From Bacteroides ilei (GTDB lineage: Bacteria > Bacteroidota > Bacteroidia > Bacteroidales > Bacteroidaceae): a stretch of DNA of 64,000 bases. The stretch lies in contig NZ_LT635801.1 of NCBI RefSeq assembly GCF_900128495.1, positions 1,375,997 to 1,439,996 of the forward strand. Direction: 5' to 3'. Positions 1-64,000 of this stretch are shown here, in pieces. The notes under the pieces are model-generated. The model did not search any database, was not told the DNA's origin, and saw nothing but the letters and a program-made list of their open reading frames with translations. Each line of letters begins with the position of its first letter. The stretch's first letter is position 1. The translations under genes were made by a program, and so were the position numbers.

Positions 1-1
1 G

Positions 2-223
2 ATGACGGAAAGGGAACGTATGGAGATCGTGTTCGGCATACGCCCGAAACTCCGGTCGATGAACCGGACGCTGCAACGGCTGACCAAAGCCGTGAAATAT
101 ACCACGATGGGCGACATCTGGCGGGAAATCGACGAGGGCGCACGCCCTGTCGCAGACAAGTACGACATCGTGAAAGCCGCCCAAAGACGATGGCGGCAAA
201 ATGGAAGAAATGTTAGACCCTAA
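2..223 (+). CDS. C-terminal part of an ICE protein, 5' end outside window
   Basis: The reading frame is open from the window edge to a TAA at 221-223, so the ATG at position 2 may be internal and the gene probably begins upstream. The visible 73 residues are basic (many Arg and Lys) with no membrane segment and no motif I recognise. It lies 14 nt before the next plus-strand gene and probably belongs to the same conjugation operon. Function unknown. Confidence 0.5.
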   Translation: MTERERMEIVFGIRPKLRSMNRTLQRLTKAVKYTTMGDIWREIDEGARPVADKYDIVKAAQRRWRQNGRNVRP

Positions 224-237
224 AAAAGAATAAAAAT

Positions 238-903
238 ATGGGAGCTTGGGATACGATATTGAAATACGGCGGAAAGGCCATGAAAGGCATGGGCAAGGCC
301 GCCAATGCGACGGGGAAAAGTGCCGGTCATGCGGTACTGCATCCCTCGCAGACCCTTCGGGGAGCCGGGCAGGCGGTCAAGACGGCTACCGCCGGAGCTG
401 CCGTCGGCTATGTGGGCTGGGAAAAACTGACCACCGACAAAAGTGTCGCACGGATCGTCAGTGAGGCCGTAGTTGGCAAATCCGCCACGGATGCCCTTGC
501 AGGTACGACCGAAGACATGAAGGAACTGAAAGACAAAGCCGGAGAGACGGTCTCTGCCATAGGCGAGGCTGTGGGAGGCGCGGACTCGAAACTGAACGGG
601 GTATCGAACTTCCTGCGGGAAGCCTCCGGCGGTGGGTTGTTCAACATGCTCAGCGGCTTTTTGCGAAACCTCGGAGGAGGCAATGTGTCGGGATTGAACA
701 TTGCAGGACTGATTGCGGCGGCGTACCTCGTGTTCGGACGTTCCGGCTGGCTGGGTAAAATCGCCGGTCTGTTTCTGGGCATGATGCTTATCGGTAACAA
801 TGCGGGCGTTGTCCGCACGGTTCCCTCGGAAACGGTATCGAGGACACAGACGCCGACACTCTCTCCGGAGGAACAAGCGCAAAGCGGAGGAATGAGAAGG
901 TAG
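238..903 (+). CDS. Small membrane protein of the conjugation operon
   Basis: 221 aa. The N-terminal half is Gly/Ala/Lys-rich and partly amphipathic (residues 1-60), followed by a charged stretch. Two hydrophobic segments lie at about 153-170 and 172-188 (LAGLIAAAYL-type and IAGLFLGMML-type sequence), then a polar tail. There is no signal peptide or lipobox. It is co-directional with the 929 and 2083 genes with short spacers. The larger 2083 gene has a similar pair of C-terminal hydrophobic helices, so the two may work in the same envelope step of conjugation; that is inference. I do not recognise a named family. Confidence 0.7.
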   Translation: MGAWDTILKYGGKAMKGMGKAANATGKSAGHAVLHPSQTLRGAGQAVKTATAGAAVGYVGWEKLTTDKSVARIVSEAVVGKSATDALAGTTEDMKELKDKAGETVSAIGEAVGGADSKLNGVSNFLREASGGGLFNMLSGFLRNLGGGNVSGLNIAGLIAAAYLVFGRSGWLGKIAGLFLGMMLIGNNAGVVRTVPSETVSRTQTPTLSPEEQAQSGGMRR

Positions 904-928
904 GAACACATAAAAAATATATATCACA

Positions 929-2067
929 ATGAAATATACGGAAGAAATGATCCTGCACTCGGACAGCGGCTACTGTATGCCGTTCGAAGAGCCGCGGGGA
1001 AAAGACGTGGAACTGTCGCTCGGTTACGGTGAGCAGGTACACCCGACAACGGGAGAAAAGTTCTTTCATCACGGGATAGACTTCAAAGCGCGGTGCTACA
1101 TGCTGTCGGCTGTGGCCAGCGGCATCGTGTCGGGCGTGGGAAACGACCCGGTACACGGCATTTGCCAGACAGTCCGTTACGGCGGGTACGAGGTGACATA
1201 CGGTCATCTGTCGAATGTGTTCGCCCAATTCGGACAGCGGGTGGAAGCCGGACAAACGGTGGCTTTGAGCGGTGAACGGCTGCATATAGAAGTCAAATTC
1301 AAGGGCGAGGAGCTGAACCCGATAGAGTTCCTGACCATGTTGTACGGCAACATCAAGGCTTTGCAGGAAACCGACGGCAACGGCCCGGCAGGTTTTTACG
1401 ATACGGAAACTGGGGTAACAAACGACTACGAGAAGGACCAAAGGGAAATAGAAGAGCTGATGCTCCGCTTTCTGCCGCTTTACATGGAGGATTTGCAGCG
1501 GGGAGCGTACACGGTGCCCGCACATACGGAACAGTCGCTACGCCACATCTTCACGATGGGAGCGATGAAAGAGTATTTCTACGAGCAGATGCCGAGCATA
1601 GCCAATCCCCTCGGACTGGGGCGCAAAGCCATGCCGCTTGCCAGCAAAGTTCAGAACCTACTGATAGCGGATTTCCTGAACTACCTTGCCCTGCGGCATG
1701 AGGTGTACCTCTCCACAATGGGCGGCGAGGTAAAAAAAAACTTCATGACGAAGCTGTAGCGGGCTGCGGACTCATCGACCCGCTGGCGGAGCTGGACATC
1801 GACATCCAGAGCTTCGACATATCGAGGATCGTCTCCGTCTATCCCGACCGCGCCGGAGTCCGCTGGTGGACGAAAGCATGGTTCAACAACCGGGAAGAAG
1901 GGGAAGCCTCGGTGGAAATCGAACGGGAACAGGCGGTACGCTTCATTCAAGACCGTATCGAAAAAGATGCATGGCTCGAAGAGTTTTTCCCCAAGCAAAT
2001 GGAAGTGTACCACAACGCCATCGAACAAACGAAGGAACAACTGCTGAAACAGATAAACATGATATAG
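929..2067 (+). CDS. M23-like peptidase-fold protein, split by a -1 frameshift at an A-run
   Basis: Frame 0 gives 276 aa ending at TAG 1757-1759. The continuation, in the -1 frame to TAG 2065-2067, is a good charged coding sequence, so the full product would be about 379 aa. The LytM/M23-like part covers residues 35-125: HHGID at 47-51, YGHL at 91-94 and RLHIEV at 117-122. The first His of the usual HxH metal motif reads Arg here, so the enzyme may be inactive or altered. No signal peptide is seen. The neighbouring 6257 gene has an intact M23 domain. The join is either programmed frameshifting, transcriptional slippage, or a one-base deletion (A9 in place of A10). Confidence 0.7.
1735..1741 (+). 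other. Candidate -1 slippery heptamer A AAA AAC
   Basis: In the zero frame the codons are GTA AAA AAA AAC (1730-1741), so bases 1735-1741 form the heptamer A AAA AAC in the correct X XXY YYZ phase. A -1 slip bypasses TAG 1757 and opens the frame to 2067. Downstream there is a 6-bp stem, AGCGGG 1758-1763 with CCCGCT 1779-1784, with a 15-nt loop; it starts 16 nt after the heptamer, which is farther than usual. A one-base deletion in an A10 run would give the same picture. Confidence 0.4.
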
Positions 2068-2082
2068 AAAGATATTGATTAT

Positions 2083-3888
2083 ATGGACGAAATCAAACAT
2101 AGCAGGAGGTTTGCGGAAATAGAGACTCTCATGGGCAGTTATTTCCGCTATCATCTCGTCCCCGTCATGACGCAGACGCAAACCTACCTGACCGAGAAGC
2201 AGGGCGAGGAAATGAAGAAGTATTCGACTTCCATAAGCGGCATACTCGGCATGATGGCGTCGGCGGGCCAACCGCTCTCCGACCCGTACCAAACACTCAA
2301 GGTAACAGGAGAATGGAACTCCAAGACAACCGAAGACTACATCGGGATGTGCAAGGAACGGATTCTCTCGTCGGAGGAAATACAGCACGATCTCGCCTAC
2401 ATGGCCGGCGAGTGGCGCGATACCGTCGTGCTGGAAGTCGGACGCAAGCGTTACGATGAACTGTCGCAGGAATTGGGCTGCGACCTCGCCTACGCCTTCG
2501 TGGACTACCGCGTGGAGCAACTGATGATAGACCATCTGGTAAAGGAACGTATGCCCAAGTCCTCGGCGGACTACATCATCCGCAAAGCGGCTGAATCAAG
2601 TCTGTTGGGGTTGCCGCAGGCGTTAAGCCGCTCGCCGCTGGCCGAAGAGATAGAGAAGCGCGGAGAGGCCGCTTATCGTCCGAGCAAGTTGGAGAAAGGC
2701 GCAGGTTGGGTGTTGGGGGCTTCAGCCGATACCGTCATGCTGGGCGGTGCAGGTTCATGGGCAAGCTTCGCACGGTTCATCGGAGCGGATACAGCCATCT
2801 CGGCCGTTGCCGATCACTTCGGGGCAGAAGAGACACAGACGCTCTCTGCGGAGGAGTGTATCAGCAAGGGGGTGTTCGGCAGCGAAAGCAATGTGTTCGA
2901 GGGATTCCGTAAGGAAGCAGCGGCGATTCCACCCAAAGAGAACACACTCTTGTCCGAAGCCAACGGAGAGTTACAGAAAAAGATACCGATTATAACATTC
3001 GATTTTATGGATTGGTGGAAAACAGACAGTATAAATATGCCGTGGCGGGAAGAAACTGCCGGGGAAGAACGGAAGCGGGCGGAACGGTATAAAGATGTGC
3101 CGTTGGTGGTCGCTCCCGGACAGGAGGAAGCCTATCTGCAAGACTTGGAAAGAGGGAATACCGAAGCGGAACAAGCCGGTCAGGAATCCGAACAGAGGGA
3201 AAAAGAGGCGAAAGAAGTGCAGGTTTCCACAGTCTCCACCGAGAAAACGATACGGGAAGAGCCGTCCGGGCAAGAACCGCAGACCATACAGACCAACGAG
3301 AACGGTTGGGATGGGCTGACCCGTTTCCTCGGACTGGAAGGTTTCAGCGAAGTCATGAGTAATCCGGGCAGTGTGTTGGCCATGCTGCCAGACATGCTAT
3401 TGGGTATATTCACAGGCAAGACGCAATCGCTGGGACTGAAAGAAAACCTGCTGCCGATAGCGAGTATCGTGGCGGGCATATTCGTCAAGAATCCGATGCT
3501 GAAGATGTTGCTTATCGGCTTGGGTGGTGCGAACCTGCTGAACAAGGCGGGACATGAGGCACTGGGAAAAGAAAGGACGGAGAGAAACGGAAATGTGGCC
3601 ACGACCGACAAAAAGGTGCAGTACAGACGCTATCCCGATGAGCCGCTCAATCCACGTATTGTGAATCCGGTACTGCAAGGCAATACCCTTATTGCCACGA
3701 TAGACCACGTGCCCTGCACGGTGCAGCTTAATTCCACGGTGGCGGACGCCTACCGTGCCGGTGCCTTGCCGCTGAACACGCTGGCCAATGCCGTGCTCGT
3801 CCAAAGCGACCGTCTCCGCCAGATGGCTTCGCAGAATTACGACAACGGACAACAGGAGACCATCGTGCGGACGCGAGGCATCCAGTAA
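2083..3888 (+). CDS. Large conjugation-operon protein with C-terminal hydrophobic helices, unknown function
   Basis: 601 aa. The N-terminal 200 residues are helical and charged. Residues 205-245 are Gly/Ala-rich with weak hydrophobic character. Residues 320-400 are a low-complexity Glu/Gln/Lys linker. Residues 425-490 contain two hydrophobic segments (around MLPDMLLGIFTG and IASIVAGIF...MLKMLLIGLGG). The C-terminal 110 residues are a soluble domain beginning near VQYRRYPDEPLNPRIVNP. It starts 15 nt after the frameshifted M23-like gene, so translation may be coupled. I know of no function; the layout suggests an inner-membrane component of ICE transfer. Confidence 0.65.
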   Translation: MDEIKHSRRFAEIETLMGSYFRYHLVPVMTQTQTYLTEKQGEEMKKYSTSISGILGMMASAGQPLSDPYQTLKVTGEWNSKTTEDYIGMCKERILSSEEIQHDLAYMAGEWRDTVVLEVGRKRYDELSQELGCDLAYAFVDYRVEQLMIDHLVKERMPKSSADYIIRKAAESSLLGLPQALSRSPLAEEIEKRGEAAYRPSKLEKGAGWVLGASADTVMLGGAGSWASFARFIGADTAISAVADHFGAEETQTLSAEECISKGVFGSESNVFEGFRKEAAAIPPKENTLLSEANGELQKKIPIITFDFMDWWKTDSINMPWREETAGEERKRAERYKDVPLVVAPGQEEAYLQDLERGNTEAEQAGQESEQREKEAKEVQVSTVSTEKTIREEPSGQEPQTIQTNENGWDGLTRFLGLEGFSEVMSNPGSVLAMLPDMLLGIFTGKTQSLGLKENLLPIASIVAGIFVKNPMLKMLLIGLGGANLLNKAGHEALGKERTERNGNVATTDKKVQYRRYPDEPLNPRIVNPVLQGNTLIATIDHVPCTVQLNSTVADAYRAGALPLNTLANAVLVQSDRLRQMASQNYDNGQQETIVRTRGIQ

Positions 3889-3915
3889 TCCCGTAACCGA
3901 CAAAAAAATTGGAGT

Positions 3916-6252
3916 ATGAAAGAGAAATCGCAAATAGAAAAGAATGCCGAGGAGCGACAGATAGAGTTGCTTTCCACGGCTTTGAACGAAGCGTCGAATG
4001 CCGGAGGACACTGGCTCAACGCCGCAGGCAAGGGCTTTCCGAAATTCTATCCGCGCGGCGTCGCCGTCAGCCCGTTCAACGGGTTGTTCATGGCACTGCA
4101 TTCGGACCGGAACGGGTGCAAGACCAACCTGTTCACCCTTTACAGCGATGCCAAGGCACGTGGCACATCGGTACGCGAGCACGAGCAGGGAGTCCCGTTC
4201 CTGTTCTACAACTGGAACAAGTACGTCCATCGCAACAACCCGGAGGACATCATCAGCCGGGATGCCTATTTGAAACTGGACGAGGAGGTGCAGAAACAGT
4301 ACAAGGGCATACATAACCGGGAGATCCGCACGCTCTTCAATATCGACCAAACGACACTGCCTTACGTGGATAAGGAGGAATACGATATGGTATTGCTGAA
4401 AGACGGCAGTGCCGTGGAACGGGGATATTCCGAGGCCGACGAACGGCGATTGCATATCCGTTTCAACGATTTCCTGCTGAAAATGAGGGATAATCTCGTG
4501 CCCGTGCGTTCGGACGGAAGCGGAATGCCCCATTACGAGACAGATCGCGATGCGGTCTATATGCCGCGCCAACGGGATTTCGGACACTACAACGATTATG
4601 TACAGGAGGCACTGCGGCAAATCGTAAGTGCCACAGGACACCAGCAACGGCTGGCCCGTGAAGGCATGGTGATGAAAAACGGCATGGGTCCCTCGGAAGA
4701 TGCCCTCAAACAGGAACGGCTAATCGTGGAGGTGGCTTCGGGAATCAAAATGCTGGAATTGGGGCTGCCCGCCCGTCTGTCCGACAAAAGCCTTGAACTG
4801 GTGGACTACTGGAACCGGGAACTCAAGGAGAACCCCAACCTGATGGATGCCCTCGAAGGCGACGTGAACAACGCCCTCGAAGTAATCCATAAGGCAGAAC
4901 GGGGCGAGAAAATCGAATATGCCACGATGCGCAACCGCCGGCAGACCTCGGACATGCAGGAGCAGCTACCCAAGCATTTCTATGTAGCCGACGAGATCCG
5001 GAAACACCCGAACAAGGAGGACAGGACCATTGTCATCGTCATCGACCCGTCCTCGAAATCGGCGGACGTGATACTCCCTGCCGGTGCGTCGCCGGAAGTG
5101 GACAATGAAGTGCCGGGCATGAACAAGGCCCGTATCGGCAGGGCTTTGCGAAGGGAAGGGATCGAAAACGTGCGTTTCTTCAATCCTGACGGCACATGGG
5201 GGTACAGGCCCGATGATACTTATTTCGCCCAAAAACAGATCTCACTGGCCCGGCTGAAAAACTGGGCGCTGGAAATGCTCTCCACACTGGACATAACGCC
5301 CGCGGTCAAACGGGCGGACGAAATCGGCTTCGACCAAGTACAGATGATTCAGGACGACAAGAACCGCTGGGCGCTGTATCTGAAGCCCGAACATCAGAGC
5401 GGGTACAGTATCTATCCCGACAAGGACGACCTGAACCGCTTCTTCTCCACACTCAAACAGTCGATGGACAATATCGAAAATGTACGCATGGAGCTGGCGC
5501 ACAAGTATTATGCGCTGGCGGAAACACAACCCGACCTGAAAGTGGACCTGTTCAGCAGCGGGGCGCAGGACATTGACCTGAACCGGATTCAGCGCGTGTC
5601 CGTGTTCAAGACCAAACAAGAAGGGACTCTGTGCGTGGCGACCATTGACGGAAAGAAATTACAACCCCGAAGCGTCACCCGGCAACAATGGCAACGCATG
5701 TGGGTGGCGGAGGACCGTGCCAAATACAAATGCCATCTGGCGGCCACGCTATTTGCCGATGTGCTGCGTAAAGGACAGACGCAGGAAGTGACTGCCGGAA
5801 AGAGACAAGAAGAAGATACCCAACAACAGGATAAAGACAAGAACTCGAAACAAGCCGATGGAGAAGCCCAAAAAACCGGTTCATCCCTAAAAGAGTTGTC
5901 CATAAAAGATATACCGGAACAAATGTATGGTAAGTACGAGCAAATCAAAGAGGAACAACCGGAAGCGGTTGTCCTTTTCAAACATGGGAACAATTATTAC
6001 GCTTCCATGTATGATGCGGAGACCATTGCGAACGAACTGAACCTGCCTCCGAGCAAAGAACGCGTTCCGTATGATGCAAATAAAATCATATTGGTATTCG
6101 AGCATGACAATGAGGAAACAAGGCAGCAAATTCATGCGCTACGGGCATACGTGATGGATTGTGACGGTATGTCTAAGGCACAGCAAAACGGGCCTGCAGA
6201 AACAACCGACGAAGAGAACGAGAACGAACAACGTCCAACCATGAGGAGGTAG
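3916..6252 (+). CDS. ArdC-like ssDNA-binding N-terminus fused to a MutS-domain-I-like C-terminus
   Basis: 778 aa. Residues about 15-110 resemble the ArdC N-terminal domain (DUF1738 group): GGHWLNAAGKGFPKFYP, then NGLFMALHSD and FLFYNWNKYVHRNNP. A charged middle follows, with a DUF3945-like patch near 570-620 (ATIDGKKLQPRSVTRQQW). After a Gln/Lys/Asp-rich linker, residues about 670-760 resemble MutS domain I (YGKYEQIKEEQPEAVVLFK). ArdC proteins bind single-stranded DNA and protect incoming DNA from restriction. A zincin domain is not visible here, unlike in the 8686/11375 gene. Anti-restriction or strand protection during transfer is a reasonable inference. Confidence 0.65.
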   Translation: MKEKSQIEKNAEERQIELLSTALNEASNAGGHWLNAAGKGFPKFYPRGVAVSPFNGLFMALHSDRNGCKTNLFTLYSDAKARGTSVREHEQGVPFLFYNWNKYVHRNNPEDIISRDAYLKLDEEVQKQYKGIHNREIRTLFNIDQTTLPYVDKEEYDMVLLKDGSAVERGYSEADERRLHIRFNDFLLKMRDNLVPVRSDGSGMPHYETDRDAVYMPRQRDFGHYNDYVQEALRQIVSATGHQQRLAREGMVMKNGMGPSEDALKQERLIVEVASGIKMLELGLPARLSDKSLELVDYWNRELKENPNLMDALEGDVNNALEVIHKAERGEKIEYATMRNRRQTSDMQEQLPKHFYVADEIRKHPNKEDRTIVIVIDPSSKSADVILPAGASPEVDNEVPGMNKARIGRALRREGIENVRFFNPDGTWGYRPDDTYFAQKQISLARLKNWALEMLSTLDITPAVKRADEIGFDQVQMIQDDKNRWALYLKPEHQSGYSIYPDKDDLNRFFSTLKQSMDNIENVRMELAHKYYALAETQPDLKVDLFSSGAQDIDLNRIQRVSVFKTKQEGTLCVATIDGKKLQPRSVTRQQWQRMWVAEDRAKYKCHLAATLFADVLRKGQTQEVTAGKRQEEDTQQQDKDKNSKQADGEAQKTGSSLKELSIKDIPEQMYGKYEQIKEEQPEAVVLFKHGNNYYASMYDAETIANELNLPPSKERVPYDANKIILVFEHDNEETRQQIHALRAYVMDCDGMSKAQQNGPAETTDEENENEQRPTMRR

Positions 6253-6256
6253 AAAT

Positions 6257-7804
6257 ATGGCAAACAAGAATCAAGAATATACAAGACAATACGCAGACTA
6301 TGCGATGGAACAGATGCGGCGATACGGCATTCCGGCCTCCGTGACGCTGGCACAGGGCATACTGGAAAGTTCCAACGGACAGAGCCGTCTGGCGCAGAAT
6401 GAGAACAACCACTTCGGTATCAAGGCCACGCCCGAATGGATTGCCGGGGGTGGCCGGTACGGCCTGTATTCCGATGACAAGCCGAACGAGAAGTTCTGCA
6501 GTTATGACAGCGTGGGCGATTCGTATGAGCACCACTCACGCTTCCTGAAAGAGAACAGCCGCTATGCCCGCTGTTTCTCGCTTTCTCCCGACGACTACAA
6601 GGGCTGGACGCAGGGCCTCGAAAAGGCGGGCTATGCCACGGGCGGGCATTATGCCGACAGCCTGCAACGTATCATCGAGCAGAACGGGCTGCAAAAGTAC
6701 GACCGTCAGGTCATGCAGGAGATGGAAGCGCAGGGAAAACGGTTCGGTTTGGAAGAGAACCCGCTCCGGGAAGCCGGAAATGCGGCGGAGTATTCGTTTC
6801 CGGTGGAACGGAAAGAATTTCTATTCGTCACCTCACCGTTCGGTATGCGGCAAGATCCGACAGACGGCAAGGAGCGTATGCACAAGGGTATCGACATCCG
6901 GTGCGACGGCGATGCAGTCTTGGCCACGGAGAAAGATGGAAAGGTCATTGCTGTCAATGGCAAAAATAATACGCCCGGCGGCAAGTCACTGACAGTGGAA
7001 TACACCCGTCCGGACGGCAGTAAGGTACAATGTACCTACATGCACCTTGGCGAAATTTCCGTAAAGGCAGGCGATATGGTACAGGCGGGCCAGAAGCTCG
7101 GTCGATCCGGCAACACAGGAACACGAACAACGGGAGAACATCTGCACTTCGGCGTCAAACAGATTTATGCGGACGGGACACAGCGGGACGTCGATCCGGC
7201 GGCTTATCTGGCTGAAATCGCCCAAAAGGGTCACATCAAACAACAGGTGCTGCATAACGGAAACGACCTGCTCGCCCGATATAAGGGAACAGAAGGAAAT
7301 GTCGCTGGCAAAGACTTTTCGCCCGACGCATGGATGAAAAAACTGCTCTCCTCGGAGGACAGTGGCGTGGGACTGTCAGGGTGTAGCGACCCTATCGTGG
7401 AGATGGCCATGACCGCTTTTACCTCTCTGATGTTGCTGGCGACGCAAATCGACAGCAAGAACGAGGAAGAACAAAAGGCGGCCATTTCCGAGGCGATGGA
7501 CAGCCGGCGTATCGACCTGAAAACGCTGCTGCCGGGCATGAAAACCTGCGACCTCGTGGTCGGGGAAAACGGGCGGGCTGTCCTGCAAGTGGACAACGGA
7601 AGCGTCCAAGTATCGCGAGAACTGACCTCTGCCGAGTTAAGCCGCCTGTCGGTGACGCTTAATGACGGTTCTCTTTCGGAAGAAGCCAAACGACTGCGTG
7701 TGACCGGAACGCTGAACACGATCATCCTCTCGGAGGCGGTTTCGCAGAACTTTGAACGGGGAATGTCCGAACAACGGGCACAATCGGAAAACCTGAAAAG
7801 ATAA
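6257..7804 (+). CDS. Conjugation-associated glucosaminidase plus M23 endopeptidase
   Basis: 515 aa. Residues 10-150 form a FlgJ/Acm2-type glucosaminidase fold: LAQGILESSNGQS with the likely catalytic Glu at 37, then NNHFGIKA. Residues 185-305 are an intact M23 (LytM) domain: HKGID 209-213, YMHL 261-264 and HLH 295-297, all metal ligands present. The remaining 200 residues are an unassigned soluble domain. No clear signal peptide is seen, so export would depend on the transfer apparatus. It lies 5 nt after the preceding gene. The two hydrolases together would open peptidoglycan glycan strands and cross-links locally for the mating channel. Confidence 0.8.
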   Translation: MANKNQEYTRQYADYAMEQMRRYGIPASVTLAQGILESSNGQSRLAQNENNHFGIKATPEWIAGGGRYGLYSDDKPNEKFCSYDSVGDSYEHHSRFLKENSRYARCFSLSPDDYKGWTQGLEKAGYATGGHYADSLQRIIEQNGLQKYDRQVMQEMEAQGKRFGLEENPLREAGNAAEYSFPVERKEFLFVTSPFGMRQDPTDGKERMHKGIDIRCDGDAVLATEKDGKVIAVNGKNNTPGGKSLTVEYTRPDGSKVQCTYMHLGEISVKAGDMVQAGQKLGRSGNTGTRTTGEHLHFGVKQIYADGTQRDVDPAAYLAEIAQKGHIKQQVLHNGNDLLARYKGTEGNVAGKDFSPDAWMKKLLSSEDSGVGLSGCSDPIVEMAMTAFTSLMLLATQIDSKNEEEQKAAISEAMDSRRIDLKTLLPGMKTCDLVVGENGRAVLQVDNGSVQVSRELTSAELSRLSVTLNDGSLSEEAKRLRVTGTLNTIILSEAVSQNFERGMSEQRAQSENLKR

Positions 7805-7815
7805 TCCCAAAAGTC

Positions 7816-7992
7816 ATGATAAAACGCGTGATGATACGACTTTGCGGGTATTTGTCCGGGTTGTCCGCCTGCGCCCTGCATATCCTGTTCTGTTCCCGAC
7901 TCTTCGGTTGGACGGCGACGTTTGTCATCGTGGGCATTCAACTGGGTATTGCCGGCTGGATTATCTACATGAGAATACGTGCACCCGATTAG
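7816..7992 (+). CDS. 58-aa single-pass membrane protein
   Basis: Short ORF with ATG at 7816 and TAG at 7990-7992. The N-terminus is basic (MIKRVMIRLCG), followed by hydrophobic stretches at about residues 10-28 and 33-52 with Trp/Ile content typical of inner-membrane helices. It sits between the wall hydrolase (11 nt gap) and the OB-fold gene in the same direction, which supports it being real. Role unknown. Confidence 0.55.
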   Translation: MIKRVMIRLCGYLSGLSACALHILFCSRLFGWTATFVIVGIQLGIAGWIIYMRIRAPD

Positions 7993-8071
7993 GAAACGGT
8001 TTCAGCATGTTCAACTTCAAGATACCTCGCTTTGTCCGGTGGATTATGTATCACTAAAAAGACAAAAGAAG

Positions 8072-8680
8072 ATGATTAAGTGTAATATTACGGCGTGCGG
8101 CACCATCAGCCGCGACGCTTCGATGCGCACAACCAAGGAAGATAAAACATTCCTGACCTTTCCGCTCCGCATCGTGATCCAAGGTAAGGATGGCCGGAAC
8201 GAAACGGTCGAGATCAGTGTCAGCAAGGAGGGTGCCCAAAAGAAGGTATCCAGCTATCGAAACGGACTGCGTGTCGAGGTTGCGGGGACGCTGTTCCTGA
8301 AACGCCGGGGCGAAAAGCTCTATTTCAACCTCTTTGCCGACCGTATCGCCACGGCAAAAGACATCGCAGATTCCATCAAGGGCGAACTGTCATTCCGCGG
8401 CAAGGTGGGCAAAAACATCGAGGAACGGAAAGACAAAAAGGATAAGTCCTATACGATGTTCTCGGCATTCAGCACCGAGAAGGTCGATGAGAATTTCGAG
8501 TACCAGTGGGTGCGCTTCTTCTGCTTCGACAGGCAACGCGAAGAGTGGTTGCAACCGGGTGTCAAGGTAGAGGCCAAGGGCGAACTGACAGTCTCGGCAC
8601 ATAACGGGAAGCCGGACATCTCCTGCCGGGTGGAAGAATTGACGCAATATGTTCCCGAATCGGATAACTCCAATCAGTAG
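8072..8680 (+). CDS. Tandem OB-fold, SSB-like protein
   Basis: 202 aa from the ATG at 8072; an upstream in-frame ATG at 7979 overlaps the previous gene and gives an implausible leader. Two successive segments have SSB/OB-fold character: residues 1-95 (ITACGTISRDASMR... LRVEVAGTLFLKRRG) and 108-190 (LSFRGKVGKN... VKVEAKGELTVSAHNGKPD). Both show the pattern of an opening strand, a long loop and a closing strand with a GTL/GEL turn. It probably binds single-stranded DNA during transfer. A second, conventional SSB is encoded at 51636-52016. Confidence 0.6.
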   Translation: MIKCNITACGTISRDASMRTTKEDKTFLTFPLRIVIQGKDGRNETVEISVSKEGAQKKVSSYRNGLRVEVAGTLFLKRRGEKLYFNLFADRIATAKDIADSIKGELSFRGKVGKNIEERKDKKDKSYTMFSAFSTEKVDENFEYQWVRFFCFDRQREEWLQPGVKVEAKGELTVSAHNGKPDISCRVEELTQYVPESDNSNQ

Positions 8681-8685
8681 CAGTC

Positions 8686-8881
8686 ATGGCCGGTTATAGA
8701 AAGCGAAATACGGAGGGACCGAACAGCGAGGATAAGGCGCTGGACCTCTTTGCCGAGATGATGATCGAGAAAATCGAAAGCATCCAGAAAGATTGGCACA
8801 AGCCGTGGTTTACCGAGGGTGTACTGCAATGGCCGCGTAACCTGTCAGGGCGCGAGTATAACGGTATGAATGCCCTGATGC
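8686..8881 (+). CDS. ArdC-like zincin gene, exon 1 (interrupted by group II intron)
   Basis: The first 65 codons plus one base of an ArdC/DUF1738-type gene: residues ALDLFAEMMIEKIES, DWHKPWFTEG and LSGREYNGMNALM match the family N-terminus. The coding sequence is broken exactly where GTGCG, the group II 5' consensus, begins at 8882. Without splicing, translation ends at TAG 8902-8904. Joining to 11375 restores LM-LLLHCENEGYKIP and a 561-aa protein. Confidence 0.8.
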
Positions 8882-9449
8882 GTGCGTCCAGAATGGTCGC
8901 ATAGTAAATATCTCTGTGGCAAGAGATTAGAATAGGATACAATATGTTCTACTCCCAACTGAATAAGCCCCGAGCGAAAGCAAAAGGTGAAAACAGCATT
9001 TCAGTAAAACGGAATGTGTGGCTAACTGTCATGCGACACAGTTCCGTGAGGGGGAAAGACAGATATAAGGATGAAGCCTGCATTGGTTCAACGATAGTTC
9101 AGCGGCATAAGGCGTGGCGTGGGCGGAAAGGCAGTTATATCTACGCCCTCTCGTGGTACTCAATTCCAAAGCATTAGGAATATGGGCAAAAGGTATCAAC
9201 CACGACGCACTTGCGATAAGCAAGAAAAGAACGAAAGTCGCATCCGACAATCTGTCGTGCCAATAGTTACTATGCGTGCTAACTGGAGATTGCCTAAATC
9301 GGGATGCCAAAAGGCTATGGGTAAAGACTCTGAATACCCGACATGGCAACGGAGCTTCCGTAGTAGTCTGAGCAAGGGAAAGCCTTGTACATGGCGAAGG
9401 GAAGCAGTTGGTAATTTTAATACAAACAACGGATAATGTGAGAGACATT

Positions 9450-11255
9450 ATGAGAAATCCAAAGCAAGTATTAAACAATTTATGTGAACACAGCAAAGTT
9501 TCGGGCTACAGGTTCGAAAGGCTGTATCGAAATCTATTCAATGAACAGATGTTTTATGTTGCCTATCAACGTATTTACACTAAGCAAGGCAATATGACAC
9601 CTGGTACTGACGGCAAGACCATTGACCAAATGAGCATTCAAAGAATAGAATCTCTTATAGCAAGTCTCAAAAACGAGACATATCAACCTAATCCGGCAAA
9701 GAGGGTATATATTCCCAAGAAGAACGGTAAAATGCGTCCGTTGGGCATACCCTCCTTTGAAGACAAACTTGTACAGGAGGTGGTAAGAATGATACTTGAA
9801 GCCATATATGAAGGGTATTTTGAATACACCTCACATGGGTTTAGACCTTTCAAAAGCTGCCACACCGCACTATCAAGCATTCAGAAAAGGTTTGTCGGGG
9901 CTAAATGGTTCATCGAGGGAGACATTAAAGGATTCTTCGACAACATAGACCATAGCGTACTGATAAGCATACTTGAAGAAAGAATAAACGATGTTCGCTT
10001 TATTCGCTTGATTAGAAAGTTCCTTAAAGCCGGATATGTAGAACACTGGCAGTTCAATCATACTTATTCGGGAACACCTCAAGGTGGAATCATCAGTCCA
10101 ATACTGGCGAATATCTATCTTGACAAGTTTGATAAGTTCATGAACGAGTATGCCAAGAGGTTCGACAAGGGTAACAAGAGACGGGTAAATCCAGCCTACA
10201 ACCGTATTTGCAACAAAAGAAACTCGCTGAAACGTAAACTGAACGCCGAAATTGACGTGGAGAAAAGGAAAATCCTTATCTCGCAAATCAGAAACATGCG
10301 TACAGAAATGCAACAACTCCCGTATGGGAATGACATGGACGAACAGTACAGACGACTAAAATACGTGAGATATGCTGACGACTTCCTTATAGGGGTTATC
10401 GGCAGTAAAGCCGACTGTGAAGCGATAAAGGCAGACCTCAAAAAGTACATGCAAGAACAACTAAAACTTGAGCTGTCTGAGGAAAAGACCTTAATCACAA
10501 ACGCACAGGACAAGGCAAAATTTCTCGGATATGAAATTTATGTACAACGTTCCGAAAGCAAGGTAAAGAATAGCCTCGGTAGAACGAATCGAATGTTCAA
10601 CGGAAATGTAAGGCTACATGTCCCTACTGAAATTGCAAGGGAGAAACTGCTCGCTATGAATGCTATGGCAATAAAACAAGTCAATGGCAAAGAAATATGG
10701 TGGGCTGAATCCAGAGGCTTCCTAACAAGCATGAAAGAGGAGGATATCATAGCCAGATACAACCTTGAAATAAGAGGGTTCTATAACTACTATTCGATAG
10801 CCAATAACATCTCAGCTGTCGGAGGTACTTTCGGAGGTATCATGAAACGCAGTTGCATTAAAACTCTTGCACACAAACATAACAGTACCATGCGTAAAGA
10901 ATGGAAACGTTATCGTGAAGGGCAGGACTTTGTTGTCCGATATATGGACAACAAGGGTCAAGAAAAGTGCAGGGTATTGTACAATGAGGGGTTCAGAAGA
11001 AAAACTGTCAATGATTTTGCAGAATGTGACCACATGCCGAATACATATTTTCTGCCGCAGGCATCGCTTGTAGAAAGGCTAAATAACGGTGTGTGCGAAC
11101 TTTGCGGAAATAAAGTGCCACTGATAATGCACCATGTCAGAACACTCTGTAAACTGAAAGCAGATACGGAGTGGAATAGATTAATGCTGAAGAGAGGACG
11201 CAAGACATTGGCAGTATGCGAAAAATGCAATACACTGATTCAAAGCTATGTTTAA
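9450..11255 (+). CDS. ltrA: Group II intron reverse transcriptase/maturase with HNH endonuclease
   Basis: 601 aa from ATG 9450; a start at 9408 is also possible. Reverse transcriptase domains run from about residue 30 to 380 with the conserved GFRP block, YSGTPQGGIISP and the catalytic YADD at about 308-311. The maturase X domain follows (GFLTSMKEEDIIARYN... IRGFYNYY). The C-terminus is an HNH domain with CELCG near 549, MHHVRTLCKL and CEKCN. The protein binds its own intron RNA, helps splicing and carries out retrohoming. No frameshift or missing catalytic residue is visible, so the intron looks active. It stops at TAA 11253-11255 before domain V. Confidence 0.92.
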   Translation: MRNPKQVLNNLCEHSKVSGYRFERLYRNLFNEQMFYVAYQRIYTKQGNMTPGTDGKTIDQMSIQRIESLIASLKNETYQPNPAKRVYIPKKNGKMRPLGIPSFEDKLVQEVVRMILEAIYEGYFEYTSHGFRPFKSCHTALSSIQKRFVGAKWFIEGDIKGFFDNIDHSVLISILEERINDVRFIRLIRKFLKAGYVEHWQFNHTYSGTPQGGIISPILANIYLDKFDKFMNEYAKRFDKGNKRRVNPAYNRICNKRNSLKRKLNAEIDVEKRKILISQIRNMRTEMQQLPYGNDMDEQYRRLKYVRYADDFLIGVIGSKADCEAIKADLKKYMQEQLKLELSEEKTLITNAQDKAKFLGYEIYVQRSESKVKNSLGRTNRMFNGNVRLHVPTEIAREKLLAMNAMAIKQVNGKEIWWAESRGFLTSMKEEDIIARYNLEIRGFYNYYSIANNISAVGGTFGGIMKRSCIKTLAHKHNSTMRKEWKRYREGQDFVVRYMDNKGQEKCRVLYNEGFRRKTVNDFAECDHMPNTYFLPQASLVERLNNGVCELCGNKVPLIMHHVRTLCKLKADTEWNRLMLKRGRKTLAVCEKCNTLIQSYV

Positions 11256-11280
11256 CAGAAAATTGACATTACCAACGGAA

Positions 11281-11374
11281 AGCCGAATACATGGAGACAT
11301 GTACGTTCGGTTTGGAGGCAGGTATGGGGAAACCTATCGCCGAAAGACGACAAGGCGTCCCATACCGAGCCTAC
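11281..11374 (+). ncRNA. Group II intron domains V and VI
   Basis: Domain V is the hairpin starting AGCCG at 11281, with the arm ACATG, tetraloop GAGA and return CATGT ending CGGTT near 11312. Domain VI follows with stem GGTATGGG paired to CCCATACC, closed at its base by AGGC/GCCT; the unpaired A at 11368 is the expected lariat branch point. These are the catalytic and branching parts of the ribozyme. Confidence 0.8.
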
Positions 11375-12864
11375 TGCTCCTGCATTGTGAGAACGAAGGG
11401 TACAAGATTCCCCGTTTCTGTACGTTCGACTGTGTGCAGCGGCTCAACAAGCCCGGTAAGGACGGACAAGAACTGCCAAGGGTATCTGTGCTGAAAGGTG
11501 AGAAATCCTTTCCCGTGATGCTGACCACATTCACCTGCATACACAAGGAAACAAAGGAAAAAATCAAGTATGACGATTACAAGAAGCTCTCCAACGAGGA
11601 GAAGGCGCAATACAATGTTTATCCCCGTATGCAGGTGTTCCGGGTGTTCAATGTCGCCCAGACCAACTTGCGGGAGGCACGACCGGAGTTGTGGGAGCAG
11701 TTGGAGGTAGAGAACGGGAAAAGGGTCGAAAACGGCGAACATTTCAGTTTCGTGCCCGTCGATACGATGATTCGGGACAAGCTTTGGATTTGTCCCATCA
11801 AACCGAAACATCAGGACGAAGCATACTACTCGATTACGAGAAACGAGATAATCGTGCCCGAAAAAGAACAGTTCCAGTCCGGAGAAGCCTTTTACGGAAC
11901 GCTGTTTCATGAAATGGTCCACTCCACCGGCGCCGAGGGTGTTCTCGACCGTCTCCAGCCGACATCTTTCGGCTCGAAAGAGTATGCCCGCGAGGAACTG
12001 GTGGCCGAACTCGGCAGTGCACTGATCGCACAACGCTATGGCATGACCAAGCATATCAAGGAAGACAGTTGCGCATACCTCAAAGGGTGGCTCGATGAAT
12101 TGAAGGAATCGCCACAGTTTATCAAGACGACGCTTCTGGACGTGAAAAGGGCTTCGTCAATCGTTACCCAAAAGGTGGATAAGATTGCACAGGAGTTGGA
12201 ACAAAATGTTACTGAAGAGCAAGAGAACAAACACTCGACCAAGGAACGTATCTTTTACGCATCGGTGGCTTATCTCCAATCTACCGATGACACGACGCAA
12301 CTGGACGAATTGAAGGACAAAGGCGACTACAAGGGATTGCTGGCACTCGCCAAGGAGTATTACGACGGCAACGGTATGGACGAGCAGCATACATTCGCTT
12401 CTCCCCTCCAGAACCGGGGAGATGATCTGCTAATCGAGGATAAAGACTTTGCCGTAGTGTACAACGGAAGTGTCGGGGGCACTTACGACATCATGCTGAA
12501 GTACACGGAGCAGGAGGTACGAGACCATATCCGGCGTTACGGAACCGACCACGCCAGCGATGATGTGAAAGAGGTGGCCAAGGATATGGCGGCGGAAGAG
12601 TTCGATGTCCTGAAACATCAGAAACTCCCGATGTTCGAGATGCCGAACGGAAAACATCTGTTCGTCTGGTATAACAGGGAAACCGACACGCTCGATGCCG
12701 GACCGTTTACCGGTACGGATATACCCGACAGACACCGCTTCGCTTACGACCATTGTCAGTCGATGGAGGCCAACCTGCAAAGCGTGAACGAGAAACTGGG
12801 CGAAATGGAGGAGTATCAGGGTGAAGTGCAAGAGGAAAGCTACATCAGCGGTCTGCACCGATAA
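11375..12864 (+). CDS. ArdC-like zincin gene, exon 2
   Basis: Continues the gene begun at 8686 after splicing (196 + 1490 nt = 561 codons plus stop). It encodes the rest of the DUF1738-type domain (GYKIPRFCTFD, MQVFRVFNVAQT), then a zinc metalloprotease-like core with HEMVHSTG and a downstream EELVAELGSA, the zincin pattern of ArdC proteins. The last 160 residues are an acidic, Glu-rich extension ending YISGLHR. An ATG at 11248 lies inside the intron and is not the true start. The predicted role is anti-restriction and ssDNA protection on entry. Confidence 0.8.
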
Positions 12865-12871
12865 CGGAAAC

Positions 12872-12912
12872 GAATGTGAGGTGGCTTCACTTCAACGCTA
12901 CCTCACATTCTT
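12872..12912. terminator. Bidirectional terminator-like hairpin
   Basis: GAATGTGAGGT 12872-12882 pairs perfectly with ACCTCACATTC 12900-12910 around a 17-nt loop. It lies between the convergent ArdC-like gene (+) and the 12923 gene (-). Confidence 0.65.
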
Positions 12913-12922
12913 ATACATTACA

Positions 12923-13291
12923 TTAAGACAACAGTTTGTCAATCATTGACTGTAGCTGTGACATATCGCAATATTGATTGATACCACCGGTATAATCCTT
13001 TGCGTGCCGGGCGGTCCGTATCAGGAACGAATCAAGTTCTATTTTTACCCCACCGTCCATCCGCGCATCCGAAGAATGGCTTATGTACACGAATTTACCG
13101 TTACGCTCAATAAAGCAACTTGTAAGGTAATGCCCCTTGCTCTCGGCTACAACTGCCGCATCCACGGCTTTTGCATATTTGGATATTTCACTCAACAACG
13201 CCGTTTGGAAGTTATTGTATTCCTTTGATACATAACCCCCTGCATCTGCAAGGACAGAAAATTGCCATTTGGTATAAAAAGTCTGTGTCAT
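12923..13291 (-). CDS. Hypothetical ICE protein, 122 aa
   Basis: Soluble 122-aa product starting MTQTFYTKWQFSVLAD; no membrane segment or known motif. The sequence alternates short strands and helices and ends in a Gln/Met/Ile-rich helix. It lies downstream of the element-A operon on the same strand but is separated from it by a transposase remnant (13386-13553), so it may have lost its original promoter. Function unknown. Confidence 0.55.
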   Translation of the reverse strand: MTQTFYTKWQFSVLADAGGYVSKEYNNFQTALLSEISKYAKAVDAAVVAESKGHYLTSCFIERNGKFVYISHSSDARMDGGVKIELDSFLIRTARHAKDYTGGINQYCDMSQLQSMIDKLLS

Positions 13292-13385
13292 ATTCTTTCA
13301 ATTCTAATTCTGTAAATAAATTAGGCACATAGCAATAAAAGCATTGAATTTATAGTATTCAATTAACGACATTTAAGCAATTACC

Positions 13386-13553
13386 ATGATATTTTCAGAG
13401 ACCAAAGTTACGGAGATTTATCGTATGGCAGATGATTTTTGCAAAGAAATTGCTCAATTTCGGGGAAAATATATGGTTGAAGATAAAGATATTGAATATT
13501 CTATGCCCCGCTCCTTTAATATAACTTTATTTTCAACTCCCTTTCTACCATAA
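13386..13553 (+). pseudogene. IS982-type transposase N-terminal remnant
   Basis: The 55-codon ORF starts MIFSETKVTEIYRMADD and continues through KYMVEDKDIEYSM, which matches, from memory, the beginning of Bacteroides IS982-family transposases. The similarity ends after about 38 codons and the rest of the gene is absent. A second fragment of the same gene, inverted, lies at 39999-40140. I see no intact terminal repeats. Confidence 0.55.
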
Positions 13554-13634
13554 CAACATACTGTTTTTTGAAAGAAGCCCGCCATTGATGTATGTTTTTC
13601 AAAGACGGGCAACTGGCTATATTTTGAATTATAC

Positions 13635-13919
13635 TCACGTTAAATAGCTTTCCCAGTTCTCTTTGTCGATAGTTAATTTGTTCATTTCCCAATCATATTC
13701 CACTTCCGGCATATCAGCATAAGGGAAATACACGGTATAGCCTATCTGTCCATAGGAGCAATGTAGCGGTATGACGCAAATTTCCTGACCACAATAAGGT
13801 TGTGGGCAACAATATTTCTTCCAATCGAAACGGCCTGCAACTATATTGCAGCAAAGTAATTTTAGAGCCATTATACCTTTCCAACTCTGAAAATCTGTCT
13901 TACAACTTGTCCTTTCCAT
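13635..13919 (-). CDS. Hypothetical small protein, 94 aa
   Basis: Starts MERTSCKTDFQ; contains six Cys (for example CCNIVAG and KKYCCPQPYCGQ), giving a possible metal-binding cluster at about residues 23-47, then an aromatic C-terminus ending ENWESYLT. Last gene of a three-gene minus-strand group (13635, 13932, 14128) preceded by structured element A. No recognised family; the cysteine spacing does not match a standard zinc ribbon. Confidence 0.5.
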   Translation of the reverse strand: MERTSCKTDFQSWKGIMALKLLCCNIVAGRFDWKKYCCPQPYCGQEICVIPLHCSYGQIGYTVYFPYADMPEVEYDWEMNKLTIDKENWESYLT

Positions 13920-13931
13920 AATGAATATTAT

Positions 13932-14126
13932 TTAATGTGCTATGTTATAATAAATTTCGGGTTCACTCGATACATTGTAGATGTAATTGCCGCAACGTAC
14001 CAAAAGGGCGTTTTTGCCATAATACAGTTCTTTCATTCCGGCGATGCTTCCTGTCCTGTGGAAATTTGGAAAGCGGCTTATTCCTGCCCTTTCCGCATCT
14101 TTTGTGTAAAGTGTTTTCATTCTCAT
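13932..14126 (-). CDS. Hypothetical small protein, 64 aa
   Basis: 64 aa, basic N-terminus (MRMKTLYTKDAERAGISRF) and a Tyr-rich end. Separated by 1 nt from the upstream 14128 gene and 12 nt from the downstream 13635 gene, a tight operon layout. No recognisable domain. Confidence 0.5.
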   Translation of the reverse strand: MRMKTLYTKDAERAGISRFPNFHRTGSIAGMKELYYGKNALLVRCGNYIYNVSSEPEIYYNIAH

Positions 14127-14127
14127 G

Positions 14128-14472
14128 CTATTGCTTTTTTAATGTTTCATACAGGGTTTCTATCATTTTCTCGGCTTCTTCCATATCGGTTACGATGTCT
14201 TTGATGTAGTAGGGTGCACCGTTTTTGCCGTGCCCGTCATTGCCTATCCACAGGTAGGCTTCATAGTCGGGGTCGAAACCTTCGTAGAAATTTTCCAGTC
14301 CGCACAGAAACCCGTCGAAATCCCCGTCTTTCATTTCAACAGAGACGTTGAAGTCCTGCCCTTTGGGCGTATATTGCTGAAAATCGAACACCACGCTATT
14401 TTCGTGCTTCGTTGTCGATACTTGCCAGCCCAATCCTGTGGCTACTGCGATAATTTGTTCTGTTGTTGTCAT
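14128..14472 (-). CDS. Hypothetical acidic protein, 114 aa, first gene of operon A
   Basis: 114 aa starting MTTTEQIIAVATGLGW; acidic, with VVFDFQQYTPKGQDF, FEGFDPDYEAYLWIG-like sequence and a C-terminal amphipathic helix (DMEEAEKMIETLYETLKKQ). It resembles the small anonymous proteins often found in Bacteroides ICE leading-type operons. Element A lies immediately upstream, so expression during DNA entry is likely if the ssDNA-promoter model is right. Function unknown. Confidence 0.6.
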   Translation of the reverse strand: MTTTEQIIAVATGLGWQVSTTKHENSVVFDFQQYTPKGQDFNVSVEMKDGDFDGFLCGLENFYEGFDPDYEAYLWIGNDGHGKNGAPYYIKDIVTDMEEAEKMIETLYETLKKQ

Positions 14473-14496
14473 CGTTTCGTTTTTTTATTTCCCTTT

Positions 14497-14728
14497 GTTC
14501 CGAGCTTTTCAGCCTGCCGCAGGGTCGGTTTTTATGTGCGATACCCGACGGCGGAAGCAAGAACCGCGAACAAGGAACCGCCGATGAAATTTTATGAAAT
14601 ACCGAAATCTGTGATTCCGGAAAGTTTTCGTCAAATTTCAGCAAGGTAGCTCTGCGATACTTGGTCTGCCGTTCGTCCGCCGTACCTTTGCACGGTAAAA
14701 ACAGTCTGTGGCGGTGACGAGCTTCGAG
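14497..14728 (-). promoter_or_regulatory. Element A: long imperfect hairpin with embedded promoter motif (candidate ssDNA promoter)
   Basis: The left arm contains GGTTTTTATGTGCGATACCC then CGGCGGA; the right arm contains TCCGCCG, TACCTTTG (14683-14690), GCACGGTAAAAAC. Paired blocks: GTTTTTA with TAAAAAC, GTGC with GCAC, CGGCGGA with TCCGCCG. The -7 motif lies opposite unpaired GATACCC. A TTG at 14661-14663 lies 19 nt before the TA. The motif is on the plus strand although the gene it precedes (14128) is on the minus strand. Confidence 0.65.
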
Positions 14729-14858
14729 GAAATGATAATCCGACGGTATAAAAGGGAGAAGCAAACTATAAACGTCCTGCCTGCTCATGGCATATAAATG
14801 GCTGATTCAATGTAGTTCGCTACCTACAAAAGTATGCGGCAACGGCCGGAATATAAAC

Positions 14859-14886
14859 AACCACCTGTCCCGATTGGCAGGTGGTT
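14859..14886 (-). terminator. Terminator-like hairpin after pcfJ
   Basis: AACCACCTG 14859-14867 pairs with CAGGTGGTT 14878-14886 around a 10-nt loop, 19 nt past the pcfJ-like stop (14905) on the minus strand. The following T-rich tract on that strand is short. Confidence 0.55.
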
Positions 14887-14904
14887 GACCGACAGCAGCC
14901 GGTA

Positions 14905-16170
14905 TCAGGCGGCCATACGCTTTCGGACAAGTGCGATGTTCTTATGCACAAGGTTCATAATCCGTTTATGGTATTTCGTATTTTTGTTACACAGCCCTCT
15001 CGACTGCAGCACCTTGAATGTTTCGAGGCTCAACTCAACGGTCTCGACCCTCTTGTTTTCTATCCGTGCGGAGAATACCAGCGTATCCGGTTTGAGGTAA
15101 TATTCGCACTGTCCTACGCAGTGATGTAATGCATTGCCCTCGTCGTAGTAGGCTTCCACGCTGTCCAGTACACGGACGACTATCGTCCCATCCGTGAACT
15201 CCAGACCGAAGAACTTGCCTTTCAACTCCCTGAAACGTGCCTCGTTTTCCCTCGCCCGTTTCATCTGCTCCATGCGTTTTTCCTGTTCTTGGAGAATACG
15301 CACCTTGTTCTGGTACTTGTCGTGTTCGGCTTTCAAATCGACAGGGCAGACATAGTGGGCGTTGTGCAAGTCTTTGCCGCACCTGTCGAGCATACGGAGA
15401 TAATCTGCCCATATTCCCATGCCCTTTATCCGATACTTCTGGCGTAACACGATTTTGTAGGATGACCAACATAAATCCAAATCCTGTGCGTGGTCTATAA
15501 AATACTTGAGGTCGCGTTTGCGTCCGCTTTTGAGTATCGTTTCCACACGGCTGTCCGACAGCAGGGCTTTCATCAGTTTTTGCGGGGCGATGTCTGAAAA
15601 CGAACCTTTCAAGCCGTTACGCCGTAACTTCGGAATAACCGTGTATTTCGGATAGACATAGCAGTCGGCAATGTGGCGATACACATAGTTATCATTCCGC
15701 AGTTCCAGCCCCGACCCGTATAGAAAACAATCCAAGTAACGTCCCATTGCCCGTTGTAAGGCCGTCAGAGCGGTTTTCCCGTTCTCGTCCATCCAATACC
15801 TCGCCACTTCGCACACGTCCGTCCGAGCTTTCCGGCTTTTGTGATAATAAACGGTCATTCTGAAAATCCGCTGTACCTGAAATCCGTCCTGCGTGGTGAT
15901 GACGGAAAAATAACTTTTCTCGTCCGTCTTGCGGCAAAGCGTGTCTTTGAGCGTCAGTTTGGCATGGCAGTTCGGACAATGGCAATGTTTAGTTTTCGTC
16001 TCGTTCCACCGATATCCGCAATCAAGGCAGGTCGTCCGTCCGCTGGGGGTACGAAAAGCATAATGTCTGACGGTATGCCGGAACGCCCATTCTGTCTGCT
16101 TCTCTGTGATAGGCAGCAACCGCCCATTGGCGGCTGCTACCCGTTGTTGGAATTTCGTCCGTGCTTTCAT
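14905..16170 (-). CDS. pcfJ: PcfJ-like protein
   Basis: 421 aa. The N-terminus has a zinc ribbon (CLDC at 48-51, CPNC at 65-68). The C-terminal third carries the PcfJ signature: NALHHCVGQCEYYLKPDT followed by VETVELSLETFKVLQSRG. PcfJ and PcfK are named from the enterococcal conjugative plasmid pCF10 and are widespread in Bacteroides ICEs; their biochemical role is not established. Its start is 2 nt beyond the pcfK stop, so the two are probably co-translated. The operon is preceded by element B. Confidence 0.85.
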   Translation of the reverse strand: MKARTKFQQRVAAANGRLLPITEKQTEWAFRHTVRHYAFRTPSGRTTCLDCGYRWNETKTKHCHCPNCHAKLTLKDTLCRKTDEKSYFSVITTQDGFQVQRIFRMTVYYHKSRKARTDVCEVARYWMDENGKTALTALQRAMGRYLDCFLYGSGLELRNDNYVYRHIADCYVYPKYTVIPKLRRNGLKGSFSDIAPQKLMKALLSDSRVETILKSGRKRDLKYFIDHAQDLDLCWSSYKIVLRQKYRIKGMGIWADYLRMLDRCGKDLHNAHYVCPVDLKAEHDKYQNKVRILQEQEKRMEQMKRARENEARFRELKGKFFGLEFTDGTIVVRVLDSVEAYYDEGNALHHCVGQCEYYLKPDTLVFSARIENKRVETVELSLETFKVLQSRGLCNKNTKYHKRIMNLVHKNIALVRKRMAA

Positions 16171-16172
16171 GG

Positions 16173-16598
16173 TCAGAAATCAAAAAGTGAAAGTTCTGTT
16201 TGGTTGCTCTGTGCAGCTTTGGCAGTCGGCTTCGGCTTGCTGTGGCGTTGCTGTATCTTGCGCATTTCTTCCTCCTGATAGGCTTTCAGCGCGTCTTTTC
16301 GAGCCTGTGCCTTTTCTTCTTCGGTCAGTTCTACCTTGTGATTGACCACGACACCGCAGCTAATGGGGTTTCCCACGTCGATGTTGTCTTCATCATAGTA
16401 GTGAATGGCGAGCGACCACACTTCGTCGTCAGTCATTCCGCAACAGCCGCTTGCCTTGACTTGGTTGAGAATGAACGTGATACAATCGTCCAAGTTCTTG
16501 CTCTCTTTGGCATACGACGCGGCAAAAAGTTTGTCCGTCCGTGCCTTTTCGTCCAAGTATTCCTTGATAGTCTGTTTGAAATGTTCCGTACCTTTCAT
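16173..16598 (-). CDS. pcfK: PcfK-like protein
   Basis: 141 aa. Matches the PcfK-like family: MKGTEHFKQTIKEYLDEKA at the start, then LDDCITFILNQVKASGC, EVWSLAIHYYDEDNI and a Lys/Gln-rich tail ending ELSLFDF. Middle gene of the three-gene group 16616-16173-14905. The C-terminal SLFDF motif is a short hydrophobic peptide after a disordered tail, of the kind that can bind a sliding clamp or partner protein; that is speculation. Confidence 0.85.
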   Translation of the reverse strand: MKGTEHFKQTIKEYLDEKARTDKLFAASYAKESKNLDDCITFILNQVKASGCCGMTDDEVWSLAIHYYDEDNIDVGNPISCGVVVNHKVELTEEEKAQARKDALKAYQEEEMRKIQQRHSKPKPTAKAAQSNQTELSLFDF

Positions 16599-16615
16599 CG
16601 TTCTGCATTTTGAGG

Positions 16616-17101
16616 TTAAAAATGATAGTCGATAACACCGCCGATATAGAGTAGCGTGCCGGGTTCAAATTCGCATACCTGTCGCAGGAACTCGTAGGAT
16701 TGCTCGGCGTGGGATTGCAATCCCTCTTCGTCCATGTAGAACCAGTAGGCGGTATCGAGCGGGTTTTTCAGAAATTTCTCGAGCTGATAGACCGGGCCAA
16801 TCCATTCTTGCACGCTTTCGGGGGTAACGGCTTCCGCCCTGCTTCGAATGTCTGCGACAAAATCTTCTCTCCATTGTGCCGCACCACCATTGTATCGTAT
16901 GGTATCGTCGGAAACAAACTCGAACATGCCTTTGGGCAGAATATTGTTTACCAAGTTGTCGATATGGTACTGGCGTTCTTCGTCGTCAATCTCGGCGCAA
17001 TAATCGAAAAAGCTGTCATCGCCTTGCATGAGGGTGTCCTCGTTCAGGTAGTTGTCCTTGTCCACTCGGGTTCGAGTAATTTGAAAAATCTTGCTGTGCA
17101 T
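16616..17101 (-). CDS. Hypothetical ICE protein, first gene of the pcfKJ operon
   Basis: 161 aa from ATG at 17101 (MHSKIFQITRTRVDKDNYLNE). A longer frame runs upstream to 17329 but would pass through element B, so it is rejected. The protein is acidic and soluble with a YHIDNLVNNILP segment and ends LLYIGGVIDYHF. It is conserved in position ahead of pcfK-like genes in my memory of Bacteroides ICEs, but I know no function. Confidence 0.65.
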   Translation of the reverse strand: MHSKIFQITRTRVDKDNYLNEDTLMQGDDSFFDYCAEIDDEERQYHIDNLVNNILPKGMFEFVSDDTIRYNGGAAQWREDFVADIRSRAEAVTPESVQEWIGPVYQLEKFLKNPLDTAYWFYMDEEGLQSHAEQSYEFLRQVCEFEPGTLLYIGGVIDYHF

Positions 17102-17165
17102 AACCTTGAATTTTAATTTGTTGAACTTGCTTTTCTTTTCCCTCCCTTCGGAAGCCTTTCGGCTT

Positions 17166-17405
17166 TCCTTGCCGGGAGAGATTTTACATGCAAGCCAGAC
17201 AGCGGGAAAAGGACGGAAAGGCAAGCAAACGGCCGAGAATTTCACGGAATACCCAACCCGACATGCCCGTGCCTGTCGGGGAACTGAAAGGCCATCTTTG
17301 ATTTGCGGAAGGCTGCCGGGCAAATTCAAGAGCCGTTAGCACAGTGGTGCTTGACGCCGGACGACCGCTGTACCTTTGCATGGGAAAATCTAACCGGCGA
17401 GGGAG
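17166..17405 (-). promoter_or_regulatory. Element B: long imperfect hairpin with embedded promoter motif (candidate ssDNA promoter)
   Basis: Paired blocks: GCCGG 17171-17175 with CCGGC 17394-17398; AGATTTT 17179-17185 with AAAATCT 17385-17391; CATGCAA 17187-17193 with TTGCATG 17376-17382; CAGCGG 17200-17205 with CCGCTG 17365-17370. TACCTTTG lies at 17371-17378; its TACC half faces an unpaired GCCAGA, a bubble at the -7 position. A TTG at 17351-17353 is 17 nt upstream of it. Pairing continues inward through AACGGC and GAATTT blocks. Confidence 0.75.
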
Positions 17406-17435
17406 CGACGACAAGATAGTAAGAGGAATGTAATA

Positions 17436-17545
17436 TGGTTAGAATAACCACATAAAAAAGTGGCAAATTGTTTGTGAATTGATATAGCCCTGTTATTGTT
17501 AAATTCAGCGTACCATTTTGTTGTATGGTAATAAAGTAGTATTTG
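17436..17545 (+). promoter_or_regulatory. Promoter and palindromic operators of the antitoxin-like gene
   Basis: Palindrome 1: TGGTTA 17436-17441, GAA, TAACCA 17445-17450. Palindrome 2: TACCAT 17511-17516 and ATGGTA 17525-17530 with an 8-bp spacer. A -7-like TAGTATTTGC follows at 17536-17545, about 15 nt before the ATG. Palindromes beside the core promoter fit autoregulation, as is usual for toxin-antitoxin operons. Confidence 0.5.
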
Positions 17546-17561
17546 CATAAAATTAATGATT

Positions 17562-17729
17562 ATGGTTATAACGATTAAGAATATTCCGGTTTTGGAAGGT
17601 GCTACGGCAGAAGATTTCGTGCGTAATGCAGAAAAGAATGCCGTAAAGGTAACTCCACAGTTGTCCGTGGCGGCCAAGAAACGGCTACAAAAGGTATTGG
17701 AGAAATCCCGTTCATTCCGATTCAACTAA
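17562..17729 (+). CDS. Small antitoxin-like protein, 55 aa
   Basis: 55 aa (MVITIKNIPVLEGATAEDF... to SRSFRFN); an in-frame ATG at 17556 would add two residues. It has a short N-terminal strand and a basic C-terminal helix (VAAKKRLQKVLEKSR). It stops 2 nt before the ATG of a decayed GNAT acetyltransferase gene and has palindromic operators, so it looks like the antitoxin of a GNAT-type toxin pair. I do not recognise a named antitoxin family. Confidence 0.5.
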   Translation: MVITIKNIPVLEGATAEDFVRNAEKNAVKVTPQLSVAAKKRLQKVLEKSRSFRFN

Positions 17730-17731
17730 CA

Positions 17732-18324
17732 ATGAACGGGATTTCTTTATACGATGATTGCGTCATGCTTGCCTATACAGGGAAGTGCGGGAAAAGTGTC
17801 TCCCTTTCACTTGCGGCGAGGATGATCTTGATGATTTTTTCCTTCATGATGCCGATTTATATGCGGATGAACTTTTAGGGAAAACTTAATGTTGGGTGAC
17901 GACTGAATTTCCGCACCGTATTGTAGCGTTGTTTACCTTGGCTAATGACAGCATCAAGACCAAATTAATCTCTTCCAATGACAAAAATCGTTTGTAACGT
18001 AATATCGTAAACCCAAAACGTGGGCGTAGCTACCCGGCTGTACTGATAGGAAGACTGGGGGTAAACCGGGAATATCAGGGCACACCGAGCCATGTAGGAC
18101 AGCAACTGATGACCTTTATAAAAGACTGGTTCCGTCACGAGGACAATAAAACGGGATGCCGCTTTATCGTAGTGGATGCGTACAACGAGGAAAGGGTGCT
18201 TAAGTATTACGACAAAAACGGCTTTCTTCCTCTATACAAGACAGAAGAGATAGAAAAGCAATATTATGACATTCCACAAGACGCACCTTTGAAAACGCGC
18301 TTGCCATATAAAGGACTGATATAA
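17732..18324 (+). pseudogene. Decayed GNAT acetyltransferase (toxin-like) gene
   Basis: The ATG at 17732 opens NGISLYDDCVMLAYTG, then the homologous frame shifts by one base near 17800-17815 into PFTCGEDDLDDFFLHDADLY. In that frame TAA occurs at 17887-17889 and 17995-17997, after which the acetyl-CoA-binding region is readable (VLIGRLGVNREYQG... GQQLMTFIKDWF) through VVDAYNEERVLKYYDKNGF to TAA 18322-18324. One frameshift and two stops mean no functional enzyme is made. Family GNAT toxins acetylate charged tRNAs; here the toxin is lost while the small upstream ORF is intact. Confidence 0.75.
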
Positions 18325-18339
18325 CTTGAATTTGACAGA

Positions 18340-18374
18340 AACGGTCTCGGAATAATCATTCGAGGCCGTTTTTT
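18340..18374 (+). terminator. Rho-independent terminator
   Basis: AACGGTCTCG 18340-18349 pairs with CGAGGCCGTT 18361-18370 (one T-G pair), followed by a T-run at 18369-18374. It ends the antitoxin/GNAT transcript. Confidence 0.75.
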
Positions 18375-18484
18375 ATGTGCATATTATGCAGTCGCCAAAT
18401 GCGGTCATAAGGTTCAAGTTATATAATTTACTGAATAGCAATTTCTTTTCTAATCAGGAAAAGAGTTTATTGATAGTTTTTTCG

Positions 18485-18492
18485 TATATTTG
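18485..18492 (+). promoter_or_regulatory. Candidate promoter -7 box TATATTTG
   Basis: TATATTTG fits the Bacteroides TAnnTTTG -7 consensus. Transcription would start near 18500 and run through the structured leader at 18560-18677 into the BatD-like gene at 18758. No convincing -33 TTTG is seen at the best distance. Confidence 0.45.
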
Positions 18493-18559
18493 CAATCGGA
18501 TTGAGGCAACTCTATCCAAGACATATTTAGAAAAGAAAGAAGCGTTATGCTTATCTTGT

Positions 18560-18677
18560 AAATCGAAAACGTAGGAAATTTTCAGATGTAGTACAAGGAA
18601 GGCATAGTGGTTCTCACGCTATAGCGTGGGCTGCTATATCCATATCTGTACTACAGGTTTCCTACGACCTTCGATTT
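18560..18677 (+). other. Structured leader: long inverted repeat enclosing a perfect palindrome
   Basis: The left arm (AATCGAA, CGTAGGAAA, TGTAGTAC within 18561-18594) matches the inverse of the right arm (GTACTACA, TTTCCTACG, TTCGATT within 18648-18677). The loop contains the perfect 14-bp palindrome CACGCTATAGCGTG at 18615-18628. It lies about 80 nt upstream of the cassette that starts at 18758. It could be a structured 5' leader, a small RNA, or a dispersed REP-like repeat. Confidence 0.6.
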
Positions 18678-18757
18678 AAGACGTGGCATTTGCAGTTCAC
18701 GCTTTTATTATTTAATAACAGCCTTCTAAGGACTGGGAAGACATAAAAGAACTTAGG

Positions 18758-19654
18758 ATGATGGATAAATTATCGGTTCACGCAAAAAAGACATTTCTTT
18801 CCCAACGACTTATTGCATGGGTATGTTGCTTATGCGCTATCGGAACAGCGGCAAAAGCATACGCAAATAATGATCCTACGTTTACAGTTTCTGCTCCGGA
18901 GAATATCGAAATTAATAAACAGTTCCGGCTAACATTTATTGTATCTTTCCCGGAGAAACCTGCTACTGTTGAAATACAGAATCTTGCTGTGCCCGAATTG
19001 AAAGGCTTTAAGGTGTTACTTGGCCCCACCAAAAGCAGTGCCACCAATGTGGAAAAAGTAGATGGAGAAATAAACCGGAAATATCAAGAGTCTTATACTT
19101 ATGTGTTGCAGGCATTACAGGTGGGCAGGTGTTCCATTCCCTCTGCAAGTATTGTGGTGAACGGGCATCAGCTACATTCGCAGCAACTCGCAGTGAATGT
19201 CGTACCTGACGGGAAATTACCTCCTTCTTCCGACCCACAACCAAAACCGGATGTCTTTATGACAATGAACGTATCAGAACGCTCTCCTCGTATAAATGAA
19301 CCCGTCGTGTTGGAATGCAAGTTATATACCACATCCCTTGCAGATAGCCTCGCCAATATGGAACAACTCATCTCTTCGGACGATTTCAAAATAGAACCGA
19401 TAGATTTGCGGGGCAGCGCATGGCAAATAGAGCATCGGAATGGAAAGAATTATCAGGTGGCGGTGTTCCGGAAGTTATTACTCTATCCCCTACGGGCGGG
19501 AGAACTTCGTATAGGAGACCTGTACATGGATGTTTATATCAGGCGGTACAATCTTTCTTCAGACCCGTTTGAAGCATTTTTTGAGGACGGCAACCACCAA
19601 TTCGTAAAACAACGGGTGAACTGTCAGGGCATCACTCTCCATGCACACGAATAA
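18758..19654 (+). CDS. Short BatD-like exported protein
   Basis: 298 aa. Signal peptide at about residues 8-36 (LSQRLIAWVCCLCAIGTAAKAYA). The mature part has two beta-sandwich-like repeats typical of BatD/oxygen-tolerance proteins: FTVSAPENIEINKQFRLTF, then FMTMNVSERSPRINEPVVL. Classical BatD proteins are about 600 aa with a C-terminal membrane helix; this one lacks that half and ends QGITLHAHE. BatD normally works with MoxR ATPases and vWA proteins, none of which are nearby. First gene of a four-gene cassette (18758-22829). Confidence 0.7.
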   Translation: MMDKLSVHAKKTFLSQRLIAWVCCLCAIGTAAKAYANNDPTFTVSAPENIEINKQFRLTFIVSFPEKPATVEIQNLAVPELKGFKVLLGPTKSSATNVEKVDGEINRKYQESYTYVLQALQVGRCSIPSASIVVNGHQLHSQQLAVNVVPDGKLPPSSDPQPKPDVFMTMNVSERSPRINEPVVLECKLYTTSLADSLANMEQLISSDDFKIEPIDLRGSAWQIEHRNGKNYQVAVFRKLLLYPLRAGELRIGDLYMDVYIRRYNLSSDPFEAFFEDGNHQFVKQRVNCQGITLHAHE

Positions 19655-19667
19655 ACAGCTAAAACTT

Positions 19668-20387
19668 ATGGATATGAAAACGAAAATAATTATAACCGCA
19701 ATGCTGCTGACTACGGCGTATGTGCTGTTAGTCAATCTGATGTTCCTGTCCGGTTTCGGTAAGGATGAAATGGTAAAGGTTGGTTGGTATAGTGAGTTCG
19801 GAGGAAACAGCACGACTACCCTATATCCTCTTTATGTGTGGCTTAACTTTCCTTACACAGTTTGCTTTTATTTCTTCACGACGCTTTTCTTCGCCAAAGT
19901 GAAAGTACACGTAAACAAGTGGCTGGGCGAAACGGCTTTTGTGCTGTGGTGTGTCAGTCTCGTTCCGATTTTGGTGAATACCGTTTACGACTTGTATATG
20001 GTATCCAGTTTTGACGGAGATGAAATGTACCGTTCTTTGGAGAATTATTGGGAAACGGAAGGCAAGTCTGATTATCCTTTTATGTGGCTTCTGCTTTCGT
20101 CCCGTGTAGGGAATAATTGGAATTGGATGAACGATTTGAATTATTACGGTAATTGGGCGCTTTGGGCAGCTTTCTTGGCATTTGCCATTGTCTTTGCCTT
20201 ACTGTTTAAGAAAGACAAAGTATTAGGCATTGCGGGTGCGACAGTTATGGTGGTATCTATCCTGCTGAACATGTTTCCGCTGCCATGCGGGTATATTGCC
20301 ATCGACCTGTGTTGGATTGCATTATGTGCGGCAGTCTTATGGAGATTGCGCCAGTCGTCATTTGATAAACCGTTCGTTTTGCCATGA
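19668..20387 (+). CDS. Polytopic membrane protein
   Basis: 239 aa from ATG 19668 (MDMKTKIIITAMLLTTAYVL); an earlier in-frame ATG at 19641 overlaps the previous gene. I count about five or six membrane helices (near residues 5-25, 55-75, 85-105, 160-180, 188-205 and 210-228) separated by a larger loop with acidic and Trp-rich sequence around residues 115-150. No enzyme motif. Its stop overlaps the next start by 4 nt, indicating translational coupling with the SH3 protein. Confidence 0.65.
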   Translation: MDMKTKIIITAMLLTTAYVLLVNLMFLSGFGKDEMVKVGWYSEFGGNSTTTLYPLYVWLNFPYTVCFYFFTTLFFAKVKVHVNKWLGETAFVLWCVSLVPILVNTVYDLYMVSSFDGDEMYRSLENYWETEGKSDYPFMWLLLSSRVGNNWNWMNDLNYYGNWALWAAFLAFAIVFALLFKKDKVLGIAGATVMVVSILLNMFPLPCGYIAIDLCWIALCAAVLWRLRQSSFDKPFVLP

Positions 20388-21439
20388 GAAGATTTTTATT
20401 AATGCTGGCGGTAGTCCTTTTTGCGATGACCGCTTTTGCCGCCATTGCTCCCGGTCTATATCGGGTAAACGTTAACTCCACGCTCAATGTGCGCAATGCA
20501 CCGGGTGGGGCTAAAATCGGGTCGTTGTCCAATGGAGATCTCGTGCAGGTGACGGCGTGCGAAGATGATTGGGCACAAGTGTCTTTGAATGACGGTCGCA
20601 CGGGCTATGTGCATGAACAATACCTTGAGCCTTTCTCCACTCTGGCTGCTCCGGCTGGAACATCTTACTCCACAGTCGGTCTTTCCGAACTCCGGCATTA
20701 TACCCCTTTTGCCATATTGCTGTTTGCCGTCATTGCCTTCATCGGACTACGTACAGATACCAGATCGTTGTTCCACGCAGGTTGCCTTTTATGGGGCGGG
20801 GCTGAACTGTTCATGTTCGGAGCTGGGAGTGACAGCGCACTCGTCTGGTTCTGCGACCCTTCGGATGTAGGATGGATATTTACTATTATCAATTTTTTTG
20901 TAGCTATTGGCATCCTGTTCTTCCAGTACACTATTTACCGGGAGTTTACGGGCAGTCTTTTCGATGGCTTTTGGAGAAAACTTCTGTTTGGTATCTTTAT
21001 CATTGTAGGAGTAATCCTGTTCTTAGGTATTTTTAATTACAATAGATACGACAGTATCACCCCTGATTCGCCAGGAGCTCCGTTCTTTAACGAGACTTGG
21101 CATTTCGTACTTGCTTTCGTTGCCTATATGGCAGTATTGCTCTATTTGTTAAGAGATTGTGGTATTTGGATGAGCCTTTCGTTCACGATGTTTGCTTTTG
21201 GTTTGGGAATTTCTTTTCTTGGAATGTTGAGCACCTTGATACTTGGAGCTTTACTGTGGCTGGGGCTGGCAGCATTCTCCGGCAGTGGAGGGAGCAATGG
21301 AAGTCGCGGAAATATCATAATTGAAGATTATGACGGTACGTATGAAGCCTACGAACATGGCTTTGGAATCTACAAAGATGTAACAGGTTCAGGCAAGACG
21401 TGGCGAAAGGAGGGTTCTCAATATATCAGAATAAATTAA
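20384..21439 (+). CDS. SH3b-domain membrane protein
   Basis: 351 aa. Signal peptide at residues 1-20 (MRRFLLMLAVVLFAMTAFAA). A bacterial SH3 (SH3b) domain spans about 24-85: YRVNVNSTLNVRNAPGG, then GDLVQVTACEDDWAQV and GYVHEQYLEPF. Six or so membrane segments follow (residues 100-300), then a polar tail with GSGKTWRKEGSQYIRIN. SH3b domains commonly bind cell-wall peptides, so it may be an envelope sensor or anchor. Third gene of the BatD/SH3/WG cassette. Confidence 0.7.
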   Translation: MRRFLLMLAVVLFAMTAFAAIAPGLYRVNVNSTLNVRNAPGGAKIGSLSNGDLVQVTACEDDWAQVSLNDGRTGYVHEQYLEPFSTLAAPAGTSYSTVGLSELRHYTPFAILLFAVIAFIGLRTDTRSLFHAGCLLWGGAELFMFGAGSDSALVWFCDPSDVGWIFTIINFFVAIGILFFQYTIYREFTGSLFDGFWRKLLFGIFIIVGVILFLGIFNYNRYDSITPDSPGAPFFNETWHFVLAFVAYMAVLLYLLRDCGIWMSLSFTMFAFGLGISFLGMLSTLILGALLWLGLAAFSGSGGSNGSRGNIIIEDYDGTYEAYEHGFGIYKDVTGSGKTWRKEGSQYIRIN

Positions 21440-21464
21440 ACATCGTCCAACCTAATTTAGATTT

Positions 21465-22829
21465 ATGAAAACGATCAGAAGTATGCTCAAACATTTATTC
21501 TTGGCTGTTCCGCTTATGCTCATAGTGTCATGTAACAGTCAACCACCATCTACCCTTATACCGCACCGTTGCGAAAACGGGAAATTCGGCTATGTCGATG
21601 AAAAAGGCAAGGAATGGATAGAAGGCAAATACGATTATGCCGAAGAATTTTCCGAAGATTTGGCAGTAGTGCAAGTGGGCAGGTACTTTGGGTACATAGA
21701 CCGTAAAGGAGAAATCGTCATCCCGCTGCAATATACTCAGGCTGCTTACTTCCACCAAGGCAGGGCATTGGTGGCAAAAGAGGAGCTGTATGGTTTCATC
21801 GACAAGGAAAACCGGGAAATCATTCCCTGCATTTATGAACGTATCACGCCGTTTGCCTCACACGAAGCCTATGCGGTAAAGAACGGAAAGACAGGCATCA
21901 TCGATACGGAGGGTAAAGTGCTCGTGCCGTTTGAATACGATAAAATAGAACAACTGAAAAGCGGGCTATTCGTTGTTAACCAAGCCGGCAGGGAGGGTTT
22001 CCTCAATGCGCAGAAACAAATGATTCTGCCCTGCCAATACGGTTACTATACCATAGAGGATAAAGAAGGCAAGCCCCTGATAGTGCTGCGCACGAAAGAC
22101 GACACTCCCTATTACCGCATCTCGTATAATTCCAGATACGGTCTGATGGACTTTGAAGGCAATGTACTGGCACCATGCAAATACGAGAAAATAGGTGCGT
22201 TTGCAGACGGAAACCTTGCCCATGTCATTCTCAACGACAAGGTTGGCTACATTGACTCGAACGGAAAAGAGGTCATTCCGCCCATATACGACTATTCGAG
22301 AACACTGCCGGGAAACAGGTATGCGCTTTATAAAGACGGTCTTTGTTATCTGGTGGATAACCGGACAGGCAAGCAAGTCACATCCCAAGTTTATAACAAA
22401 ATAGAGCAATATAGGGACAACCTGCTCAAAGTTTCCCTTGATGGGAAATATGGCATGATAGACCCGGACGGAAATATTGTGCTCGAGCCAATCTATGATG
22501 AAATGTATGTATATGACGATTGGCTGAAACTTTATATCAAAGGAAGCGGAAAGGATGGTTTTGCCGGACGTGCTACCGTAGAAGAAGCCAAGTTGGTTAT
22601 TCCTTGTGACAGATATGTCCGCATTGAAAGCTTCAACTTGGGTGGCGGCCAGTATGCCGAAGCGGTCAAAGCTGTCGCCAAATACACGTACCGGAACGGT
22701 GTTGTCAACCGGCAGGGGAAAGAGGTTGTCCCCTGCCAATATGCCCACATTTACATGATAGAAAACGGAAAATGTCTTGTCATGGAGTCTGGTACTAACC
22801 AACGAAAGTGGGTAAAATTGAATGAATAG
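21465..22829 (+). CDS. WG-repeat lipoprotein
   Basis: 454 aa. Lipoprotein signal MKTIRSMLKHLFLAVPLMLIV followed by lipobox SC (Cys about 23). The rest is a run of about eight or nine WG-type repeats, each like KFGYVDEKGKEWIEGKYDYA or RYGLMDFEGNVLAPCKYEK, spaced about 45 residues. WG repeats form beta-rich surfaces, usually for protein or ligand binding. Last gene of the cassette; probably exposed on the periplasmic or outer surface. The target is unknown. Confidence 0.8.
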   Translation: MKTIRSMLKHLFLAVPLMLIVSCNSQPPSTLIPHRCENGKFGYVDEKGKEWIEGKYDYAEEFSEDLAVVQVGRYFGYIDRKGEIVIPLQYTQAAYFHQGRALVAKEELYGFIDKENREIIPCIYERITPFASHEAYAVKNGKTGIIDTEGKVLVPFEYDKIEQLKSGLFVVNQAGREGFLNAQKQMILPCQYGYYTIEDKEGKPLIVLRTKDDTPYYRISYNSRYGLMDFEGNVLAPCKYEKIGAFADGNLAHVILNDKVGYIDSNGKEVIPPIYDYSRTLPGNRYALYKDGLCYLVDNRTGKQVTSQVYNKIEQYRDNLLKVSLDGKYGMIDPDGNIVLEPIYDEMYVYDDWLKLYIKGSGKDGFAGRATVEEAKLVIPCDRYVRIESFNLGGGQYAEAVKAVAKYTYRNGVVNRQGKEVVPCQYAHIYMIENGKCLVMESGTNQRKWVKLNE

Positions 22830-23482
22830 TAACATTAAAGTATACACAATTATAATAAAAATCATAGAATAAAAAATAATTCGGCTGAATATAAGAGGAA
22901 TAGAGTACCGGCTTAAACAAGGAAGCTGCCGACATAGAAAGACAACCGGAGAAATGACCGTGCAGAATAAAGTCTCCGAAACCTGTTTTACAGGATCGGA
23001 GACTTGTACTGCAAGACAATCCTCTGCCGGGGATTAGCGTTTGCCATGTGTATGTCTGCAAAAATAGTTTTGCAGGGATTGGTAACGGTTCGGAATGACC
23101 GCATTCTCATTGAAACCGTTCAGGCAATGAAGCAATGCTTTTTCGAGCGTGATGTATCGGCGACTGAAAGTCTGTACATTATCCAAGCAACAGGCTTCCA
23201 AAGCGTATTTGAACGGTGCAAGATTTTCAGGTTCTTTCCGAATCCGTACATGCCACAGGAAGAACAACTGAAGCGTGAAACTGTCGGATTTACCTGCTGT
23301 ACCTTTGCATGGAAAAATCCAGCCGGAAGGGAGTATCAGAAACGAGATAAGGGAAAGAATAAGATAAGATACAACAGTGAAATAAAGGGGAAAGCCCGAT
23401 GATATAAAGGATACGGACAACGGCTAAAACAGAAAATTGTCTCGTGGAAACAGATGATATAGAAAGCCCCTCGAATCAACAG
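22830..23482. other. Intergenic stretch with a half copy (J) of the structured element
   Basis: No convincing gene. ORFs on both strands at 23004-23420 have no coding character I trust. At 23281-23345 there is a right arm like those of elements B and C: CTGCTG, TACCTTTG 23300-23307, CATGGAAAAATCCAGCCGG. No matching left arm is found to its left, so this is a remnant, probably cut when the 18.7-22.8 kb cassette or neighbouring DNA arrived. Confidence 0.5.
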
Positions 23483-23525
23483 AACTGCACTCCAAAAGTT
23501 TTTGTCTAACTTTCGGGGTGCAGTT
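23483..23525. terminator. Strong nested hairpin
   Basis: AACTGCACTCC 23483-23493 pairs with GGGGTGCAGTT 23515-23525 (one T-G pair), with a second inner stem AAAGTT 23495-23500 and AACTTT 23508-23513. An outer AGCCCC/GGGGC pair extends it. It separates the ICE sequence from the hexosaminidase gene and could terminate transcription in either direction. Confidence 0.5.
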
Positions 23526-23667
23526 TACTCGGGGCCATGACAAGGCTCTTAATAATAAGGCATTAACTTACTGTTTATAAGCTCATCCTTATGAAATTTG
23601 ACTTTTGAGTTACCCCTTTTATGTAATGATACGGTCGATGGCTTATTCCGGTGATCGTCTGTTAAAT

Positions 23668-24123
23668 TTAGTCGATAGTAATCTCATCAAGGAATAGATA
23701 AGTTCGTTTACCTGCACCCGGATGCCATTTCGGAAGTACCGGAGTGTTTTTTCCGATAATGCGTACATAGCGTGCTTTGGTCTTTCCGAAACTTACCGTA
23801 TCACGTTTCAGTACATTGTTCTTGCTGCCTTTTTCCAGTACCGGTATGGTCTTCGAGGCAATCTTGCTGTATGCGCTTCCGTCGTTAGAACCATATATTT
23901 CCAAACCGGTCAGACCGAAGATATAGTCTCCCGGAACAAGGTATGTGCCGAGTGAGACCGAAGATATTTCTTTCGTTTCCTGCAAGTCGATAATTGCATC
24001 GAAGTTCTGTCCGTAAAGACCGATATAGCGTCCCGAACGATAATTATCGTCACCCTGCAAGCCGTCTACCAGCAAGTTTGCTCCCTGATAGGTATATTTT
24101 TCGTCGGGTTCGCATTTCAGGGG
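23668..24123 (-). pseudogene. GH20 hexosaminidase gene, severed 3' part (F5/8C-type domain)
   Basis: The C-terminal 140 or so codons of the gene whose front half lies at 25278-27150. The sequence LKCEPDEKYTYQGANLLVDG leads into an F5/8 type C (discoidin, carbohydrate-binding) domain: GRYIGLYGQNFDAIIDL... SVSLGTYLVPGDYIFGLTG... VRIIGKN, ending FLFLDEITID-like sequence at TAA 23668-23670. It has been cut off by the IS30 element at 24124-25277 and would not be translated on its own. Confidence 0.8.
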
Positions 24124-25277
24124 CTGAATTCAACTTGCAAATGCAACAGAATTCTGATTAATAATTTGTTTAAATTTTTCGTTTGGCGTGAGGTATCCAA
24201 GTCTTTTACGAGGTCGATTATTGAGTTTATTTTCAATCCACTTAATCTGTTTGTTGGTTACTTCACTAAAGTCCTTACCCTTTGGGATATACTGCCTGAT
24301 AAGCCCGTTGGTGTTTTCATTGGCACCACGTTCCCATGAGTGGTATGGTTTGCAAAAATAGAATTTTATTTCCAATTTTTGCGCAATTTCCTCGTGCTTT
24401 GCAAACTCCTTTCCATTGTCAGCCGTAATTGTGTGTATTAAGTTTTTCACTTTCCGCAGTGCCCATACTGCAATCTTAGCTACCGGGATGGCTTCTTTTC
24501 CCGACAACTTGCGTATCCAGACCCTGCTTGTTGCTCTGTCGTTAATGGTAAGAATGGCACCTTTGTGGTTCTTACCAATAATTGTATCTATCTCTAAATC
24601 ACCAAATCTCTCCTTCAGTTCCACTATCTCGGGACGCTCATCAATATCCACCCTGCCTGGGATAAATCCTCGCCCTGCATTTTTAGAACCACGTTTGGCA
24701 TACCTGCGACCTTGTCTGCGAAGATATTTGTGCAGTTTGCCACCCCGCCGCTTATCCTCCCAAATCCAGCGATATATCGTTTCGTGAGATACCATCGCAA
24801 TTCCCTCCAAGCGGCTCCTGCCGACAATCTGCTCCGGGCTGAATCCTTTCTTCAACAGCTTTATTATCCGTTTTCTCATTGCCGGTGTAAGCACTTCCTT
24901 GCGATGTTTTTGCTGCTTGCGCCTGTCTGCTTTTCGCTGGGCAAGCTCCATGCTATAGCTACCACTTCGGGCGTCGCAATTGCGCTTTATCTCCCTGTAA
25001 ACAGTGCTTTTATCTACTCCGATAGCTTCCGCTATTGCTTTTTTGCTCATCGGTATTTGCAACATCATAGAAATTGCATACCTTTGTTCCTCGGTTATAT
25101 GTTTGCTCATCTGCAACTTTTTTTTCTTTGGACGGACAATTAAAGCAAAGATAGCAAACTTTATCCATTCAGAGTGAGAGAAAGGGGGACATTGTCTCTC
25201 TTTCCTCTCTGAAAAATAAATGTTTTTATTGCTTATTATCCGCACCCAAAAAGTTGCATTTATAAGTTGAACTCAAG
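24124..25277 (-). mobile_element. IS30-family insertion sequence
   Basis: About 1154 bp. Ends are inverted repeats: CTGAATTCAACTTGCAAATG at 24124-24143 on the left, and on the right the reverse complement of TTGAGTTCAACTTATAAATG ending near 25277. A GGG(G) run flanks both ends (24120-24123 and 25277-25280); a 3-bp GGG target duplication restores the hexosaminidase frame (SIT-LKC). The single transposase gene fills the element. Confidence 0.8.
24130..25110 (-). CDS. IS30-family transposase
   Basis: 326 aa from ATG 25110 (MSKHITEEQRYAISMMLQI). An in-frame extension to 25245 is upstream of the usual start. N-terminal helix-turn-helix (KKAIAEAIGVDKSTVYREI), then the DDE core: LEIDTIIGKNHKGAILTI with the first Asp, ITADNGKEFAKHE with the second, and ENTNGLIRQYIPKG with the Glu. 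All three catalytic residues and the frame are intact, so the element should be active. Confidence 0.9.
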   Translation of the reverse strand: MSKHITEEQRYAISMMLQIPMSKKAIAEAIGVDKSTVYREIKRNCDARSGSYSMELAQRKADRRKQQKHRKEVLTPAMRKRIIKLLKKGFSPEQIVGRSRLEGIAMVSHETIYRWIWEDKRRGGKLHKYLRRQGRRYAKRGSKNAGRGFIPGRVDIDERPEIVELKERFGDLEIDTIIGKNHKGAILTINDRATSRVWIRKLSGKEAIPVAKIAVWALRKVKNLIHTITADNGKEFAKHEEIAQKLEIKFYFCKPYHSWERGANENTNGLIRQYIPKGKDFSEVTNKQIKWIENKLNNRPRKRLGYLTPNEKFKQIINQNSVAFAS

Positions 25278-27150
25278 GGGTGATGGAATGCATGGTAGCC
25301 AGATTATACGTCAGAGTTTCTTCGGTTACATTGCTTTCACGCCCGTTGCGGATAGCTCGTGCCTTGATGGTCGTTGTCCGATTTATCATGAATGGTTCCG
25401 TATACCGGAGCGATTCGCTTGTCGGCTCGGAACCGTCCAGTGTGTAGTAGACCGATGCATTGTCGAATGTATTCAGTTCGACAACCGCAATGCCGTCCTG
25501 TCCTTTAGGCTTGACACTTATTGTCACATCCTCTATGTCTTCTTTGTAATGATAGCCGTACAATTCGTATAAATCCATCTGGTGACGGAGGCGTTTCAGA
25601 AATCCGTTCAAGTCCTTCCTTTCCGGATTGCACCACTGCAACTCACTCAGCGCGGCGATACGCGGCATCATCTGCCATTCCATTTTCACGCTGTCCTTTG
25701 TCCATTCCGTCCAGATGCATCCTTGCACTCCGATGATATTCTTCTTTTCTTCCGGGGTCAGCTTCTCCGACTGAGGCTCGAACATATATACGCGTTCTAC
25801 GCTGCTGATGCCTTTCAGGCGGTTATAACCCGGATTGCTGAAATACAGGTGGCTGATTGGGCAGACGATAGTGGAATGTCCCAGTTGTGCGGCTTTGACG
25901 GATGCCTTTATGCCTGTCCATGCCATGACGGTCGTGGTTTCCGGATTAGGATTGCCTTCCAGAATCTCATCCCATGCCAGCATTTTCTTGCCTCGTTTGG
26001 CAATTTCCTTTTCCACTTCGTTCATGAAGTACACCTGAAGCTGGTTCTCCTTGCTGTGTTCTTCAGTGTCGTGCAGTCCCAGTTCCTTAATCTTGGCCTG
26101 ACATTTCGGACATTTCATCCATTCCGCTTTCGGGCATTCATCTCCTCCGATGTGAATATAAGGTGCATCCGGGAATATATCCATCAGTTCGTTTACCACG
26201 TCTTTGGCAAATTGCAGTGTTTGAGGGTTTCCTCCGCAAAGCACTTCCTTGAAAACACCGAATTTTGTAGCCGTTTCATACGGACCGCCTGTACATCCCA
26301 GTTCCGGATAAGAAGCCAGTGCTGCCAACATATGTCCCGGCATGTCTATTTCCGGAATGACCGTAATGAAACGTTCTGCCGCGTATGCTACAATTTCTTT
26401 GGCGTCTTCCTGTGTGTAGTAACCACTGACCGGTGTACCGTCGAATTTCCCGGACCCCGGCGCAGTAATTGTTTCCTTACGGTAAGAGCCGACTTCAGTC
26501 AGTTTTGGATATTTCTTGATTTCAATACGCCAGCCTTGGTCTTCGGTCAGATGCCAGTGGAAGTAGTTGATGTTGTGCAGTGCCATGACATCTATCAGCT
26601 CCTTTAGGTATTCCTTCGGGAAGAAATGACGGCCTACATCTATCATAAAGCCGCGATAGTTGTACTGCGGAAAGTCTTTCACTGTTCCTGCGGGCAGTGA
26701 GGCAAGCGCCTTTCCATCCGTTATGGGGAGTGCCTTGTGTATGGTCTGGCAGCCATAGAAGACACCTGCTTCTGTAGCACCTGTCAAGGTGATGACATCG
26801 ACCGAAACATTCAGTTCGTAGCCTTCTTTGTGTGTAATGGACGGATCGACCTTTAGGATAATACAGTTCTTTCCAGCCTTAGTTCCTATTTTGACTTCCG
26901 TTCCTGTCACTTCCTTGATATAACCTGCAAGCATACGGGCTGTGCCTGCCAGTTTCTCGTTGCCCTCTTCGTAACAAATTGTGGTGGAAGAGTTGATGAC
27001 AAAGGGTGCCGCCGACGGGGTTTCTACAATTTCCTGCGGCAACGGGATGACATTCAGGTTTCCGGTCTGAATGTCTTGTGTTCCACATGCCATCAGACTT
27101 CCTGCGGCTAAAAGGTAAATAGCCCATATTTTTACTGAGTTCTTTTTCAT
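25278..27150 (-). pseudogene. GH20 beta-N-acetylhexosaminidase gene, 5' part, disrupted by IS30
   Basis: The ORF reads 625 codons from ATG 27150 to a stop inside the IS border. Lipoprotein signal with SLMAC (Cys 22). Glyco_hydro_20b domain about 35-150, catalytic GH20 barrel about 155-510 with the DE pair in HIGGDECPK near residue 335, then a chitobiase-type C-terminal module with VYYTLDGSEPTSESLRYTE. It would remove terminal GlcNAc/GalNAc from host or microbial glycans. The catalytic domain is complete, so a truncated protein lacking only the F5/8C module may still be active. Confidence 0.85.
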
Positions 27151-27300
27151 GGTAAAGTCTATTTAATAATTTGTCACAAAAATAACAATTTACGTTTATT
27201 TCATTCTTCAACTTTACATAAATATTAATCCAGTATTAATAATTATGATCTCTGCAGGTGCTTTATTAAGGTAGGACCAATTAAAATCTGGGCAAAATGT

Positions 27301-27544
27301 ATGGATAGGTGGCGGCATTATCTTCTGCCCGGTGTGGAAATCGGTGAAGGTAAGACTATCGGGGATGCACGGGAGAAGACGCATTCACGTTATTTCAGGG
27401 AAAACACCTTCAAGCGCCTGAAAGGCGGCAACAAGGAGCTGCTGATCGTATCCGGCGCACCATACCGACTTGTACTACAACCTAAGCGTGATTCCTTTCG
27501 ACAAGATAGAAACGTTCTTCCGAAAGGCTTTCAATGCGGAATAG
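27301..27544 (+). pseudogene. Gene remnant of unknown family
   Basis: A coding-like tail is split between frames: one frame gives EKTHSRYFRENTFKRLKGGN, and after a one-base shift near 27455 another gives HTDLYYNLSVIPFDKIETFF then RKAFNAE and TAG 27542-27544. The second half reads as a natural protein C-terminus. No start or body is present between here and the GH20 gene, so it is a broken fragment. I do not recognise the family. Confidence 0.4.
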
Positions 27545-27559
27545 CTTGTTAAATAGCTT

Positions 27560-27596
27560 TAATAGCCCATTTGCCTCTCAGGCTTTTGGGCTATTA
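27560..27596. terminator. Bidirectional terminator hairpin
   Basis: TAATAGCCCA 27560-27569 pairs perfectly with TGGGCTATTA 27587-27596. It lies between the convergent remnant (+) and the 27599 ORF (-), with T-rich sequence on both sides. Confidence 0.7.
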
Positions 27597-27598
27597 TT

Positions 27599-28237
27599 CT
27601 ATTTCATACGGTACTGCCAAAGGAAGACGAGCAATAAGGTCGTTATTTCAGTAAGCGGCATGGAAAGCCAGATTCCCTTTACTCCCAGCCATCCGGGAAG
27701 CAGGAGGAAGGCAGGAACGAGCAATCCCAGTCCGTGTAAAAACACCAATGCTGTATAGCTTATTTCAACCTTGAACTGCTCCGAGTACAGACGGGTATTG
27801 AAGTAACCCGTGGCCAACATGCCTTGCTCGGCGAAACGCACGGCTTCCTCCTTGTATTTTTTCATGGCAGATGCCACAGAGATTTCATCACGGTTATCCC
27901 CTACAAACGATGCAGACAGGACTCTGTTTCTGTAACACAGTTTGAATGTTCCGATTTCCTCCTGCACCACGGGCAGGTCGATAGCCTCGTATTCCTCTTT
28001 CGTGACCGTGACGAATTGCGTATGCTCTTGGTCGAGATAGAGGCGGAAAGCGGGTTTTACCCGCTCCCGCTTCTCTTCATATTCCGCCTGTTCCCGCGCA
28101 CTCATACAGTTATATACGTGTCGGGAAACTCTCCGCACCGCATTGACAAAAGTCTGACTTTTGCATACTCCGAGATGTCGGGCAAAGTCGGGCACTGTCC
28201 CGATGAAACCGTACTCTTTCCAATGATAGGTTTTCAT
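27599..28237 (-). CDS. Chimeric ORF: ICE hypothetical protein fused to a MATE transporter tail
   Basis: 212 aa from ATG 28237 (MKTYHWKEYGFIGTVPDFAR). The first 160 residues are a soluble ICE-type protein (DFARHLGVCKSQTFVNAVRR has helix-turn-helix character). From about residue 165 the sequence changes to hydrophobic ALVFLHGLGLLVPAFLLLPG, GVKGIWLSMPLTEITTLLLV, which is the final helices of a MATE-family multidrug exporter. A deletion or recombination has fused the two reading frames. It starts 13 nt after the 28251 stop and belongs to the element-C operon. The natural end of the first protein is lost. Confidence 0.6.
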   Translation of the reverse strand: MKTYHWKEYGFIGTVPDFARHLGVCKSQTFVNAVRRVSRHVYNCMSAREQAEYEEKRERVKPAFRLYLDQEHTQFVTVTKEEYEAIDLPVVQEEIGTFKLCYRNRVLSASFVGDNRDEISVASAMKKYKEEAVRFAEQGMLATGYFNTRLYSEQFKVEISYTALVFLHGLGLLVPAFLLLPGWLGVKGIWLSMPLTEITTLLLVFLWQYRMK

Positions 28238-28250
28238 GTCGTCTCGAATT

Positions 28251-28832
28251 TTATTCCACAATTTCGTACTTGACCACGCTGCAATAAACCTGCTCATTTT
28301 TTTCCTTCCATTGCTCCATGATACGCTCCACATCCGTTTCGGAGGTTACGGGTTGCCCGAAGATTTCTTCCAGCCACTCGAACATGGCTTCCCGATTGGT
28401 AAAGTATTCGCTATAATACTCATCTTCGAGAGTATATACCTCGGCACGGAACTTGTCTGGGAAATATCTGCTTTCGCTGTCATTGGTCTCGTAAATGCCC
28501 ATGCCCGGCTCTTCCGTCTGGTAATAGTAACGGAGCGACGGGAATTTCTCGCATACGAGGTCGAGTGTCTCATTGCACGGTCCCCATGCCGTCTCTGTCG
28601 TAAAGCGGAGGGTTTCGTCCTCTATTTCGAGGTTCGCCCAGTCTCCCCGACAGCTCACCTTGTTCCAGTCTTCGCCCAAGGCATCCACGAGGCAGCCCAG
28701 CCACGATGTACCGAAGCCGTTTTCTACGGACGGCTCTTTCCGTTCCTGCAAATTTTTCATCAACTCGTAAAGTTTTTTGATTTCCTGTGCGTCGCCTTCG
28801 ATGGCATACGCTGTACTGCACCAGTTTGGCAT
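28251..28832 (-). CDS. YubB/DUF1281-like ferredoxin-fold protein
   Basis: 193 aa. The N-terminus MPNWCSTAYAIEGDAQEIKK is the signature of the DUF1281/YubB-like group (MPNW/HxxN start), and the sequence keeps the aromatic, acidic pattern (WGPCNETLDLVCEKFPSL, YYQTEEPGMGIYETND). YubB is encoded in the leading region of F-type plasmids, the first DNA to enter a recipient. A second member is at 49614-50303. It lies directly downstream of element C. Confidence 0.7.
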   Translation of the reverse strand: MPNWCSTAYAIEGDAQEIKKLYELMKNLQERKEPSVENGFGTSWLGCLVDALGEDWNKVSCRGDWANLEIEDETLRFTTETAWGPCNETLDLVCEKFPSLRYYYQTEEPGMGIYETNDSESRYFPDKFRAEVYTLEDEYYSEYFTNREAMFEWLEEIFGQPVTSETDVERIMEQWKEKNEQVYCSVVKYEIVE

Positions 28833-28901
28833 AATCGTAATTTTTTATTGGTTCGTTAAATATTGTTTTTCTTTTCCCTCCTCTCGGAAGCCTTTCGGCT
28901 T

Positions 28902-29139
28902 TCCTTGTCGGGAGAGATTTTACATGCAGGTCAGACAGCGGGGAAAGGACGGGAAGGCAAGCAAACAGCCGGGGATTTCACGGAATACCCAACCCGACAG
29001 GCAAAGCATGGCGGGGGACTGAAAGGACATCTCTGATTTGGGAAGGCTTCCGGGCAATCCACGAGCCGTTAGCACGGCGGTGCTTGATGCCGGACGACCG
29101 CTGTACCTTTGCATAGGAAAATCCAACCGACAAGGGAGT
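28902..29139 (-). promoter_or_regulatory. Element C: long imperfect hairpin with embedded promoter motif (candidate ssDNA promoter)
   Basis: Close relative of element B. GTCGG 28907-28911 pairs with CCGAC 29127-29131; in B the same position is GCCGG with CCGGC, so a base pair has changed on both sides (compensatory change). AGATTTT, CATGCA and CAGCGG blocks pair as in B. TACCTTTG is at 29104-29111, with a TTG 17 nt upstream. The motif faces right, while the gene it precedes (28251) reads left. Confidence 0.75.
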
Positions 29140-29265
29140 GCTGACGAAAAGAGAAGAGGAAAGAAATAACGGAAAGATATTAAAACAGGTGTAAAATAAG
29201 ATGTTATATCTACAATTACGCACAAAATCCTTTCATTTCGAACCATCATGCCTTATTTATATCAG

Positions 29266-29287
29266 ACGGGAGCAATGTCGCTCCCGT
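29266..29287 (+). promoter_or_regulatory. Hairpin/operator ahead of the serine recombinase
   Basis: ACGGGAGC 29266-29273 pairs perfectly with GCTCCCGT 29280-29287, 15 nt before the recombinase ATG. No T-run follows; it may be an operator or a translation-control hairpin. Confidence 0.45.
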
Positions 29288-29302
29288 AAAATAATTAAGG
29301 AT

Positions 29303-29962
29303 ATGATAATAGGTTATTTAAGGGTCAGTACGGGCAAACAGAACCCGGCTAATCAACAAGATGAAATCCGGCGTTTCGCCGACAGTAGAAATCTTTCCAT
29401 TAACCAGTGGGTAACGGAGGTCGCCAGCGGCAAAAAGAAGGGGTGCGACCGTAAATTAGGGGGGCTGATACGGCGCATGAAACATGGCGATACGCTGATT
29501 GTAACGGAAGTGTCGCGTCTAAGCCGCACGCTGACGGACCTCATGGCCATCATGGGCAAATGTCTGGAGAAAGGAATCAACCTTTACACCACCAAAGAGG
29601 GGTATTCGTTCGACAACTCCATCAATAGCAAGGTACTCTGTTTCGCTTTCGGGCTGGTGGCGGAGATTGAGCGCAACCTGATTTCGATGCGCACCAAGGA
29701 GGCGCTTGCCTTGCGGAAAGCCGAGGGTGTCGTTCTCGGCAGGAAAAAAGGCAGTTACACGAAAATGAACGTGTTGATTGAAAACCGGAAGGTCGTCGTC
29801 GGCATGTTGAAGCAAGACTGTACGATTACCGATATATGCAGGCGTTTCGACATCTCGCGGGATACGTTCTTGAAATTCCGCAGCCGCTATAAGGAAATAG
29901 ACAAGGCCATGAAAGAAAAAGAGACAAGACGGAAAGGAAAGTCGCAAAAACGGACGGTATGA
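29303..29962 (+). CDS. Serine recombinase (DNA invertase)
   Basis: 219 aa from ATG 29303 (MIIGYLRVSTGKQNPANQQ), ten nt after AAGG. Resolvase/invertase catalytic domain with the nucleophilic Ser in RVST (residue 9), the Arg pair in VSRLSR, and ERNLISMRTKEAL on the long helix; C-terminal helix-turn-helix ITDICRRFDISRDTFLKFR. It matches small Bacteroides DNA invertases of the Mpi type. It lies immediately upstream of a 139-bp segment with inverted ends (29969-30139) and a fimbrial operon, so it probably inverts that promoter. Confidence 0.85.
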   Translation: MIIGYLRVSTGKQNPANQQDEIRRFADSRNLSINQWVTEVASGKKKGCDRKLGGLIRRMKHGDTLIVTEVSRLSRTLTDLMAIMGKCLEKGINLYTTKEGYSFDNSINSKVLCFAFGLVAEIERNLISMRTKEALALRKAEGVVLGRKKGSYTKMNVLIENRKVVVGMLKQDCTITDICRRFDISRDTFLKFRSRYKEIDKAMKEKETRRKGKSQKRTV

Positions 29963-29968
29963 TTTTAC

Positions 29969-30139
29969 GTTGGTTTAATCGTTCGTTTTCAGCCACAAAG
30001 CTACAAAAATAGAAATTATCCACAAAGAAAATCTGCAAGAATTTGCGTTTCAACTCTTTGAGCAGGACAAATTTTCCCGGAGTGTCCGAATAATACGACC
30101 TTTTTTCCGATAGCTTTTTTAATGAACGATTTAACCAAC
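29969..30139. promoter_or_regulatory. Invertible promoter segment of the fimbrial operon (present orientation off)
   Basis: Left repeat GTTGGTTTAATCGTTC 29969-29984; right repeat GAACGATTTAACCAAC 30124-30139. They are inverse copies with one central mismatch and enclose 139 bp. Inside, the minus strand has TATTTTTG (30011 down to 30004), a perfect TAnnTTTG box facing left, away from the fimbrial genes. After inversion it would lie at about 30097-30104 facing right, starting transcripts near 30111 towards 30281. Confidence 0.75.
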
Positions 30140-30187
30140 AAATAAACCGGCACAACTGACAGTTATCCGGCTGATTATTTGTTGGTT
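30133..30187 (+). repeat. Perfect 13-bp inverted repeat overlapping the right recombination site
   Basis: AACCAACAAATAA 30133-30145 pairs with TTATTTGTTGGTT 30175-30187; CCGG at both inner ends extends it. It reuses the AACCAAC half of the right inversion site, so it gives a third copy of the half-site and forms a leader hairpin in any transcript entering the operon. Confidence 0.65.
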
Positions 30188-30280
30188 TGGTGCTTTTTAT
30201 CCTTTTAAAGGGGAAGAACGGCACGGATAAACGTACAGGGAATTGAATAAATAGCTGATATAAATTGGCATAGACGGAAT

Positions 30281-31574
30281 ATGACAATGAAACGAATACT
30301 ATTATTATTTCTTTTATTCTGTGGCGGGTATGTTTATGCGCAGGAGCTGGACTCGGCTTTTATTCTGTGGCGGGTATGTTCATGCGCAGGAGCTGGACTC
30401 GGCCCGTATCCATTACCGGCAGGGGCACAGGAACGTGGACGTGCTCTTCCGGGACAACCGCACGGAATTGGAGCGTTTTATCCGCATTCTGCGCGAAGAA
30501 CACGGGACGGGGCGTCTCGAAAACGTCGTGATACGCTCGTGGGCATCACCCGACGGTGCGAACCGTCTTAACGAGGTGCTGTCGAAGCGCAGGGCCGACT
30601 CCCTGAAAGCTTATCTCGTGCGCCATGCCGGAATCCCCGACAGTATCGTCAGTATGCATGGCGAAGGTATCGCGTGGGACATGTTGCGCCGGATGGTCGC
30701 TGCCTCAGATATGCTTTATAAAAAAGAGGTACTGCACATCCTCGATCACACGCCGGTATGGGTGTTCGATGAATCCGGACGCGTGGTGGACGGACGAAAG
30801 AAACAGCTCATGGAGCTGCGCGGCGGACGGCCTTACGTGTACATGCAGGAGAACTTCTTCCCGGATTTGCGTTCCAGTCTCTCGGTGGCCTGCTACCGGA
30901 AATCGGAATCGCCCGTGACTATTTCCCGAAAAGAGGCGGAAGTGAAAGAGCCGGAACCGGCCCTGCAACCCGATAGCGTGGCGGAAACGACCTCCGAGCC
31001 AGCAACGGTGCGGCAGGAAGCGACCGTGCAACCGCAAAGACCGACGGTGCAGCGGCTGGCCGTCAAGACCAACCTGCTCTACGACGCGATACTGATGCCC
31101 TCGCTCGAAGTCGAATACCGCATTGCCGACCGCTGGACGGTGAACCTCGAAGGCGAGATAGCGTGGTGGAAGAACGATGGCAGGCACAAGTATTACCAAG
31201 TGGCCACGATCAGCCCGGAGGGACGCTGGTGGTTCGGGCAGAAGCAAGGCAACCCGTGGCACGGCCACTACCTCGGCGTGTTCGGGGGCTTCACGTGGTA
31301 CGACCTCGAAAACGGCAAGGAGGGCTATCAGGGCGAGGCCGAAATGGTGGGTGTCAGCTACGGCTACATGTTCCCCATCGGACGGCGGTTCTCCTTAGAG
31401 GCCGGTATCGGGGTGGGCTACATGCACAGCAAGTACGAGGAATACCTTCCCATCGACGGACACTACGTGTACCAGCAGACAAACCGGATGAACTACTTCG
31501 GCCCGTTGAAACTGAAGTTTGCCCTCGTGTGGCGGTTGTGGGATACCGGTAAAAAGAAAGGAGGCGCACGATGA
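30281..31574 (+). CDS. OmpA-like/DUF3575 outer-membrane protein, frame broken by a 46-bp duplication
   Basis: The start MTMKRILLLFLLFCGGYVYA is a good signal peptide, but a 46-bp tandem duplication (30312-30403) shifts the frame and the ATG product ends after 96 codons. The downstream frame (open from a GTG at 30321) encodes an OmpA-like module (VVIRSWASPDGANRLNEVLS... RRADSLKAYL), a Pro/Glu linker, then a DUF3575 beta-barrel (VKTNLLYDAILMPSLEVEYR... GVSYGYMFPIG). Removing one repeat restores a protein of about 415 aa. Genes of this type often lead Bacteroidales fimbrial operons. Confidence 0.75.
30312..30403 (+). repeat. Tandem 46-bp direct repeat in the signal-peptide region
   Basis: Unit 1 is 30312-30357 and unit 2 is 30358-30403; they differ at one base (GTTTATG and GTTCATG). 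46 is not a multiple of three, so copy number decides whether the start codon is in frame with the body: one copy on, two copies off. Confidence 0.9.
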
Positions 31575-32599
31575 AAACAACGCTACGATATACCCTCATG
31601 GGACTCACGCTCGCCGGATTGACATTCCTTTCCACGAGCTGCCGGAAGGACCTGTGTTACGATCATGACGAACATGGCTTGTCCGTGAAGGTGAATCTCT
31701 CTTCCGACTGGGAACAGGAATGGGAACGTGCTTATACCTATGACTGGGAAGAATTGTGGGAAGAGGACTGGAAGCATGACTATGACGATTTGCGCCCTGC
31801 TCCGGCCGACGGAATACGCGTCCAAGTCTATACCAGCGACGGACAACGTATGGAGAGCAACCTGCCCGATGAAGGAGGACGGGTTGCCATGCCGGAAGGC
31901 ACGCACGAGCTGCTGTTCTACAACAATGATACGGAATATATCGTGTTCGACGGTGTGGCCGCCTCGGAATCCGCCACTGCCACCACACGAGGCGTGACCC
32001 GGAGTTCTTACCGGGAACTGCACGCGGGGGAACGTACCGTGAACCAGCCCGACATGCTTTACGGGGCATACATGGAAGAATACACGGCGGAAAAGACACT
32101 TGTCCCGACGGAGCTGCCGGTTACCTTGCGTCCGTTGGTTTACACCTATATGATACGCTACGAGTTCGAAAGCGGACAACAATACGTGGCCTTGGCACGC
32201 GGAGCCTTGGCGGGCATGGCCGAAACGGTCTACCTGAACGACGGGCATACCGGGGAAAACGCGGCCACGGTACTGTTCGACTGTACACTGGAAGATTATG
32301 GAGCGGAAGCTCTGGTACAGTCGTTCGGCGTGCCCGACTACCCGGGAGAACATTACGGGCGAGGCGATACGGACGGGCGGCGGTACAGCCTGAACTTGGA
32401 GGTGAGAATGGTGAACGGCAAGTTCAAGACCTTCGAGTTCGATGTCACCGACCAAGTAAAAGGTCAACCACGGGGCGGCGTTATCGTCGTGAGCGGGCTG
32501 TCGATTTCCGATGACGAGGGTCTGGAAGGCGGAGGCAGCTTTGACGTGGATGTGGACGGCTGGGGAGAATGGGTGGACATACCGCTGCCCCTCGACTGA
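31571..32599 (+). CDS. DUF5119-type fimbrial lipoprotein
   Basis: 342 aa. Lipoprotein signal MKTTLRYTLMGLTLAGLTFL with lipobox STSC (Cys about 24). The start overlaps the DUF3575 stop by 4 nt (ATGA). The sequence after the lipobox, RKDLCYDHDEHGLSVKVNL, and the DWEQEWERAYTYDWEELWEE stretch are typical of DUF5119 (FimB/Mfa-like anchor) proteins. By family knowledge it is likely to be an anchor or assembly subunit of the type V pilus. It also carries a TTRGVTRSS stretch like the pilin cleavage sites. Confidence 0.75.
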   Translation: MKTTLRYTLMGLTLAGLTFLSTSCRKDLCYDHDEHGLSVKVNLSSDWEQEWERAYTYDWEELWEEDWKHDYDDLRPAPADGIRVQVYTSDGQRMESNLPDEGGRVAMPEGTHELLFYNNDTEYIVFDGVAASESATATTRGVTRSSYRELHAGERTVNQPDMLYGAYMEEYTAEKTLVPTELPVTLRPLVYTYMIRYEFESGQQYVALARGALAGMAETVYLNDGHTGENAATVLFDCTLEDYGAEALVQSFGVPDYPGEHYGRGDTDGRRYSLNLEVRMVNGKFKTFEFDVTDQVKGQPRGGVIVVSGLSISDDEGLEGGGSFDVDVDGWGEWVDIPLPLD

Positions 32600-32655
32600 A
32601 ACGAATAAAATAACAGGTACTGGAATAACCATTTTTAATTTAATTTTTACATCTT

Positions 32656-33684
32656 ATGAAGAAAAGTTTTTTGATGCTTGGCGTGGCTGTAGCAGCACTG
32701 GCAAGCTGTTCGAATGAAGAAGTCGTGGATATGCCGCAGAGCCGGGCAATCCAGTTCGAGACTTTCGTGAACCATTCAACGAGAAGTAGTGTGACCGAAA
32801 CAACGGAAGAAAATCTTAACAAGTTCTTCGTTTTCGGAAACTATGGAGAGGGCACGTGGACTCCCGTGTATACCAATGTCGAGGTAACAGGAGGAAATGT
32901 GGGAGATCAATCAGGTTGGAATCCTGTACAGACCGCTTATTGGCAATCGGGCGAGAAGTATCGTTTCGGAGCTTATTCTGATGGGAATAGCAAAATCGAG
33001 AACGAGAACGTGGATTTCATCGAGGGTGAGCAGAAACTGACGTTCACAGATTACACGGCAAACAATGCCAAAGACCTGATCGTGGCCATACCCGATGAAA
33101 AGACCGCACAAGCTTCTGATAATACTCCGGTAGGCTTATCTTTCTACCACATGCTGTCTCAGGTGAAGTTCACCTTCACGAACACGGACTCCCATGACTA
33201 CATCATGAAAATCGAAAACATCAAGGTGAACGCGGTACAAACCGCTACGGGTACAGCGACTTATAAGGTGGAGAAACCGACTATCGCTTGGGAGACTGCA
33301 AGTGTCCCAAAGGCGGACTATGATTTCGAAACAATAGAGGATATTGCGGAGCCGGTGAAAGACGATTCTCACTCGACGACCTGCTTCGTCATTCCGCAAG
33401 ACAACACAGAGTTGTCGGTTAGCTTTACCGCGATATTCTCTGATAAATCAGGGAAAATAGCAGAAAATAATTTCACCGGAAAGTTGAACTATCAAGGAGA
33501 TAAAGAAGGTACAGAAAAAGGCAAATGGACTCCGGGCTTCAGGTACAACTATACGGTTGAAATCAACGGCAGCAAGATTGACCCGGATTTGAAACAACAG
33601 GTAATTGAGTTCAAGGTCGATGCTGTGGAAGACTGGACAGACGTGGACCAAACTCCAGTAACTCCGAATGAGGTCGGAGAATGA
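32656..33684 (+). CDS. Fimbrillin-family protein, probable major subunit
   Basis: 342 aa. Lipoprotein signal with ALASC (Cys 18). After it, RAIQFETFVNHSTRSSVTE has Arg at 43, the expected site for Arg-specific processing that frees the strand for polymerisation in type V pili. Mature sequence has the FNKFFVFGNYGEG-like and VGLSFYHMLSQVKFTF features of fimbrillins and is richer in Lys/Asn than its neighbours. Followed by a strong hairpin (33720-33743), which would raise the dose of this subunit relative to the minor ones. Assignment as major subunit is inference. Confidence 0.8.
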   Translation: MKKSFLMLGVAVAALASCSNEEVVDMPQSRAIQFETFVNHSTRSSVTETTEENLNKFFVFGNYGEGTWTPVYTNVEVTGGNVGDQSGWNPVQTAYWQSGEKYRFGAYSDGNSKIENENVDFIEGEQKLTFTDYTANNAKDLIVAIPDEKTAQASDNTPVGLSFYHMLSQVKFTFTNTDSHDYIMKIENIKVNAVQTATGTATYKVEKPTIAWETASVPKADYDFETIEDIAEPVKDDSHSTTCFVIPQDNTELSVSFTAIFSDKSGKIAENNFTGKLNYQGDKEGTEKGKWTPGFRYNYTVEINGSKIDPDLKQQVIEFKVDAVEDWTDVDQTPVTPNEVGE

Positions 33685-33719
33685 TTGCTTGCAAATAGCT
33701 AAAGACATCACATCAGGTT

Positions 33720-33743
33720 ATGAGGGGTTGAATGTCCCCTCAT
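33720..33743 (+). terminator. Intercistronic hairpin
   Basis: ATGAGGGG 33720-33727 pairs perfectly with CCCCTCAT 33736-33743. No T-run follows, so it is more likely an mRNA-stabilising or partial-termination hairpin between the first and second fimbrillin genes. Confidence 0.5.
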
Positions 33744-33821
33744 GGCCACTAACGGGAGTATCACTCCTTAATTTTACGCTGCCGGTAGCATCAGAAATGA
33801 CCGGATATAAAGAAACAATGT

Positions 33822-34790
33822 ATGATTATGAATAACAACCTATTCAAGACCTTGTTCATACCGGCTGTAGCCTGCCTGCTGGGAGCCTGTACGGAAAGCA
33901 CGGGTCCGGACATGGAGGCAGGCGATGACAGTCTGGCGATCCGTTTCGCCGGTCCTGCCGTGACACGAGCCGCCATCGACGACGCAGACGACATGCAGAC
34001 CGACGGGAACTCGTTCAGCGTTTGGGGCAGCTATACCGCCGTGACGGGCGGTACGGCCACGAGCGTGTTTGACGCCGAGAAGGTGACATGCCTTTCCGGC
34101 ATGTGGGGTTACGAGGGCACGAGATACTGGCTCCCCGGTAACACCTACGACTTCTACGCCCTCTACCCATCCGCGGAGACGCTGGGCGATGCCGTGTCCT
34201 CTGTCGCCTGCACGGACGGCACTTTTACCGTCAACGGCTTCGACGCCACGAAAGGGTACGACCTGATGACGGCGAAAAAGACGGGTATTTCCGTCGTGGC
34301 AGGCCAGACTCCCGGTGCGGTAGCCCTCAAATTCCAACATCTGCTGGCACGCCTCACCTTCGTGGCACGCAGCGAGGGAGGCAACGCCACGGTACGTTCC
34401 ATCTCCCTTGAGGGGCTGGCTGTCAAGGGCGACTACGACGACAACGCAGAAACTGCGTGGAACAACACGACAACGGGGAAGGTCAGCGTGAAGAAAGAGA
34501 CCAACGTAACCCCTGCCGGAAACGCGAACGTGTCGGGCGACCTGCTGCTCATTCCGCAATCGCTTGCGGGCGGGGTGAAGCTGACCGTCATCTACGACAC
34601 CGATGCCGAGACAGAAAAGTCCGCTTCCTACACCTTGCCTGCCACCACCGTGAGCATGTGGGAGGCGGCGAACCATTACCGTTACTCGTTCACCCTCACC
34701 GGCGGAGGCTACATCGTGTTCGACCCGCCCACGGTCAACGCATGGAGCGACGCCATAGGCGGGAACGTAACCATCGACGTGACCCAATAA
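33822..34790 (+). CDS. Fimbrillin-family protein, minor subunit
   Basis: 322 aa. Lipoprotein signal with LLGAC (Cys 23). The mature N-terminus SLAIRFAGPAVTRAAIDDAD keeps the TR[A/S] cleavage motif with Arg at 49. Body has fimbrillin features (YWLPGNTYDFYALYPSAE, ALKFQHLLARLTFVARSEG) and ends WSDAIGGNVTIDVTQ, a typical C-terminal donor strand. Higher GC than the first fimbrillin. Confidence 0.8.
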   Translation: MIMNNNLFKTLFIPAVACLLGACTESTGPDMEAGDDSLAIRFAGPAVTRAAIDDADDMQTDGNSFSVWGSYTAVTGGTATSVFDAEKVTCLSGMWGYEGTRYWLPGNTYDFYALYPSAETLGDAVSSVACTDGTFTVNGFDATKGYDLMTAKKTGISVVAGQTPGAVALKFQHLLARLTFVARSEGGNATVRSISLEGLAVKGDYDDNAETAWNNTTTGKVSVKKETNVTPAGNANVSGDLLLIPQSLAGGVKLTVIYDTDAETEKSASYTLPATTVSMWEAANHYRYSFTLTGGGYIVFDPPTVNAWSDAIGGNVTIDVTQ

Positions 34791-34824
34791 CCTTATTATA
34801 AGCTATCTGTAACCTGACGATAAA

Positions 34825-35976
34825 ATGAACATCCAAATGAAGCAACGATACATACTTCCGGCCCTCCTGCTCCTCTGCGCCGCCTGCCAGCAGGAGGAAT
34901 GGGCGCAGCCCGAAGCCGACAGTTCCGACGCCATCCGCTTTGCCGCCCCGACCATTACCGTGGAGGAACTCACCCGGAGCACGTTCCACGACGCATTTCC
35001 TACCGGCGGCACATTCGGTGTATTGGGCTACTGCGTGCCCTACCAGCGCGGTAGCGACACCGAAATGGACTGGGCATCGGGCAGCGCGAACTGGGGCAAC
35101 AAGAGCGGCAACGCCTTCCCCGACGTGTTCTTCAATCAAGCCGTCACCTACAACGGCTCGGCCTGCACTTATGACTATAATAACAGTGGCGGCCCACGAA
35201 AATGGTACAACACGACGCAGAATCAGGAGGCGATCTCCCCCGACAACTACCGGTACACCTTCTTCGCCTATTACCCGATGGACGATTTTACAGTGGAAAG
35301 TCCTACCAATGCCACCACACGGGGCGTGCCGAAACTGACGTTCACCATGCCGTTCGCCGAGACGGGCGATGTAGCGACTACCACGTTGGACGACAAGGAG
35401 ACGCCCGACGCGATGGTCTCCGTCGTCTATAACCACCTGCGCACCACGGGAAACGTGCGCTTCAATTTCAGCCATATCATGACGGGCTTGGGCTTCGCCG
35501 TGAACAACTACAATTACGGGGGAGATGATGAAACTGTTACCGTCAAGCGCGTTACCTTGTCGGGCAACTTCACTCGCTCGATTACCATAGATTTCAGCAA
35601 GAACACCAACGAAGACGGATTCTACACCTACAGCGGCACCTATCCCGGCACATACGTGATATATAACAACGAGGAAGGGTTTGCAATAGCTCCCAACAGT
35701 TCCGTCCCCCTGATAGGCGACAAACACCTGCTTCTGTTGAGCAACGCCACGGACGGCACTTATTTCGGCGAGAACGTGAAGGTCCATGTCGAATACACCT
35801 ACAGGGGGGAAGCAAAGAACGCCTCTGCCGAACGTCCGACGCAGTTCCAGCCCCGTGCGGGCGTCCGCTATACGGCGCAGCTTAACTTCGTGGGCGAAAC
35901 CTTCGCGCTGAACTTCATCGCCGCCGAGGACGAGTTCTGGGAAGACGGGGGCGACAGCGACGTCTCAATCCAATAA
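34825..35976 (+). CDS. Fimbrillin-family protein, minor subunit
   Basis: 383 aa. Lipoprotein signal with LLCAAC (Cys 21). IRFAAPTITVEELTRSTFHD has Arg at 51 in the same TR[S/A] context. Body has FGVLGYCVPYQRG, YTFFAYYPMDDF and VRFNFSHIMTGLGFAV; ends WEDGGDSDVSIQ. Third of four pilin-like subunits; probably a shaft or adaptor subunit. Confidence 0.8.
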   Translation: MNIQMKQRYILPALLLLCAACQQEEWAQPEADSSDAIRFAAPTITVEELTRSTFHDAFPTGGTFGVLGYCVPYQRGSDTEMDWASGSANWGNKSGNAFPDVFFNQAVTYNGSACTYDYNNSGGPRKWYNTTQNQEAISPDNYRYTFFAYYPMDDFTVESPTNATTRGVPKLTFTMPFAETGDVATTTLDDKETPDAMVSVVYNHLRTTGNVRFNFSHIMTGLGFAVNNYNYGGDDETVTVKRVTLSGNFTRSITIDFSKNTNEDGFYTYSGTYPGTYVIYNNEEGFAIAPNSSVPLIGDKHLLLLSNATDGTYFGENVKVHVEYTYRGEAKNASAERPTQFQPRAGVRYTAQLNFVGETFALNFIAAEDEFWEDGGDSDVSIQ

Positions 35977-36001
35977 AGCAACAACTGAAAACAGCATAAA
36001 G

Positions 36002-38374
36002 ATGAAAAAGATATTTTATTACTTCCTGCCGGTGGCCGCCATGCTTTTGCCGACAGCCTGCACCACGGAGGAGGACTTTGGCGGCGGTACCGTTCCGCCC
36101 GGCGACGGATTCACCATCGAGGCCGTCTGCCAAAACATGCTGCCGCAACAAGTCGTCACCCGCTCGGCCATCGCCAAGGACGACAAGGAGAAGCGTATCA
36201 ACCAGCTCTACCTGTTCTTCTTCGACGAAAACGACGACTATCTGCAATCGAGCAACACGAAAGTATTCTCGCCGTATATGGCTCCGTCGGCGAATACGAG
36301 CAATGTCAGCATTCCTACGGACGTGTTTGTAGATCAAACGCTCGCCCAAAAAACCACCATCTACGCCTTGGCCAACGTGACTCCGGAAGTGGTAGCCGAT
36401 GCCGACGGTGACGGTTATCCCGACAACTTCCCCCAAGGGGGCAAAGACGGGAAAACTCCCAAGGAGCTGCTCGAAGCGTTCGTGTACGACCCTGCCAATT
36501 ACACCCCTGATACCCACGATGCCATCACGACCCTGCCCAGCACGGGAATGCCGATGGCAGGCAAAAGCGCGACTACCGTGGACCTCACCAAGAAGGGAAG
36601 CCTCACGATGCAACTCAAGGCACTGATGGCCCGTATCGACATCAACATCAGTATCGATTCCGACCACTCGGACGAGAGCGGACAACTGCCCCGTCTCTCC
36701 ATTGCGGAATGGGGCGTGTACAACATGCCTACCGCCGTGCCCCTGACAGAGCCTGCCGATGGCCAGACCAAGCTGAATACCGATGAACCATACCGCAATG
36801 TAGAAAACATACCGAGCGATGCCGTCGTTTACAACCACGGCGGGGCCGCCTCCCTTACCTTCTACATGTTCGAGAACATGATTGCCCCGGACGAAGATCC
36901 GGAGAGCTATAAGTATCCGGCCGGAGTGGTAGACGATGTTGACAAACAGCGATGGAAGCCGAAGTTAGTGAATGAAAACAGCAAGGCCACCTATTTCAAG
37001 ATGAGAGCCTACTACACCACCTATAACGGCGACCCCTCCCTGCCTGCAGGACAGGATAACACCACCATCGAGGCCGAATACACCTTCTATCTCGGAGGTG
37101 ACCCGGTGAAGGACTTCAAGGTGATACGCAACAGGCACTATGCCAATAACATCGTCATCAGCGGGCTGACCCATGTGGGTAACAACCCGGACCACATCAC
37201 CTTCGATGCCCGTGTCAACATCACCGAGCAGAACAACCCGTTCTACCTGTCCATGCTGCGCGAACGCGAGCACGATGCCCACTACTGTGTCACGCCTTTG
37301 GACGTGTACCTTTTCAAGAAGGAGGCAAATCCGCAGATGACCGTCAGCATAGCCGACCCGGAAAGTCACACTTGGATACGCATGGAACGTGTGCCCGCCG
37401 AAAATATGGAGTATGGAACACTCTCTGACGACATGAGTGCAGATACCCATTTGGCGACCGGACAGGCATGGACTGCGGGAAACGGCAAACGCAAATACTT
37501 CACCACGGACTTGGTGACCAAAACCCTTGCGAATAATACCGAATATACCATTAAGACGAACCGTGACCGTATTTATTTCTACTTGGACGAAAACCTAAGC
37601 ACGAAAGACCGCACCGCCACCGTAAACATCTCGTACACCGACGACAAGACGCAAACGCCACGCATCCGTACCATTGAAATCGTACAGCACGGTCTGTTGC
37701 CGGTAACCGTGCCGGGAGACGACGACAATCCCACGCAGCAAATCTATGTAGAAGCCTACGAAGAGTATATTTCCCATTACGACCCCCTGAACGAGTTTGA
37801 AGGGAATTATATCTATGACGGATTGGAATGGGGGTTGAATGGAGAATACTTGGGTTGGAATTTGGTCATACAAGGAAAAGATGAAACTTGGTGCAATATC
37901 TATTACAACGGGGCTGAAGCTACCCAGCATATTATTTCGAAAGCAGGACAATCAACAATGAACCTGAACGAAAAGCCCCGTTCTGCTGCGGAGTATTGCT
38001 ACAACAAGAACAAGCGCAATGACAACGGAGTCGTACAGGGCATGACCAATTCTTCCGGTTGGTTCTTGCCCGGCATTCGCCAATTAGAGGCCATACTAAC
38101 CTCCTATTACAATACATATCCGGAGTTTCAAAACAATTTTTATTGGTCATCGGCGGCGGGGAAAAGACGGGTTGGTATTTGGCCATATGATTACTATGAG
38201 GACAACAGTTATGCCCGTGCCACCAAGGCCCTGCCAGACGGTGGTTATGCAGAAAGTGACTGGGACGATACGTACACGAGTGAGAACGGCACCACCGGCA
38301 AAGCCCCCCGTACCGGCACCTACCTCCGCATCCGTGCGGCCTATGTACCGCCCAGCGGCGTTACCATCGAATGA
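36002..38374 (+). CDS. Large fimbrial protein (DUF4906-like), probable tip subunit
   Basis: 790 aa. Lipoprotein signal with LPTAC (Cys 20). QVVTRSAIAKD gives the processing Arg at 54. N-terminal half is fimbrillin-like (INQLYLFFFDENDDY, TTIYALANVTPEV). The long C-terminal region has an adhesin-like segment with PRSAAEYCYNKNKRNDNGV, SSGWFLPGIRQLEAILTSYY and WSSAAGKRR. Size, position last in the operon and the extra domain fit a tip adhesin. Strong terminators follow. Confidence 0.75.
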   Translation: MKKIFYYFLPVAAMLLPTACTTEEDFGGGTVPPGDGFTIEAVCQNMLPQQVVTRSAIAKDDKEKRINQLYLFFFDENDDYLQSSNTKVFSPYMAPSANTSNVSIPTDVFVDQTLAQKTTIYALANVTPEVVADADGDGYPDNFPQGGKDGKTPKELLEAFVYDPANYTPDTHDAITTLPSTGMPMAGKSATTVDLTKKGSLTMQLKALMARIDINISIDSDHSDESGQLPRLSIAEWGVYNMPTAVPLTEPADGQTKLNTDEPYRNVENIPSDAVVYNHGGAASLTFYMFENMIAPDEDPESYKYPAGVVDDVDKQRWKPKLVNENSKATYFKMRAYYTTYNGDPSLPAGQDNTTIEAEYTFYLGGDPVKDFKVIRNRHYANNIVISGLTHVGNNPDHITFDARVNITEQNNPFYLSMLREREHDAHYCVTPLDVYLFKKEANPQMTVSIADPESHTWIRMERVPAENMEYGTLSDDMSADTHLATGQAWTAGNGKRKYFTTDLVTKTLANNTEYTIKTNRDRIYFYLDENLSTKDRTATVNISYTDDKTQTPRIRTIEIVQHGLLPVTVPGDDDNPTQQIYVEAYEEYISHYDPLNEFEGNYIYDGLEWGLNGEYLGWNLVIQGKDETWCNIYYNGAEATQHIISKAGQSTMNLNEKPRSAAEYCYNKNKRNDNGVVQGMTNSSGWFLPGIRQLEAILTSYYNTYPEFQNNFYWSSAAGKRRVGIWPYDYYEDNSYARATKALPDGGYAESDWDDTYTSENGTTGKAPRTGTYLRIRAAYVPPSGVTIE

Positions 38375-38405
38375 CAACCGCCGGCTTTAAGGCCGACTTT
38401 ACTCG

Positions 38406-38453
38406 CTGCCCGTCTGTAGGAAACCCCTTTACAGGCGGGCAGTGCTGTTTTTA
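38406..38453 (+). terminator. Terminator of the fimbrial operon
   Basis: CTGCCCGTCTGTA 38406-38418 pairs with TACAGGCGGGCAG 38430-38442 (one mismatch), followed by GCTGTTTTTATT at 38444-38455. Confidence 0.8.
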
Positions 38454-38581
38454 TTCCCCCGGTATGTCTTTGGCCTGTACAACCGACATGCACACGCACG
38501 TTTTATACGTCGGTCGGGATAGAAAAAGGTGTGACAATATCGAAAGAACCTATTCAACAAAAAGAGGTTTGCAGCCACCCC

Positions 38582-38627
38582 AAAAGCCCCTCGAACCTAT
38601 GGCAAGCAAAGGCATCAAGGGGCTTTT
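38582..38627. terminator. Second terminator hairpin
   Basis: AAAAGCCCCT 38582-38591 pairs with AGGGGCTTTT 38618-38627. A-run on the left and T-run on the right allow it to work in both directions, ending the fimbrial operon (+) and the acyltransferase transcript (-). Confidence 0.75.
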
Positions 38628-38765
38628 CTTCTATCAGCGAAACGGTAATAGACATTTGGGTACGCGTTATCCGATTGTGTCGTCCGCGAAACACCATCGG
38701 CGCCGGAACTTTATCTGTCATCCGATAGAAATACGATAATAAATGTAGGATTTCTTTACCGCTTT

Positions 38766-39902
38766 TTATTTCTTCTTCAAGAAACGTTCCGTGAGCCATT
38801 TGCGCACCGGGAGATCATAGCACTTCAGGCAGGCATAGGCAAGAGCGAAAGCCCCCATGAAAGTGAGCAGCATGTAAGGAAGCCCTTCGGCAAGCGTCGC
38901 CTGACGGTTGAACGCCCATGCCGTATAAATATAGACCAACGGATAGTGGGTGATATAGACGGGATAGGATATGTCGCCCAAAAACTTGCATACGGCAGCG
39001 GAGCGTTTGCCCGTTATCCTGCCTCCCGCCCCCATCGAGACGATGACCGGGAAAATGCAGATGATGCAGAAAGCCTCGTAAAGCCCGTTCATCCAATAAC
39101 CCTCCTCCCCGCCGATACGAGGCACGGAAAGCACGACGATTATCATCAGGCTGCACCACCGGAAAGCGTTCTTGCGGGTGCGTATCAGCCAGCCGAGCCG
39201 AGACAAGAGCAACCCGCCGAAGAAGGGATACATCAGCCGGATCAGTCCCACGTACTGCTGTTCCCAGTTCAAAGCCCATCCGCCCACGATGTCACCGGCA
39301 GGCGCTGTGAGGCAACGGTGTACCGTAAAGCACGCTGCTATCGCCACGAGGACGGTCAGCGCCGTCTTGCTAAACTTGCGGATAAACAAGGCGTACAGTA
39401 TGTTGCCGATGTATTCGTAATAAAGCGACCATGCCGGTCCGTTCAGCGGATGCATTTCCATCCATCCCCGGATGTCCCATTTTAGAGGCAGAGGCAGCAG
39501 TGTACAGCCCAACAGCATGACCAGCAGTACCGTGCCGACGGACACGCCCTCCATTGCCGGATAGCAGGGAGCTTCCTGAAACCAAAAGAGCGCGGCTCCC
39601 ACAATGCTTCCCATGACCACCATAGGTTGCAGCCGGATAAGACGGCGCTTGAAGAAGGTTCCCGTGCTCATCTTGTTCCAACGGTCATCGTATGCGTAGC
39701 CGATGACGAACCCCGAAAGCATGAAGAAGAAATCGACAGCCAGATAGCCATGATTGATAATCTGGTTCAGATGATTGCCGCCGGAATGCGCTTCCAGCAG
39801 ATGAAAGGCAACTACCATGGCAGCCGCAACACCGCGCAGTCCGTCCAGAATCTCGTAGTGCGGCTTCGAGGTCAGATAAGAGTCTTGCATATTCATTGGC
39901 AC
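38766..39902 (-). CDS. Acyltransferase family (Acyl_transf_3) membrane protein
   Basis: 378 aa; ATG 39902 or the in-frame ATG 39896. Typical OafA/NodX-type protein: EILDGLRGVAAAMVVAFHLL holds the conserved Arg and His, and LAVDFFFMLSGFVIGYAY the second motif. About ten membrane helices follow. These enzymes O-acetylate or otherwise acylate extracellular glycans. It has its own promoter (39934-39941) and is cargo between the fimbrial operon and the mobilisation genes; its substrate cannot be told from sequence. Confidence 0.85.
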   Translation of the reverse strand: MPMNMQDSYLTSKPHYEILDGLRGVAAAMVVAFHLLEAHSGGNHLNQIINHGYLAVDFFFMLSGFVIGYAYDDRWNKMSTGTFFKRRLIRLQPMVVMGSIVGAALFWFQEAPCYPAMEGVSVGTVLLVMLLGCTLLPLPLKWDIRGWMEMHPLNGPAWSLYYEYIGNILYALFIRKFSKTALTVLVAIAACFTVHRCLTAPAGDIVGGWALNWEQQYVGLIRLMYPFFGGLLLSRLGWLIRTRKNAFRWCSLMIIVVLSVPRIGGEEGYWMNGLYEAFCIICIFPVIVSMGAGGRITGKRSAAVCKFLGDISYPVYITHYPLVYIYTAWAFNRQATLAEGLPYMLLTFMGAFALAYACLKCYDLPVRKWLTERFLKKK

Positions 39903-39933
39903 GTAAAAAATTATGATTCAACATGATGGAATA

Positions 39934-39941
39934 CAAAAGTA
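39934..39941 (-). promoter_or_regulatory. Promoter -7 box TACTTTTG for the acyltransferase
   Basis: The minus strand reads TACTTTTG (plus CAAAAGTA), a full TAnnTTTG match 32 nt before the start codon at 39902. Confidence 0.6.
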
Positions 39942-39998
39942 CAAAAAAAAGGAATAACAAACACTCTTGCAGAAGATTATATCCGTTTATGGAATTAA

Positions 39999-40140
39999 AG
40001 TCACTCATACGATTAGGCTTGTTACGATGACAAGTATTCTTGTCTTCAAGCATATATTTTTCTTGCTGCAATACAAATTCTTATAAAATTCGTTGATCAT
40101 AGAATAAATCTCCGTAATTTTATACCCTGAGAATATAGTG
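39999..40140 (-). pseudogene. IS982-type transposase remnant, inverted relative to 13386
   Basis: The minus strand reads IFSGYKITEIYSMINEF, then after a one-base shift FVLQQEKYMLEDKNT and CHRNKPNRMSD, the start of the same transposase family as the fragment at 13386-13553. It stops after the RMSD block. The two fragments are in opposite orientations 26.5 kb apart. Confidence 0.6.
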
Positions 40141-40161
40141 ATAATCGTTAAATGTAAAAAT

Positions 40162-40296
40162 ATGCCAAAATATACTCCGACAATACATTATTGCGGAAAA
40201 GGTGAATATAAAGAAGCTATTGGGGCTATTTCCGTAATATTTGAAAACCACCCTTCTCCTCATAACGTGGCAGAATTATGTTATATGCTTGAATAA
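40162..40296 (+). CDS. Putative 44-aa protein
   Basis: Short ORF MPKYTPTIHYCGKGEYKEAI ending AELCYMLE. Soluble, helix-forming, in an otherwise AT-rich gap next to a transposase remnant. No ribosome-binding signal or family stands out, so it may be chance or the start of a lost gene. Confidence 0.3.
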   Translation: MPKYTPTIHYCGKGEYKEAIGAISVIFENHPSPHNVAELCYMLE

Positions 40297-40420
40297 AGCA
40301 AAAACGACCAATTTTACTTTATTAGGTGTAAAATCGGGTGCTTATTTTTTTATTTACCGACAATCAGTGTTTATTGCGGTGCGTTCGGCCACCTAAAGCA
40401 ATCCGCTCATGCAGGGCGAA

Positions 40421-40452
40421 CAAAAAAAGAGCCGATCTTCGCAGACCGGCTC
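40421..40452 (-). terminator. Terminator of the OmpA-like gene
   Basis: On the minus strand GAGCCG (40452-40447) pairs with CGGCTC (40434-40429) and is followed by a seven-T run (plus-strand A-run 40422-40428). It lies 46 nt after the stop at 40498. Confidence 0.75.
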
Positions 40453-40497
40453 TCCATAAACGAATAAATTGTTTGCACATCGTATGAACAAAAAGTA

Positions 40498-41952
40498 TTA
40501 TTTGAAATACAGCATAACCTTTGTATGTCGGTTGGCCTCATTGGGCGTATAATCGGAGATACCGCCTTGGTGAGTTTGGACTATCTTGTCGCCCAGCACT
40601 CCTCGTTTGATTAATTCCTCGGCGATATAACCGGCTCTCGATACGCTCAAGGCATTGTTTACGGATACTGTCCCGGTCATGCTGTCAGCCGCACCAATGA
40701 CGCTTACCGATAACCCGTACTTCTTCGCCACTCTCGCCAGTTCGTCGAGATTGACCAATTGGGAGGGGTCTGTCAGGTGCGACGTGCCGAGTTCGAAGAA
40801 AAAGAAGATGGGAGCACCGATGCATTCCCGTCCGGACTGCATCCGAACGGCATAGTCTGCCAAAGTGCTGTCGGGAAGATTCTCGAACTGTCCTGTTCCG
40901 AGACCAGGCACGCTATCCGGCCAGTGCTGCAGGCTGTCTGCCCGGCCATTTCCATTCGGGGCTTGTCCTTCCAATGGTGATTTTCCGTTCCAATGCTTGT
41001 TCTTCAACCTTGCCCGCAGGGAGTTCAGCCCGCTGTAATTGTTCCTCGGATAACCTTTGCGCTCGATAGCATCGTCATCATCGAAGAAATGGCTGTACGT
41101 GTCGAGCAATCCTTCGATTTCCAGTATCTTCTTCAGCTCGGCCAGCGTCCGGCTATCCTTGTCATGCTGTCCCGCGTAGCGGCTGTTCTGTTCCGACAGT
41201 ACATTGATATAATCGACGAGCTGCCGATCGCGGCGGATATAGGGGCTTGGGTCTATGGCCCGTTTCCAGCCGACCTTGCCGATATGGAAAGAGAATCCGG
41301 CAGTGAGTGAAAGCATGTGGTCGCCTAACCGATTCGCCTTGCCATACCCGTCGAAGTCTTGGAAGGTGGTCGTACCGGAGAGTTCCATGAGGGCGCTTAC
41401 CCTTTTGGAAATGCGATACTGCCCTTGTATGCCGTAGGAGATTGCAAACGGGTTATGCCCGTTGGTCGCATGGTGCAGCAGTCCGATACCCGCAAAGGGT
41501 GCCAGATGCCAGCGCACCAGTTTCTGCCGGACATAGCTGCCGCCAAGCACATTCCACAGCAGATCCGCATGGAGATAATGGTACTCCTGCACGGCCAGCG
41601 TGCCGTCCTTGAACTGCAACCCGTTGTAATTTATGCGTGCACCTACCCACGGGGTAAACCACTTGCCGAGGGCAAGGCTGTACGAGGGTTTCAACCTCCC
41701 GAACAGGTCTTCGCAACCGAGCGGCGTGCCGAGAAAAGCTGTCGCACCTCCGGCGATACTGACAAACCAATTGCCGTTTCCCCGTGCCGGAACGACCACT
41801 CCGTCAAGGTATAAGGGCTGTAACGGCTGCAGCAGTTCTGTGTCATCGTAACGGTACGTGCGGTGTACAGTATCCCTTTCCGTGGGTTGTACATCCGCAC
41901 GGGCTTGCAGCGAACAAAGCGCCGCAATAATGAAAATGATATTTTTCGTCAT
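40498..41952 (-). CDS. OmpA-family outer-membrane protein
   Basis: 484 aa. Signal peptide MTKNIIFIIAALCSLQARA. An N-terminal barrel-like region (FVSIAGGATAFLGTPLG... FAISYGIQGQYRISKR... LSLTAGFSFHIGKVGW) is followed by a charged linker and a C-terminal OmpA-like peptidoglycan-binding module (LVNLDELARVAKKYGLSVSV, NNALSVSRAGYIAEELIKRG). It is 55 nt downstream of the relaxase gene on the same strand and ends at a strong terminator, so it is the last gene of the mobilisation operon. Confidence 0.8.
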   Translation of the reverse strand: MTKNIIFIIAALCSLQARADVQPTERDTVHRTYRYDDTELLQPLQPLYLDGVVVPARGNGNWFVSIAGGATAFLGTPLGCEDLFGRLKPSYSLALGKWFTPWVGARINYNGLQFKDGTLAVQEYHYLHADLLWNVLGGSYVRQKLVRWHLAPFAGIGLLHHATNGHNPFAISYGIQGQYRISKRVSALMELSGTTTFQDFDGYGKANRLGDHMLSLTAGFSFHIGKVGWKRAIDPSPYIRRDRQLVDYINVLSEQNSRYAGQHDKDSRTLAELKKILEIEGLLDTYSHFFDDDDAIERKGYPRNNYSGLNSLRARLKNKHWNGKSPLEGQAPNGNGRADSLQHWPDSVPGLGTGQFENLPDSTLADYAVRMQSGRECIGAPIFFFFELGTSHLTDPSQLVNLDELARVAKKYGLSVSVIGAADSMTGTVSVNNALSVSRAGYIAEELIKRGVLGDKIVQTHQGGISDYTPNEANRHTKVMLYFK

Positions 41953-42007
41953 ATTCTTATATCCTTAATTTGTTGTTTATCCGATTCTTTATTATAAACC
42001 TTGCCAT

Positions 42008-43465
42008 TCAACGCTTGGGCTTCTTGCCGATGGAAGGGCGCATCATGCGGCTCGCCATCCTCATGCAGCGAAGCGCCCATGCCCGGTTGTCCTCGTCTTC
42101 ATCACGTCCCCATTTGAGGTCGCTTCCGCCACCTCCTCCGCCACGTGTTTCGGCAAACGTAGTGGCATCATCGACCATACCGAGAAAGAGCATCGTGGCG
42201 CAGCGCATGACTTCCGCTCCCCGTTCCGCCACGGAACGCACGAGCGTGTCGTCGAAAAGTTGCCGTTCGGAAGGCTTCATCCGCGCCGACAGTTCCCTCC
42301 ACTCATCGACCATATTTTCCAGCATGGCGTCCTTGAGTAGGCTGTCCACTTTGGAGTGGACATCACGGGAGTATTCGTAGGCTTCCTCCTTGAGCTGTTC
42401 CGTGCGTTCCTCAATGGCATCCATGTTTGCCTTGAAGTCGGAAAGCTGTCGGTCGGCGGTTTGTAGCTTCTCCTGTTTGTCTGCCAGTTTCCCTTGGATA
42501 GCAGTCAGCTCTTTTTCGAGCTTTTCTTTCTCGGCAGATAGGGTCAAAGCATCATCTTTCCGGGTATCCATATCATTTTCGAGTGCCGACAGTTGAGCCT
42601 CTTTTTCGCTCTTCTCCCTTTTCAAGTTTTCCACCATCGAGGTCAAACCTTTGACTCTGCGCTCTGCCAGCCGAATGTCCGAATGGAGGGCGGACAGGAC
42701 TTCCTGATGTCGGCCAATCTGTTGCTCAATGGTGGTACATTCTTCCGAGAGCATACGGCGGTATTCTTCCGTCGTCCTGTGCCGTGCGCCGGTCTCGGCG
42801 ACGCTCCGGCCTCTCTCCATTCCCCACTTCGTGTTGACCTCGGCGAAAAAGTCCGTATGGAGCTGTTTCATCCTCGCGCTATATTCGAACTTGTCCTTTC
42901 CGGCGAATATCTCCTTGTACGCAAACCTCCCGTCTTTGATTGGCAGAAGCGTACAATGCACGTGCGGATTTAATTCGTCGAGGTGTACAATGAAGGCGGC
43001 TATATTCTGCTCGCCGTATCTGCCGCAAACGAATGCATAGACATCCTTCGCCCAACGTTCGATGTCGCTCTTCCTTTTGATGCGGGTATTGTCCGCACCT
43101 TTTTCAAAATCCACCTTCTGCGTGCCGAAAGCGAGTTCGTGCATCCGCTCCCGCGAACCGCCGAAAATGATGTTTACCACCGTGCGGTATTTCGGTTCAA
43201 CCAATCCCTCGTTGGGGTCTTTGATCCCGCGACGGCCCAATATGTCCGCTATCCGTTCCGGGATATTGCGGCTCGTGTCGATGGGGCGAACCTTGCCTCC
43301 GGGCACAATCTCGAAGTTCAGATGTTTGCGGGTGGGGTCGTAGTTGCCCTTGCTCATGGCGTACTTCTCCGCCTCTTCGCTGCGATTACGCAGGTGTTCG
43401 TTGCCTTGGGCGGCGGTGATCCCTTTCGATACCTGAACATCGAGAACCTGTTTTGCATTTGCCAT
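42008..43465 (-). CDS. MobV-type relaxase (Mob_Pre family)
   Basis: 485 aa from ATG 43465 (MANAKQVLDVQVSKGITAAQ); an in-frame start at 43525 is less likely. Motif I HLRNRS at about 24-29, motif III HLDELNPHVH at 161-170 with the metal-binding His residues, then a long coiled coil (residues 240-390) and a Gly-rich linker before a basic end. Relaxases nick oriT and lead the strand into the recipient. A candidate oriT lies just upstream (43466-43690). Confidence 0.85.
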   Translation of the reverse strand: MANAKQVLDVQVSKGITAAQGNEHLRNRSEEAEKYAMSKGNYDPTRKHLNFEIVPGGKVRPIDTSRNIPERIADILGRRGIKDPNEGLVEPKYRTVVNIIFGGSRERMHELAFGTQKVDFEKGADNTRIKRKSDIERWAKDVYAFVCGRYGEQNIAAFIVHLDELNPHVHCTLLPIKDGRFAYKEIFAGKDKFEYSARMKQLHTDFFAEVNTKWGMERGRSVAETGARHRTTEEYRRMLSEECTTIEQQIGRHQEVLSALHSDIRLAERRVKGLTSMVENLKREKSEKEAQLSALENDMDTRKDDALTLSAEKEKLEKELTAIQGKLADKQEKLQTADRQLSDFKANMDAIEERTEQLKEEAYEYSRDVHSKVDSLLKDAMLENMVDEWRELSARMKPSERQLFDDTLVRSVAERGAEVMRCATMLFLGMVDDATTFAETRGGGGGGSDLKWGRDEDEDNRAWALRCMRMASRMMRPSIGKKPKR

Positions 43466-43690
43466 ACTGTTTTCGTGTTGTTTCGGACAATTCCCCGTGT
43501 CCCAGCTTGCTGCTTGCTTGGACACTTCTCCCTGCGACGTCAGTCAGCAGGGGTATTAGGCTCCCCCTTCCCTTTGTTCAGTGGCAGACGGGCAAGCCCG
43601 GATGCCTGCTATAACTGGAAGGATATTTGAACCTGAACCGGGGAGAATTGCCCGTGGTTATACAATCTCTGTCCGCGAATCCCCGTTCAG
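43466..43690. other. Candidate origin of transfer (oriT)
   Basis: Between the relaxase and the next gene there is GTGTCC 43497-43502 with GGACAC 43520-43525 (17-nt spacer) and further short repeats (CTGC...GCAG at 43532-43550; GGGCAAGCCC near 43589). Relaxase-adjacent inverted repeats are typical of MobV-type oriT. No nick site can be fixed from sequence alone. Confidence 0.35.
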
Positions 43691-44529
43691 CTTTCCTCTT
43701 GTGCCTTCGCCAGAAGCGATAAAAAGGGCTTGCGAAGCGATTCAAGGCGTTTTGTCTCTTCGTCCGTACCGAACTCTGTCCCGTCCGGCTTTCCTTCGAT
43801 AACAAGCTCTGCAAGCTCTTTCGAGGCTTCGATGAACGCCGCCAATTCTCCGCCGAGGTCGAGCCGGAAGAACTGCACGAGCGGCGAGCCGTCGTCGAAC
43901 CTCGATTTACGCAGTACCCGTCGCAGGGCGGCATGGGCGATACATTCCAAGACGATCCCACGCAGTCGTTCTTCTGACCGGACAGTCTGTGCCGATGTCG
44001 TGCCGGAAGGATTGTCCGGATAGATACGGCTGTCCCGTCCGGCTATCTCCGTCAAGGTCTGGTGAATGATTTGTCCGCATGATTTGCCTACATCGAAAGA
44101 GGTTGCCCTGCCGATAATCCAGTCGTACAGTGTTTCCTGTATCCTTGTGGCAAAGTCCGCTTCTTCTTGTCCGCTGTCCGGCATGGCAGGCGTGCCGGTC
44201 CGCAGGGGCATGGTAATGACGACGCTTTTTGCCAACCGGGTGCGTTCCAACTGCCCGAGCGCTTCGAGCGTGTCCAAAAAAGAGCGGACAGTAGCCCGAT
44301 GCCAATGCCACTCCGAGGCAAGGTCGGAAACGGTTACATGGCACTGGCAGGGAGAGAGGTCGTAGTCCTGCCTTCTTAAAAACGGGGAGACGAAACCTGC
44401 CAGCGATTTATCCAACAAATCGTAGTAGGCTTCCGTCCTCGTCTTCCGCTCGCCGACTTTTTCTTTCAGGTAGTCGAACACTTCCACGTTCGCCAGTATG
44501 GCGGCGGGCGCTTCATTTCTATTTCTCAT
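43687..44529 (-). CDS. Probable DNA-binding accessory protein of the mobilisation operon
   Basis: 280 aa (MRNRNEAPAAILANVEVFDY). Residues 65-105 read like a winged helix (VSDLASEWHWHRATVRSFLD, LEALGQLERTRLAKSVVIT), so DNA binding is likely. The C-terminal half has a charged helix-rich region with LDLGGELAAFIEASKELAEL. It overlaps the upstream gene by 4 nt and lies next to the candidate oriT, so it may be a relaxosome or replication-related accessory factor. The exact family is not recognised. Confidence 0.55.
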   Translation of the reverse strand: MRNRNEAPAAILANVEVFDYLKEKVGERKTRTEAYYDLLDKSLAGFVSPFLRRQDYDLSPCQCHVTVSDLASEWHWHRATVRSFLDTLEALGQLERTRLAKSVVITMPLRTGTPAMPDSGQEEADFATRIQETLYDWIIGRATSFDVGKSCGQIIHQTLTEIAGRDSRIYPDNPSGTTSAQTVRSEERLRGIVLECIAHAALRRVLRKSRFDDGSPLVQFFRLDLGGELAAFIEASKELAELVIEGKPDGTEFGTDEETKRLESLRKPFLSLLAKAQEES

Positions 44530-45110
44530 TTTCGTTCTGTTTTTGATGATTCATAATGTGCGGATAGTTTCAGGTTGCCATTATCCGCATTATCGTGGCA
44601 GCCTCGCGTGATGATATTATGATAACTGTCGGCTAATGCTCCGGGATATTCCAGCCATTCGAGGAATTTGCGCATGTCTGTCCTTTCGGACATGACTCTT
44701 GCAGACGGGTAGAACAGGGCAGCCAAAAGAACAAAGGAGATGGTTACGGACATCGTGTACAGATGTGGCACGAAGCCGATGACCAATGCCAAGAGCGCAA
44801 ACCAGACGAAACGTTTCGGCCGGTCGAGCAGACCGCGCATCCATCGGTCCGCCCGCCGGAAAGAGGCCCATGCGGCACACACGATGGTAGATGGCACGAC
44901 ACCGAACTCACCGGGGTGTCCGCTCGTATAGACATAATGAAAGAGGAGCAGTACGATAAGCAACACATGGGCGTACAGCCTGCGGGCTTTTTCGCTCCAC
45001 ACCATCTTATCGTAGAATCTTGCCATGAAGTAACGCCTGCTTCTGTACAATAATGCCGGAAGGACGACAGGCATTGCAAGAAATACAAATTGTAATATAA
45101 TCCAGGTCAT
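44526..45110 (-). CDS. Membrane protein of the mobilisation operon
   Basis: 194 aa with about five hydrophobic segments (residues 3-22, 45-62, 70-85, 103-120 and 122-138) and a basic cytoplasmic tail. Starts MTWIILQFVFLAMPVVLP. It overlaps both neighbours by 4 nt, so its translation is coupled to them. No known motif. Confidence 0.6.
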   Translation of the reverse strand: MTWIILQFVFLAMPVVLPALLYRSRRYFMARFYDKMVWSEKARRLYAHVLLIVLLLFHYVYTSGHPGEFGVVPSTIVCAAWASFRRADRWMRGLLDRPKRFVWFALLALVIGFVPHLYTMSVTISFVLLAALFYPSARVMSERTDMRKFLEWLEYPGALADSYHNIITRGCHDNADNGNLKLSAHYESSKTERK

Positions 45111-45505
45111 AACAGGTAATAGGGTTTTGAAGGTATGTGAACGGACCGTACCACGAGTTCCAAGTGGACAACCCCGTGAGTGGCCAAGCGGATAATGGTC
45201 TCGGCGTCTTCGGCTGTCAGGGACGACGCGCCTTTCTTCATCCGGGCCTTGAATGTACCGTTCTGCTTACGATATGTAGCCAGTGCCGTGTCCAGATCAT
45301 GCTCCGGAATCGTCCACGTCATGCCCCGGTTGTATGTGCCGTGCGGTTTGCAGGCACGCAGTACCAGTGTGCGGGACACCAGAAAGTCAGTCCGGTTGTT
45401 TCTCGGAATGACGTGCTCCTTGTAGAGGTTGTCATCGGCCACCTCTATCCACGTGCGATACGTGTTGATGCAGAAAACCATTTGGCGGTATATCGTGTTT
45501 CGCAT
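45107..45505 (-). CDS. Hypothetical protein, 132 aa
   Basis: Basic soluble protein (MRNTIYRQMVFCINTYRTWI); contains GMTWTIPEHDLDTALATYRK and a C-terminal helix TAEDAETIIRLATHGVVHL. Overlaps the next gene by 4 nt and follows 45516 after 10 nt. Role unknown; part of the 47035-43687 operon. Confidence 0.55.
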   Translation of the reverse strand: MRNTIYRQMVFCINTYRTWIEVADDNLYKEHVIPRNNRTDFLVSRTLVLRACKPHGTYNRGMTWTIPEHDLDTALATYRKQNGTFKARMKKGASSLTAEDAETIIRLATHGVVHLELVVRSVHIPSKPYYLL

Positions 45506-45515
45506 AGTGCCTGTT

Positions 45516-45968
45516 TTACATGAAGTCCAACAGCACGTCCTCCTGATTCTTTTTGTACTTGAAGCTGCCGTTCCCGGCGTGGAGTTTCAGGTCGAGACAC
45601 AGGTCGCCGTACATCAGCTCCAGCGAATCGTAGATCGTTGCGATGATACGGTTTACCTTGCCGTCCGCGTCTGTCCGGGCGTTCATCTTGAACATCTGTC
45701 CGAAAGCGGGATTGGAGTAGGCACAGGTGCTATGGCCGGATTTCTCCAGTCCGACCGGCACATGGTGGTAGAGCGTAATCAGTTCCATGTCGTCCTCGAA
45801 TATGTCCATGACTTCCTCCAGATCATAGGAGTCCCGTAGCGGGAACGTGAGCAGAACGTAGTCGCCGTAAAATTGCGGCTCCTCCATCGTTGCCACATTG
45901 AGAAGCTGCGGCATTTGCAGGGGCACGAACGACATGAAGTCATCCAGAAAGTGTCGTAACATAATCAT
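45516..45968 (-). CDS. Hypothetical protein, 150 aa
   Basis: 150 aa (MIMLRHFLDDFMSFVPLQMP), mixed alpha/beta, acidic middle (LEEVMDIFEDDMELIT) and a LELMYGDLCLDLKLHAGNGS segment near the end. An in-frame ATG three codons in is also possible. No family recognised; conserved position in the operon suggests an ICE function. Confidence 0.55.
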   Translation of the reverse strand: MIMLRHFLDDFMSFVPLQMPQLLNVATMEEPQFYGDYVLLTFPLRDSYDLEEVMDIFEDDMELITLYHHVPVGLEKSGHSTCAYSNPAFGQMFKMNARTDADGKVNRIIATIYDSLELMYGDLCLDLKLHAGNGSFKYKKNQEDVLLDFM

Positions 45969-45994
45969 ATATCGTTTATTTTGTGAATAGGCTT

Positions 45995-47035
45995 TTACAA
46001 TGAGGCGATGAATATTTCCATGAGCATACCGGGCAGCTCGTCCAACCGGTCGCCTTCCGACGGCAGGATTCTGCGCAGTTTCTCGAACGCGGCAGGCGTT
46101 TCTGCGGCCATACTGTAAAGGGTTTCCTTATCTTCCGGGGACAATAGCGTCATGCAGAGGCCGTCCAAGGAAGCATAAGGTTGTAGAATCATCCAGACAT
46201 AGGCTTGTGCCTGTTCGGGCGTTGTGACCTTCCCACGGCGTATGTTGTCAAGACAGGCACGCACGTTCTGAATCAGCCGACGGTCGGTACGTAAGGCCAT
46301 GTATATCGTGGCGTCCTTGTAAGTGATTTCCTTGCGTCCGGCGGCGAAAAACACCTCGGAGCAGCATTTCTCCGTGTCACGGGTGATGTCGGCCATATTC
46401 GCTTCGCCAAGCTCGTACAACCCGGACAGGAAAGCCCGAAAAGCGGCATCCTCTTTTTCGATGAATCTTTTGAGGTCTCCGTTCCCGTGTATTCCGCTGT
46501 TCAGGGTTTCGGCAAGCACGTTACGATATGCTGACAGAATTTGCTCCTTGCTACCCCGACAGGCCGGACGTTTATCCAGTTCTGCGAAAAACGGACGGAT
46601 CTCTTCGGCGGAACGGCACAATTCCACGTCCCCGGCATAAGGTGAGAAGCGTTCTTTCAAAACCAGCACTTCTTTGTAGGTGCGAGGTTTCGACATCGCC
46701 AGCCGGGAAAGTTCTGAACGGACGGAATCGTGCAGCAGAATGCACTCCTCTCGTATGTCGGAATGTGTCCGATAAGCCGTGTCCCGGTGCATGGCTGCGG
46801 TCACGGAGTCTTTCAAGGTCCGCCACTTTCCGATATAAGCGGTCAAGTCCTCAAAGGAAAGTTCTTTTTGCCCGCGTACTTCGGACAGATACTTCCGGTA
46901 CAGATTGGCTGGAGTGGACTGGGCTTCGACCAGTGATTTGCCGTTCGTACTGTCGCATGATGTGAGCGTGAAAACGGCAGTAGAAACGGCAGAAAGTCCA
47001 GCAATGGAGAGTATGATTTTTAAGTATGATTTCAT
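45995..47035 (-). CDS. Helical lipoprotein, first gene of the mobilisation-side operon
   Basis: 346 aa. Lipoprotein signal MKSYLKIILSIAGLSAVSTA then TLTSC (Cys 27). The mature protein is almost all helix, with no repeat or enzyme motif. A minus-strand promoter box lies at 47069-47076. Its Pro-poor helical make-up fits a periplasmic structural or surface-exclusion type protein, but that is only a guess. Confidence 0.6.
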   Translation of the reverse strand: MKSYLKIILSIAGLSAVSTAVFTLTSCDSTNGKSLVEAQSTPANLYRKYLSEVRGQKELSFEDLTAYIGKWRTLKDSVTAAMHRDTAYRTHSDIREECILLHDSVRSELSRLAMSKPRTYKEVLVLKERFSPYAGDVELCRSAEEIRPFFAELDKRPACRGSKEQILSAYRNVLAETLNSGIHGNGDLKRFIEKEDAAFRAFLSGLYELGEANMADITRDTEKCCSEVFFAAGRKEITYKDATIYMALRTDRRLIQNVRACLDNIRRGKVTTPEQAQAYVWMILQPYASLDGLCMTLLSPEDKETLYSMAAETPAAFEKLRRILPSEGDRLDELPGMLMEIFIASL

Positions 47036-47068
47036 ATGATTTATAGTTTGATTTTGTATTTATCACCG

Positions 47069-47076
47069 CAAATCTA
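47069..47076 (-). promoter_or_regulatory. Promoter -7 box TAGATTTG for the 47035-43687 operon
   Basis: The minus strand reads TAGATTTG, a full TAnnTTTG match 34 nt before the start at 47035; a TTGAC on the same strand lies about 18 nt further upstream. Confidence 0.6.
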
Positions 47077-47243
47077 AGTATAAATTTCAAGATGTCAACC
47101 GCCGAAATTTATTTTATAAGCTATTTTTAACATTGTACTTAATAGTTTGATTTTCAATGAAAACAAGTGAAGATAACGGGATATTCAGAGGGTTTCTCAT
47201 ACTATTTTTGCTCAAAGTATGGTTTAGTTTAAAATAAAACTCT

Positions 47244-47251
47244 TACATTTG
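47244..47251 (+). promoter_or_regulatory. Promoter -7 box TACATTTG for the 47281 gene
   Basis: TACATTTG fits TAnnTTTG; transcription would start near 47258, about 20 nt before the ATG at 47281. Divergent from the promoter at 47069. Confidence 0.6.
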
Positions 47252-47280
47252 TACTTATTATCATAGAAACGCACAGTGAT

Positions 47281-47913
47281 ATGGCAAAAGTAGGTTACAT
47301 ATTCAAGGCGGACCGTTACGACGGACTCGAGGCTGACAAAGAGTGGATGGAGAAGTACGGTTGTGTACAAGTGATAGAGGAATCGGTCGATAACGAAGCA
47401 CTGCGTCCCAAATGGAAACAGCTTGTAGCGAATCTCGAAAGAGGCGACGAAATCGTGGTGGCCAAATTCAGCAACGCTCTCCGTGGGTCGCGCGAATTGT
47501 CCGCGTTCATCGAGTTGTGCCGAATCAAGGTGGTGCGTATCATATCCATCCATGACCGGATCGACTCGCGGGGAAAACTGTTCCCCGAAACGACGGCTGC
47601 CGATGTGCTGGAGATGTTCGGGGCGCTTCCCGAAGAGGTGGCGGTATTGCGGTATTCGTCCGCGCATGTCATGAACCTGCAACAGAAAGCGAAAGTCCCG
47701 AAAAAAACGATGAAGGCGATGGATAAGGCCGACCGGGAGAATACCATCGTTGATATGTATGTCAACGGTCATTCTTTCGAGGACATCATGGCGGTAAGCG
47801 GGTACAACAGCCGGAGTTCGGTGTTCAGCGTGCTCAACAAGCATGGTGTCGAACTGAACCGGGGAAAATTCAAAGGGCCGTTGGGCAAACGTAAACCGAA
47901 AGACGGGCAATAA
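47281..47913 (+). CDS. Degenerate serine-recombinase-fold protein
   Basis: 210 aa. The fold of a resolvase catalytic domain is clear (KQLVANLERGDEIVVAKFSN, ELSAFIELCRIKVVRIISIH, then a C-terminal helix-turn-helix YVNGHSFEDIMAVSGYNSRS). The active-site loop that is R-V-S-T in active enzymes reads F-K-A-D, so the nucleophilic Ser is missing, and only one Arg of the S-R-L-S-R block remains. It is probably a DNA-binding regulator and not a recombinase. I recall close relatives in other Bacteroides conjugative elements, so the change is a family trait. Confidence 0.7.
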   Translation: MAKVGYIFKADRYDGLEADKEWMEKYGCVQVIEESVDNEALRPKWKQLVANLERGDEIVVAKFSNALRGSRELSAFIELCRIKVVRIISIHDRIDSRGKLFPETTAADVLEMFGALPEEVAVLRYSSAHVMNLQQKAKVPKKTMKAMDKADRENTIVDMYVNGHSFEDIMAVSGYNSRSSVFSVLNKHGVELNRGKFKGPLGKRKPKDGQ

Positions 47914-48024
47914 GCCTTTATTCTCGCCGGATTAAAATGAAATATTTTTTGAGAATTAGGGCTATATGCTTTCTATTCTCGCTGATTTTTAGTATCTTTA
48001 TATTAACTTTAAACATTGTAGAAT

Positions 48025-48129
48025 ATGGGAGAACTTATCGTTTTTATAGTGGTTTTCTATGTTATCGGAAAGATTCTGAAAGCTATTTTCGCTGGTTTCA
48101 GCAAGAGTGATTACCATCATGACCGGTAA
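48025..48129 (+). CDS. 34-aa membrane mini-protein
   Basis: MGELIVFIVVFYVIGKILKA followed by IFAGFSKSDYHHDR. One hydrophobic helix (residues 4-20) and a polar, His-containing tail. It is on its own after the recombinase-like gene with AT-rich promoter-like DNA ahead. Too short for any family assignment. Confidence 0.4.
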   Translation: MGELIVFIVVFYVIGKILKAIFAGFSKSDYHHDR

Positions 48130-48329
48130 ACGGTGGCCGGGGCTTGCCTGTCCTGACTGCAGGATACGGACTTGCATGCTTTTGATGTCCCTTTCCTCTT
48201 ATCGGCGGCTTTCCGCTTGTCTGCGGGAATAGAACGGTTCGTGCCGAAGGAACATCGTGAGGTAAAAGGGGGTTATCGTTTCCGTAATATTATCAGGCCG
48301 GCAATTCAGGCGACAAAGAGATATGTTAT

Positions 48330-48337
48330 TATCTTTG
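48330..48337 (+). promoter_or_regulatory. Promoter -7 box TATCTTTG of the HU gene
   Basis: TATCTTTG matches TAnnTTTG 24 nt before the HU start codon at 48362. Confidence 0.6.
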
Positions 48338-48361
48338 CGACGGATTTTATAATAAAACAGT

Positions 48362-48643
48362 ATGACAAAAGCGGATATTATTGCCCGGATCGCACAGGAT
48401 ACCGGAATAGAAAAGTCGGTAGCGACAACTGTAGTAGAGGCATTCATGGAGAGTGTCAGGGAGTCGATGATCGCCGGGAACGAGGTGTTCCTGCGAGGGT
48501 TCGGAAGTTTCATCCTCAAACAGAAGGCGGAGAAAAAGGCTCGTAACTTTTCAAAGAACACGACTATCGTGATCCCGGCTCACCATGTTCCTGCGTTCAA
48601 GCCCGCAAAGACATTCTTGGATGCGGTAAAAGAGGGAAAATAA
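48362..48643 (+). CDS. HU/IHF-family DNA-binding protein
   Basis: 93 aa. Complete HU fold: MTKADIIARIAQDTGIEKSV, VFLRGFGSFILKQKAEKKAR (the GFGSF turn) and a DNA-clasping arm with NTTIVIPAHHVPAFKPAK. Bends DNA and probably assists recombination, transfer or chromatin of the ICE. A perfect terminator follows at 48783. Confidence 0.92.
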   Translation: MTKADIIARIAQDTGIEKSVATTVVEAFMESVRESMIAGNEVFLRGFGSFILKQKAEKKARNFSKNTTIVIPAHHVPAFKPAKTFLDAVKEGK

Positions 48644-48782
48644 AGAAAGTATAAACGGTTTTCTTCATAAGTGTGTCGGGAGACCGCTGTGCAATGGTTA
48701 CACAGGATAACAGGACGCCGCGACTGTCTTTTGTGGACGGTTGCGGTATTTATTTTGCCGTATGTTATAAAAAAGGAGCTGG

Positions 48783-48817
48783 CACAAAGAGCCGGCTTTC
48801 ATCGGCGGCTCTTTGTG
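48783..48817. terminator. Bidirectional terminator
   Basis: CACAAAGAGCCG 48783-48794 pairs perfectly with CGGCTCTTTGTG 48806-48817, between the HU gene (+) and the 48827 gene (-). Confidence 0.8.
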
Positions 48818-48826
48818 TTTCCTTGC

Positions 48827-49141
48827 TTAATCCGTCACCTCGTAATAATAACTTAACTCGTCATCTTTCAGGTTCTCTACCGCATATTGACCTGCCTGCT
48901 CCCAAAGGGTGTTGTAAAGTGTCGCAAATTCCGGTTTCGTTTCATAATACTGCCAGATTTTATGATTGAGTACCAATATCAGTTCTGTGAGGTATTTATA
49001 GTTATCTTTCCATCCCTCGAAAGCACGTTTGAAAGTGTCTTTTATAGCTGACAGACCGAATCGGTCCGCTATTGAGAAGTCCTCCCAAAAAGTTGTCTGT
49101 AACTCGTAACCGTTTTCTCGCATAAATTCTCTAAATGTCAT
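48827..49141 (-). CDS. Hypothetical small protein, 104 aa
   Basis: Acidic, aromatic and helical (MTFREFMRENGYELQTTFWE, AIKDTFKRAFEGWKDNYKYL, ENLKDDELSYYYEVTD). Single-gene unit with element D upstream and a terminator after it. It has the look of the small anonymous proteins common in Bacteroides ICE leading-type regions. Function unknown. Confidence 0.6.
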   Translation of the reverse strand: MTFREFMRENGYELQTTFWEDFSIADRFGLSAIKDTFKRAFEGWKDNYKYLTELILVLNHKIWQYYETKPEFATLYNTLWEQAGQYAVENLKDDELSYYYEVTD

Positions 49142-49199
49142 ACGCTTTAAATTTTAAGTTTGAACTGTTTTTTGTTTTTCCCTTTGGTACAATCCCGTA

Positions 49200-49380
49200 C
49201 CGAAAGGCTGATTATTTTTCTGCCCACGGGATTGGCGGCAAGTGCGGGCAAGGAGGCAACGGTAAATACGCTCTCCAACGAAGGCGGAGAGGAAGATTTT
49301 CCGGCTGCAAGCGCCAGCGGTCCTTGTCGGGACTGGTAGCCGACAATCGAACTTTGCAGAAACAATAACCGGGCTTTCGG
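49200..49380 (-). promoter_or_regulatory. Element D: long imperfect hairpin (candidate ssDNA promoter, degenerate -7)
   Basis: CCGAAAG 49200-49206 pairs with CTTTCGG 49374-49380; TTATT and TTTCTGC pair with AATAA and GCAGAAA; GATTG and CGGC pair with CAATC and GCCG. The motif GAACTTTG (49349-49356) sits opposite unpaired CCACGGG. Its first base differs from TAnnTTTG, so this copy may be weaker. Confidence 0.6.
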
Positions 49381-49613
49381 CATGGAGTGTGTCTGGGAAA
49401 CGGCTGTAAAGAGTAAAACGGAGAGGCTAAGGTGTTATAAGAGGATTGCTTTCCGGCTGGATAGCCGGAGTACAAGGGGGGGGGACGGACCGCACTTCGA
49501 TAAAAGGGAAAAGGTTATGAAGATATAAAGGGGTAATTCCGGCAAAAGGATTCAGGACACATCTATTGCCAATGTATCCCGAACCCGTACCGGTCATTAT
49601 CTGTACCGAATGT

Positions 49614-50303
49614 TTAGGAAACCCATTTGTAACCTTCGTCCGTCAGTTCAAAATATTCGTCCATTCCCGGTTTCACAAAAAACATGATTTCAAAGGCTTC
49701 GTTGCTTCCACCTTCGGGTATCGTCATGTCGATTTCTCCATTGCGGGCTGTTCCTCTTCCCGTATTGAAACCTAAGTCTTCGTCTGCATAGGCGTAATGA
49801 AATTCCACATCCGGAAATATTTCGGAAAGTTTTTGGATAAGCTGTGGCACGCCGTTCCATGCCGTATCGAACCAAAGTATGTTCGGCTCTTCAAAACTCT
49901 GGTTATAGGCATTCCATTTTGTACCCCATGTGGCGATAGACCACTCAAACCAAGTGGGATAACCGTACTTTTTCCGGTTTTCCAGATACGTTTCTCCAAG
50001 TTGCAGCGCTTCTTGTCTGTCTTTTTCCGCCAATCCTCTCATCCATTGAACGGCTCTCAAATCGTCATCGTCCAATAAAAAATAGAATGGCTGCCGCTGC
50101 ATTGCTTCGAGACATCTCATACCGAAATCTCCACTACTGTTTTTTTCTATCAACAGTTCTTCGGGCATAGGAATGATGTTGTTGAAGTCGATGTAACAAG
50201 GCGTATTGTCATCATCGGTTTTACCTTTTAAGAAATTCATTACTTTTTGTACTGTTTCCCGGTCTGCGTTTATTTCTAAACGGTTTGTCACATGATTAGG
50301 CAT
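49614..50303 (-). CDS. YubB/DUF1281-like ferredoxin-fold protein
   Basis: 229 aa starting MPNHVTNRLEINADRETVQK, the characteristic N-terminus of the DUF1281/YubB group; the motif EWSIATWGTKWNAYNQ and VEFHYAYADEDLGFNTG match the usual C-terminal half. Paralogue of 28251-28832. YubB proteins occur in F-plasmid leading regions; their biochemical role is unknown. Element E lies upstream. Confidence 0.8.
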   Translation of the reverse strand: MPNHVTNRLEINADRETVQKVMNFLKGKTDDDNTPCYIDFNNIIPMPEELLIEKNSSGDFGMRCLEAMQRQPFYFLLDDDDLRAVQWMRGLAEKDRQEALQLGETYLENRKKYGYPTWFEWSIATWGTKWNAYNQSFEEPNILWFDTAWNGVPQLIQKLSEIFPDVEFHYAYADEDLGFNTGRGTARNGEIDMTIPEGGSNEAFEIMFFVKPGMDEYFELTDEGYKWVS

Positions 50304-50351
50304 AATCTTAGTTTTTTGAAATTGTTAATACTTATTTCCCCTCTTGTCGGC

Positions 50352-50547
50352 TCTTTCTTCCTGAACCGCTTTTGGGTTTTACGGATGCGGTACATGGCTG
50401 TCGGGAAAACTTCATACGGTGGCTTTTCTTGCCAAATTACTCTTACCCCTGTAAGGAAGAATTTTGCAAGAAATGCACTTCAAGCCACCGGATCAAGTGC
50501 GACGGCCTACCTTTGCATCTGGTAAAACCAAACCGGTGATGGAAAGA
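50352..50547 (-). promoter_or_regulatory. Element E: long imperfect hairpin with embedded promoter motif (candidate ssDNA promoter)
   Basis: GGTTTTAC pairs with GGTAAAACC; GATGC with GCATC; GGC and GTCG with CGAC and GCC; CGGTGGCTT with AAGCCACCG; TTCTTGC with GCAAGAA. TACCTTTG is at 50508-50515 and lies opposite unpaired GGTACAT. Faces right; the gene (49614) reads left. Confidence 0.7.
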
Positions 50548-50677
50548 AGAAAAGACGGGAGATATGCGAAAGACCGGGGTCGGTATAAAGGGTGGATATT
50601 GCTCCGTGAGTGATTATAAAAAAGGAATAGGGCTGATTATAAAAGGTGACGGTTCTGCGTTCGGCCATTCGATAAAG

Positions 50678-50713
50678 GATACCGCAACCACCTCTGGCGG
50701 GTGCATTGCGGTA
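50678..50713 (-). terminator. Terminator-like hairpin after the 50729 gene
   Basis: ATACCGCAA 50678-50686 pairs perfectly with TTGCGGTAT 50705-50713, extended by CCACC/GGGTG. It lies 16 nt past the stop of the minus-strand gene. Confidence 0.6.
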
Positions 50714-50728
50714 TTTGTGGACAGCATT

Positions 50729-51256
50729 TTATGCTGCTTTGTCCGGCTTGCGCTGCCTTGTTTTCCAGCCGTACACGGCGGCTACATACGGATAGAGGGA
50801 ACGTGTTCTCCGGCGGAAACCTTCTTCGTCGATTTCACGGTTGTAAATCTTATCGGCGATACGTTCCGCTTCGTCACGGTCTTTGGCGATACGATATAAG
50901 GCGTAGTTCGTACCGTCATGATGGCCCATCCGTCCGCGAATGTTGTAGCCGTCGCCGTACCATTCTGCATCGTCGCACTGGGATTTCAAAATATCGGCAA
51001 TGGTGCTGCCCAATATTTGATAGCCTTGTCTCCGGCCTTTCCATAATCCCAAGTTGCCGAACACGACAATAATGCCGTCCACTTCTTTATTTAGGTTGCT
51101 CCGTTCATCATCCAACCAGCGATATACTTCTTCAGCCCATTCTTCGTCGCTGACCTCGTAACTGTCATCGTCCAATATTTCCCTCTGGGAATTTTGATAG
51201 TATTCTTTTGCCTTTTCGTCCAACAGGTCATAGCTTGACCAAATTATCTGTTTCAT
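50729..51256 (-). CDS. Hypothetical protein, 175 aa
   Basis: MKQIIWSSYDLLDEKAKEYY start, acidic first half (DDDSYEVSDEEWAEEVYRWL), then GIIVVFGNLGLWKGRRQGYQ and YGDGYNIRGRMGHHDGTNYA, a pattern I recall from Bacteroides ICE proteins without known function. Ends basic. Preceded by element F and followed by a hairpin, so it is a one-gene unit. Confidence 0.6.
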   Translation of the reverse strand: MKQIIWSSYDLLDEKAKEYYQNSQREILDDDSYEVSDEEWAEEVYRWLDDERSNLNKEVDGIIVVFGNLGLWKGRRQGYQILGSTIADILKSQCDDAEWYGDGYNIRGRMGHHDGTNYALYRIAKDRDEAERIADKIYNREIDEEGFRRRTRSLYPYVAAVYGWKTRQRKPDKAA

Positions 51257-51314
51257 ACGCTTTGAATTTTAAGTTTGACTTTCATTTTTTATCCCTGCCT
51301 TCGGAGGGTTTCCC

Positions 51315-51531
51315 TCGTCCGGCGGAATTTGATTTTACGTGCGGACCACAAGGCGGACAGAAGGGAAATAAGGCAAGGAGGAAGCGGATAGTCCCGTGGA
51401 CGGTTTCATTTGTGTTGAACAAGTATTGACGAGCTTGCGAGTTGATGGTTGTTAACCACAAATGAATCCGCGCCTTGCCGATTCCCGACCGCCTTAACTT
51501 TGCACGGGAAAATCAATGGACGACGGCGGAC
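51315..51531 (-). promoter_or_regulatory. Element F: long imperfect hairpin with embedded promoter motif (candidate ssDNA promoter)
   Basis: GTCCG pairs with CGGAC; TTGATTTT with AAAATCAA; CGTGC with GCACG; AAGGCGG with CCGCCTT; AAGGCAAGG with CCTTG; CATTTGTG with CACAAATG. TAACTTTG at 51495-51502 lies opposite unpaired GGACCAC. A TTG 17 nt upstream of its TA gives a -33-like half. Confidence 0.7.
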
Positions 51532-51595
51532 TCTTCGTGTGGAGTATGAAGGAGTATAAAAGTGGGGACGTTCCGGAACGGTAACGAGCAAAACA

Positions 51596-51617
51596 AAAGC
51601 GGCTTCCAAGCCGCTTT
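51596..51617 (-). terminator. Terminator of the ssb gene
   Basis: AAAGCGGCTT 51596-51605 and AAGCCGCTTT 51608-51617 form a perfect 10-bp stem; on the minus strand it is followed by a T-rich stretch (plus A-rich 51588-51598). It lies 18 nt after the ssb stop. Confidence 0.65.
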
Positions 51618-51635
51618 GTCCGGATAAGGCAGAGG

Positions 51636-52016
51636 TTATTTCTTGCCTTTTCCCGGTTTCTTTTCCGGCTCGGCGGGAGTTTCCTCCTTTTCGACGGCCG
51701 GATAGAACTTGGTGGTGACCATCACGATACGGCTGTGCTTTACGCCGTCCTTGTCGGACCACTCTTCGGGTTTGAAATAGCCCTCCACGGTCAGGAGCGT
51801 ACCTTTGGTCAGTTGGTCGAACGAACCGGCATTCTCTTTTTTGCGCCATGCTTCCATGCTCATTAGAGCTGATATGCGGCTGGTTTCATCGCCGTTCTTC
51901 TCCTGACGGCTGATTGCCAATGGGAAACGTGCTACACTGGTGTTGGTGAACTGGCGGATTTCAGCGTCCTTTGCTACGAATCCGGTTACTACGAAACTGT
52001 TCTCGATCTTTTTCAT
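51636..52016 (-). CDS. ssb: Single-stranded DNA-binding protein
   Basis: 126 aa. SSB OB-fold: MKKIENSFVVTGFVAKDAEI, TSVARFPLAISRQE, AWRKKENAGSF, KGTLLTVEGYFKPEEWSDKD, then a Lys/Glu/Pro tail ending PGKGKK (no classical acidic tip). Plasmid and ICE SSBs are classic leading-region products that coat the entering strand. It lies alone under element G. Confidence 0.88.
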   Translation of the reverse strand: MKKIENSFVVTGFVAKDAEIRQFTNTSVARFPLAISRQEKNGDETSRISALMSMEAWRKKENAGSFDQLTKGTLLTVEGYFKPEEWSDKDGVKHSRIVMVTTKFYPAVEKEETPAEPEKKPGKGKK

Positions 52017-52043
52017 TGCGATTGTTTTTTGAAGTTAATAAAT

Positions 52044-52228
52044 CATTTTTACGGTGCGGAAAAAGTAGGTGCAGTCAAGGGGATGCACCAAGGATAGCGC
52101 ATAAATACTCTTTATTTTGGAGCGCAGCCCCAAACCGAAGGCCCGATAAAGGAAGATTTATGCGGTACGCCATTGGTCAAGGCCGCATGGCCGTTCCCGT
52201 CTGCATACTAACTTTGCAACGGAATAAT
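52044..52228 (-). promoter_or_regulatory. Element G: imperfect hairpin with embedded promoter motif upstream of ssb (candidate ssDNA promoter)
   Basis: CATT and TT in the left arm pair with AATG and AA at the right end; TGC with GCA; TGCAG with CTGCA. TAACTTTG (52209-52216) lies opposite unpaired GGAAAAAG. Pairing is weaker than in B, C, H and I. The motif faces right, ssb reads left. Confidence 0.55.
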
Positions 52229-52709
52229 GATGATGACTTCGATAGAAAACGGTCGCGAAAAAGACGAGGCAAGACAGATCGTGGCGGATTTTGGTTCGAA
52301 AGGACTTGTCCGCCTGACAACACAAGGGACGGCTTATTCCGGCATGAAGCCGGGAAGAATACCAGGGATAGGAAACATGCCGTTCACTGGCAAGATGGAA
52401 ACGGCACAAGCGGGTATGCCGTCCGACCAACCCATAGGGCTGCTTTTGCGGTGGATTTCAACGGATGGAGAGCCGACAATCGGCGTGTACGGTGTATCAG
52501 TGTGGGGCTGTCCTGCCTGTTCCCGGTCGAAGGAATGGAGAAACGGCAAAGGGAAAAAGGCAGGACGCTGCCTTGTGTGTAAAGCGGCGAGGTAGCGTTC
52601 GTGCGAGTGAACGTTCGATATAAAAGGATATGGCGTAGCCAGAAGGTATAAAGGGGTATTTCCGAAGGAAACGGTATGAGCGTATGTTCGAAAATAAAAG
52701 AGGGTATCG
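52229..52709. other. Intergenic stretch, no supported gene
   Basis: A plus-strand ORF at 52227-52595 has no start context or domain and runs out of element G; I do not accept it as a gene. GCGTTCG and CGAACG-type short repeats near 52595-52620 are the only structure I see. Confidence 0.4.
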
Positions 52710-52767
52710 CACCGGCATATCTGTCTTAGCCGGTGTAAACGGGCTGAAACTGATACTACAGCCCGTT
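52710..52767 (-). terminator. Two adjacent hairpins after the 52775 gene
   Basis: CACCGGC 52710-52716 with GCCGGTG 52729-52735, and AACGGGCT 52738-52745 with AGCCCGTT 52760-52767. A near-identical ACGGGCTG/CAGCCCGT hairpin lies at 53714-53747 after the next operon. Confidence 0.55.
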
Positions 52768-52774
52768 ACTGTAT

Positions 52775-52980
52775 TTACCTTTTTTCTGTTTCGGTCTGTA
52801 ATTCTACCGGCTCGTCATCCCATGTCAGTTCTTTGCCGAGAAGTTTGTAAACAGTCCCTTTGGGGAGTTCTATCTCGATTGGTATGTTGTACACTTCTTC
52901 CAAATACTCCCAATGCCCACAACGGGCTTTTCGGGCATAATCCATTCTGTTCCGTCTTTATTTACTGCCAACCATGCCAT
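52775..52980 (-). pseudogene. Small ICE protein gene with a single frameshift
   Basis: ATG 52980 gives MAWLAVNKDGTEWI, and the homologous continuation lies in the next frame: ARKARCGHWEYLEEVYNIPI, then ELPKGTVYKLLGKELTWDDE and PVELQTETEKR to TAA 52775-52777. The break is near 52938 and fits loss of one T. Relatives I remember from Bacteroides ICEs are unbroken. It follows the LPD11-like gene, so it is the second gene of the element-H operon. Confidence 0.6.
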
Positions 52981-53016
52981 AATATTACATTTTTAATCTG
53001 TTTCTTTGTGATAATT

Positions 53017-53304
53017 TTATTCTTCTTGTGTTATCATTCTCTTGCTGTATTCCAAAATTTTATCCATCGTAAGCCACTCCGGTTTTTCGTCCTCTTTGAA
53101 ACTATCATGCAGTTTTATCATAAACTCAATTTGCAATTTTTCGTCACCAGCCCATAAGGATTTGGGGTGTCTGTTACCGTAATTAAGGTAATACTCACAA
53201 TCTGACTGTAAGCGTCCTAATAACTGGTATCTGAAAACTGAATCTCTGTGTATTACTTCGTCTACCGTTACTCTTCCATTTGAATTTGTTACATCGTTTG
53301 CCAT
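53017..53304 (-). CDS. LPD11-like domain protein
   Basis: 95 aa. YQLLGRLQSDCEYYLNYGN followed by HPKSLWAGDEKLQIEFMIKL and PEWLTMDKILEYSKRM matches the LPD11 domain, a module found in large polyvalent proteins of conjugative elements and phages. It stands alone here. LPD domains are associated with DNA entering a new cell, which fits its place under element H. Function unproven. Confidence 0.75.
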   Translation of the reverse strand: MANDVTNSNGRVTVDEVIHRDSVFRYQLLGRLQSDCEYYLNYGNRHPKSLWAGDEKLQIEFMIKLHDSFKEDEKPEWLTMDKILEYSKRMITQEE

Positions 53305-53354
53305 AATCTATAAAATTTTAAGTTTTCTTTTTTTCCCTCTTGTAGCACCAACTA

Positions 53355-53544
53355 CTTTCGGGCCTGATTTAATTATGTCGCCTCGAAAGGTGTCATGGCT
53401 CTTTATGCAAGGTTTTACGATTAAATACTACCCGTGCGAAGCGGAGGGTGGAGATTTTGTCGTGAACCGTCAGGCTTGACCTTGCATACAAGAAAGACAT
53501 GACAAGTACCTTTGCGACACAATTCATATCAGGCAGCCCGAAAG
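53355..53544 (-). promoter_or_regulatory. Element H: nested inverted repeat with embedded promoter motif (candidate ssDNA promoter)
   Basis: CTTTCGGG 53355-53362 pairs with CCCGAAAG 53537-53544; CCTGAT with ATCAGG; GTCGC 53377-53381 with GCGAC 53514-53518; AAAGGT with ACCTTT; GTCATG with CATGAC; ATGCAAGG with CCTTGCAT; then CTACCC with GGGTGG. TACCTTTG is at 53507-53514. Almost identical to element I over about 230 bp (53320-53550 and 55200-55430), a direct repeat that could recombine. Confidence 0.8.
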
Positions 53545-53713
53545 CGATGTGCGAATACAGGGAAGAGAAGGTCTCTTGCAAAAGGTCCGATAGTTTATAT
53601 AAAAGGGTTGCAGCGAAAAGAAAAATATAAATGGATATTCCAGGCTGTATAAGAATTTTGATTGTGAGGATAAAAAAAGGTATTGAGCCAGCATGTTTAT
53701 CGTGAGAAAAGAA

Positions 53714-53747
53714 ACGGGCTGCAACTGGCAGTTCCAGTTCAGCCCGT
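53714..53747 (-). terminator. Terminator-like hairpin after the 53781-55186 operon
   Basis: ACGGGCTG 53714-53721 pairs with CAGCCCGT 53740-53747, with AACTGG/CCAGTT extending inward. It lies 33 nt beyond the last stop of the minus-strand operon. Confidence 0.6.
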
Positions 53748-53780
53748 AAAAGTACATCGGAGGTCTCTTGCCTGTTCCCG

Positions 53781-54038
53781 TCAGAAATGGGCTACCATAA
53801 TCCGATGTTTGAAAATTCTGTTTTTATTGCTCGGTCGCCGTTGGTTTATCCAGATATGGTGTGCTCCGTATCCGAATATGAAATACTCATCGAGCGGGGT
53901 TTCGTTCTTCAAGCGTTCCATACTTGCACGAAGTTCGGTTTCATCGACTGAAAGAAGAATCGTGTTCATGATTCGGAAATAGATTTCTTCCGCTTCATCG
54001 CTATAGCGGCAAAAGACGTGTTCGATTGTTACATTCAT
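53781..54038 (-). CDS. Hypothetical small protein, 85 aa
   Basis: 85 aa from ATG 54038 (MNVTIEHVFCRYSDEAEEIY); a start at 54074 would overlap the upstream gene. Helical first half with an acidic DETELRASMERLKNE helix, basic end (RRPSNKNRIFKHR). Last gene of the five-gene element-I operon. Unknown function. Confidence 0.55.
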   Translation of the reverse strand: MNVTIEHVFCRYSDEAEEIYFRIMNTILLSVDETELRASMERLKNETPLDEYFIFGYGAHHIWINQRRPSNKNRIFKHRIMVAHF

Positions 54039-54042
54039 AGTT

Positions 54043-54339
54043 CTATTGGTTTGATTGAGGTGTTTCGGGTACATTAGTCATTATTGATTCTCCGTCTTGA
54101 TTGAAAATCTCTATTGTCGGGTTGCCGTCGTTTTCTTCGGGGAGCATGAATTCCGATGTATCGGTCAATGCTTGCCACTCTTCATAGCAAAGACGGTTGT
54201 CAATGATGTTCGACACGTCCTCACAGTTCCATGAGCGGACGATTGCCTCGGCTTCTTCGTAACTATTTGCTTTCACACTGAAATAATCCCGTTCCCAACT
54301 TGTAACCTTACGGTCTTGATAAAATTTGTATTTTCCCAT
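54043..54339 (-). CDS. Hypothetical small protein, 98 aa
   Basis: 98 aa (MGKYKFYQDRKVTSWERDYF); acidic, with SYEEAEAIVRSWNCEDVSNI and a tail IEIFNQDGESIMTNVPETPQ. The same start motif is common among anonymous Bacteroides ICE proteins. 4 nt before the next gene in the operon and 12 nt after the upstream gene. Confidence 0.55.
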   Translation of the reverse strand: MGKYKFYQDRKVTSWERDYFSVKANSYEEAEAIVRSWNCEDVSNIIDNRLCYEEWQALTDTSEFMLPEENDGNPTIEIFNQDGESIMTNVPETPQSNQ

Positions 54340-54351
54340 TATCCTTGTTTT

Positions 54352-54684
54352 TTAACTGTTTACTTCTACAATATCCTCGATTCTGCCATATAGTATCGAG
54401 CGTAATGCTGTTTTGTCAGTAGCATAATACTCGTGAATACTTCCGTACTGTTTGACGAAATACCGTTTGAGAACGTCGGAAAAGTCAAAGTGATAACCGC
54501 TCAAGGCAATTCCACGTTTGAAATAAATGCTCTCTCGCACGTTACGGGTAATCCAGTTTTTTTCTTCCCGGTTTAACTTGCCTCCGTTATTCAGGTGTAC
54601 CCGCAATTTGTAAACCTTGCTGTCCTGTAATATCTCCAGTTCGGGAATGTCCCATTTGACGAATTTTGTTGCTATCTGTATCAT
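54352..54684 (-). CDS. Hypothetical small protein, 110 aa
   Basis: 110 aa, basic (MIQIATKFVKWDIPELEILQ; NREEKNWITRNVRESIYFKR; VLKRYFVKQYGSIHEYYATD). Possible nucleic-acid binding by charge, no motif. Member of the element-I operon. Confidence 0.55.
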   Translation of the reverse strand: MIQIATKFVKWDIPELEILQDSKVYKLRVHLNNGGKLNREEKNWITRNVRESIYFKRGIALSGYHFDFSDVLKRYFVKQYGSIHEYYATDKTALRSILYGRIEDIVEVNS

Positions 54685-54698
54685 ACGTTTGCTATCGT

Positions 54699-54875
54699 TT
54701 AATCATGGATAACCACTTCATCACGGTATTCTGAAATTTCCTTGCCGCTTTCAAGGCAGACAACTATGGTATTGCCATAGTCGCCCACAATTGTGCCTTC
54801 CGTGTAACCTTTATATGGATCGTGTAGCGTGCAGGATAAGCCGATAATATCGCTGTCTTCTTCGTATTCGTACAT
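54699..54875 (-). CDS. Hypothetical small protein, 58 aa
   Basis: MYEYEEDSDIIGLSCTLHDP then YKGYTEGTIVGDYGNTIVVC and a tail SEYRDEVVIHD; a compact beta-strand pattern (Tudor/SH3-like spacing), acidic. It fits tightly between the 54684 and 54893 genes (14 and 17 nt gaps), which supports it being a real gene of the element-I operon. Confidence 0.55.
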   Translation of the reverse strand: MYEYEEDSDIIGLSCTLHDPYKGYTEGTIVGDYGNTIVVCLESGKEISEYRDEVVIHD

Positions 54876-54892
54876 AGTGAATGTGTTTTAGG

Positions 54893-55186
54893 TTACAGTT
54901 TGATGTTCCATTTGCCTTGCGAGAATATCCGAAAGCTCACGTATTCGTCCTCTAACTCGTATGTCAGTATGCGGATATAGATTTTGTCTTTGGCTGCCAA
55001 AGAGGCTACCAGTTCATCAATTTCTTTTTCCGGGTATTCCCAACGGGAAGAAAATTCGGCATCTACCGTGTCGCCATACCGGTTGACAAGGCCGTTGAAA
55101 TTATCGTCCAGAAATGCCTCTATCTTATCGAGGTCCTGTTTGTTTTCCGTACTTGCGTGGAAAATGTTTGTTGCATAGTTTGCCAT
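54893..55186 (-). CDS. Small YubB-like or related protein, first gene of the element-I operon
   Basis: 97 aa from ATG 55186 (MANYATNIFHASTENKQDLD); the longer frame to 55297 would read into element I. MANxATN starts resemble the MPNxxTN start of YubB-like proteins, and the FSSRWEYPEKEIDELVASLA and SFRIFSQGKWNIKL segments have the same alternation. Weak family evidence; function unknown. Confidence 0.55.
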   Translation of the reverse strand: MANYATNIFHASTENKQDLDKIEAFLDDNFNGLVNRYGDTVDAEFSSRWEYPEKEIDELVASLAAKDKIYIRILTYELEDEYVSFRIFSQGKWNIKL

Positions 55187-55233
55187 AACTCTGAATTTTA
55201 AGTTTTCTTTTTTCCCTCTTGTAGCATCTGCTA

Positions 55234-55424
55234 CTTTCGGGTTTGATTTAATTATGTCGCCTCGAAAGGTGTCATGGCTCTTTATGCAAGGTTTCACGAT
55301 TAAATACTACCCGCGCGAAGCGGAGGGTGGAGATTTTGTCGTGAACCGTCAGGCTTTGACCTTGCATACAAGAAAGACATGACAAGTACCTTTGCGACAC
55401 AATTCATATCAGGCAGCCCGAAAG
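55234..55424 (-). promoter_or_regulatory. Element I: nested inverted repeat with embedded promoter motif (candidate ssDNA promoter)
   Basis: CTTTCGGG 55234-55241 with CCCGAAAG 55417-55424; GTCGC 55256-55260 with GCGAC 55394-55398; AAAGGT 55265-55270 with ACCTTT 55388-55393; GTCATG 55271-55276 with CATGAC 55378-55383; TATGCAAGGT 55283-55292 with ACCTTGCATA 55359-55368; inner CACGA/TCGTG, CTACCC/GGGTGG and CCGC/GCGG. TACCTTTG is at 55387-55394, inside the paired stem with an asymmetric bulge (CTCG) on the other arm. Confidence 0.85.
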
Positions 55425-55630
55425 CGGATGTGCGAACACAGGGAAGGGAAGAACTCGTATAAAAGGTTGATGGCTTATAAAAAGGGGGTGCAGCGAAAAG
55501 AAAAATATACCGTAGAATGTTTTCTCTTTGTGCTGTACAATAGGGAACGGAGTATTTTAATGAAGTCTGGGAGAAGGTTTAGTTTAGTCCGTTAGCCTAT
55601 ATATATGCTAAATCAAAGTAAACTATATTT

Positions 55631-55673
55631 AGGCAGACAAATTTGCCTGCCTATAAGTTTTTCCTTACCTTTG
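55631..55673 (+). promoter_or_regulatory. Palindrome and promoter near the ICE right end
   Basis: AGGCAG 55631-55636 and CTGCCT 55647-55652 form a palindrome; TACCTTTG at 55666-55673 is a full -7 match. Together they look like an operator and promoter for the small ORF at 55711. Confidence 0.5.
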
Positions 55674-55710
55674 TATGAACTAAAGAAGACTTGTTTTTCT
55701 TTTGGCTGCA

Positions 55711-55881
55711 ATGGCTCTTGGAAGCTCAAATGTAACTGTCGAACGAGGAAAAAAATTCTGGAAGGAAGCTGTTCAAGAAGTCCCGATTATAAGCAAGTGC
55801 AAGGAAAGAAACAGAGTGAAAACAAAAAATCGGGAAATGACTTTAATTAGCAATTTTGTTTCTTATTTGTTCCTCAATTAA
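55711..55881 (+). CDS. Putative 56-aa protein at the ICE end
   Basis: MALGSSNVTVERGKKFWKEA, basic middle (KCKERNRVKTKN) and a hydrophobic end. It has a promoter box and palindrome upstream and lies about 70 nt from the inferred ICE junction. Small basic proteins at element ends can be excisionases or regulators, but nothing in the sequence proves that. Confidence 0.35.
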   Translation: MALGSSNVTVERGKKFWKEAVQEVPIISKCKERNRVKTKNREMTLISNFVSYLFLN

Positions 55882-55950
55882 AATCATAAAATTTTCAATA
55901 ATTTGATTTTCAGACTATTACATGTAGTATTTTTGAGGAATTAAATTTAT
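55882..55950. other. Inferred ICE/chromosome junction (right end)
   Basis: The regulator gene on the minus strand is family-like up to DPEYFD and then reads NKFNSSKILHVIV and stops, so foreign DNA begins at about 55950. GTATTTTTGA at 55927-55936 resembles the GTAnnTTTGC core used by CTnDOT-type integrases, with one difference; this is weak. No integrase gene is seen at this end. Confidence 0.5.
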
Positions 55951-58786
55951 TGTCAAAATATTCCGGATCGATCCATACATTGAGTTTATCCAGATCAGAA
56001 ATGACTTGCAGTGATATCTGTTTGTTTTCTGCCTGATAGGATAAAGTTTCGGTCAGTTTTTTTGTAAATTCCAGGATATCGGTATTATGGAATGTGAGGT
56101 GCATTTGTCCTTTATCTATCTTACGTATATCCATCAACTGGTTGATCAGGTGAAGAATACGTTGTGCATTCCGGTTGATCAGGATGTATTTTTTCTGACG
56201 TTCCTTATCATTGTCGGTAGCGATCAGTTCATTAAGCGGACTGATGATAAGTGACATCGGGGTACGGATTTCATGTGATATATTAATGAAGAACTGGAGT
56301 TTGGCTTCATTGATTTCTTCGGCATGGATGTGTTCCATGATTTTCTGCCGGGTCCTGTAATGATTCCGTATCTGATTGAATATCAATGCCAGCAATCCGA
56401 TTGTCAGGGGGATGTAAAAGAAAATGGCCCAACTGGATTCATACCAGGCTGGATGGATATAGATGGTGATTTCCTTTACTGCCGATTCAATGGAATGGTT
56501 TTTGGCCTTGATACGCAGTATATACATTCCTGGATTCAATTCACTGAATGAAATCTGGTTTGTTCCAGGCTGCATGATTACCCATGTCCCTTGGTTCATG
56601 GAGTACATGAATGTCTCGGGTTTGCTGAAGTCTGTCATTGCAAACTCAATGGTAAATGAATTGTCATTATGGCATAGGTCTAACCGCTTGGCCTCATAGA
56701 TGGAATGTTCAACCACCGCATAGCGCCCCGAGCGTGTATTCTTGTTTACCCGTTCATTGTGTATGTAGAATCCGGTAATACGGACGTTAGGTAGGGTTGT
56801 CGGTTTTGTAATTTGGTTGGGCATGAATTTGATAACCCCCATGGTGCCTCCGAAGAAAATTTCACCGGCTGCGTTAGTGAAGGCTGCTCCACGGCTGAAT
56901 TCACTGTTCTGCAGATCGTTTGTATAGGAAATGAATTGGTGGCTTTGGGCATTGTATTGTGCTATTCCCTGATTGGTGCTTATCCAGATGTTACCGTTCC
57001 GATCTTCTTCTAAAGCCGAAATGGAATTGCTGGGCAGTCCGTCTTGGGTTGTGAATAGAGATATTTCCTTGGTCCGGGCATTATACAGGTTCAGACCGTC
57101 GGATGTTCCCAGCCAGAAATTCCGGTTTTTGTCGAATAAGATGGATGACACGATACTGTTGGCTGCCGTAAACTTTTCATTGAAAGGTTTGATGAAGGTC
57201 ATATTGTTCAGGTCAAGGCAACATAATCCGCCGAATGTCCCCAGATAAAGGCGGTTGTCTGTTTCATCGAAATAAAGTTGGTTTATCCAGAAGTTCGGTA
57301 GTTGTTTCTGCTGTAACAATCTGTTCAAATCTTTCCTGGTTTCTGGAAAAGGATTGGTTGCATAGGTATCCAGATCCAGGTAGAACAGGCCTCGTCCCAT
57401 TGTTCCTATCCATAAACGTCGGTTGTTATCTTCTATAATGGAATAGACTCGTTTGGCCTGATTGTTTTCTGTATCTGTTAGAGGAATATAGTTACATTCG
57501 CCTGTTTCTTTATTTATTCTGGCCAGTCCCTGCATGTAGGATCCTATCCATAAGTCGCCTTTTGAATCCTCATAAAAGCAAAGTATGGTTGATGGGACAG
57601 AGTGTGGAGACGATGAGTGTATAAAATGACTGATCTGTTCACCCTTTTCATTCAGTTTATAGATCCCGTCATTATCGGTTCCTATCCAGATGTTCCTGGC
57701 TTGGTCTTGGAATATGGCCATGATACAATTTTTCCCTATCGTATTGAAGTATGGTGAATTCTGTCCCCAATAGATGAAGTTGCTTACCTTATGCGGCAAT
57801 AAAAGTACTCCTTTCTGGTAGATACCTAACCATAGATTCCCATAATTGTCTTTGTCGATAGTATGAATCTTAGAATTTTGCAGATCGAATACGGGAGATA
57901 CCAGATTGCTCGGTTTGAACTTTCTATTAAGTGTGTCATAGATGCGTAGCCCATAGCCGTCTGTTCCAATATACAGTTCATTGGGAGAGTTCATGTATAG
58001 TACTTTGATCGGTTTGTTGGCTAGGGAAGGATCCATGATCGGGATAAAACGTTTCTGGAGTTTATCGAACATGAAGATTCCGTTTCCGTTTGTTCCGGCA
58101 TAAATGTTTCCCTGGGTGTCTACACATAAGCATGTGACTGGAGGTATTGTAGTCTGTCCAAGAGGGTATGTTACAATTTTGCCGTCAGGATAGATCTGAT
58201 ATATGCCGAAACTTTCCGTTGCCAGCCAGATACAGTTGTCGGTTGTCTCTATTGCGGCGTTTATGATTACAGGAACATTTATCTTTCTGTTTGCCGTATA
58301 TATCGTATCTTGTCCGGGAAGCAGATATTGTATGCCATGTCCACTTGTACAGATTAATAGTCTATGATCTTTGAGTTCTTTGATGTCTTGTATGTGTGCA
58401 CTGATTATCTTTTTCTCGGGTGTAACAATAGGGATATCCGTGAAGTTTTCGGTTTCGTAGTTGTAACGTTGGAGGCCTTTCAGACTTCCGATATATAGTT
58501 CTCCCTTTCCATTCTCGAAAATTGTACGCACATAGTCATTCAACAGCGAGGTTGAATCTGTTCTGCTATGCTTATAAATGATGAATTTGCTTCCGTCGAA
58601 TTTGCTTAACCCACATTCCGTGGCTATCCATACAAATCCTTTGGAATCTGAGTAGACCTGATTTATCATACTGCTGGACAATTCTTTTTGTGTGGTAAAT
58701 AGATTACCTGTCTGTCCGGAAGCAGTTGAAGGGAATATCAACAGTATTAAGATTAATGGTAATGTCAGTAATGGTGGTTTCTTCAT
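55910..58786 (-). pseudogene. Hybrid two-component system regulator, truncated by ICE insertion
   Basis: 958 aa from ATG 58786 (MKKPPLLTLPLILILLIFPS signal). Periplasmic two-component-propeller repeats (GFVWIATECGLSKFDGSKF and about a dozen like it), a Y_Y_Y domain near 690-790, one membrane helix (WAIFFYIPLTIGLLALIFNQ), then HisKA with the phospho-accepting His in FFINISHEIRTP near 836. The protein ends in the early ATPase domain at DPEYFD. The ATPase, receiver and AraC-type DNA-binding domains are missing, so it cannot control transcription. Confidence 0.85.
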
Positions 58787-58804
58787 GTCTGTCCTATTTT
58801 TATG

Positions 58805-58812
58805 CAAATATA
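58805..58812 (-). promoter_or_regulatory. Promoter -7 box TATATTTG of the regulator gene
   Basis: The minus strand reads TATATTTG 19 nt upstream of the start at 58786. Confidence 0.55.
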
Positions 58813-59117
58813 GGAAATATTTCAGTGAAAGGCTTGATTTTGTCTGCTTATCTGACATTAGGCCTGTTTGATTTAAGCTGGTTGCAGTCGGGAAACTGAT
58901 ATGTTGTTGAAAGGATTTGAAACTTAAGCTTTAGTTTCCTTCTGGATGTAAAATTGTCTCATCCATTTGTCTTATTGTCTTTTTTGTGGCTGGTTGTCAA
59001 AGATGAATTGTTGCTCATGTATATCGATTTTATTTATAGGCCATAATGGATTTTGTTATAAAAACAGCTTTATTTTTCGGAAAAAATCCTATATTGTTTT
59101 ATCTGTTATGTATCAAT

Positions 59118-59225
59118 GTAACATATATAATAAAATATGTTACTCATATTAGGTGTTAATGTAACATTTATCATAGTATTGGTAATCTTAATTTTGTCCT
59201 ATATATTGGATATGTTATAATTTTG
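59118..59225 (+). promoter_or_regulatory. susC-like promoter region with GTAACAT repeats
   Basis: GTAACATAT 59118-59126 and ATATGTTAC 59135-59143 are inverse copies, and GTAACAT recurs at 59161-59167. Two -7 boxes, TAATTTTG, lie at 59189-59196 and 59218-59225. The repeats are a plausible binding site for the neighbouring hybrid regulator or a paralogue. A long 5' leader of about 120 nt separates the second box from the susC ATG. Confidence 0.55.
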
Positions 59226-59349
59226 TCTAGTTATGTAATGGATGTTTAATCTTAAATCAAGATGGTTATGAAATATGTAATTGATGACAGTTGATGTTGC
59301 TGTCTGTGTGTGAAGAAAATTAATTCATAATTAATTAAATTAATATGCG

Positions 59350-62300
59350 ATGAAAAACATAAGACAACAATTTTTGCGAACGAACCCTTTGTCGGAAGGA
59401 AGGGGGATGGCGCTGAGAGGAATCTTATTTGTCTTTTGGGCATTGTGCAGTTTGGCTGTTTCCGCCCAGAGTTTTACTGTGACGGGTAAGGTTCTCGATA
59501 GCAATGACGAACCCTTGATAGGGGCTGCTATTGTATTGAAAAATAATACGTCTGTAGGTACAGTAGCCGATTTTGATGGTAATTTTACATTGGTGGTTCC
59601 CGATAAGGATGCTGTGCTGACCATTTCTTATCTGGGTATGACACCTCAGGATGTTAAGGTAAACGGACGTAAGGTAATCGTGGTGAATCTTAGAGAAGAT
59701 TCGGAGATGCTTGAGGAAGTGGTTGTTGTGGGATATGGCCAGCAGAAAAAGGAATCGGTTGTAGGTGCCATCACCCAGACAAAAGGTGAGGTCCTCCAGC
59801 GTGCCGGAGGTGTTACCGATATCGGTGCGGCTCTGACGGGTAATCTGCCTGGAGTTATCACTACGTCAAGTTCTGGTATGCCGGGCGAGGAAGAGCCCGA
59901 AATCGTAATCCGAGGTGCGAGTTCATGGAATAACAGTGCCCCTTTGGTATTGGTTGATGGTATTGAACGTCCGATGAGTTCGGTAGACATCAGTTCCGTC
60001 CAGTCTATTTCTGTATTGAAGGATGCTTCGGCCACTGCCGTATATGGTGTGAAGGGTGCCAATGGTGTTATCCTTATTACTACAAAACGCGGTCAGGAAG
60101 GAAAGGCTCAGATTGATGTTTCTGCCCAGATGACAATGAAGGTTCCTTCCAAATTGCCGAACAAGCTGGATTCCTATGACGCATTGATGGCACGTAACGT
60201 AGCGGTAGAACATGAATTGGCCCTTAGCCCCTCTTCATGGGATTATATTACGCCGCTGTCTGTCATTAACAAGTATCGTTATCCGGCTAATCTGGCTGAA
60301 GCTGAACGTTATCCGAATGTCGATTGGCAGGATGTCTTGTTCAATAATTATGCGATGTCATATAATGCCAATCTGAATGTCAGTGGAGGTACTAAATTCG
60401 TGAAGTATTTTGTGGCTGCCGATTTCGTACATGAAGGCGACTTATATAATGTAGCGGACAATGGCCGTGGTTATACTTCCGGTTACGGTTATAACCGTAT
60501 CAATGTGCGTAGTAATCTTGATTTCCAGTTGTCCAAGACGACCGTCTTCAAAGTAAATATCGCCGGTTCCAATGGTGCCAAGAAGACTCCGTGGGGATAT
60601 ACGAATTCTTCCGATTGGGGCGTAGCACAGTATTGGGCCGGTGCATACAGTACTCCTCCTGATGTATTCTTGCCACAGTATTCGGACGGGACATGGGGAT
60701 ATTACCCGAATGTATCCAATGTCTCGAATTCTGCCGCATTGATGTCATTGGCCGGTTCGATGAGTACTACCACTACCCGTATCAATACTGACTTTACGCT
60801 GGAGCAGGATCTGAGCTTCATTACAAAAGGCTTGAATGCCCGCGCAATGATTTCCTGGGACAACGTGTTTGTTGAAACTAACCGTGGTGTGAATGACTTG
60901 TATCATGATGCTGTCTACAAGTGGATTGATCCGGCTACGGGAGTTGAATATTATGATCCTTCTGAGTATGATGGGAACGGATTCGATCCGTTTGATCCTA
61001 CTTTATGGACTACGAGTGGCGGTGAAGTCGATAACAATTCTACCCAACGTAATTTGAATTACCAGATTCAGTTGGATTGGGCGCGGGAATTCGGCGACCA
61101 TAACATTACCGCAATGGGACTGTTCAGCCGCCAGGAGACTGCTACGGGTAGTGTTATTCCAAACCGTCGTGAAGACTGGGCTTTCCGTACCACATACAAC
61201 TATGCCAACAGGTATTTCTTTGAATATAACGGAGCTTATAACGGTTCTGAAAAATTTGCTCCTGAATACCGTTTTGCCTTTTTCAATTCGGGTGCTGTAG
61301 GTTGGATGATTTCTGAAGAAAAGTTCATGAATTTTTCCAAGAAGTTTCTGGATATGTTGAAGGTACGTGTATCGTATGGTGAAATTGGAGATGATAATGT
61401 AACCGACCGTTGGTTGTATCTTACTCAATGGGCTATAGGCGGTGGTACTAATGGTTCTACTCCCATGGGATTGACGCAATCTTTGAGTCCTTATACATGG
61501 TACCGTGAATCGGCTGTAGGTAACTCGGACATTCATTGGGAAACCGTCCGTAAGTTTAATCTAGGTATTGATTATTCATTCTTGGGAGGTCTGTTTGCAG
61601 GAACAGTGGAAGTTTTCCGTGACCGTCGTACGGATATCATTGTAACCGGTGACAGCCGTTCTGTTCCACCTTATTTTGGAATGACGGCTCCGGCTGCTAA
61701 TTTGGGTGAAGTGAAGACTCACGGTTATGAGTTGGAACTGCGCTTCAATAAGGTGTTGGAGAACCAGATGCGTTTCTGGGGTAATTTCAGTATGACGCAT
61801 GCCAAGAATGAGATTATCAAACATGATGACCCGGCTTTGGCTCCGGCTTACCAGAAAGATGCGGGATTCAGCATCGGTCAGACCCATGCCTATGTTGATA
61901 CCGGTCATTTGAATACATTCGACCAGATTTATGGTAGTCCTCAACATGATACGAACGATAACCAGAAGCTTCCGGGTGACTATTATATCATTGACTTTAA
62001 TGCGGACGGGATCATCGATTCACAGGATAATATTCCTTACGGTTATTCCAGTACACCGCAGAATACATATAACGCTTCTATCGGTTTCGAATGGAAAGGA
62101 TTCAGTGCATTTGTACAGTTCTATGGAGTAACGAATGTGACCCGTGATGTTACATTGACCAGTTTTGCCAACCGTTTGAATACCGTATACGATCAAGGTA
62201 CATGGTGGTCGAAGGATAATACCAATCCGGATGTCGTGGTACCACGTTTTACAACTACTCCAAGTTATAACACGGGTACACAGAACCTGTATGACGGTTC

Positions 62301-62520
62301 ATATATCCGTCTGAAAAATGCGGAAATAGCCTATACATTTGATGGCGGATGGGTTAAGAAACTGGGGATCCGTAATTTGAGAGTGTTCTTGAACGGCAAT
62401 AACTTGTGGGTATGGACCCGTATGCCTGATGACCGTGAATCCAATTTCTCCGGAGCCAGCAATCAAGGTGCCTATCCTACAATGAAACGTTTCAATTTGG
62501 GTATTAAATTCACATTATAA
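59350..62520 (+). CDS. SusC/RagA-family TonB-dependent transporter
   Basis: 1056 aa. Signal peptide within MKNIRQQFLRTNPLSEGRGM to about SAQ (residue 40). Carboxypeptidase-regulatory-like domain about 42-115 (FTVTGKVLDSNDEPLIGAAI), TonB box-like EEVVVVGYGQ, plug domain about 120-235 (IVIRGASSWNNSAPLVLVDG), then a 22-strand barrel ending FNLGIKFTL. It imports oligosaccharides bound by its SusD partner. It is complete and starts 49 nt after the 3' end of the AT-rich leader. Confidence 0.92.
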   Translation: MKNIRQQFLRTNPLSEGRGMALRGILFVFWALCSLAVSAQSFTVTGKVLDSNDEPLIGAAIVLKNNTSVGTVADFDGNFTLVVPDKDAVLTISYLGMTPQDVKVNGRKVIVVNLREDSEMLEEVVVVGYGQQKKESVVGAITQTKGEVLQRAGGVTDIGAALTGNLPGVITTSSSGMPGEEEPEIVIRGASSWNNSAPLVLVDGIERPMSSVDISSVQSISVLKDASATAVYGVKGANGVILITTKRGQEGKAQIDVSAQMTMKVPSKLPNKLDSYDALMARNVAVEHELALSPSSWDYITPLSVINKYRYPANLAEAERYPNVDWQDVLFNNYAMSYNANLNVSGGTKFVKYFVAADFVHEGDLYNVADNGRGYTSGYGYNRINVRSNLDFQLSKTTVFKVNIAGSNGAKKTPWGYTNSSDWGVAQYWAGAYSTPPDVFLPQYSDGTWGYYPNVSNVSNSAALMSLAGSMSTTTTRINTDFTLEQDLSFITKGLNARAMISWDNVFVETNRGVNDLYHDAVYKWIDPATGVEYYDPSEYDGNGFDPFDPTLWTTSGGEVDNNSTQRNLNYQIQLDWAREFGDHNITAMGLFSRQETATGSVIPNRREDWAFRTTYNYANRYFFEYNGAYNGSEKFAPEYRFAFFNSGAVGWMISEEKFMNFSKKFLDMLKVRVSYGEIGDDNVTDRWLYLTQWAIGGGTNGSTPMGLTQSLSPYTWYRESAVGNSDIHWETVRKFNLGIDYSFLGGLFAGTVEVFRDRRTDIIVTGDSRSVPPYFGMTAPAANLGEVKTHGYELELRFNKVLENQMRFWGNFSMTHAKNEIIKHDDPALAPAYQKDAGFSIGQTHAYVDTGHLNTFDQIYGSPQHDTNDNQKLPGDYYIIDFNADGIIDSQDNIPYGYSSTPQNTYNASIGFEWKGFSAFVQFYGVTNVTRDVTLTSFANRLNTVYDQGTWWSKDNTNPDVVVPRFTTTPSYNTGTQNLYDGSYIRLKNAEIAYTFDGGWVKKLGIRNLRVFLNGNNLWVWTRMPDDRESNFSGASNQGAYPTMKRFNLGIKFTL

Positions 62521-62531
62521 TATAGAAGGCC

Positions 62532-64000
62532 ATGAAAAATATATATAAGACATTGTTGTACAGTAGCCTGTTTGTATTTGCCTTGGGTATGTCGTCTTGT
62601 GAAGATTATCTGGACAAAGATCCGGACACCGTTGTGGCTGAAGGTGATGCATTCAAGACTTTTACGAACTTCCAGGGGTTTGTAGAAGAAATATACAACT
62701 GTATTCCAGACAAGACCAATTGTTACTGGACAACTTCTTTTAACTGGGGAGATGATGAAATCATGAATACTGAAGCCGACTGGCACATGGTTCATCAAGT
62801 TGATATAGGTAATTTCTGGGCATGGCAAGGTGGAATGATGGGACAGGACGGATGCTGGCTGGATGCGGCACGTACTTGTAATCCTACATCAAGTGACCGT
62901 ATGGACCATCGCTTGTGGGCGCATGCCTGGTATTGCATACGTAAAGCCAATATGGGACTGGCGAACCTGAATCAGTTGACCGATGGAACTCAGGAAGAAC
63001 GTGACCTGATAGCCGGACAACTTTATTTCTTCCGTGCATGGTGGCATTTTGAAGTGATGCAGTATCTGGGAGGAATGCCATATATAGACCAGGTGCTGGA
63101 ATCTGACGGTTTGAATCTGCCTCGCCTGAGCTTTCAGGAGGCTGCCGTAAAAGCTGCCGCCGATTTTCGTCAGGCTGCTGATTTGTTGCCTATAAATTGG
63201 GATAATACGACGGTAGGTGCACAGACATCCGGACAGAATGACTTGCGTATCAATAAGATAATGGCTCTTGGCTATTTGGGAAAATGCTATTTGTGGGCAG
63301 GTAGCCCGTTGATGGAGAACGGTGCCCAGACGGGTGGTTCAAATACATATAACTATAATAATGAATATTGTAAGGAAGCGGCAGAAGCTTTCGGCGAATT
63401 GCTGACATTGGTGGAAAGCGGCCAGACACAATATGGATTGGCCGAATTCAAGTATGACGATGTCTATGACCATAAACGTTCCAGCAGTGCTTCCTCCTGC
63501 TATAGCGATATTTTCTATACATCCGGACAGGGATGGTTACAGCCGGGATCTATTGAAGCCATATTCCGTGGGCCGGCATTCGGAATCAACATAAGCCCGT
63601 ATCAGGCTGCGAAAACTTACGGACCTAAAATGAATAATGTTGTGCCGGATGATAATGTGATTCATCAGCCGACTGCCAATTATGTGAATCTTTATGGTAT
63701 GGCTAACGGTTACCGTCTGGATGATCCGAGGGGCGGTTTTGACAACACTCATCCTTTCCGTGACCGTGACCCGCGTTTTTATCATGATATCGTTTTTGAC
63801 GGGTTTGAATACATCAACGCTTCTGTAGGTAATGATATGAGTGCCTATAAGTACAGCCAACTTTATACAGGAGGTAATGTCAGGGCTGAACTGAATGGTA
63901 GCCGTACCGGATATTTTACCCAGAAACTGGCACCTCATACGGTAAACAGTTATGATAAGCTTCAGGACTACAGCAATAACCTGCAGATGTATGTACCCTA
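62532..64000 (+). CDS. SusD/RagB-family nutrient-binding lipoprotein, 3' end outside window
   Basis: 489 codons are visible, with no stop before the window edge. Lipoprotein signal MKNIYKTLLYSSLFVFALGM with SSC (Cys 23), then EDYLDKDPD, the standard SusD start. TPR-like helices include LIAGQLYFFRAWWHFEVMQY and IMALGYLGKCYLWAGSPLME; RDRDPRFYHDIVFDG is the typical C-terminal-half motif. It lies 11 nt after the susC-like gene, the usual pair arrangement. Confidence 0.92.
   Translation, partial: MKNIYKTLLYSSLFVFALGMSSCEDYLDKDPDTVVAEGDAFKTFTNFQGFVEEIYNCIPDKTNCYWTTSFNWGDDEIMNTEADWHMVHQVDIGNFWAWQGGMMGQDGCWLDAARTCNPTSSDRMDHRLWAHAWYCIRKANMGLANLNQLTDGTQEERDLIAGQLYFFRAWWHFEVMQYLGGMPYIDQVLESDGLNLPRLSFQEAAVKAAADFRQAADLLPINWDNTTVGAQTSGQNDLRINKIMALGYLGKCYLWAGSPLMENGAQTGGSNTYNYNNEYCKEAAEAFGELLTLVESGQTQYGLAEFKYDDVYDHKRSSSASSCYSDIFYTSGQGWLQPGSIEAIFRGPAFGINISPYQAAKTYGPKMNNVVPDDNVIHQPTANYVNLYGMANGYRLDDPRGGFDNTHPFRDRDPRFYHDIVFDGFEYINASVGNDMSAYKYSQLYTGGNVRAELNGSRTGYFTQKLAPHTVNSYDKLQDYSNNLQMYVP

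Follow-up and report, generated by a model that had tools for sequence, protein, structure and literature searches.

A putative invertible promoter, OFF as sequenced, before a type V pilus operon on an ICE of Bacteroides ilei, with a 12-bp repeat unit that differs in place between near-identical copies

The window, which is the whole stretch of 64,000 nucleotides analysed here, comes from contig NZ_LT635801.1 of Bacteroides ilei. It carries a serine recombinase gene that is followed by a short segment between two inverted sites and then by a pilus operon, all located on an ICE. The features of the switch region are given below; positions are those of the window, and L and G numbers are handles for loci and genomes.

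29303-29962, plus strand: serine recombinase (invertase), Mpi-like, 219 aa (Pfam PF00239, NCBIfam NF009949, PDB alignment)
29968-29987, plus strand: left recombination site, outer core CGTT at 29968-29971, inner core CGTT at 29980-29983
29985-30123, no strand: putative invertible segment, OFF orientation as sequenced, same orientation in 6/6 ICE copies found
29996-30026, minus strand: predicted Bacteroides-type promoter TTTG-N19-TAGCTTTG that would fire leftwards (exact 19-nt spacing; shuffles)
30004-30011, minus strand: TATTTTTG box named in the initial annotation; reads TGTTTTTG in L060-L062
30121-30139, minus strand: right recombination site, inner core AACG at 30125-30128, outer core AAC at 30137-30139
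30133-30187, plus strand: leader hairpin with 13-nt perfect arms, 5' arm overlapping the right site

The initial annotation described a serine invertase gene beside a segment between inverse repeats, and the gene was confirmed by a Pfam match to the Resolvase domain (PF00239) with 119 bits, above the cut-off. Residues 160-210 of the protein match four helix-turn-helix models at E < 0.001, all under their own cut-offs. In other words, the protein has the Resolvase domain and the C-terminal helix-turn-helix of a Mpi-family master DNA invertase. The protein also aligns with the gamma-delta resolvase and DNA-invertase chains of the PDB, with which it has an RVST stretch in common. Its best NCBIfam match is the Mpi family, so that the earlier label of a Mpi-like recombinase holds to that extent, but the score against the Mpi equivalog (NF009949) is 248.3 bits where the cut-off is 272, which leaves it outside the equivalog family. 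A search of the genome of this strain at E ≤ 0.001 gave one match to the recombinase, the gene itself. Likewise, a genome scan allowing up to 3 mismatches found three recombinase sites, namely both arms at this locus and one lone site on another contig, and no second pair; divergent sites would be missed by such a scan.

The inverted repeat begins six bases after the end of the recombinase gene. The 16-bp inverse repeats with one mismatch that had been described are present and can be extended to 19 nt, in which form the arms (29969-29987 and 30121-30139) match at 17/19 bases with 133 nt between them. When the best 19-nt pair 60-260 nt apart was scored in 200 dinucleotide shuffles of the intergenic region (29963-30280), a 17/19 pair was found in none, and the maximum was 16, reached once. 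Mpi sites contain ACGTTCGT.

Bacteroides-type promoters have an ideal spacing between their two boxes. Two TAnnTTTG boxes adjoin each other on the minus strand of the segment, TATTTTTG at 30004-30011 and TAGCTTTG at 29996-30003, and a TTTG sits exactly 19 nt upstream of TAGCTTTG, which is 8 bp nearer the left repeat. The arrangement TTTG-N19-TAnnTTTG on either strand occurred in 2/2000 dinucleotide shuffles of the segment, the looser TTG-N17-22-TAnnTTTG in 42/2000, and any TAnnTTTG box in 323/2000. A single box is thus weak evidence, whereas the spaced pair is not. Further evidence comes from the ICE copies L060, L061 and L062, in which TGTTTTTG replaces TATTTTTG while TAGCTTTG is kept as TAATTTTG with the same TTTG-N19 spacing; the promoter is kept in ICE relatives at 88-91% identity. 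The box that had been said to face away from the fimbrial genes, TATTTTTG, is present on the minus strand, but the conserved promoter is the adjoining TAGCTTTG, and the presumably active promoter is therefore taken here to be the TAGCTTTG box rather than TATTTTTG. The consensus of the Bacteroides -7 box has been given as TANNTTTGY (PMC12632263). A promoter between inverted repeats that is oriented to or from the adjacent genes defines an inverton, and the segment has this arrangement. The state as sequenced is OFF because the promoter points away from the operon of seven ORFs that starts at 30281. In this state the promoter is aimed at the left site and, in antisense, at the 3' end of the recombinase gene.

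The downstream operon covers 30281/30321-38739 and consists of the following ORFs.

30281-31574, plus strand: first pilus-operon gene, DUF3575/OmpA-like; frame broken, intact downstream frame from 30321
31571-32599, plus strand: DUF5119 gene (profile match)
32656-33684, plus strand: fimbrillin-like Mfa_like_1 gene (profile match)
33822-34790, plus strand: fimbrillin-like Mfa_like_1 gene (profile match)
34825-35976, plus strand: fimbrillin-like Mfa_like_1 gene (profile match)
36002-38374, plus strand: large pilus-operon gene, DUF4906-like, below the Pfam cut-off; homologues in the same place in L067, L068, L069 and L087
38371-38739, plus strand: small ORF overlapping the end of the previous gene; no family match

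Three Mfa_like_1 proteins in a row on one strand, all above the cut-off, identify the operon as a type V (FimA/Mfa) pilus operon. The initial annotation was right about a pilus operon behind the switch, but counted six fimbrial genes where there are seven ORFs. The DUF4906-like protein is a candidate tip protein. The frame of the first gene is broken by a 46-bp tandem duplication (45/46 identical, about 30312-30403): the frame from 30281 stops after 96 codons, and an overlapping frame from 30321 covers the rest. This duplication is absent from the five other ICE copies aligned; an assembly error, a loss and a second kind of off-switch are all conceivable explanations. With its first gene disrupted in this strain, the operon may yield no working pilus even in the ON state.

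The leader hairpin folds (30133-30200) with -18.9 kcal/mol and a z-score of -2.7. Its arms are identical in the six aligned ICE copies, and the variant base of the right site's repeat unit, described below, falls outside the arm. A T run starts about 10 nt after the stem, and the hairpin may be a plain terminator. Refolding of the leader by a second repeat unit finds no support, as the predicted main hairpin does not change when a second unit is present.

The switch and the operon are carried by a mobile element, two features of which are needed here.

1-55959, no strand: part of the ICE in the window; the whole element lies at 1312731-1431955 of contig C1 of this strain (119 kb)
42008-43525, minus strand: MobV relaxase of the ICE (NF041497, 176.2 bits, cut-off 100)

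The element spans window positions -63265 to 55959, with its left end 63 kb before the window. The same 119-kb element is present in Bacteroides ndongoniae (G149, L059), where the flanks differ on both sides; in other words, it has the sharp ends and the different sites in different hosts that are expected of an ICE. It also has transfer genes of the CTnDOT type. Besides the relaxase, it encodes a tyrosine integrase at the left end, TraK, TraM and TraN above NCBIfam cut-offs, a weakly matching TraJ-like protein and a coupling protein (Pfam match above the cut-off, MobC-like match below it), as well as ParA, ParB, PcfJ and PcfK. A VirB4-type ATPase was not recognised among the ICE proteins scanned, which were a subset of the element's proteins. 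The earlier suggestion that the switch and the pilus travel as ICE cargo is thus confirmed as to their location.

Large parts of the ICE are shared at 79-93% with the genomes of B. propionicigenes (G245), B. cutis (G290) and P. coprocola (G261), in which the similarity ends at window positions 55951-55959. A sixth copy of the switch is found in G820 (L173). Judged from the sequences, the ICE appears to have moved recently between gut bacteria. All six ICE copies found with the switch are OFF. An ON copy of the same ICE was found neither in the 399 family, 393 order, 61 genus and 158 genus g3 genomes (one per species) nor, by recombinase protein, in genome_contigs among the best 80 of 103 relatives. 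The switch was not found in viral contigs (two DNA patterns and the protein) or, by DNA, in plasmids; the best 5000 records of the plasmid collection were all below 60% identity to the recombinase.

Comparison of near-identical copies shows where they differ. The ICE of this strain and that of B. ndongoniae differ by 5 single bases (four in the left part and one inside the 46-bp duplication), two 12-bp gaps in the switch and the 46-bp duplication, in a count that disregards changes located no more than a few bases from the ends. The two gaps concern a 12-bp unit, CGTTGGTTTAAT, that occupies 29968-29979 in the window. In L059 and L061, the left repeat is without these 12 bp and the right repeat is 12 bp longer; the extra 12 bp of L059 align at 30125. 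The 12 bp lost on the left and the 12 bp gained on the right in L059 are reverse complements of each other, with the variant base included. For L061, the reverse-complement relation is exact in the comparison with L062, but one base departs from it in the comparison with L060. All six ICE copies have two units in total.

Differences cluster in the switch in other pairs too. The ICEs of B. propionicigenes and P. coprocola (G245-G261) differ at 4 places in 41,415 aligned bp, 2 of which are the 12-bp switch gaps. Those of B. propionicigenes and B. cutis (G245-G290) differ at 3 places in 64,570 bp, of which one lies in the right site and another is a gap of one base where the alignment ends. With even, independent events assumed, the chance of such clustering in the 190-bp switch is 1.3e-4 (G245-G261), 9e-3 (G245-G290) and, for the 8 events between the ICE of this strain and G149, 7e-5; these probabilities flatter the case because the two gaps of one hop are not independent, and more weight attaches to the fact that the gaps are exactly reciprocal.

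How could a 12-bp unit leave one site and appear in the other? When inversions were simulated at the CGTT cores, 12 states were reachable from the window, and the exact sequence of L059 was one of them, two inversions away. One of the two exchanges on this path is out of register, and the state after one inversion is ON. An unrestricted search for cut points in both site regions gave 75 solutions from the window to L059, which are distinguished only by where in the repeated letters the cuts lie and by which of the two exchanges comes first. CGTT was rejected as the sole exchange core: it links the window with L059 but not L061 with L062, whereas GTT links both pairs, L061 and L062 being two inversions apart. 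Serine invertases exchange two bases, and the result with GTT cores fits this. L060 (G245) and L173 (G820) carry the variant A in both sites, and in the simulation no path of inversions alone linked either to any other copy.

Evidence for both orientations comes from more distant loci. Among the best 80 of 103 relatives of the recombinase in species-level genomes, a DUF3575 gene on the same strand follows within 1.5 kb in 16 cases, 4 of which are ICE copies; some of these neighbours show only weak similarity (21-35% identity). L067, L068, L069 and L087 carry the complete set of six larger pilus genes in the order of the window, and in L097 the set lies on the other side of the recombinase. Fifteen segments with CGTT-type cores and lengths of 102-150 were compared, those of the window, L060 and 13 distant loci. 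Automatic selection of repeats overlooked the sites at several loci (e.g., L059, L061, L069 and L071), and borders were set by hand; for this reason the 15 loci are not a blind sample. Left out were L080, L081, L088, L092, L175 and L176, in which the promoter match faces away from a pilus-type gene, and L106 and L119, which have repeats and no promoter pair by the pattern used. L083 and L174 are the same locus, as are L079 and L177, and L034-L039 and L178 entered no count.

By the orientation of the promoter box, 3 of the 15 segments are ON (L068, L069 and L085), 10 are OFF and 2 are without a box (L071 and L082). Measured from the outer end of the segment, the box starts at a distance of 6 to 17 bases, with 11 the most frequent value. 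A second box, facing the opposite way, is present in L085, and no TTG is found at the usual distance from the L068 box. The segments of L068 and L069 are followed by pilus operons, and that of L085 leads into DUF6562 proteins. By the promoter box, the segment at 29985-30123 is inverted relative to these three loci, and alignment gives the same result for other OFF segments. In an all-pairs alignment with borders set by eye and single-letter shuffles, 34/105 pairs had z > 3.5 in at least one orientation. Of these, 32 agree with L068, L069 and L085 as the ON set against the rest, L068-L097 is ambiguous and L075-L105 contradicts it. Thirteen of the 14 pairs flagged as inverted join L068, L069 or L085 to another locus, and 19 pairs agree within classes. 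This test is good, though not blind, evidence. Thus, both orientations are seen at the level of the family, while in the ICE itself none of six copies is ON and the ON state would be an intermediate. The initial annotation had proposed a search of relatives for the inverted segment and held that the switch would be refuted if no reads or strains showed the other orientation and the operon were transcribed from elsewhere. Such a search yields 3/15 homologous segments ON and 0/6 ICE copies ON; the six ICE copies alone would count against the switch, but the footprint between them requires an ON intermediate and the three distant loci are ON.

The sites of the relatives also bear on the 12-bp unit. 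In the 30 site sequences of the 15 loci, identity at lag 12 is 0.402 against 0.284 in shuffles (z 7.9, and 6.3 without the window and L059). Lag 12 is the best of 16 lags, and lags 8 and 13 also exceed z 3; the sequences tested are related, and the shuffles were simple. Cores in tandem, 12 bp apart, are found on one side in L069, L071, L075, L082 and L097, and three in a row in L088, but L067, L079, L083 and L135 do not show them. A two-core site seems common in this recombinase family, and out-of-register exchange therefore seems common as well.

These findings converge on a model, to which a probability of roughly 0.9 is given, that the locus is a self-contained phase-variation cassette on an ICE, in which the recombinase flips a promoter that is OFF as sequenced and serves the pilus operon when ON. 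The invertible promoter before a type V pilus operon proposed in the initial annotation is upheld by the footprints at both repeats and by the presence of both orientations in other Bacteroidales, and the switch appears, from comparison of copies, to be live. We infer that the adjacent recombinase does the flipping, that the promoter is active and that the pilus is made only when the switch is ON. According to the model, the serine recombinase would pair both inverted sites and cut and rejoin them at GTT-containing cores (CGTT or the outer GTT), and strand exchange would flip the segment together with its outward-firing promoter. In the OFF state, transcription from the promoter would head leftwards across the left site and enter the 3' end of the recombinase gene in antisense. 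In the ON state, the start would lie just within the right site, and the transcript would cross the short leader with its conserved hairpin before it reaches the type V pilus operon. The cores lie 12 bp apart in each site, and exchange could therefore occur in register or out of register. An out-of-register exchange would carry a 12-bp unit from one site to the other, and the leader would then have two repeat units instead of one.

A static pair of inverted repeats, e.g., a terminator or operator pair, in which the differences between copies arose by replication slippage at short repeats, would explain why the six ICE copies found share one orientation of the segment, and the 46-bp tandem duplication about 170 bp away shows that such events happen nearby. 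However, static repeats do not account for homologous segments that are inverted in other loci. Slippage fares no better with the footprints: the 12 bp lost and gained in L059 are reverse complements down to the variant base, the same reciprocity holds for L061 against L062 (off by one base against L060), the total stays at two units in 6/6 copies, and two inversions yield L059 letter for letter. The 12-mer gained on the right in L059 has the left site's variant base; it therefore came from the left and did not arise by slippage of the right site. For L059, slippage or duplication was rejected on the strength of that base and the conserved total, and the explanation as a whole is hardly credible.

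Could the segment be inverted by another, host-encoded recombinase, with the adjacent gene in some other role? Master invertases of B. fragilis do act at a distance, Mpi on 13 regions (PMC4747536). Yet in the present genome there is no second relative of the recombinase at E ≤ 0.001 and no other close site pair, relatives of the gene at distant loci adjoin segments of this kind, in many cases next to a DUF3575 or pilus gene, and ICE copies from different host species differ in the switch, which together make this very unlikely. Invertible regions can mislead assemblers, and most of the genomes compared are drafts in several contigs, so the moved 12-bp unit might be a chimera assembled from short reads of a mixed ON/OFF culture. 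But joined ends of different states would not conserve the unit total, which is two in 6/6 copies, and even a chimera would need moved units, hence inversion, in the population. An assembly artefact is accordingly most improbable, and the cassette with a recombinase-driven promoter remains the preferred reading.

A more elaborate version of the cassette model is possible but rather unlikely. In this version, the switch would have at least four states, ON or OFF, each with a left-hand or a right-hand position of the 12-bp unit; this position would set the number of repeats between the promoter and the genes, beside a leader hairpin of like sequence, and thereby grade expression in the ON state; out-of-register exchange would be built into the recombinase family; and the antisense transcript of the OFF state would damp the recombinase and hold the switch OFF. 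A graded ON state is conceivable because more repeats go with less transcription at IVp-I of B. fragilis, according to a study cited in the part of PMC4747536 that was consulted. As for the leader, the hairpin is predicted with one unit and with two, an observation that speaks against grading. As for antisense damping in the OFF state, it is doubtful as a general rule: in the divergent loci L097, L105 and L135, the OFF promoter faces the recombinase in the sense direction.

How does this locus compare with known switches? The Mpi promoters of the B. fragilis capsule loci are alike in that a serine invertase and a TAnnTTTG box between short inverted repeats precede a surface structure, as far as the parts of PMC4747536 and PMC12632263 consulted describe them. 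Here, by contrast, the recombinase is below the equivalog cut-off, no second site pair was found in the genome, and the switch is ICE-borne and precedes a pilus operon. IVp-I of B. fragilis, which drives an EPS operon and is inverted by the tyrosine recombinase Tsr19/BF2766, resembles the present locus in that one, two or three repeats may lie between promoter and genes (PMC4747536, in part). The portion of PMC3090145 consulted describes an invertible region of B. fragilis strains in which the repeats are duplicated at one end or at both; this region is taken here to be IVp-I. The present switch differs from IVp-I, with its tyrosine recombinase and polysaccharide operon, in having a serine recombinase, a 12-bp unit and a pilus operon. 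ICE-borne IP-ARG classes 1-3 likewise combine an invertase with an invertible promoter in Bacteroidales ICEs, but with resistance and glycan-synthesis genes behind the promoter where the present ICE has a type V pilus operon (PMC8748976, in part).

Phase-variable pili are not new either. Extracts of two papers describe a phase-variable Bacteroides locus with a fimbria-like protein (PMC12632263) and an enrichment of fimbrillin genes near invertons (PMC11892184); no serine-recombinase ICE cassette with moving repeat units is described in those extracts. The conjugative megaplasmid pMMCAT of gut Bacteroidales is alike in being a mobile element with a fimbriae locus (PMC8102008, in part), but it is a plasmid and the present element is an ICE. 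No serine-invertase pilus switch on an ICE, and no moving repeat units in one, were recognised by title or abstract in the open-licence literature among the matches listed. Thus, to the extent that these sources were consulted, Mpi promoters, phase-variable fimbriae, fimbrillin-associated invertons, ICE invertible promoters for resistance and a plasmid fimbriae locus are already known, and the novel aspect is the moving 12-bp unit, by which each orientation comes in at least two versions.

The moving unit offers a sequence-level test of in-register versus out-of-register exchange by a serine invertase, and it may bear on the variation in repeat number in the B. fragilis tyrosine-recombinase switch. 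Near-identical ICE copies across species act as a natural recorder, in which the switch sites mark the points of strand exchange; recombination at these sites outpaces mutation, because the rest of the element has hardly changed. More broadly, the findings suggest that an adhesion organ and the switch that conceals it can arrive on one mobile element, and a recipient would then gain a bet-hedging surface trait in one transfer.

The integrative conjugative element (ICE) that carries the switch is 119 kb long and extends from 1312731 to 1431955 of its contig, which corresponds to window coordinates -63265 to 55959. Its ends carry TTGACAATAAAT / ATTTATTGTCAA. The ICE of a Phocaeicola and that of Bacteroides ndongoniae are 99.97-99.99% identical to each other and occupy different chromosomal sites. 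Further features of the window are listed below, among them two repeat pairs within the ICE whose percent identities come from comparison with the B. ndongoniae copy.

9408-11255, group II intron protein (reverse transcriptase, maturase)
17127-17435 and 28863-29168, repeat pair of ~310 bp, 86% identical
29084-29111, + strand, promoter-like TTG-N17-TACCTTTG, ~190 bp upstream of the recombinase gene
53285-53629 and 55167-55509, repeat pair of ~345 bp, 91% identical
55910-58858, - strand, hybrid two-component sensor (Reg_prop, HisKA)

The reading frame of the hybrid sensor terminates within the ICE; in other words, its final codons are supplied by the ICE end. Within their aligned parts, the related ICE copies of B. 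cutis and B. propionicigenes lack the group II intron stretch (8881-11380), which suggests that this stretch is a later insertion.

TTG-N17-TACCTTTG is a candidate promoter of the recombinase gene. One member of the ~310-bp repeat pair lies just 5' of this gene. The native frame of the first pilus gene is broken by a 46-bp tandem duplication (30312-30403; 45/46 identical) that is not present in the aligned ICE copies L059-L062 or L173. A downstream frame overlaps the broken gene, and by eye its start resembles a signal peptide.

At the switch sites of L060, L062, and L173, position eight of the repeat is T or A, differing among otherwise near-identical ICE copies. The B. propionicigenes and B. 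cutis copies differ at three places along 64,570 bp, and this base is one of them. Inversion by itself does not account for copies that have A at both switch sites.

Among the distant loci with related recombinases, L088 has three tandem cores (proposed exchange points) with 12-bp spacing on the right side of its switch, at about 10930-10960. L097, L105, and L135 are divergent, with the switch located between the recombinase and an opposite-strand DUF3575 or pilus gene. As a result of this layout, their OFF-facing promoter is aimed at the recombinase in the sense direction.
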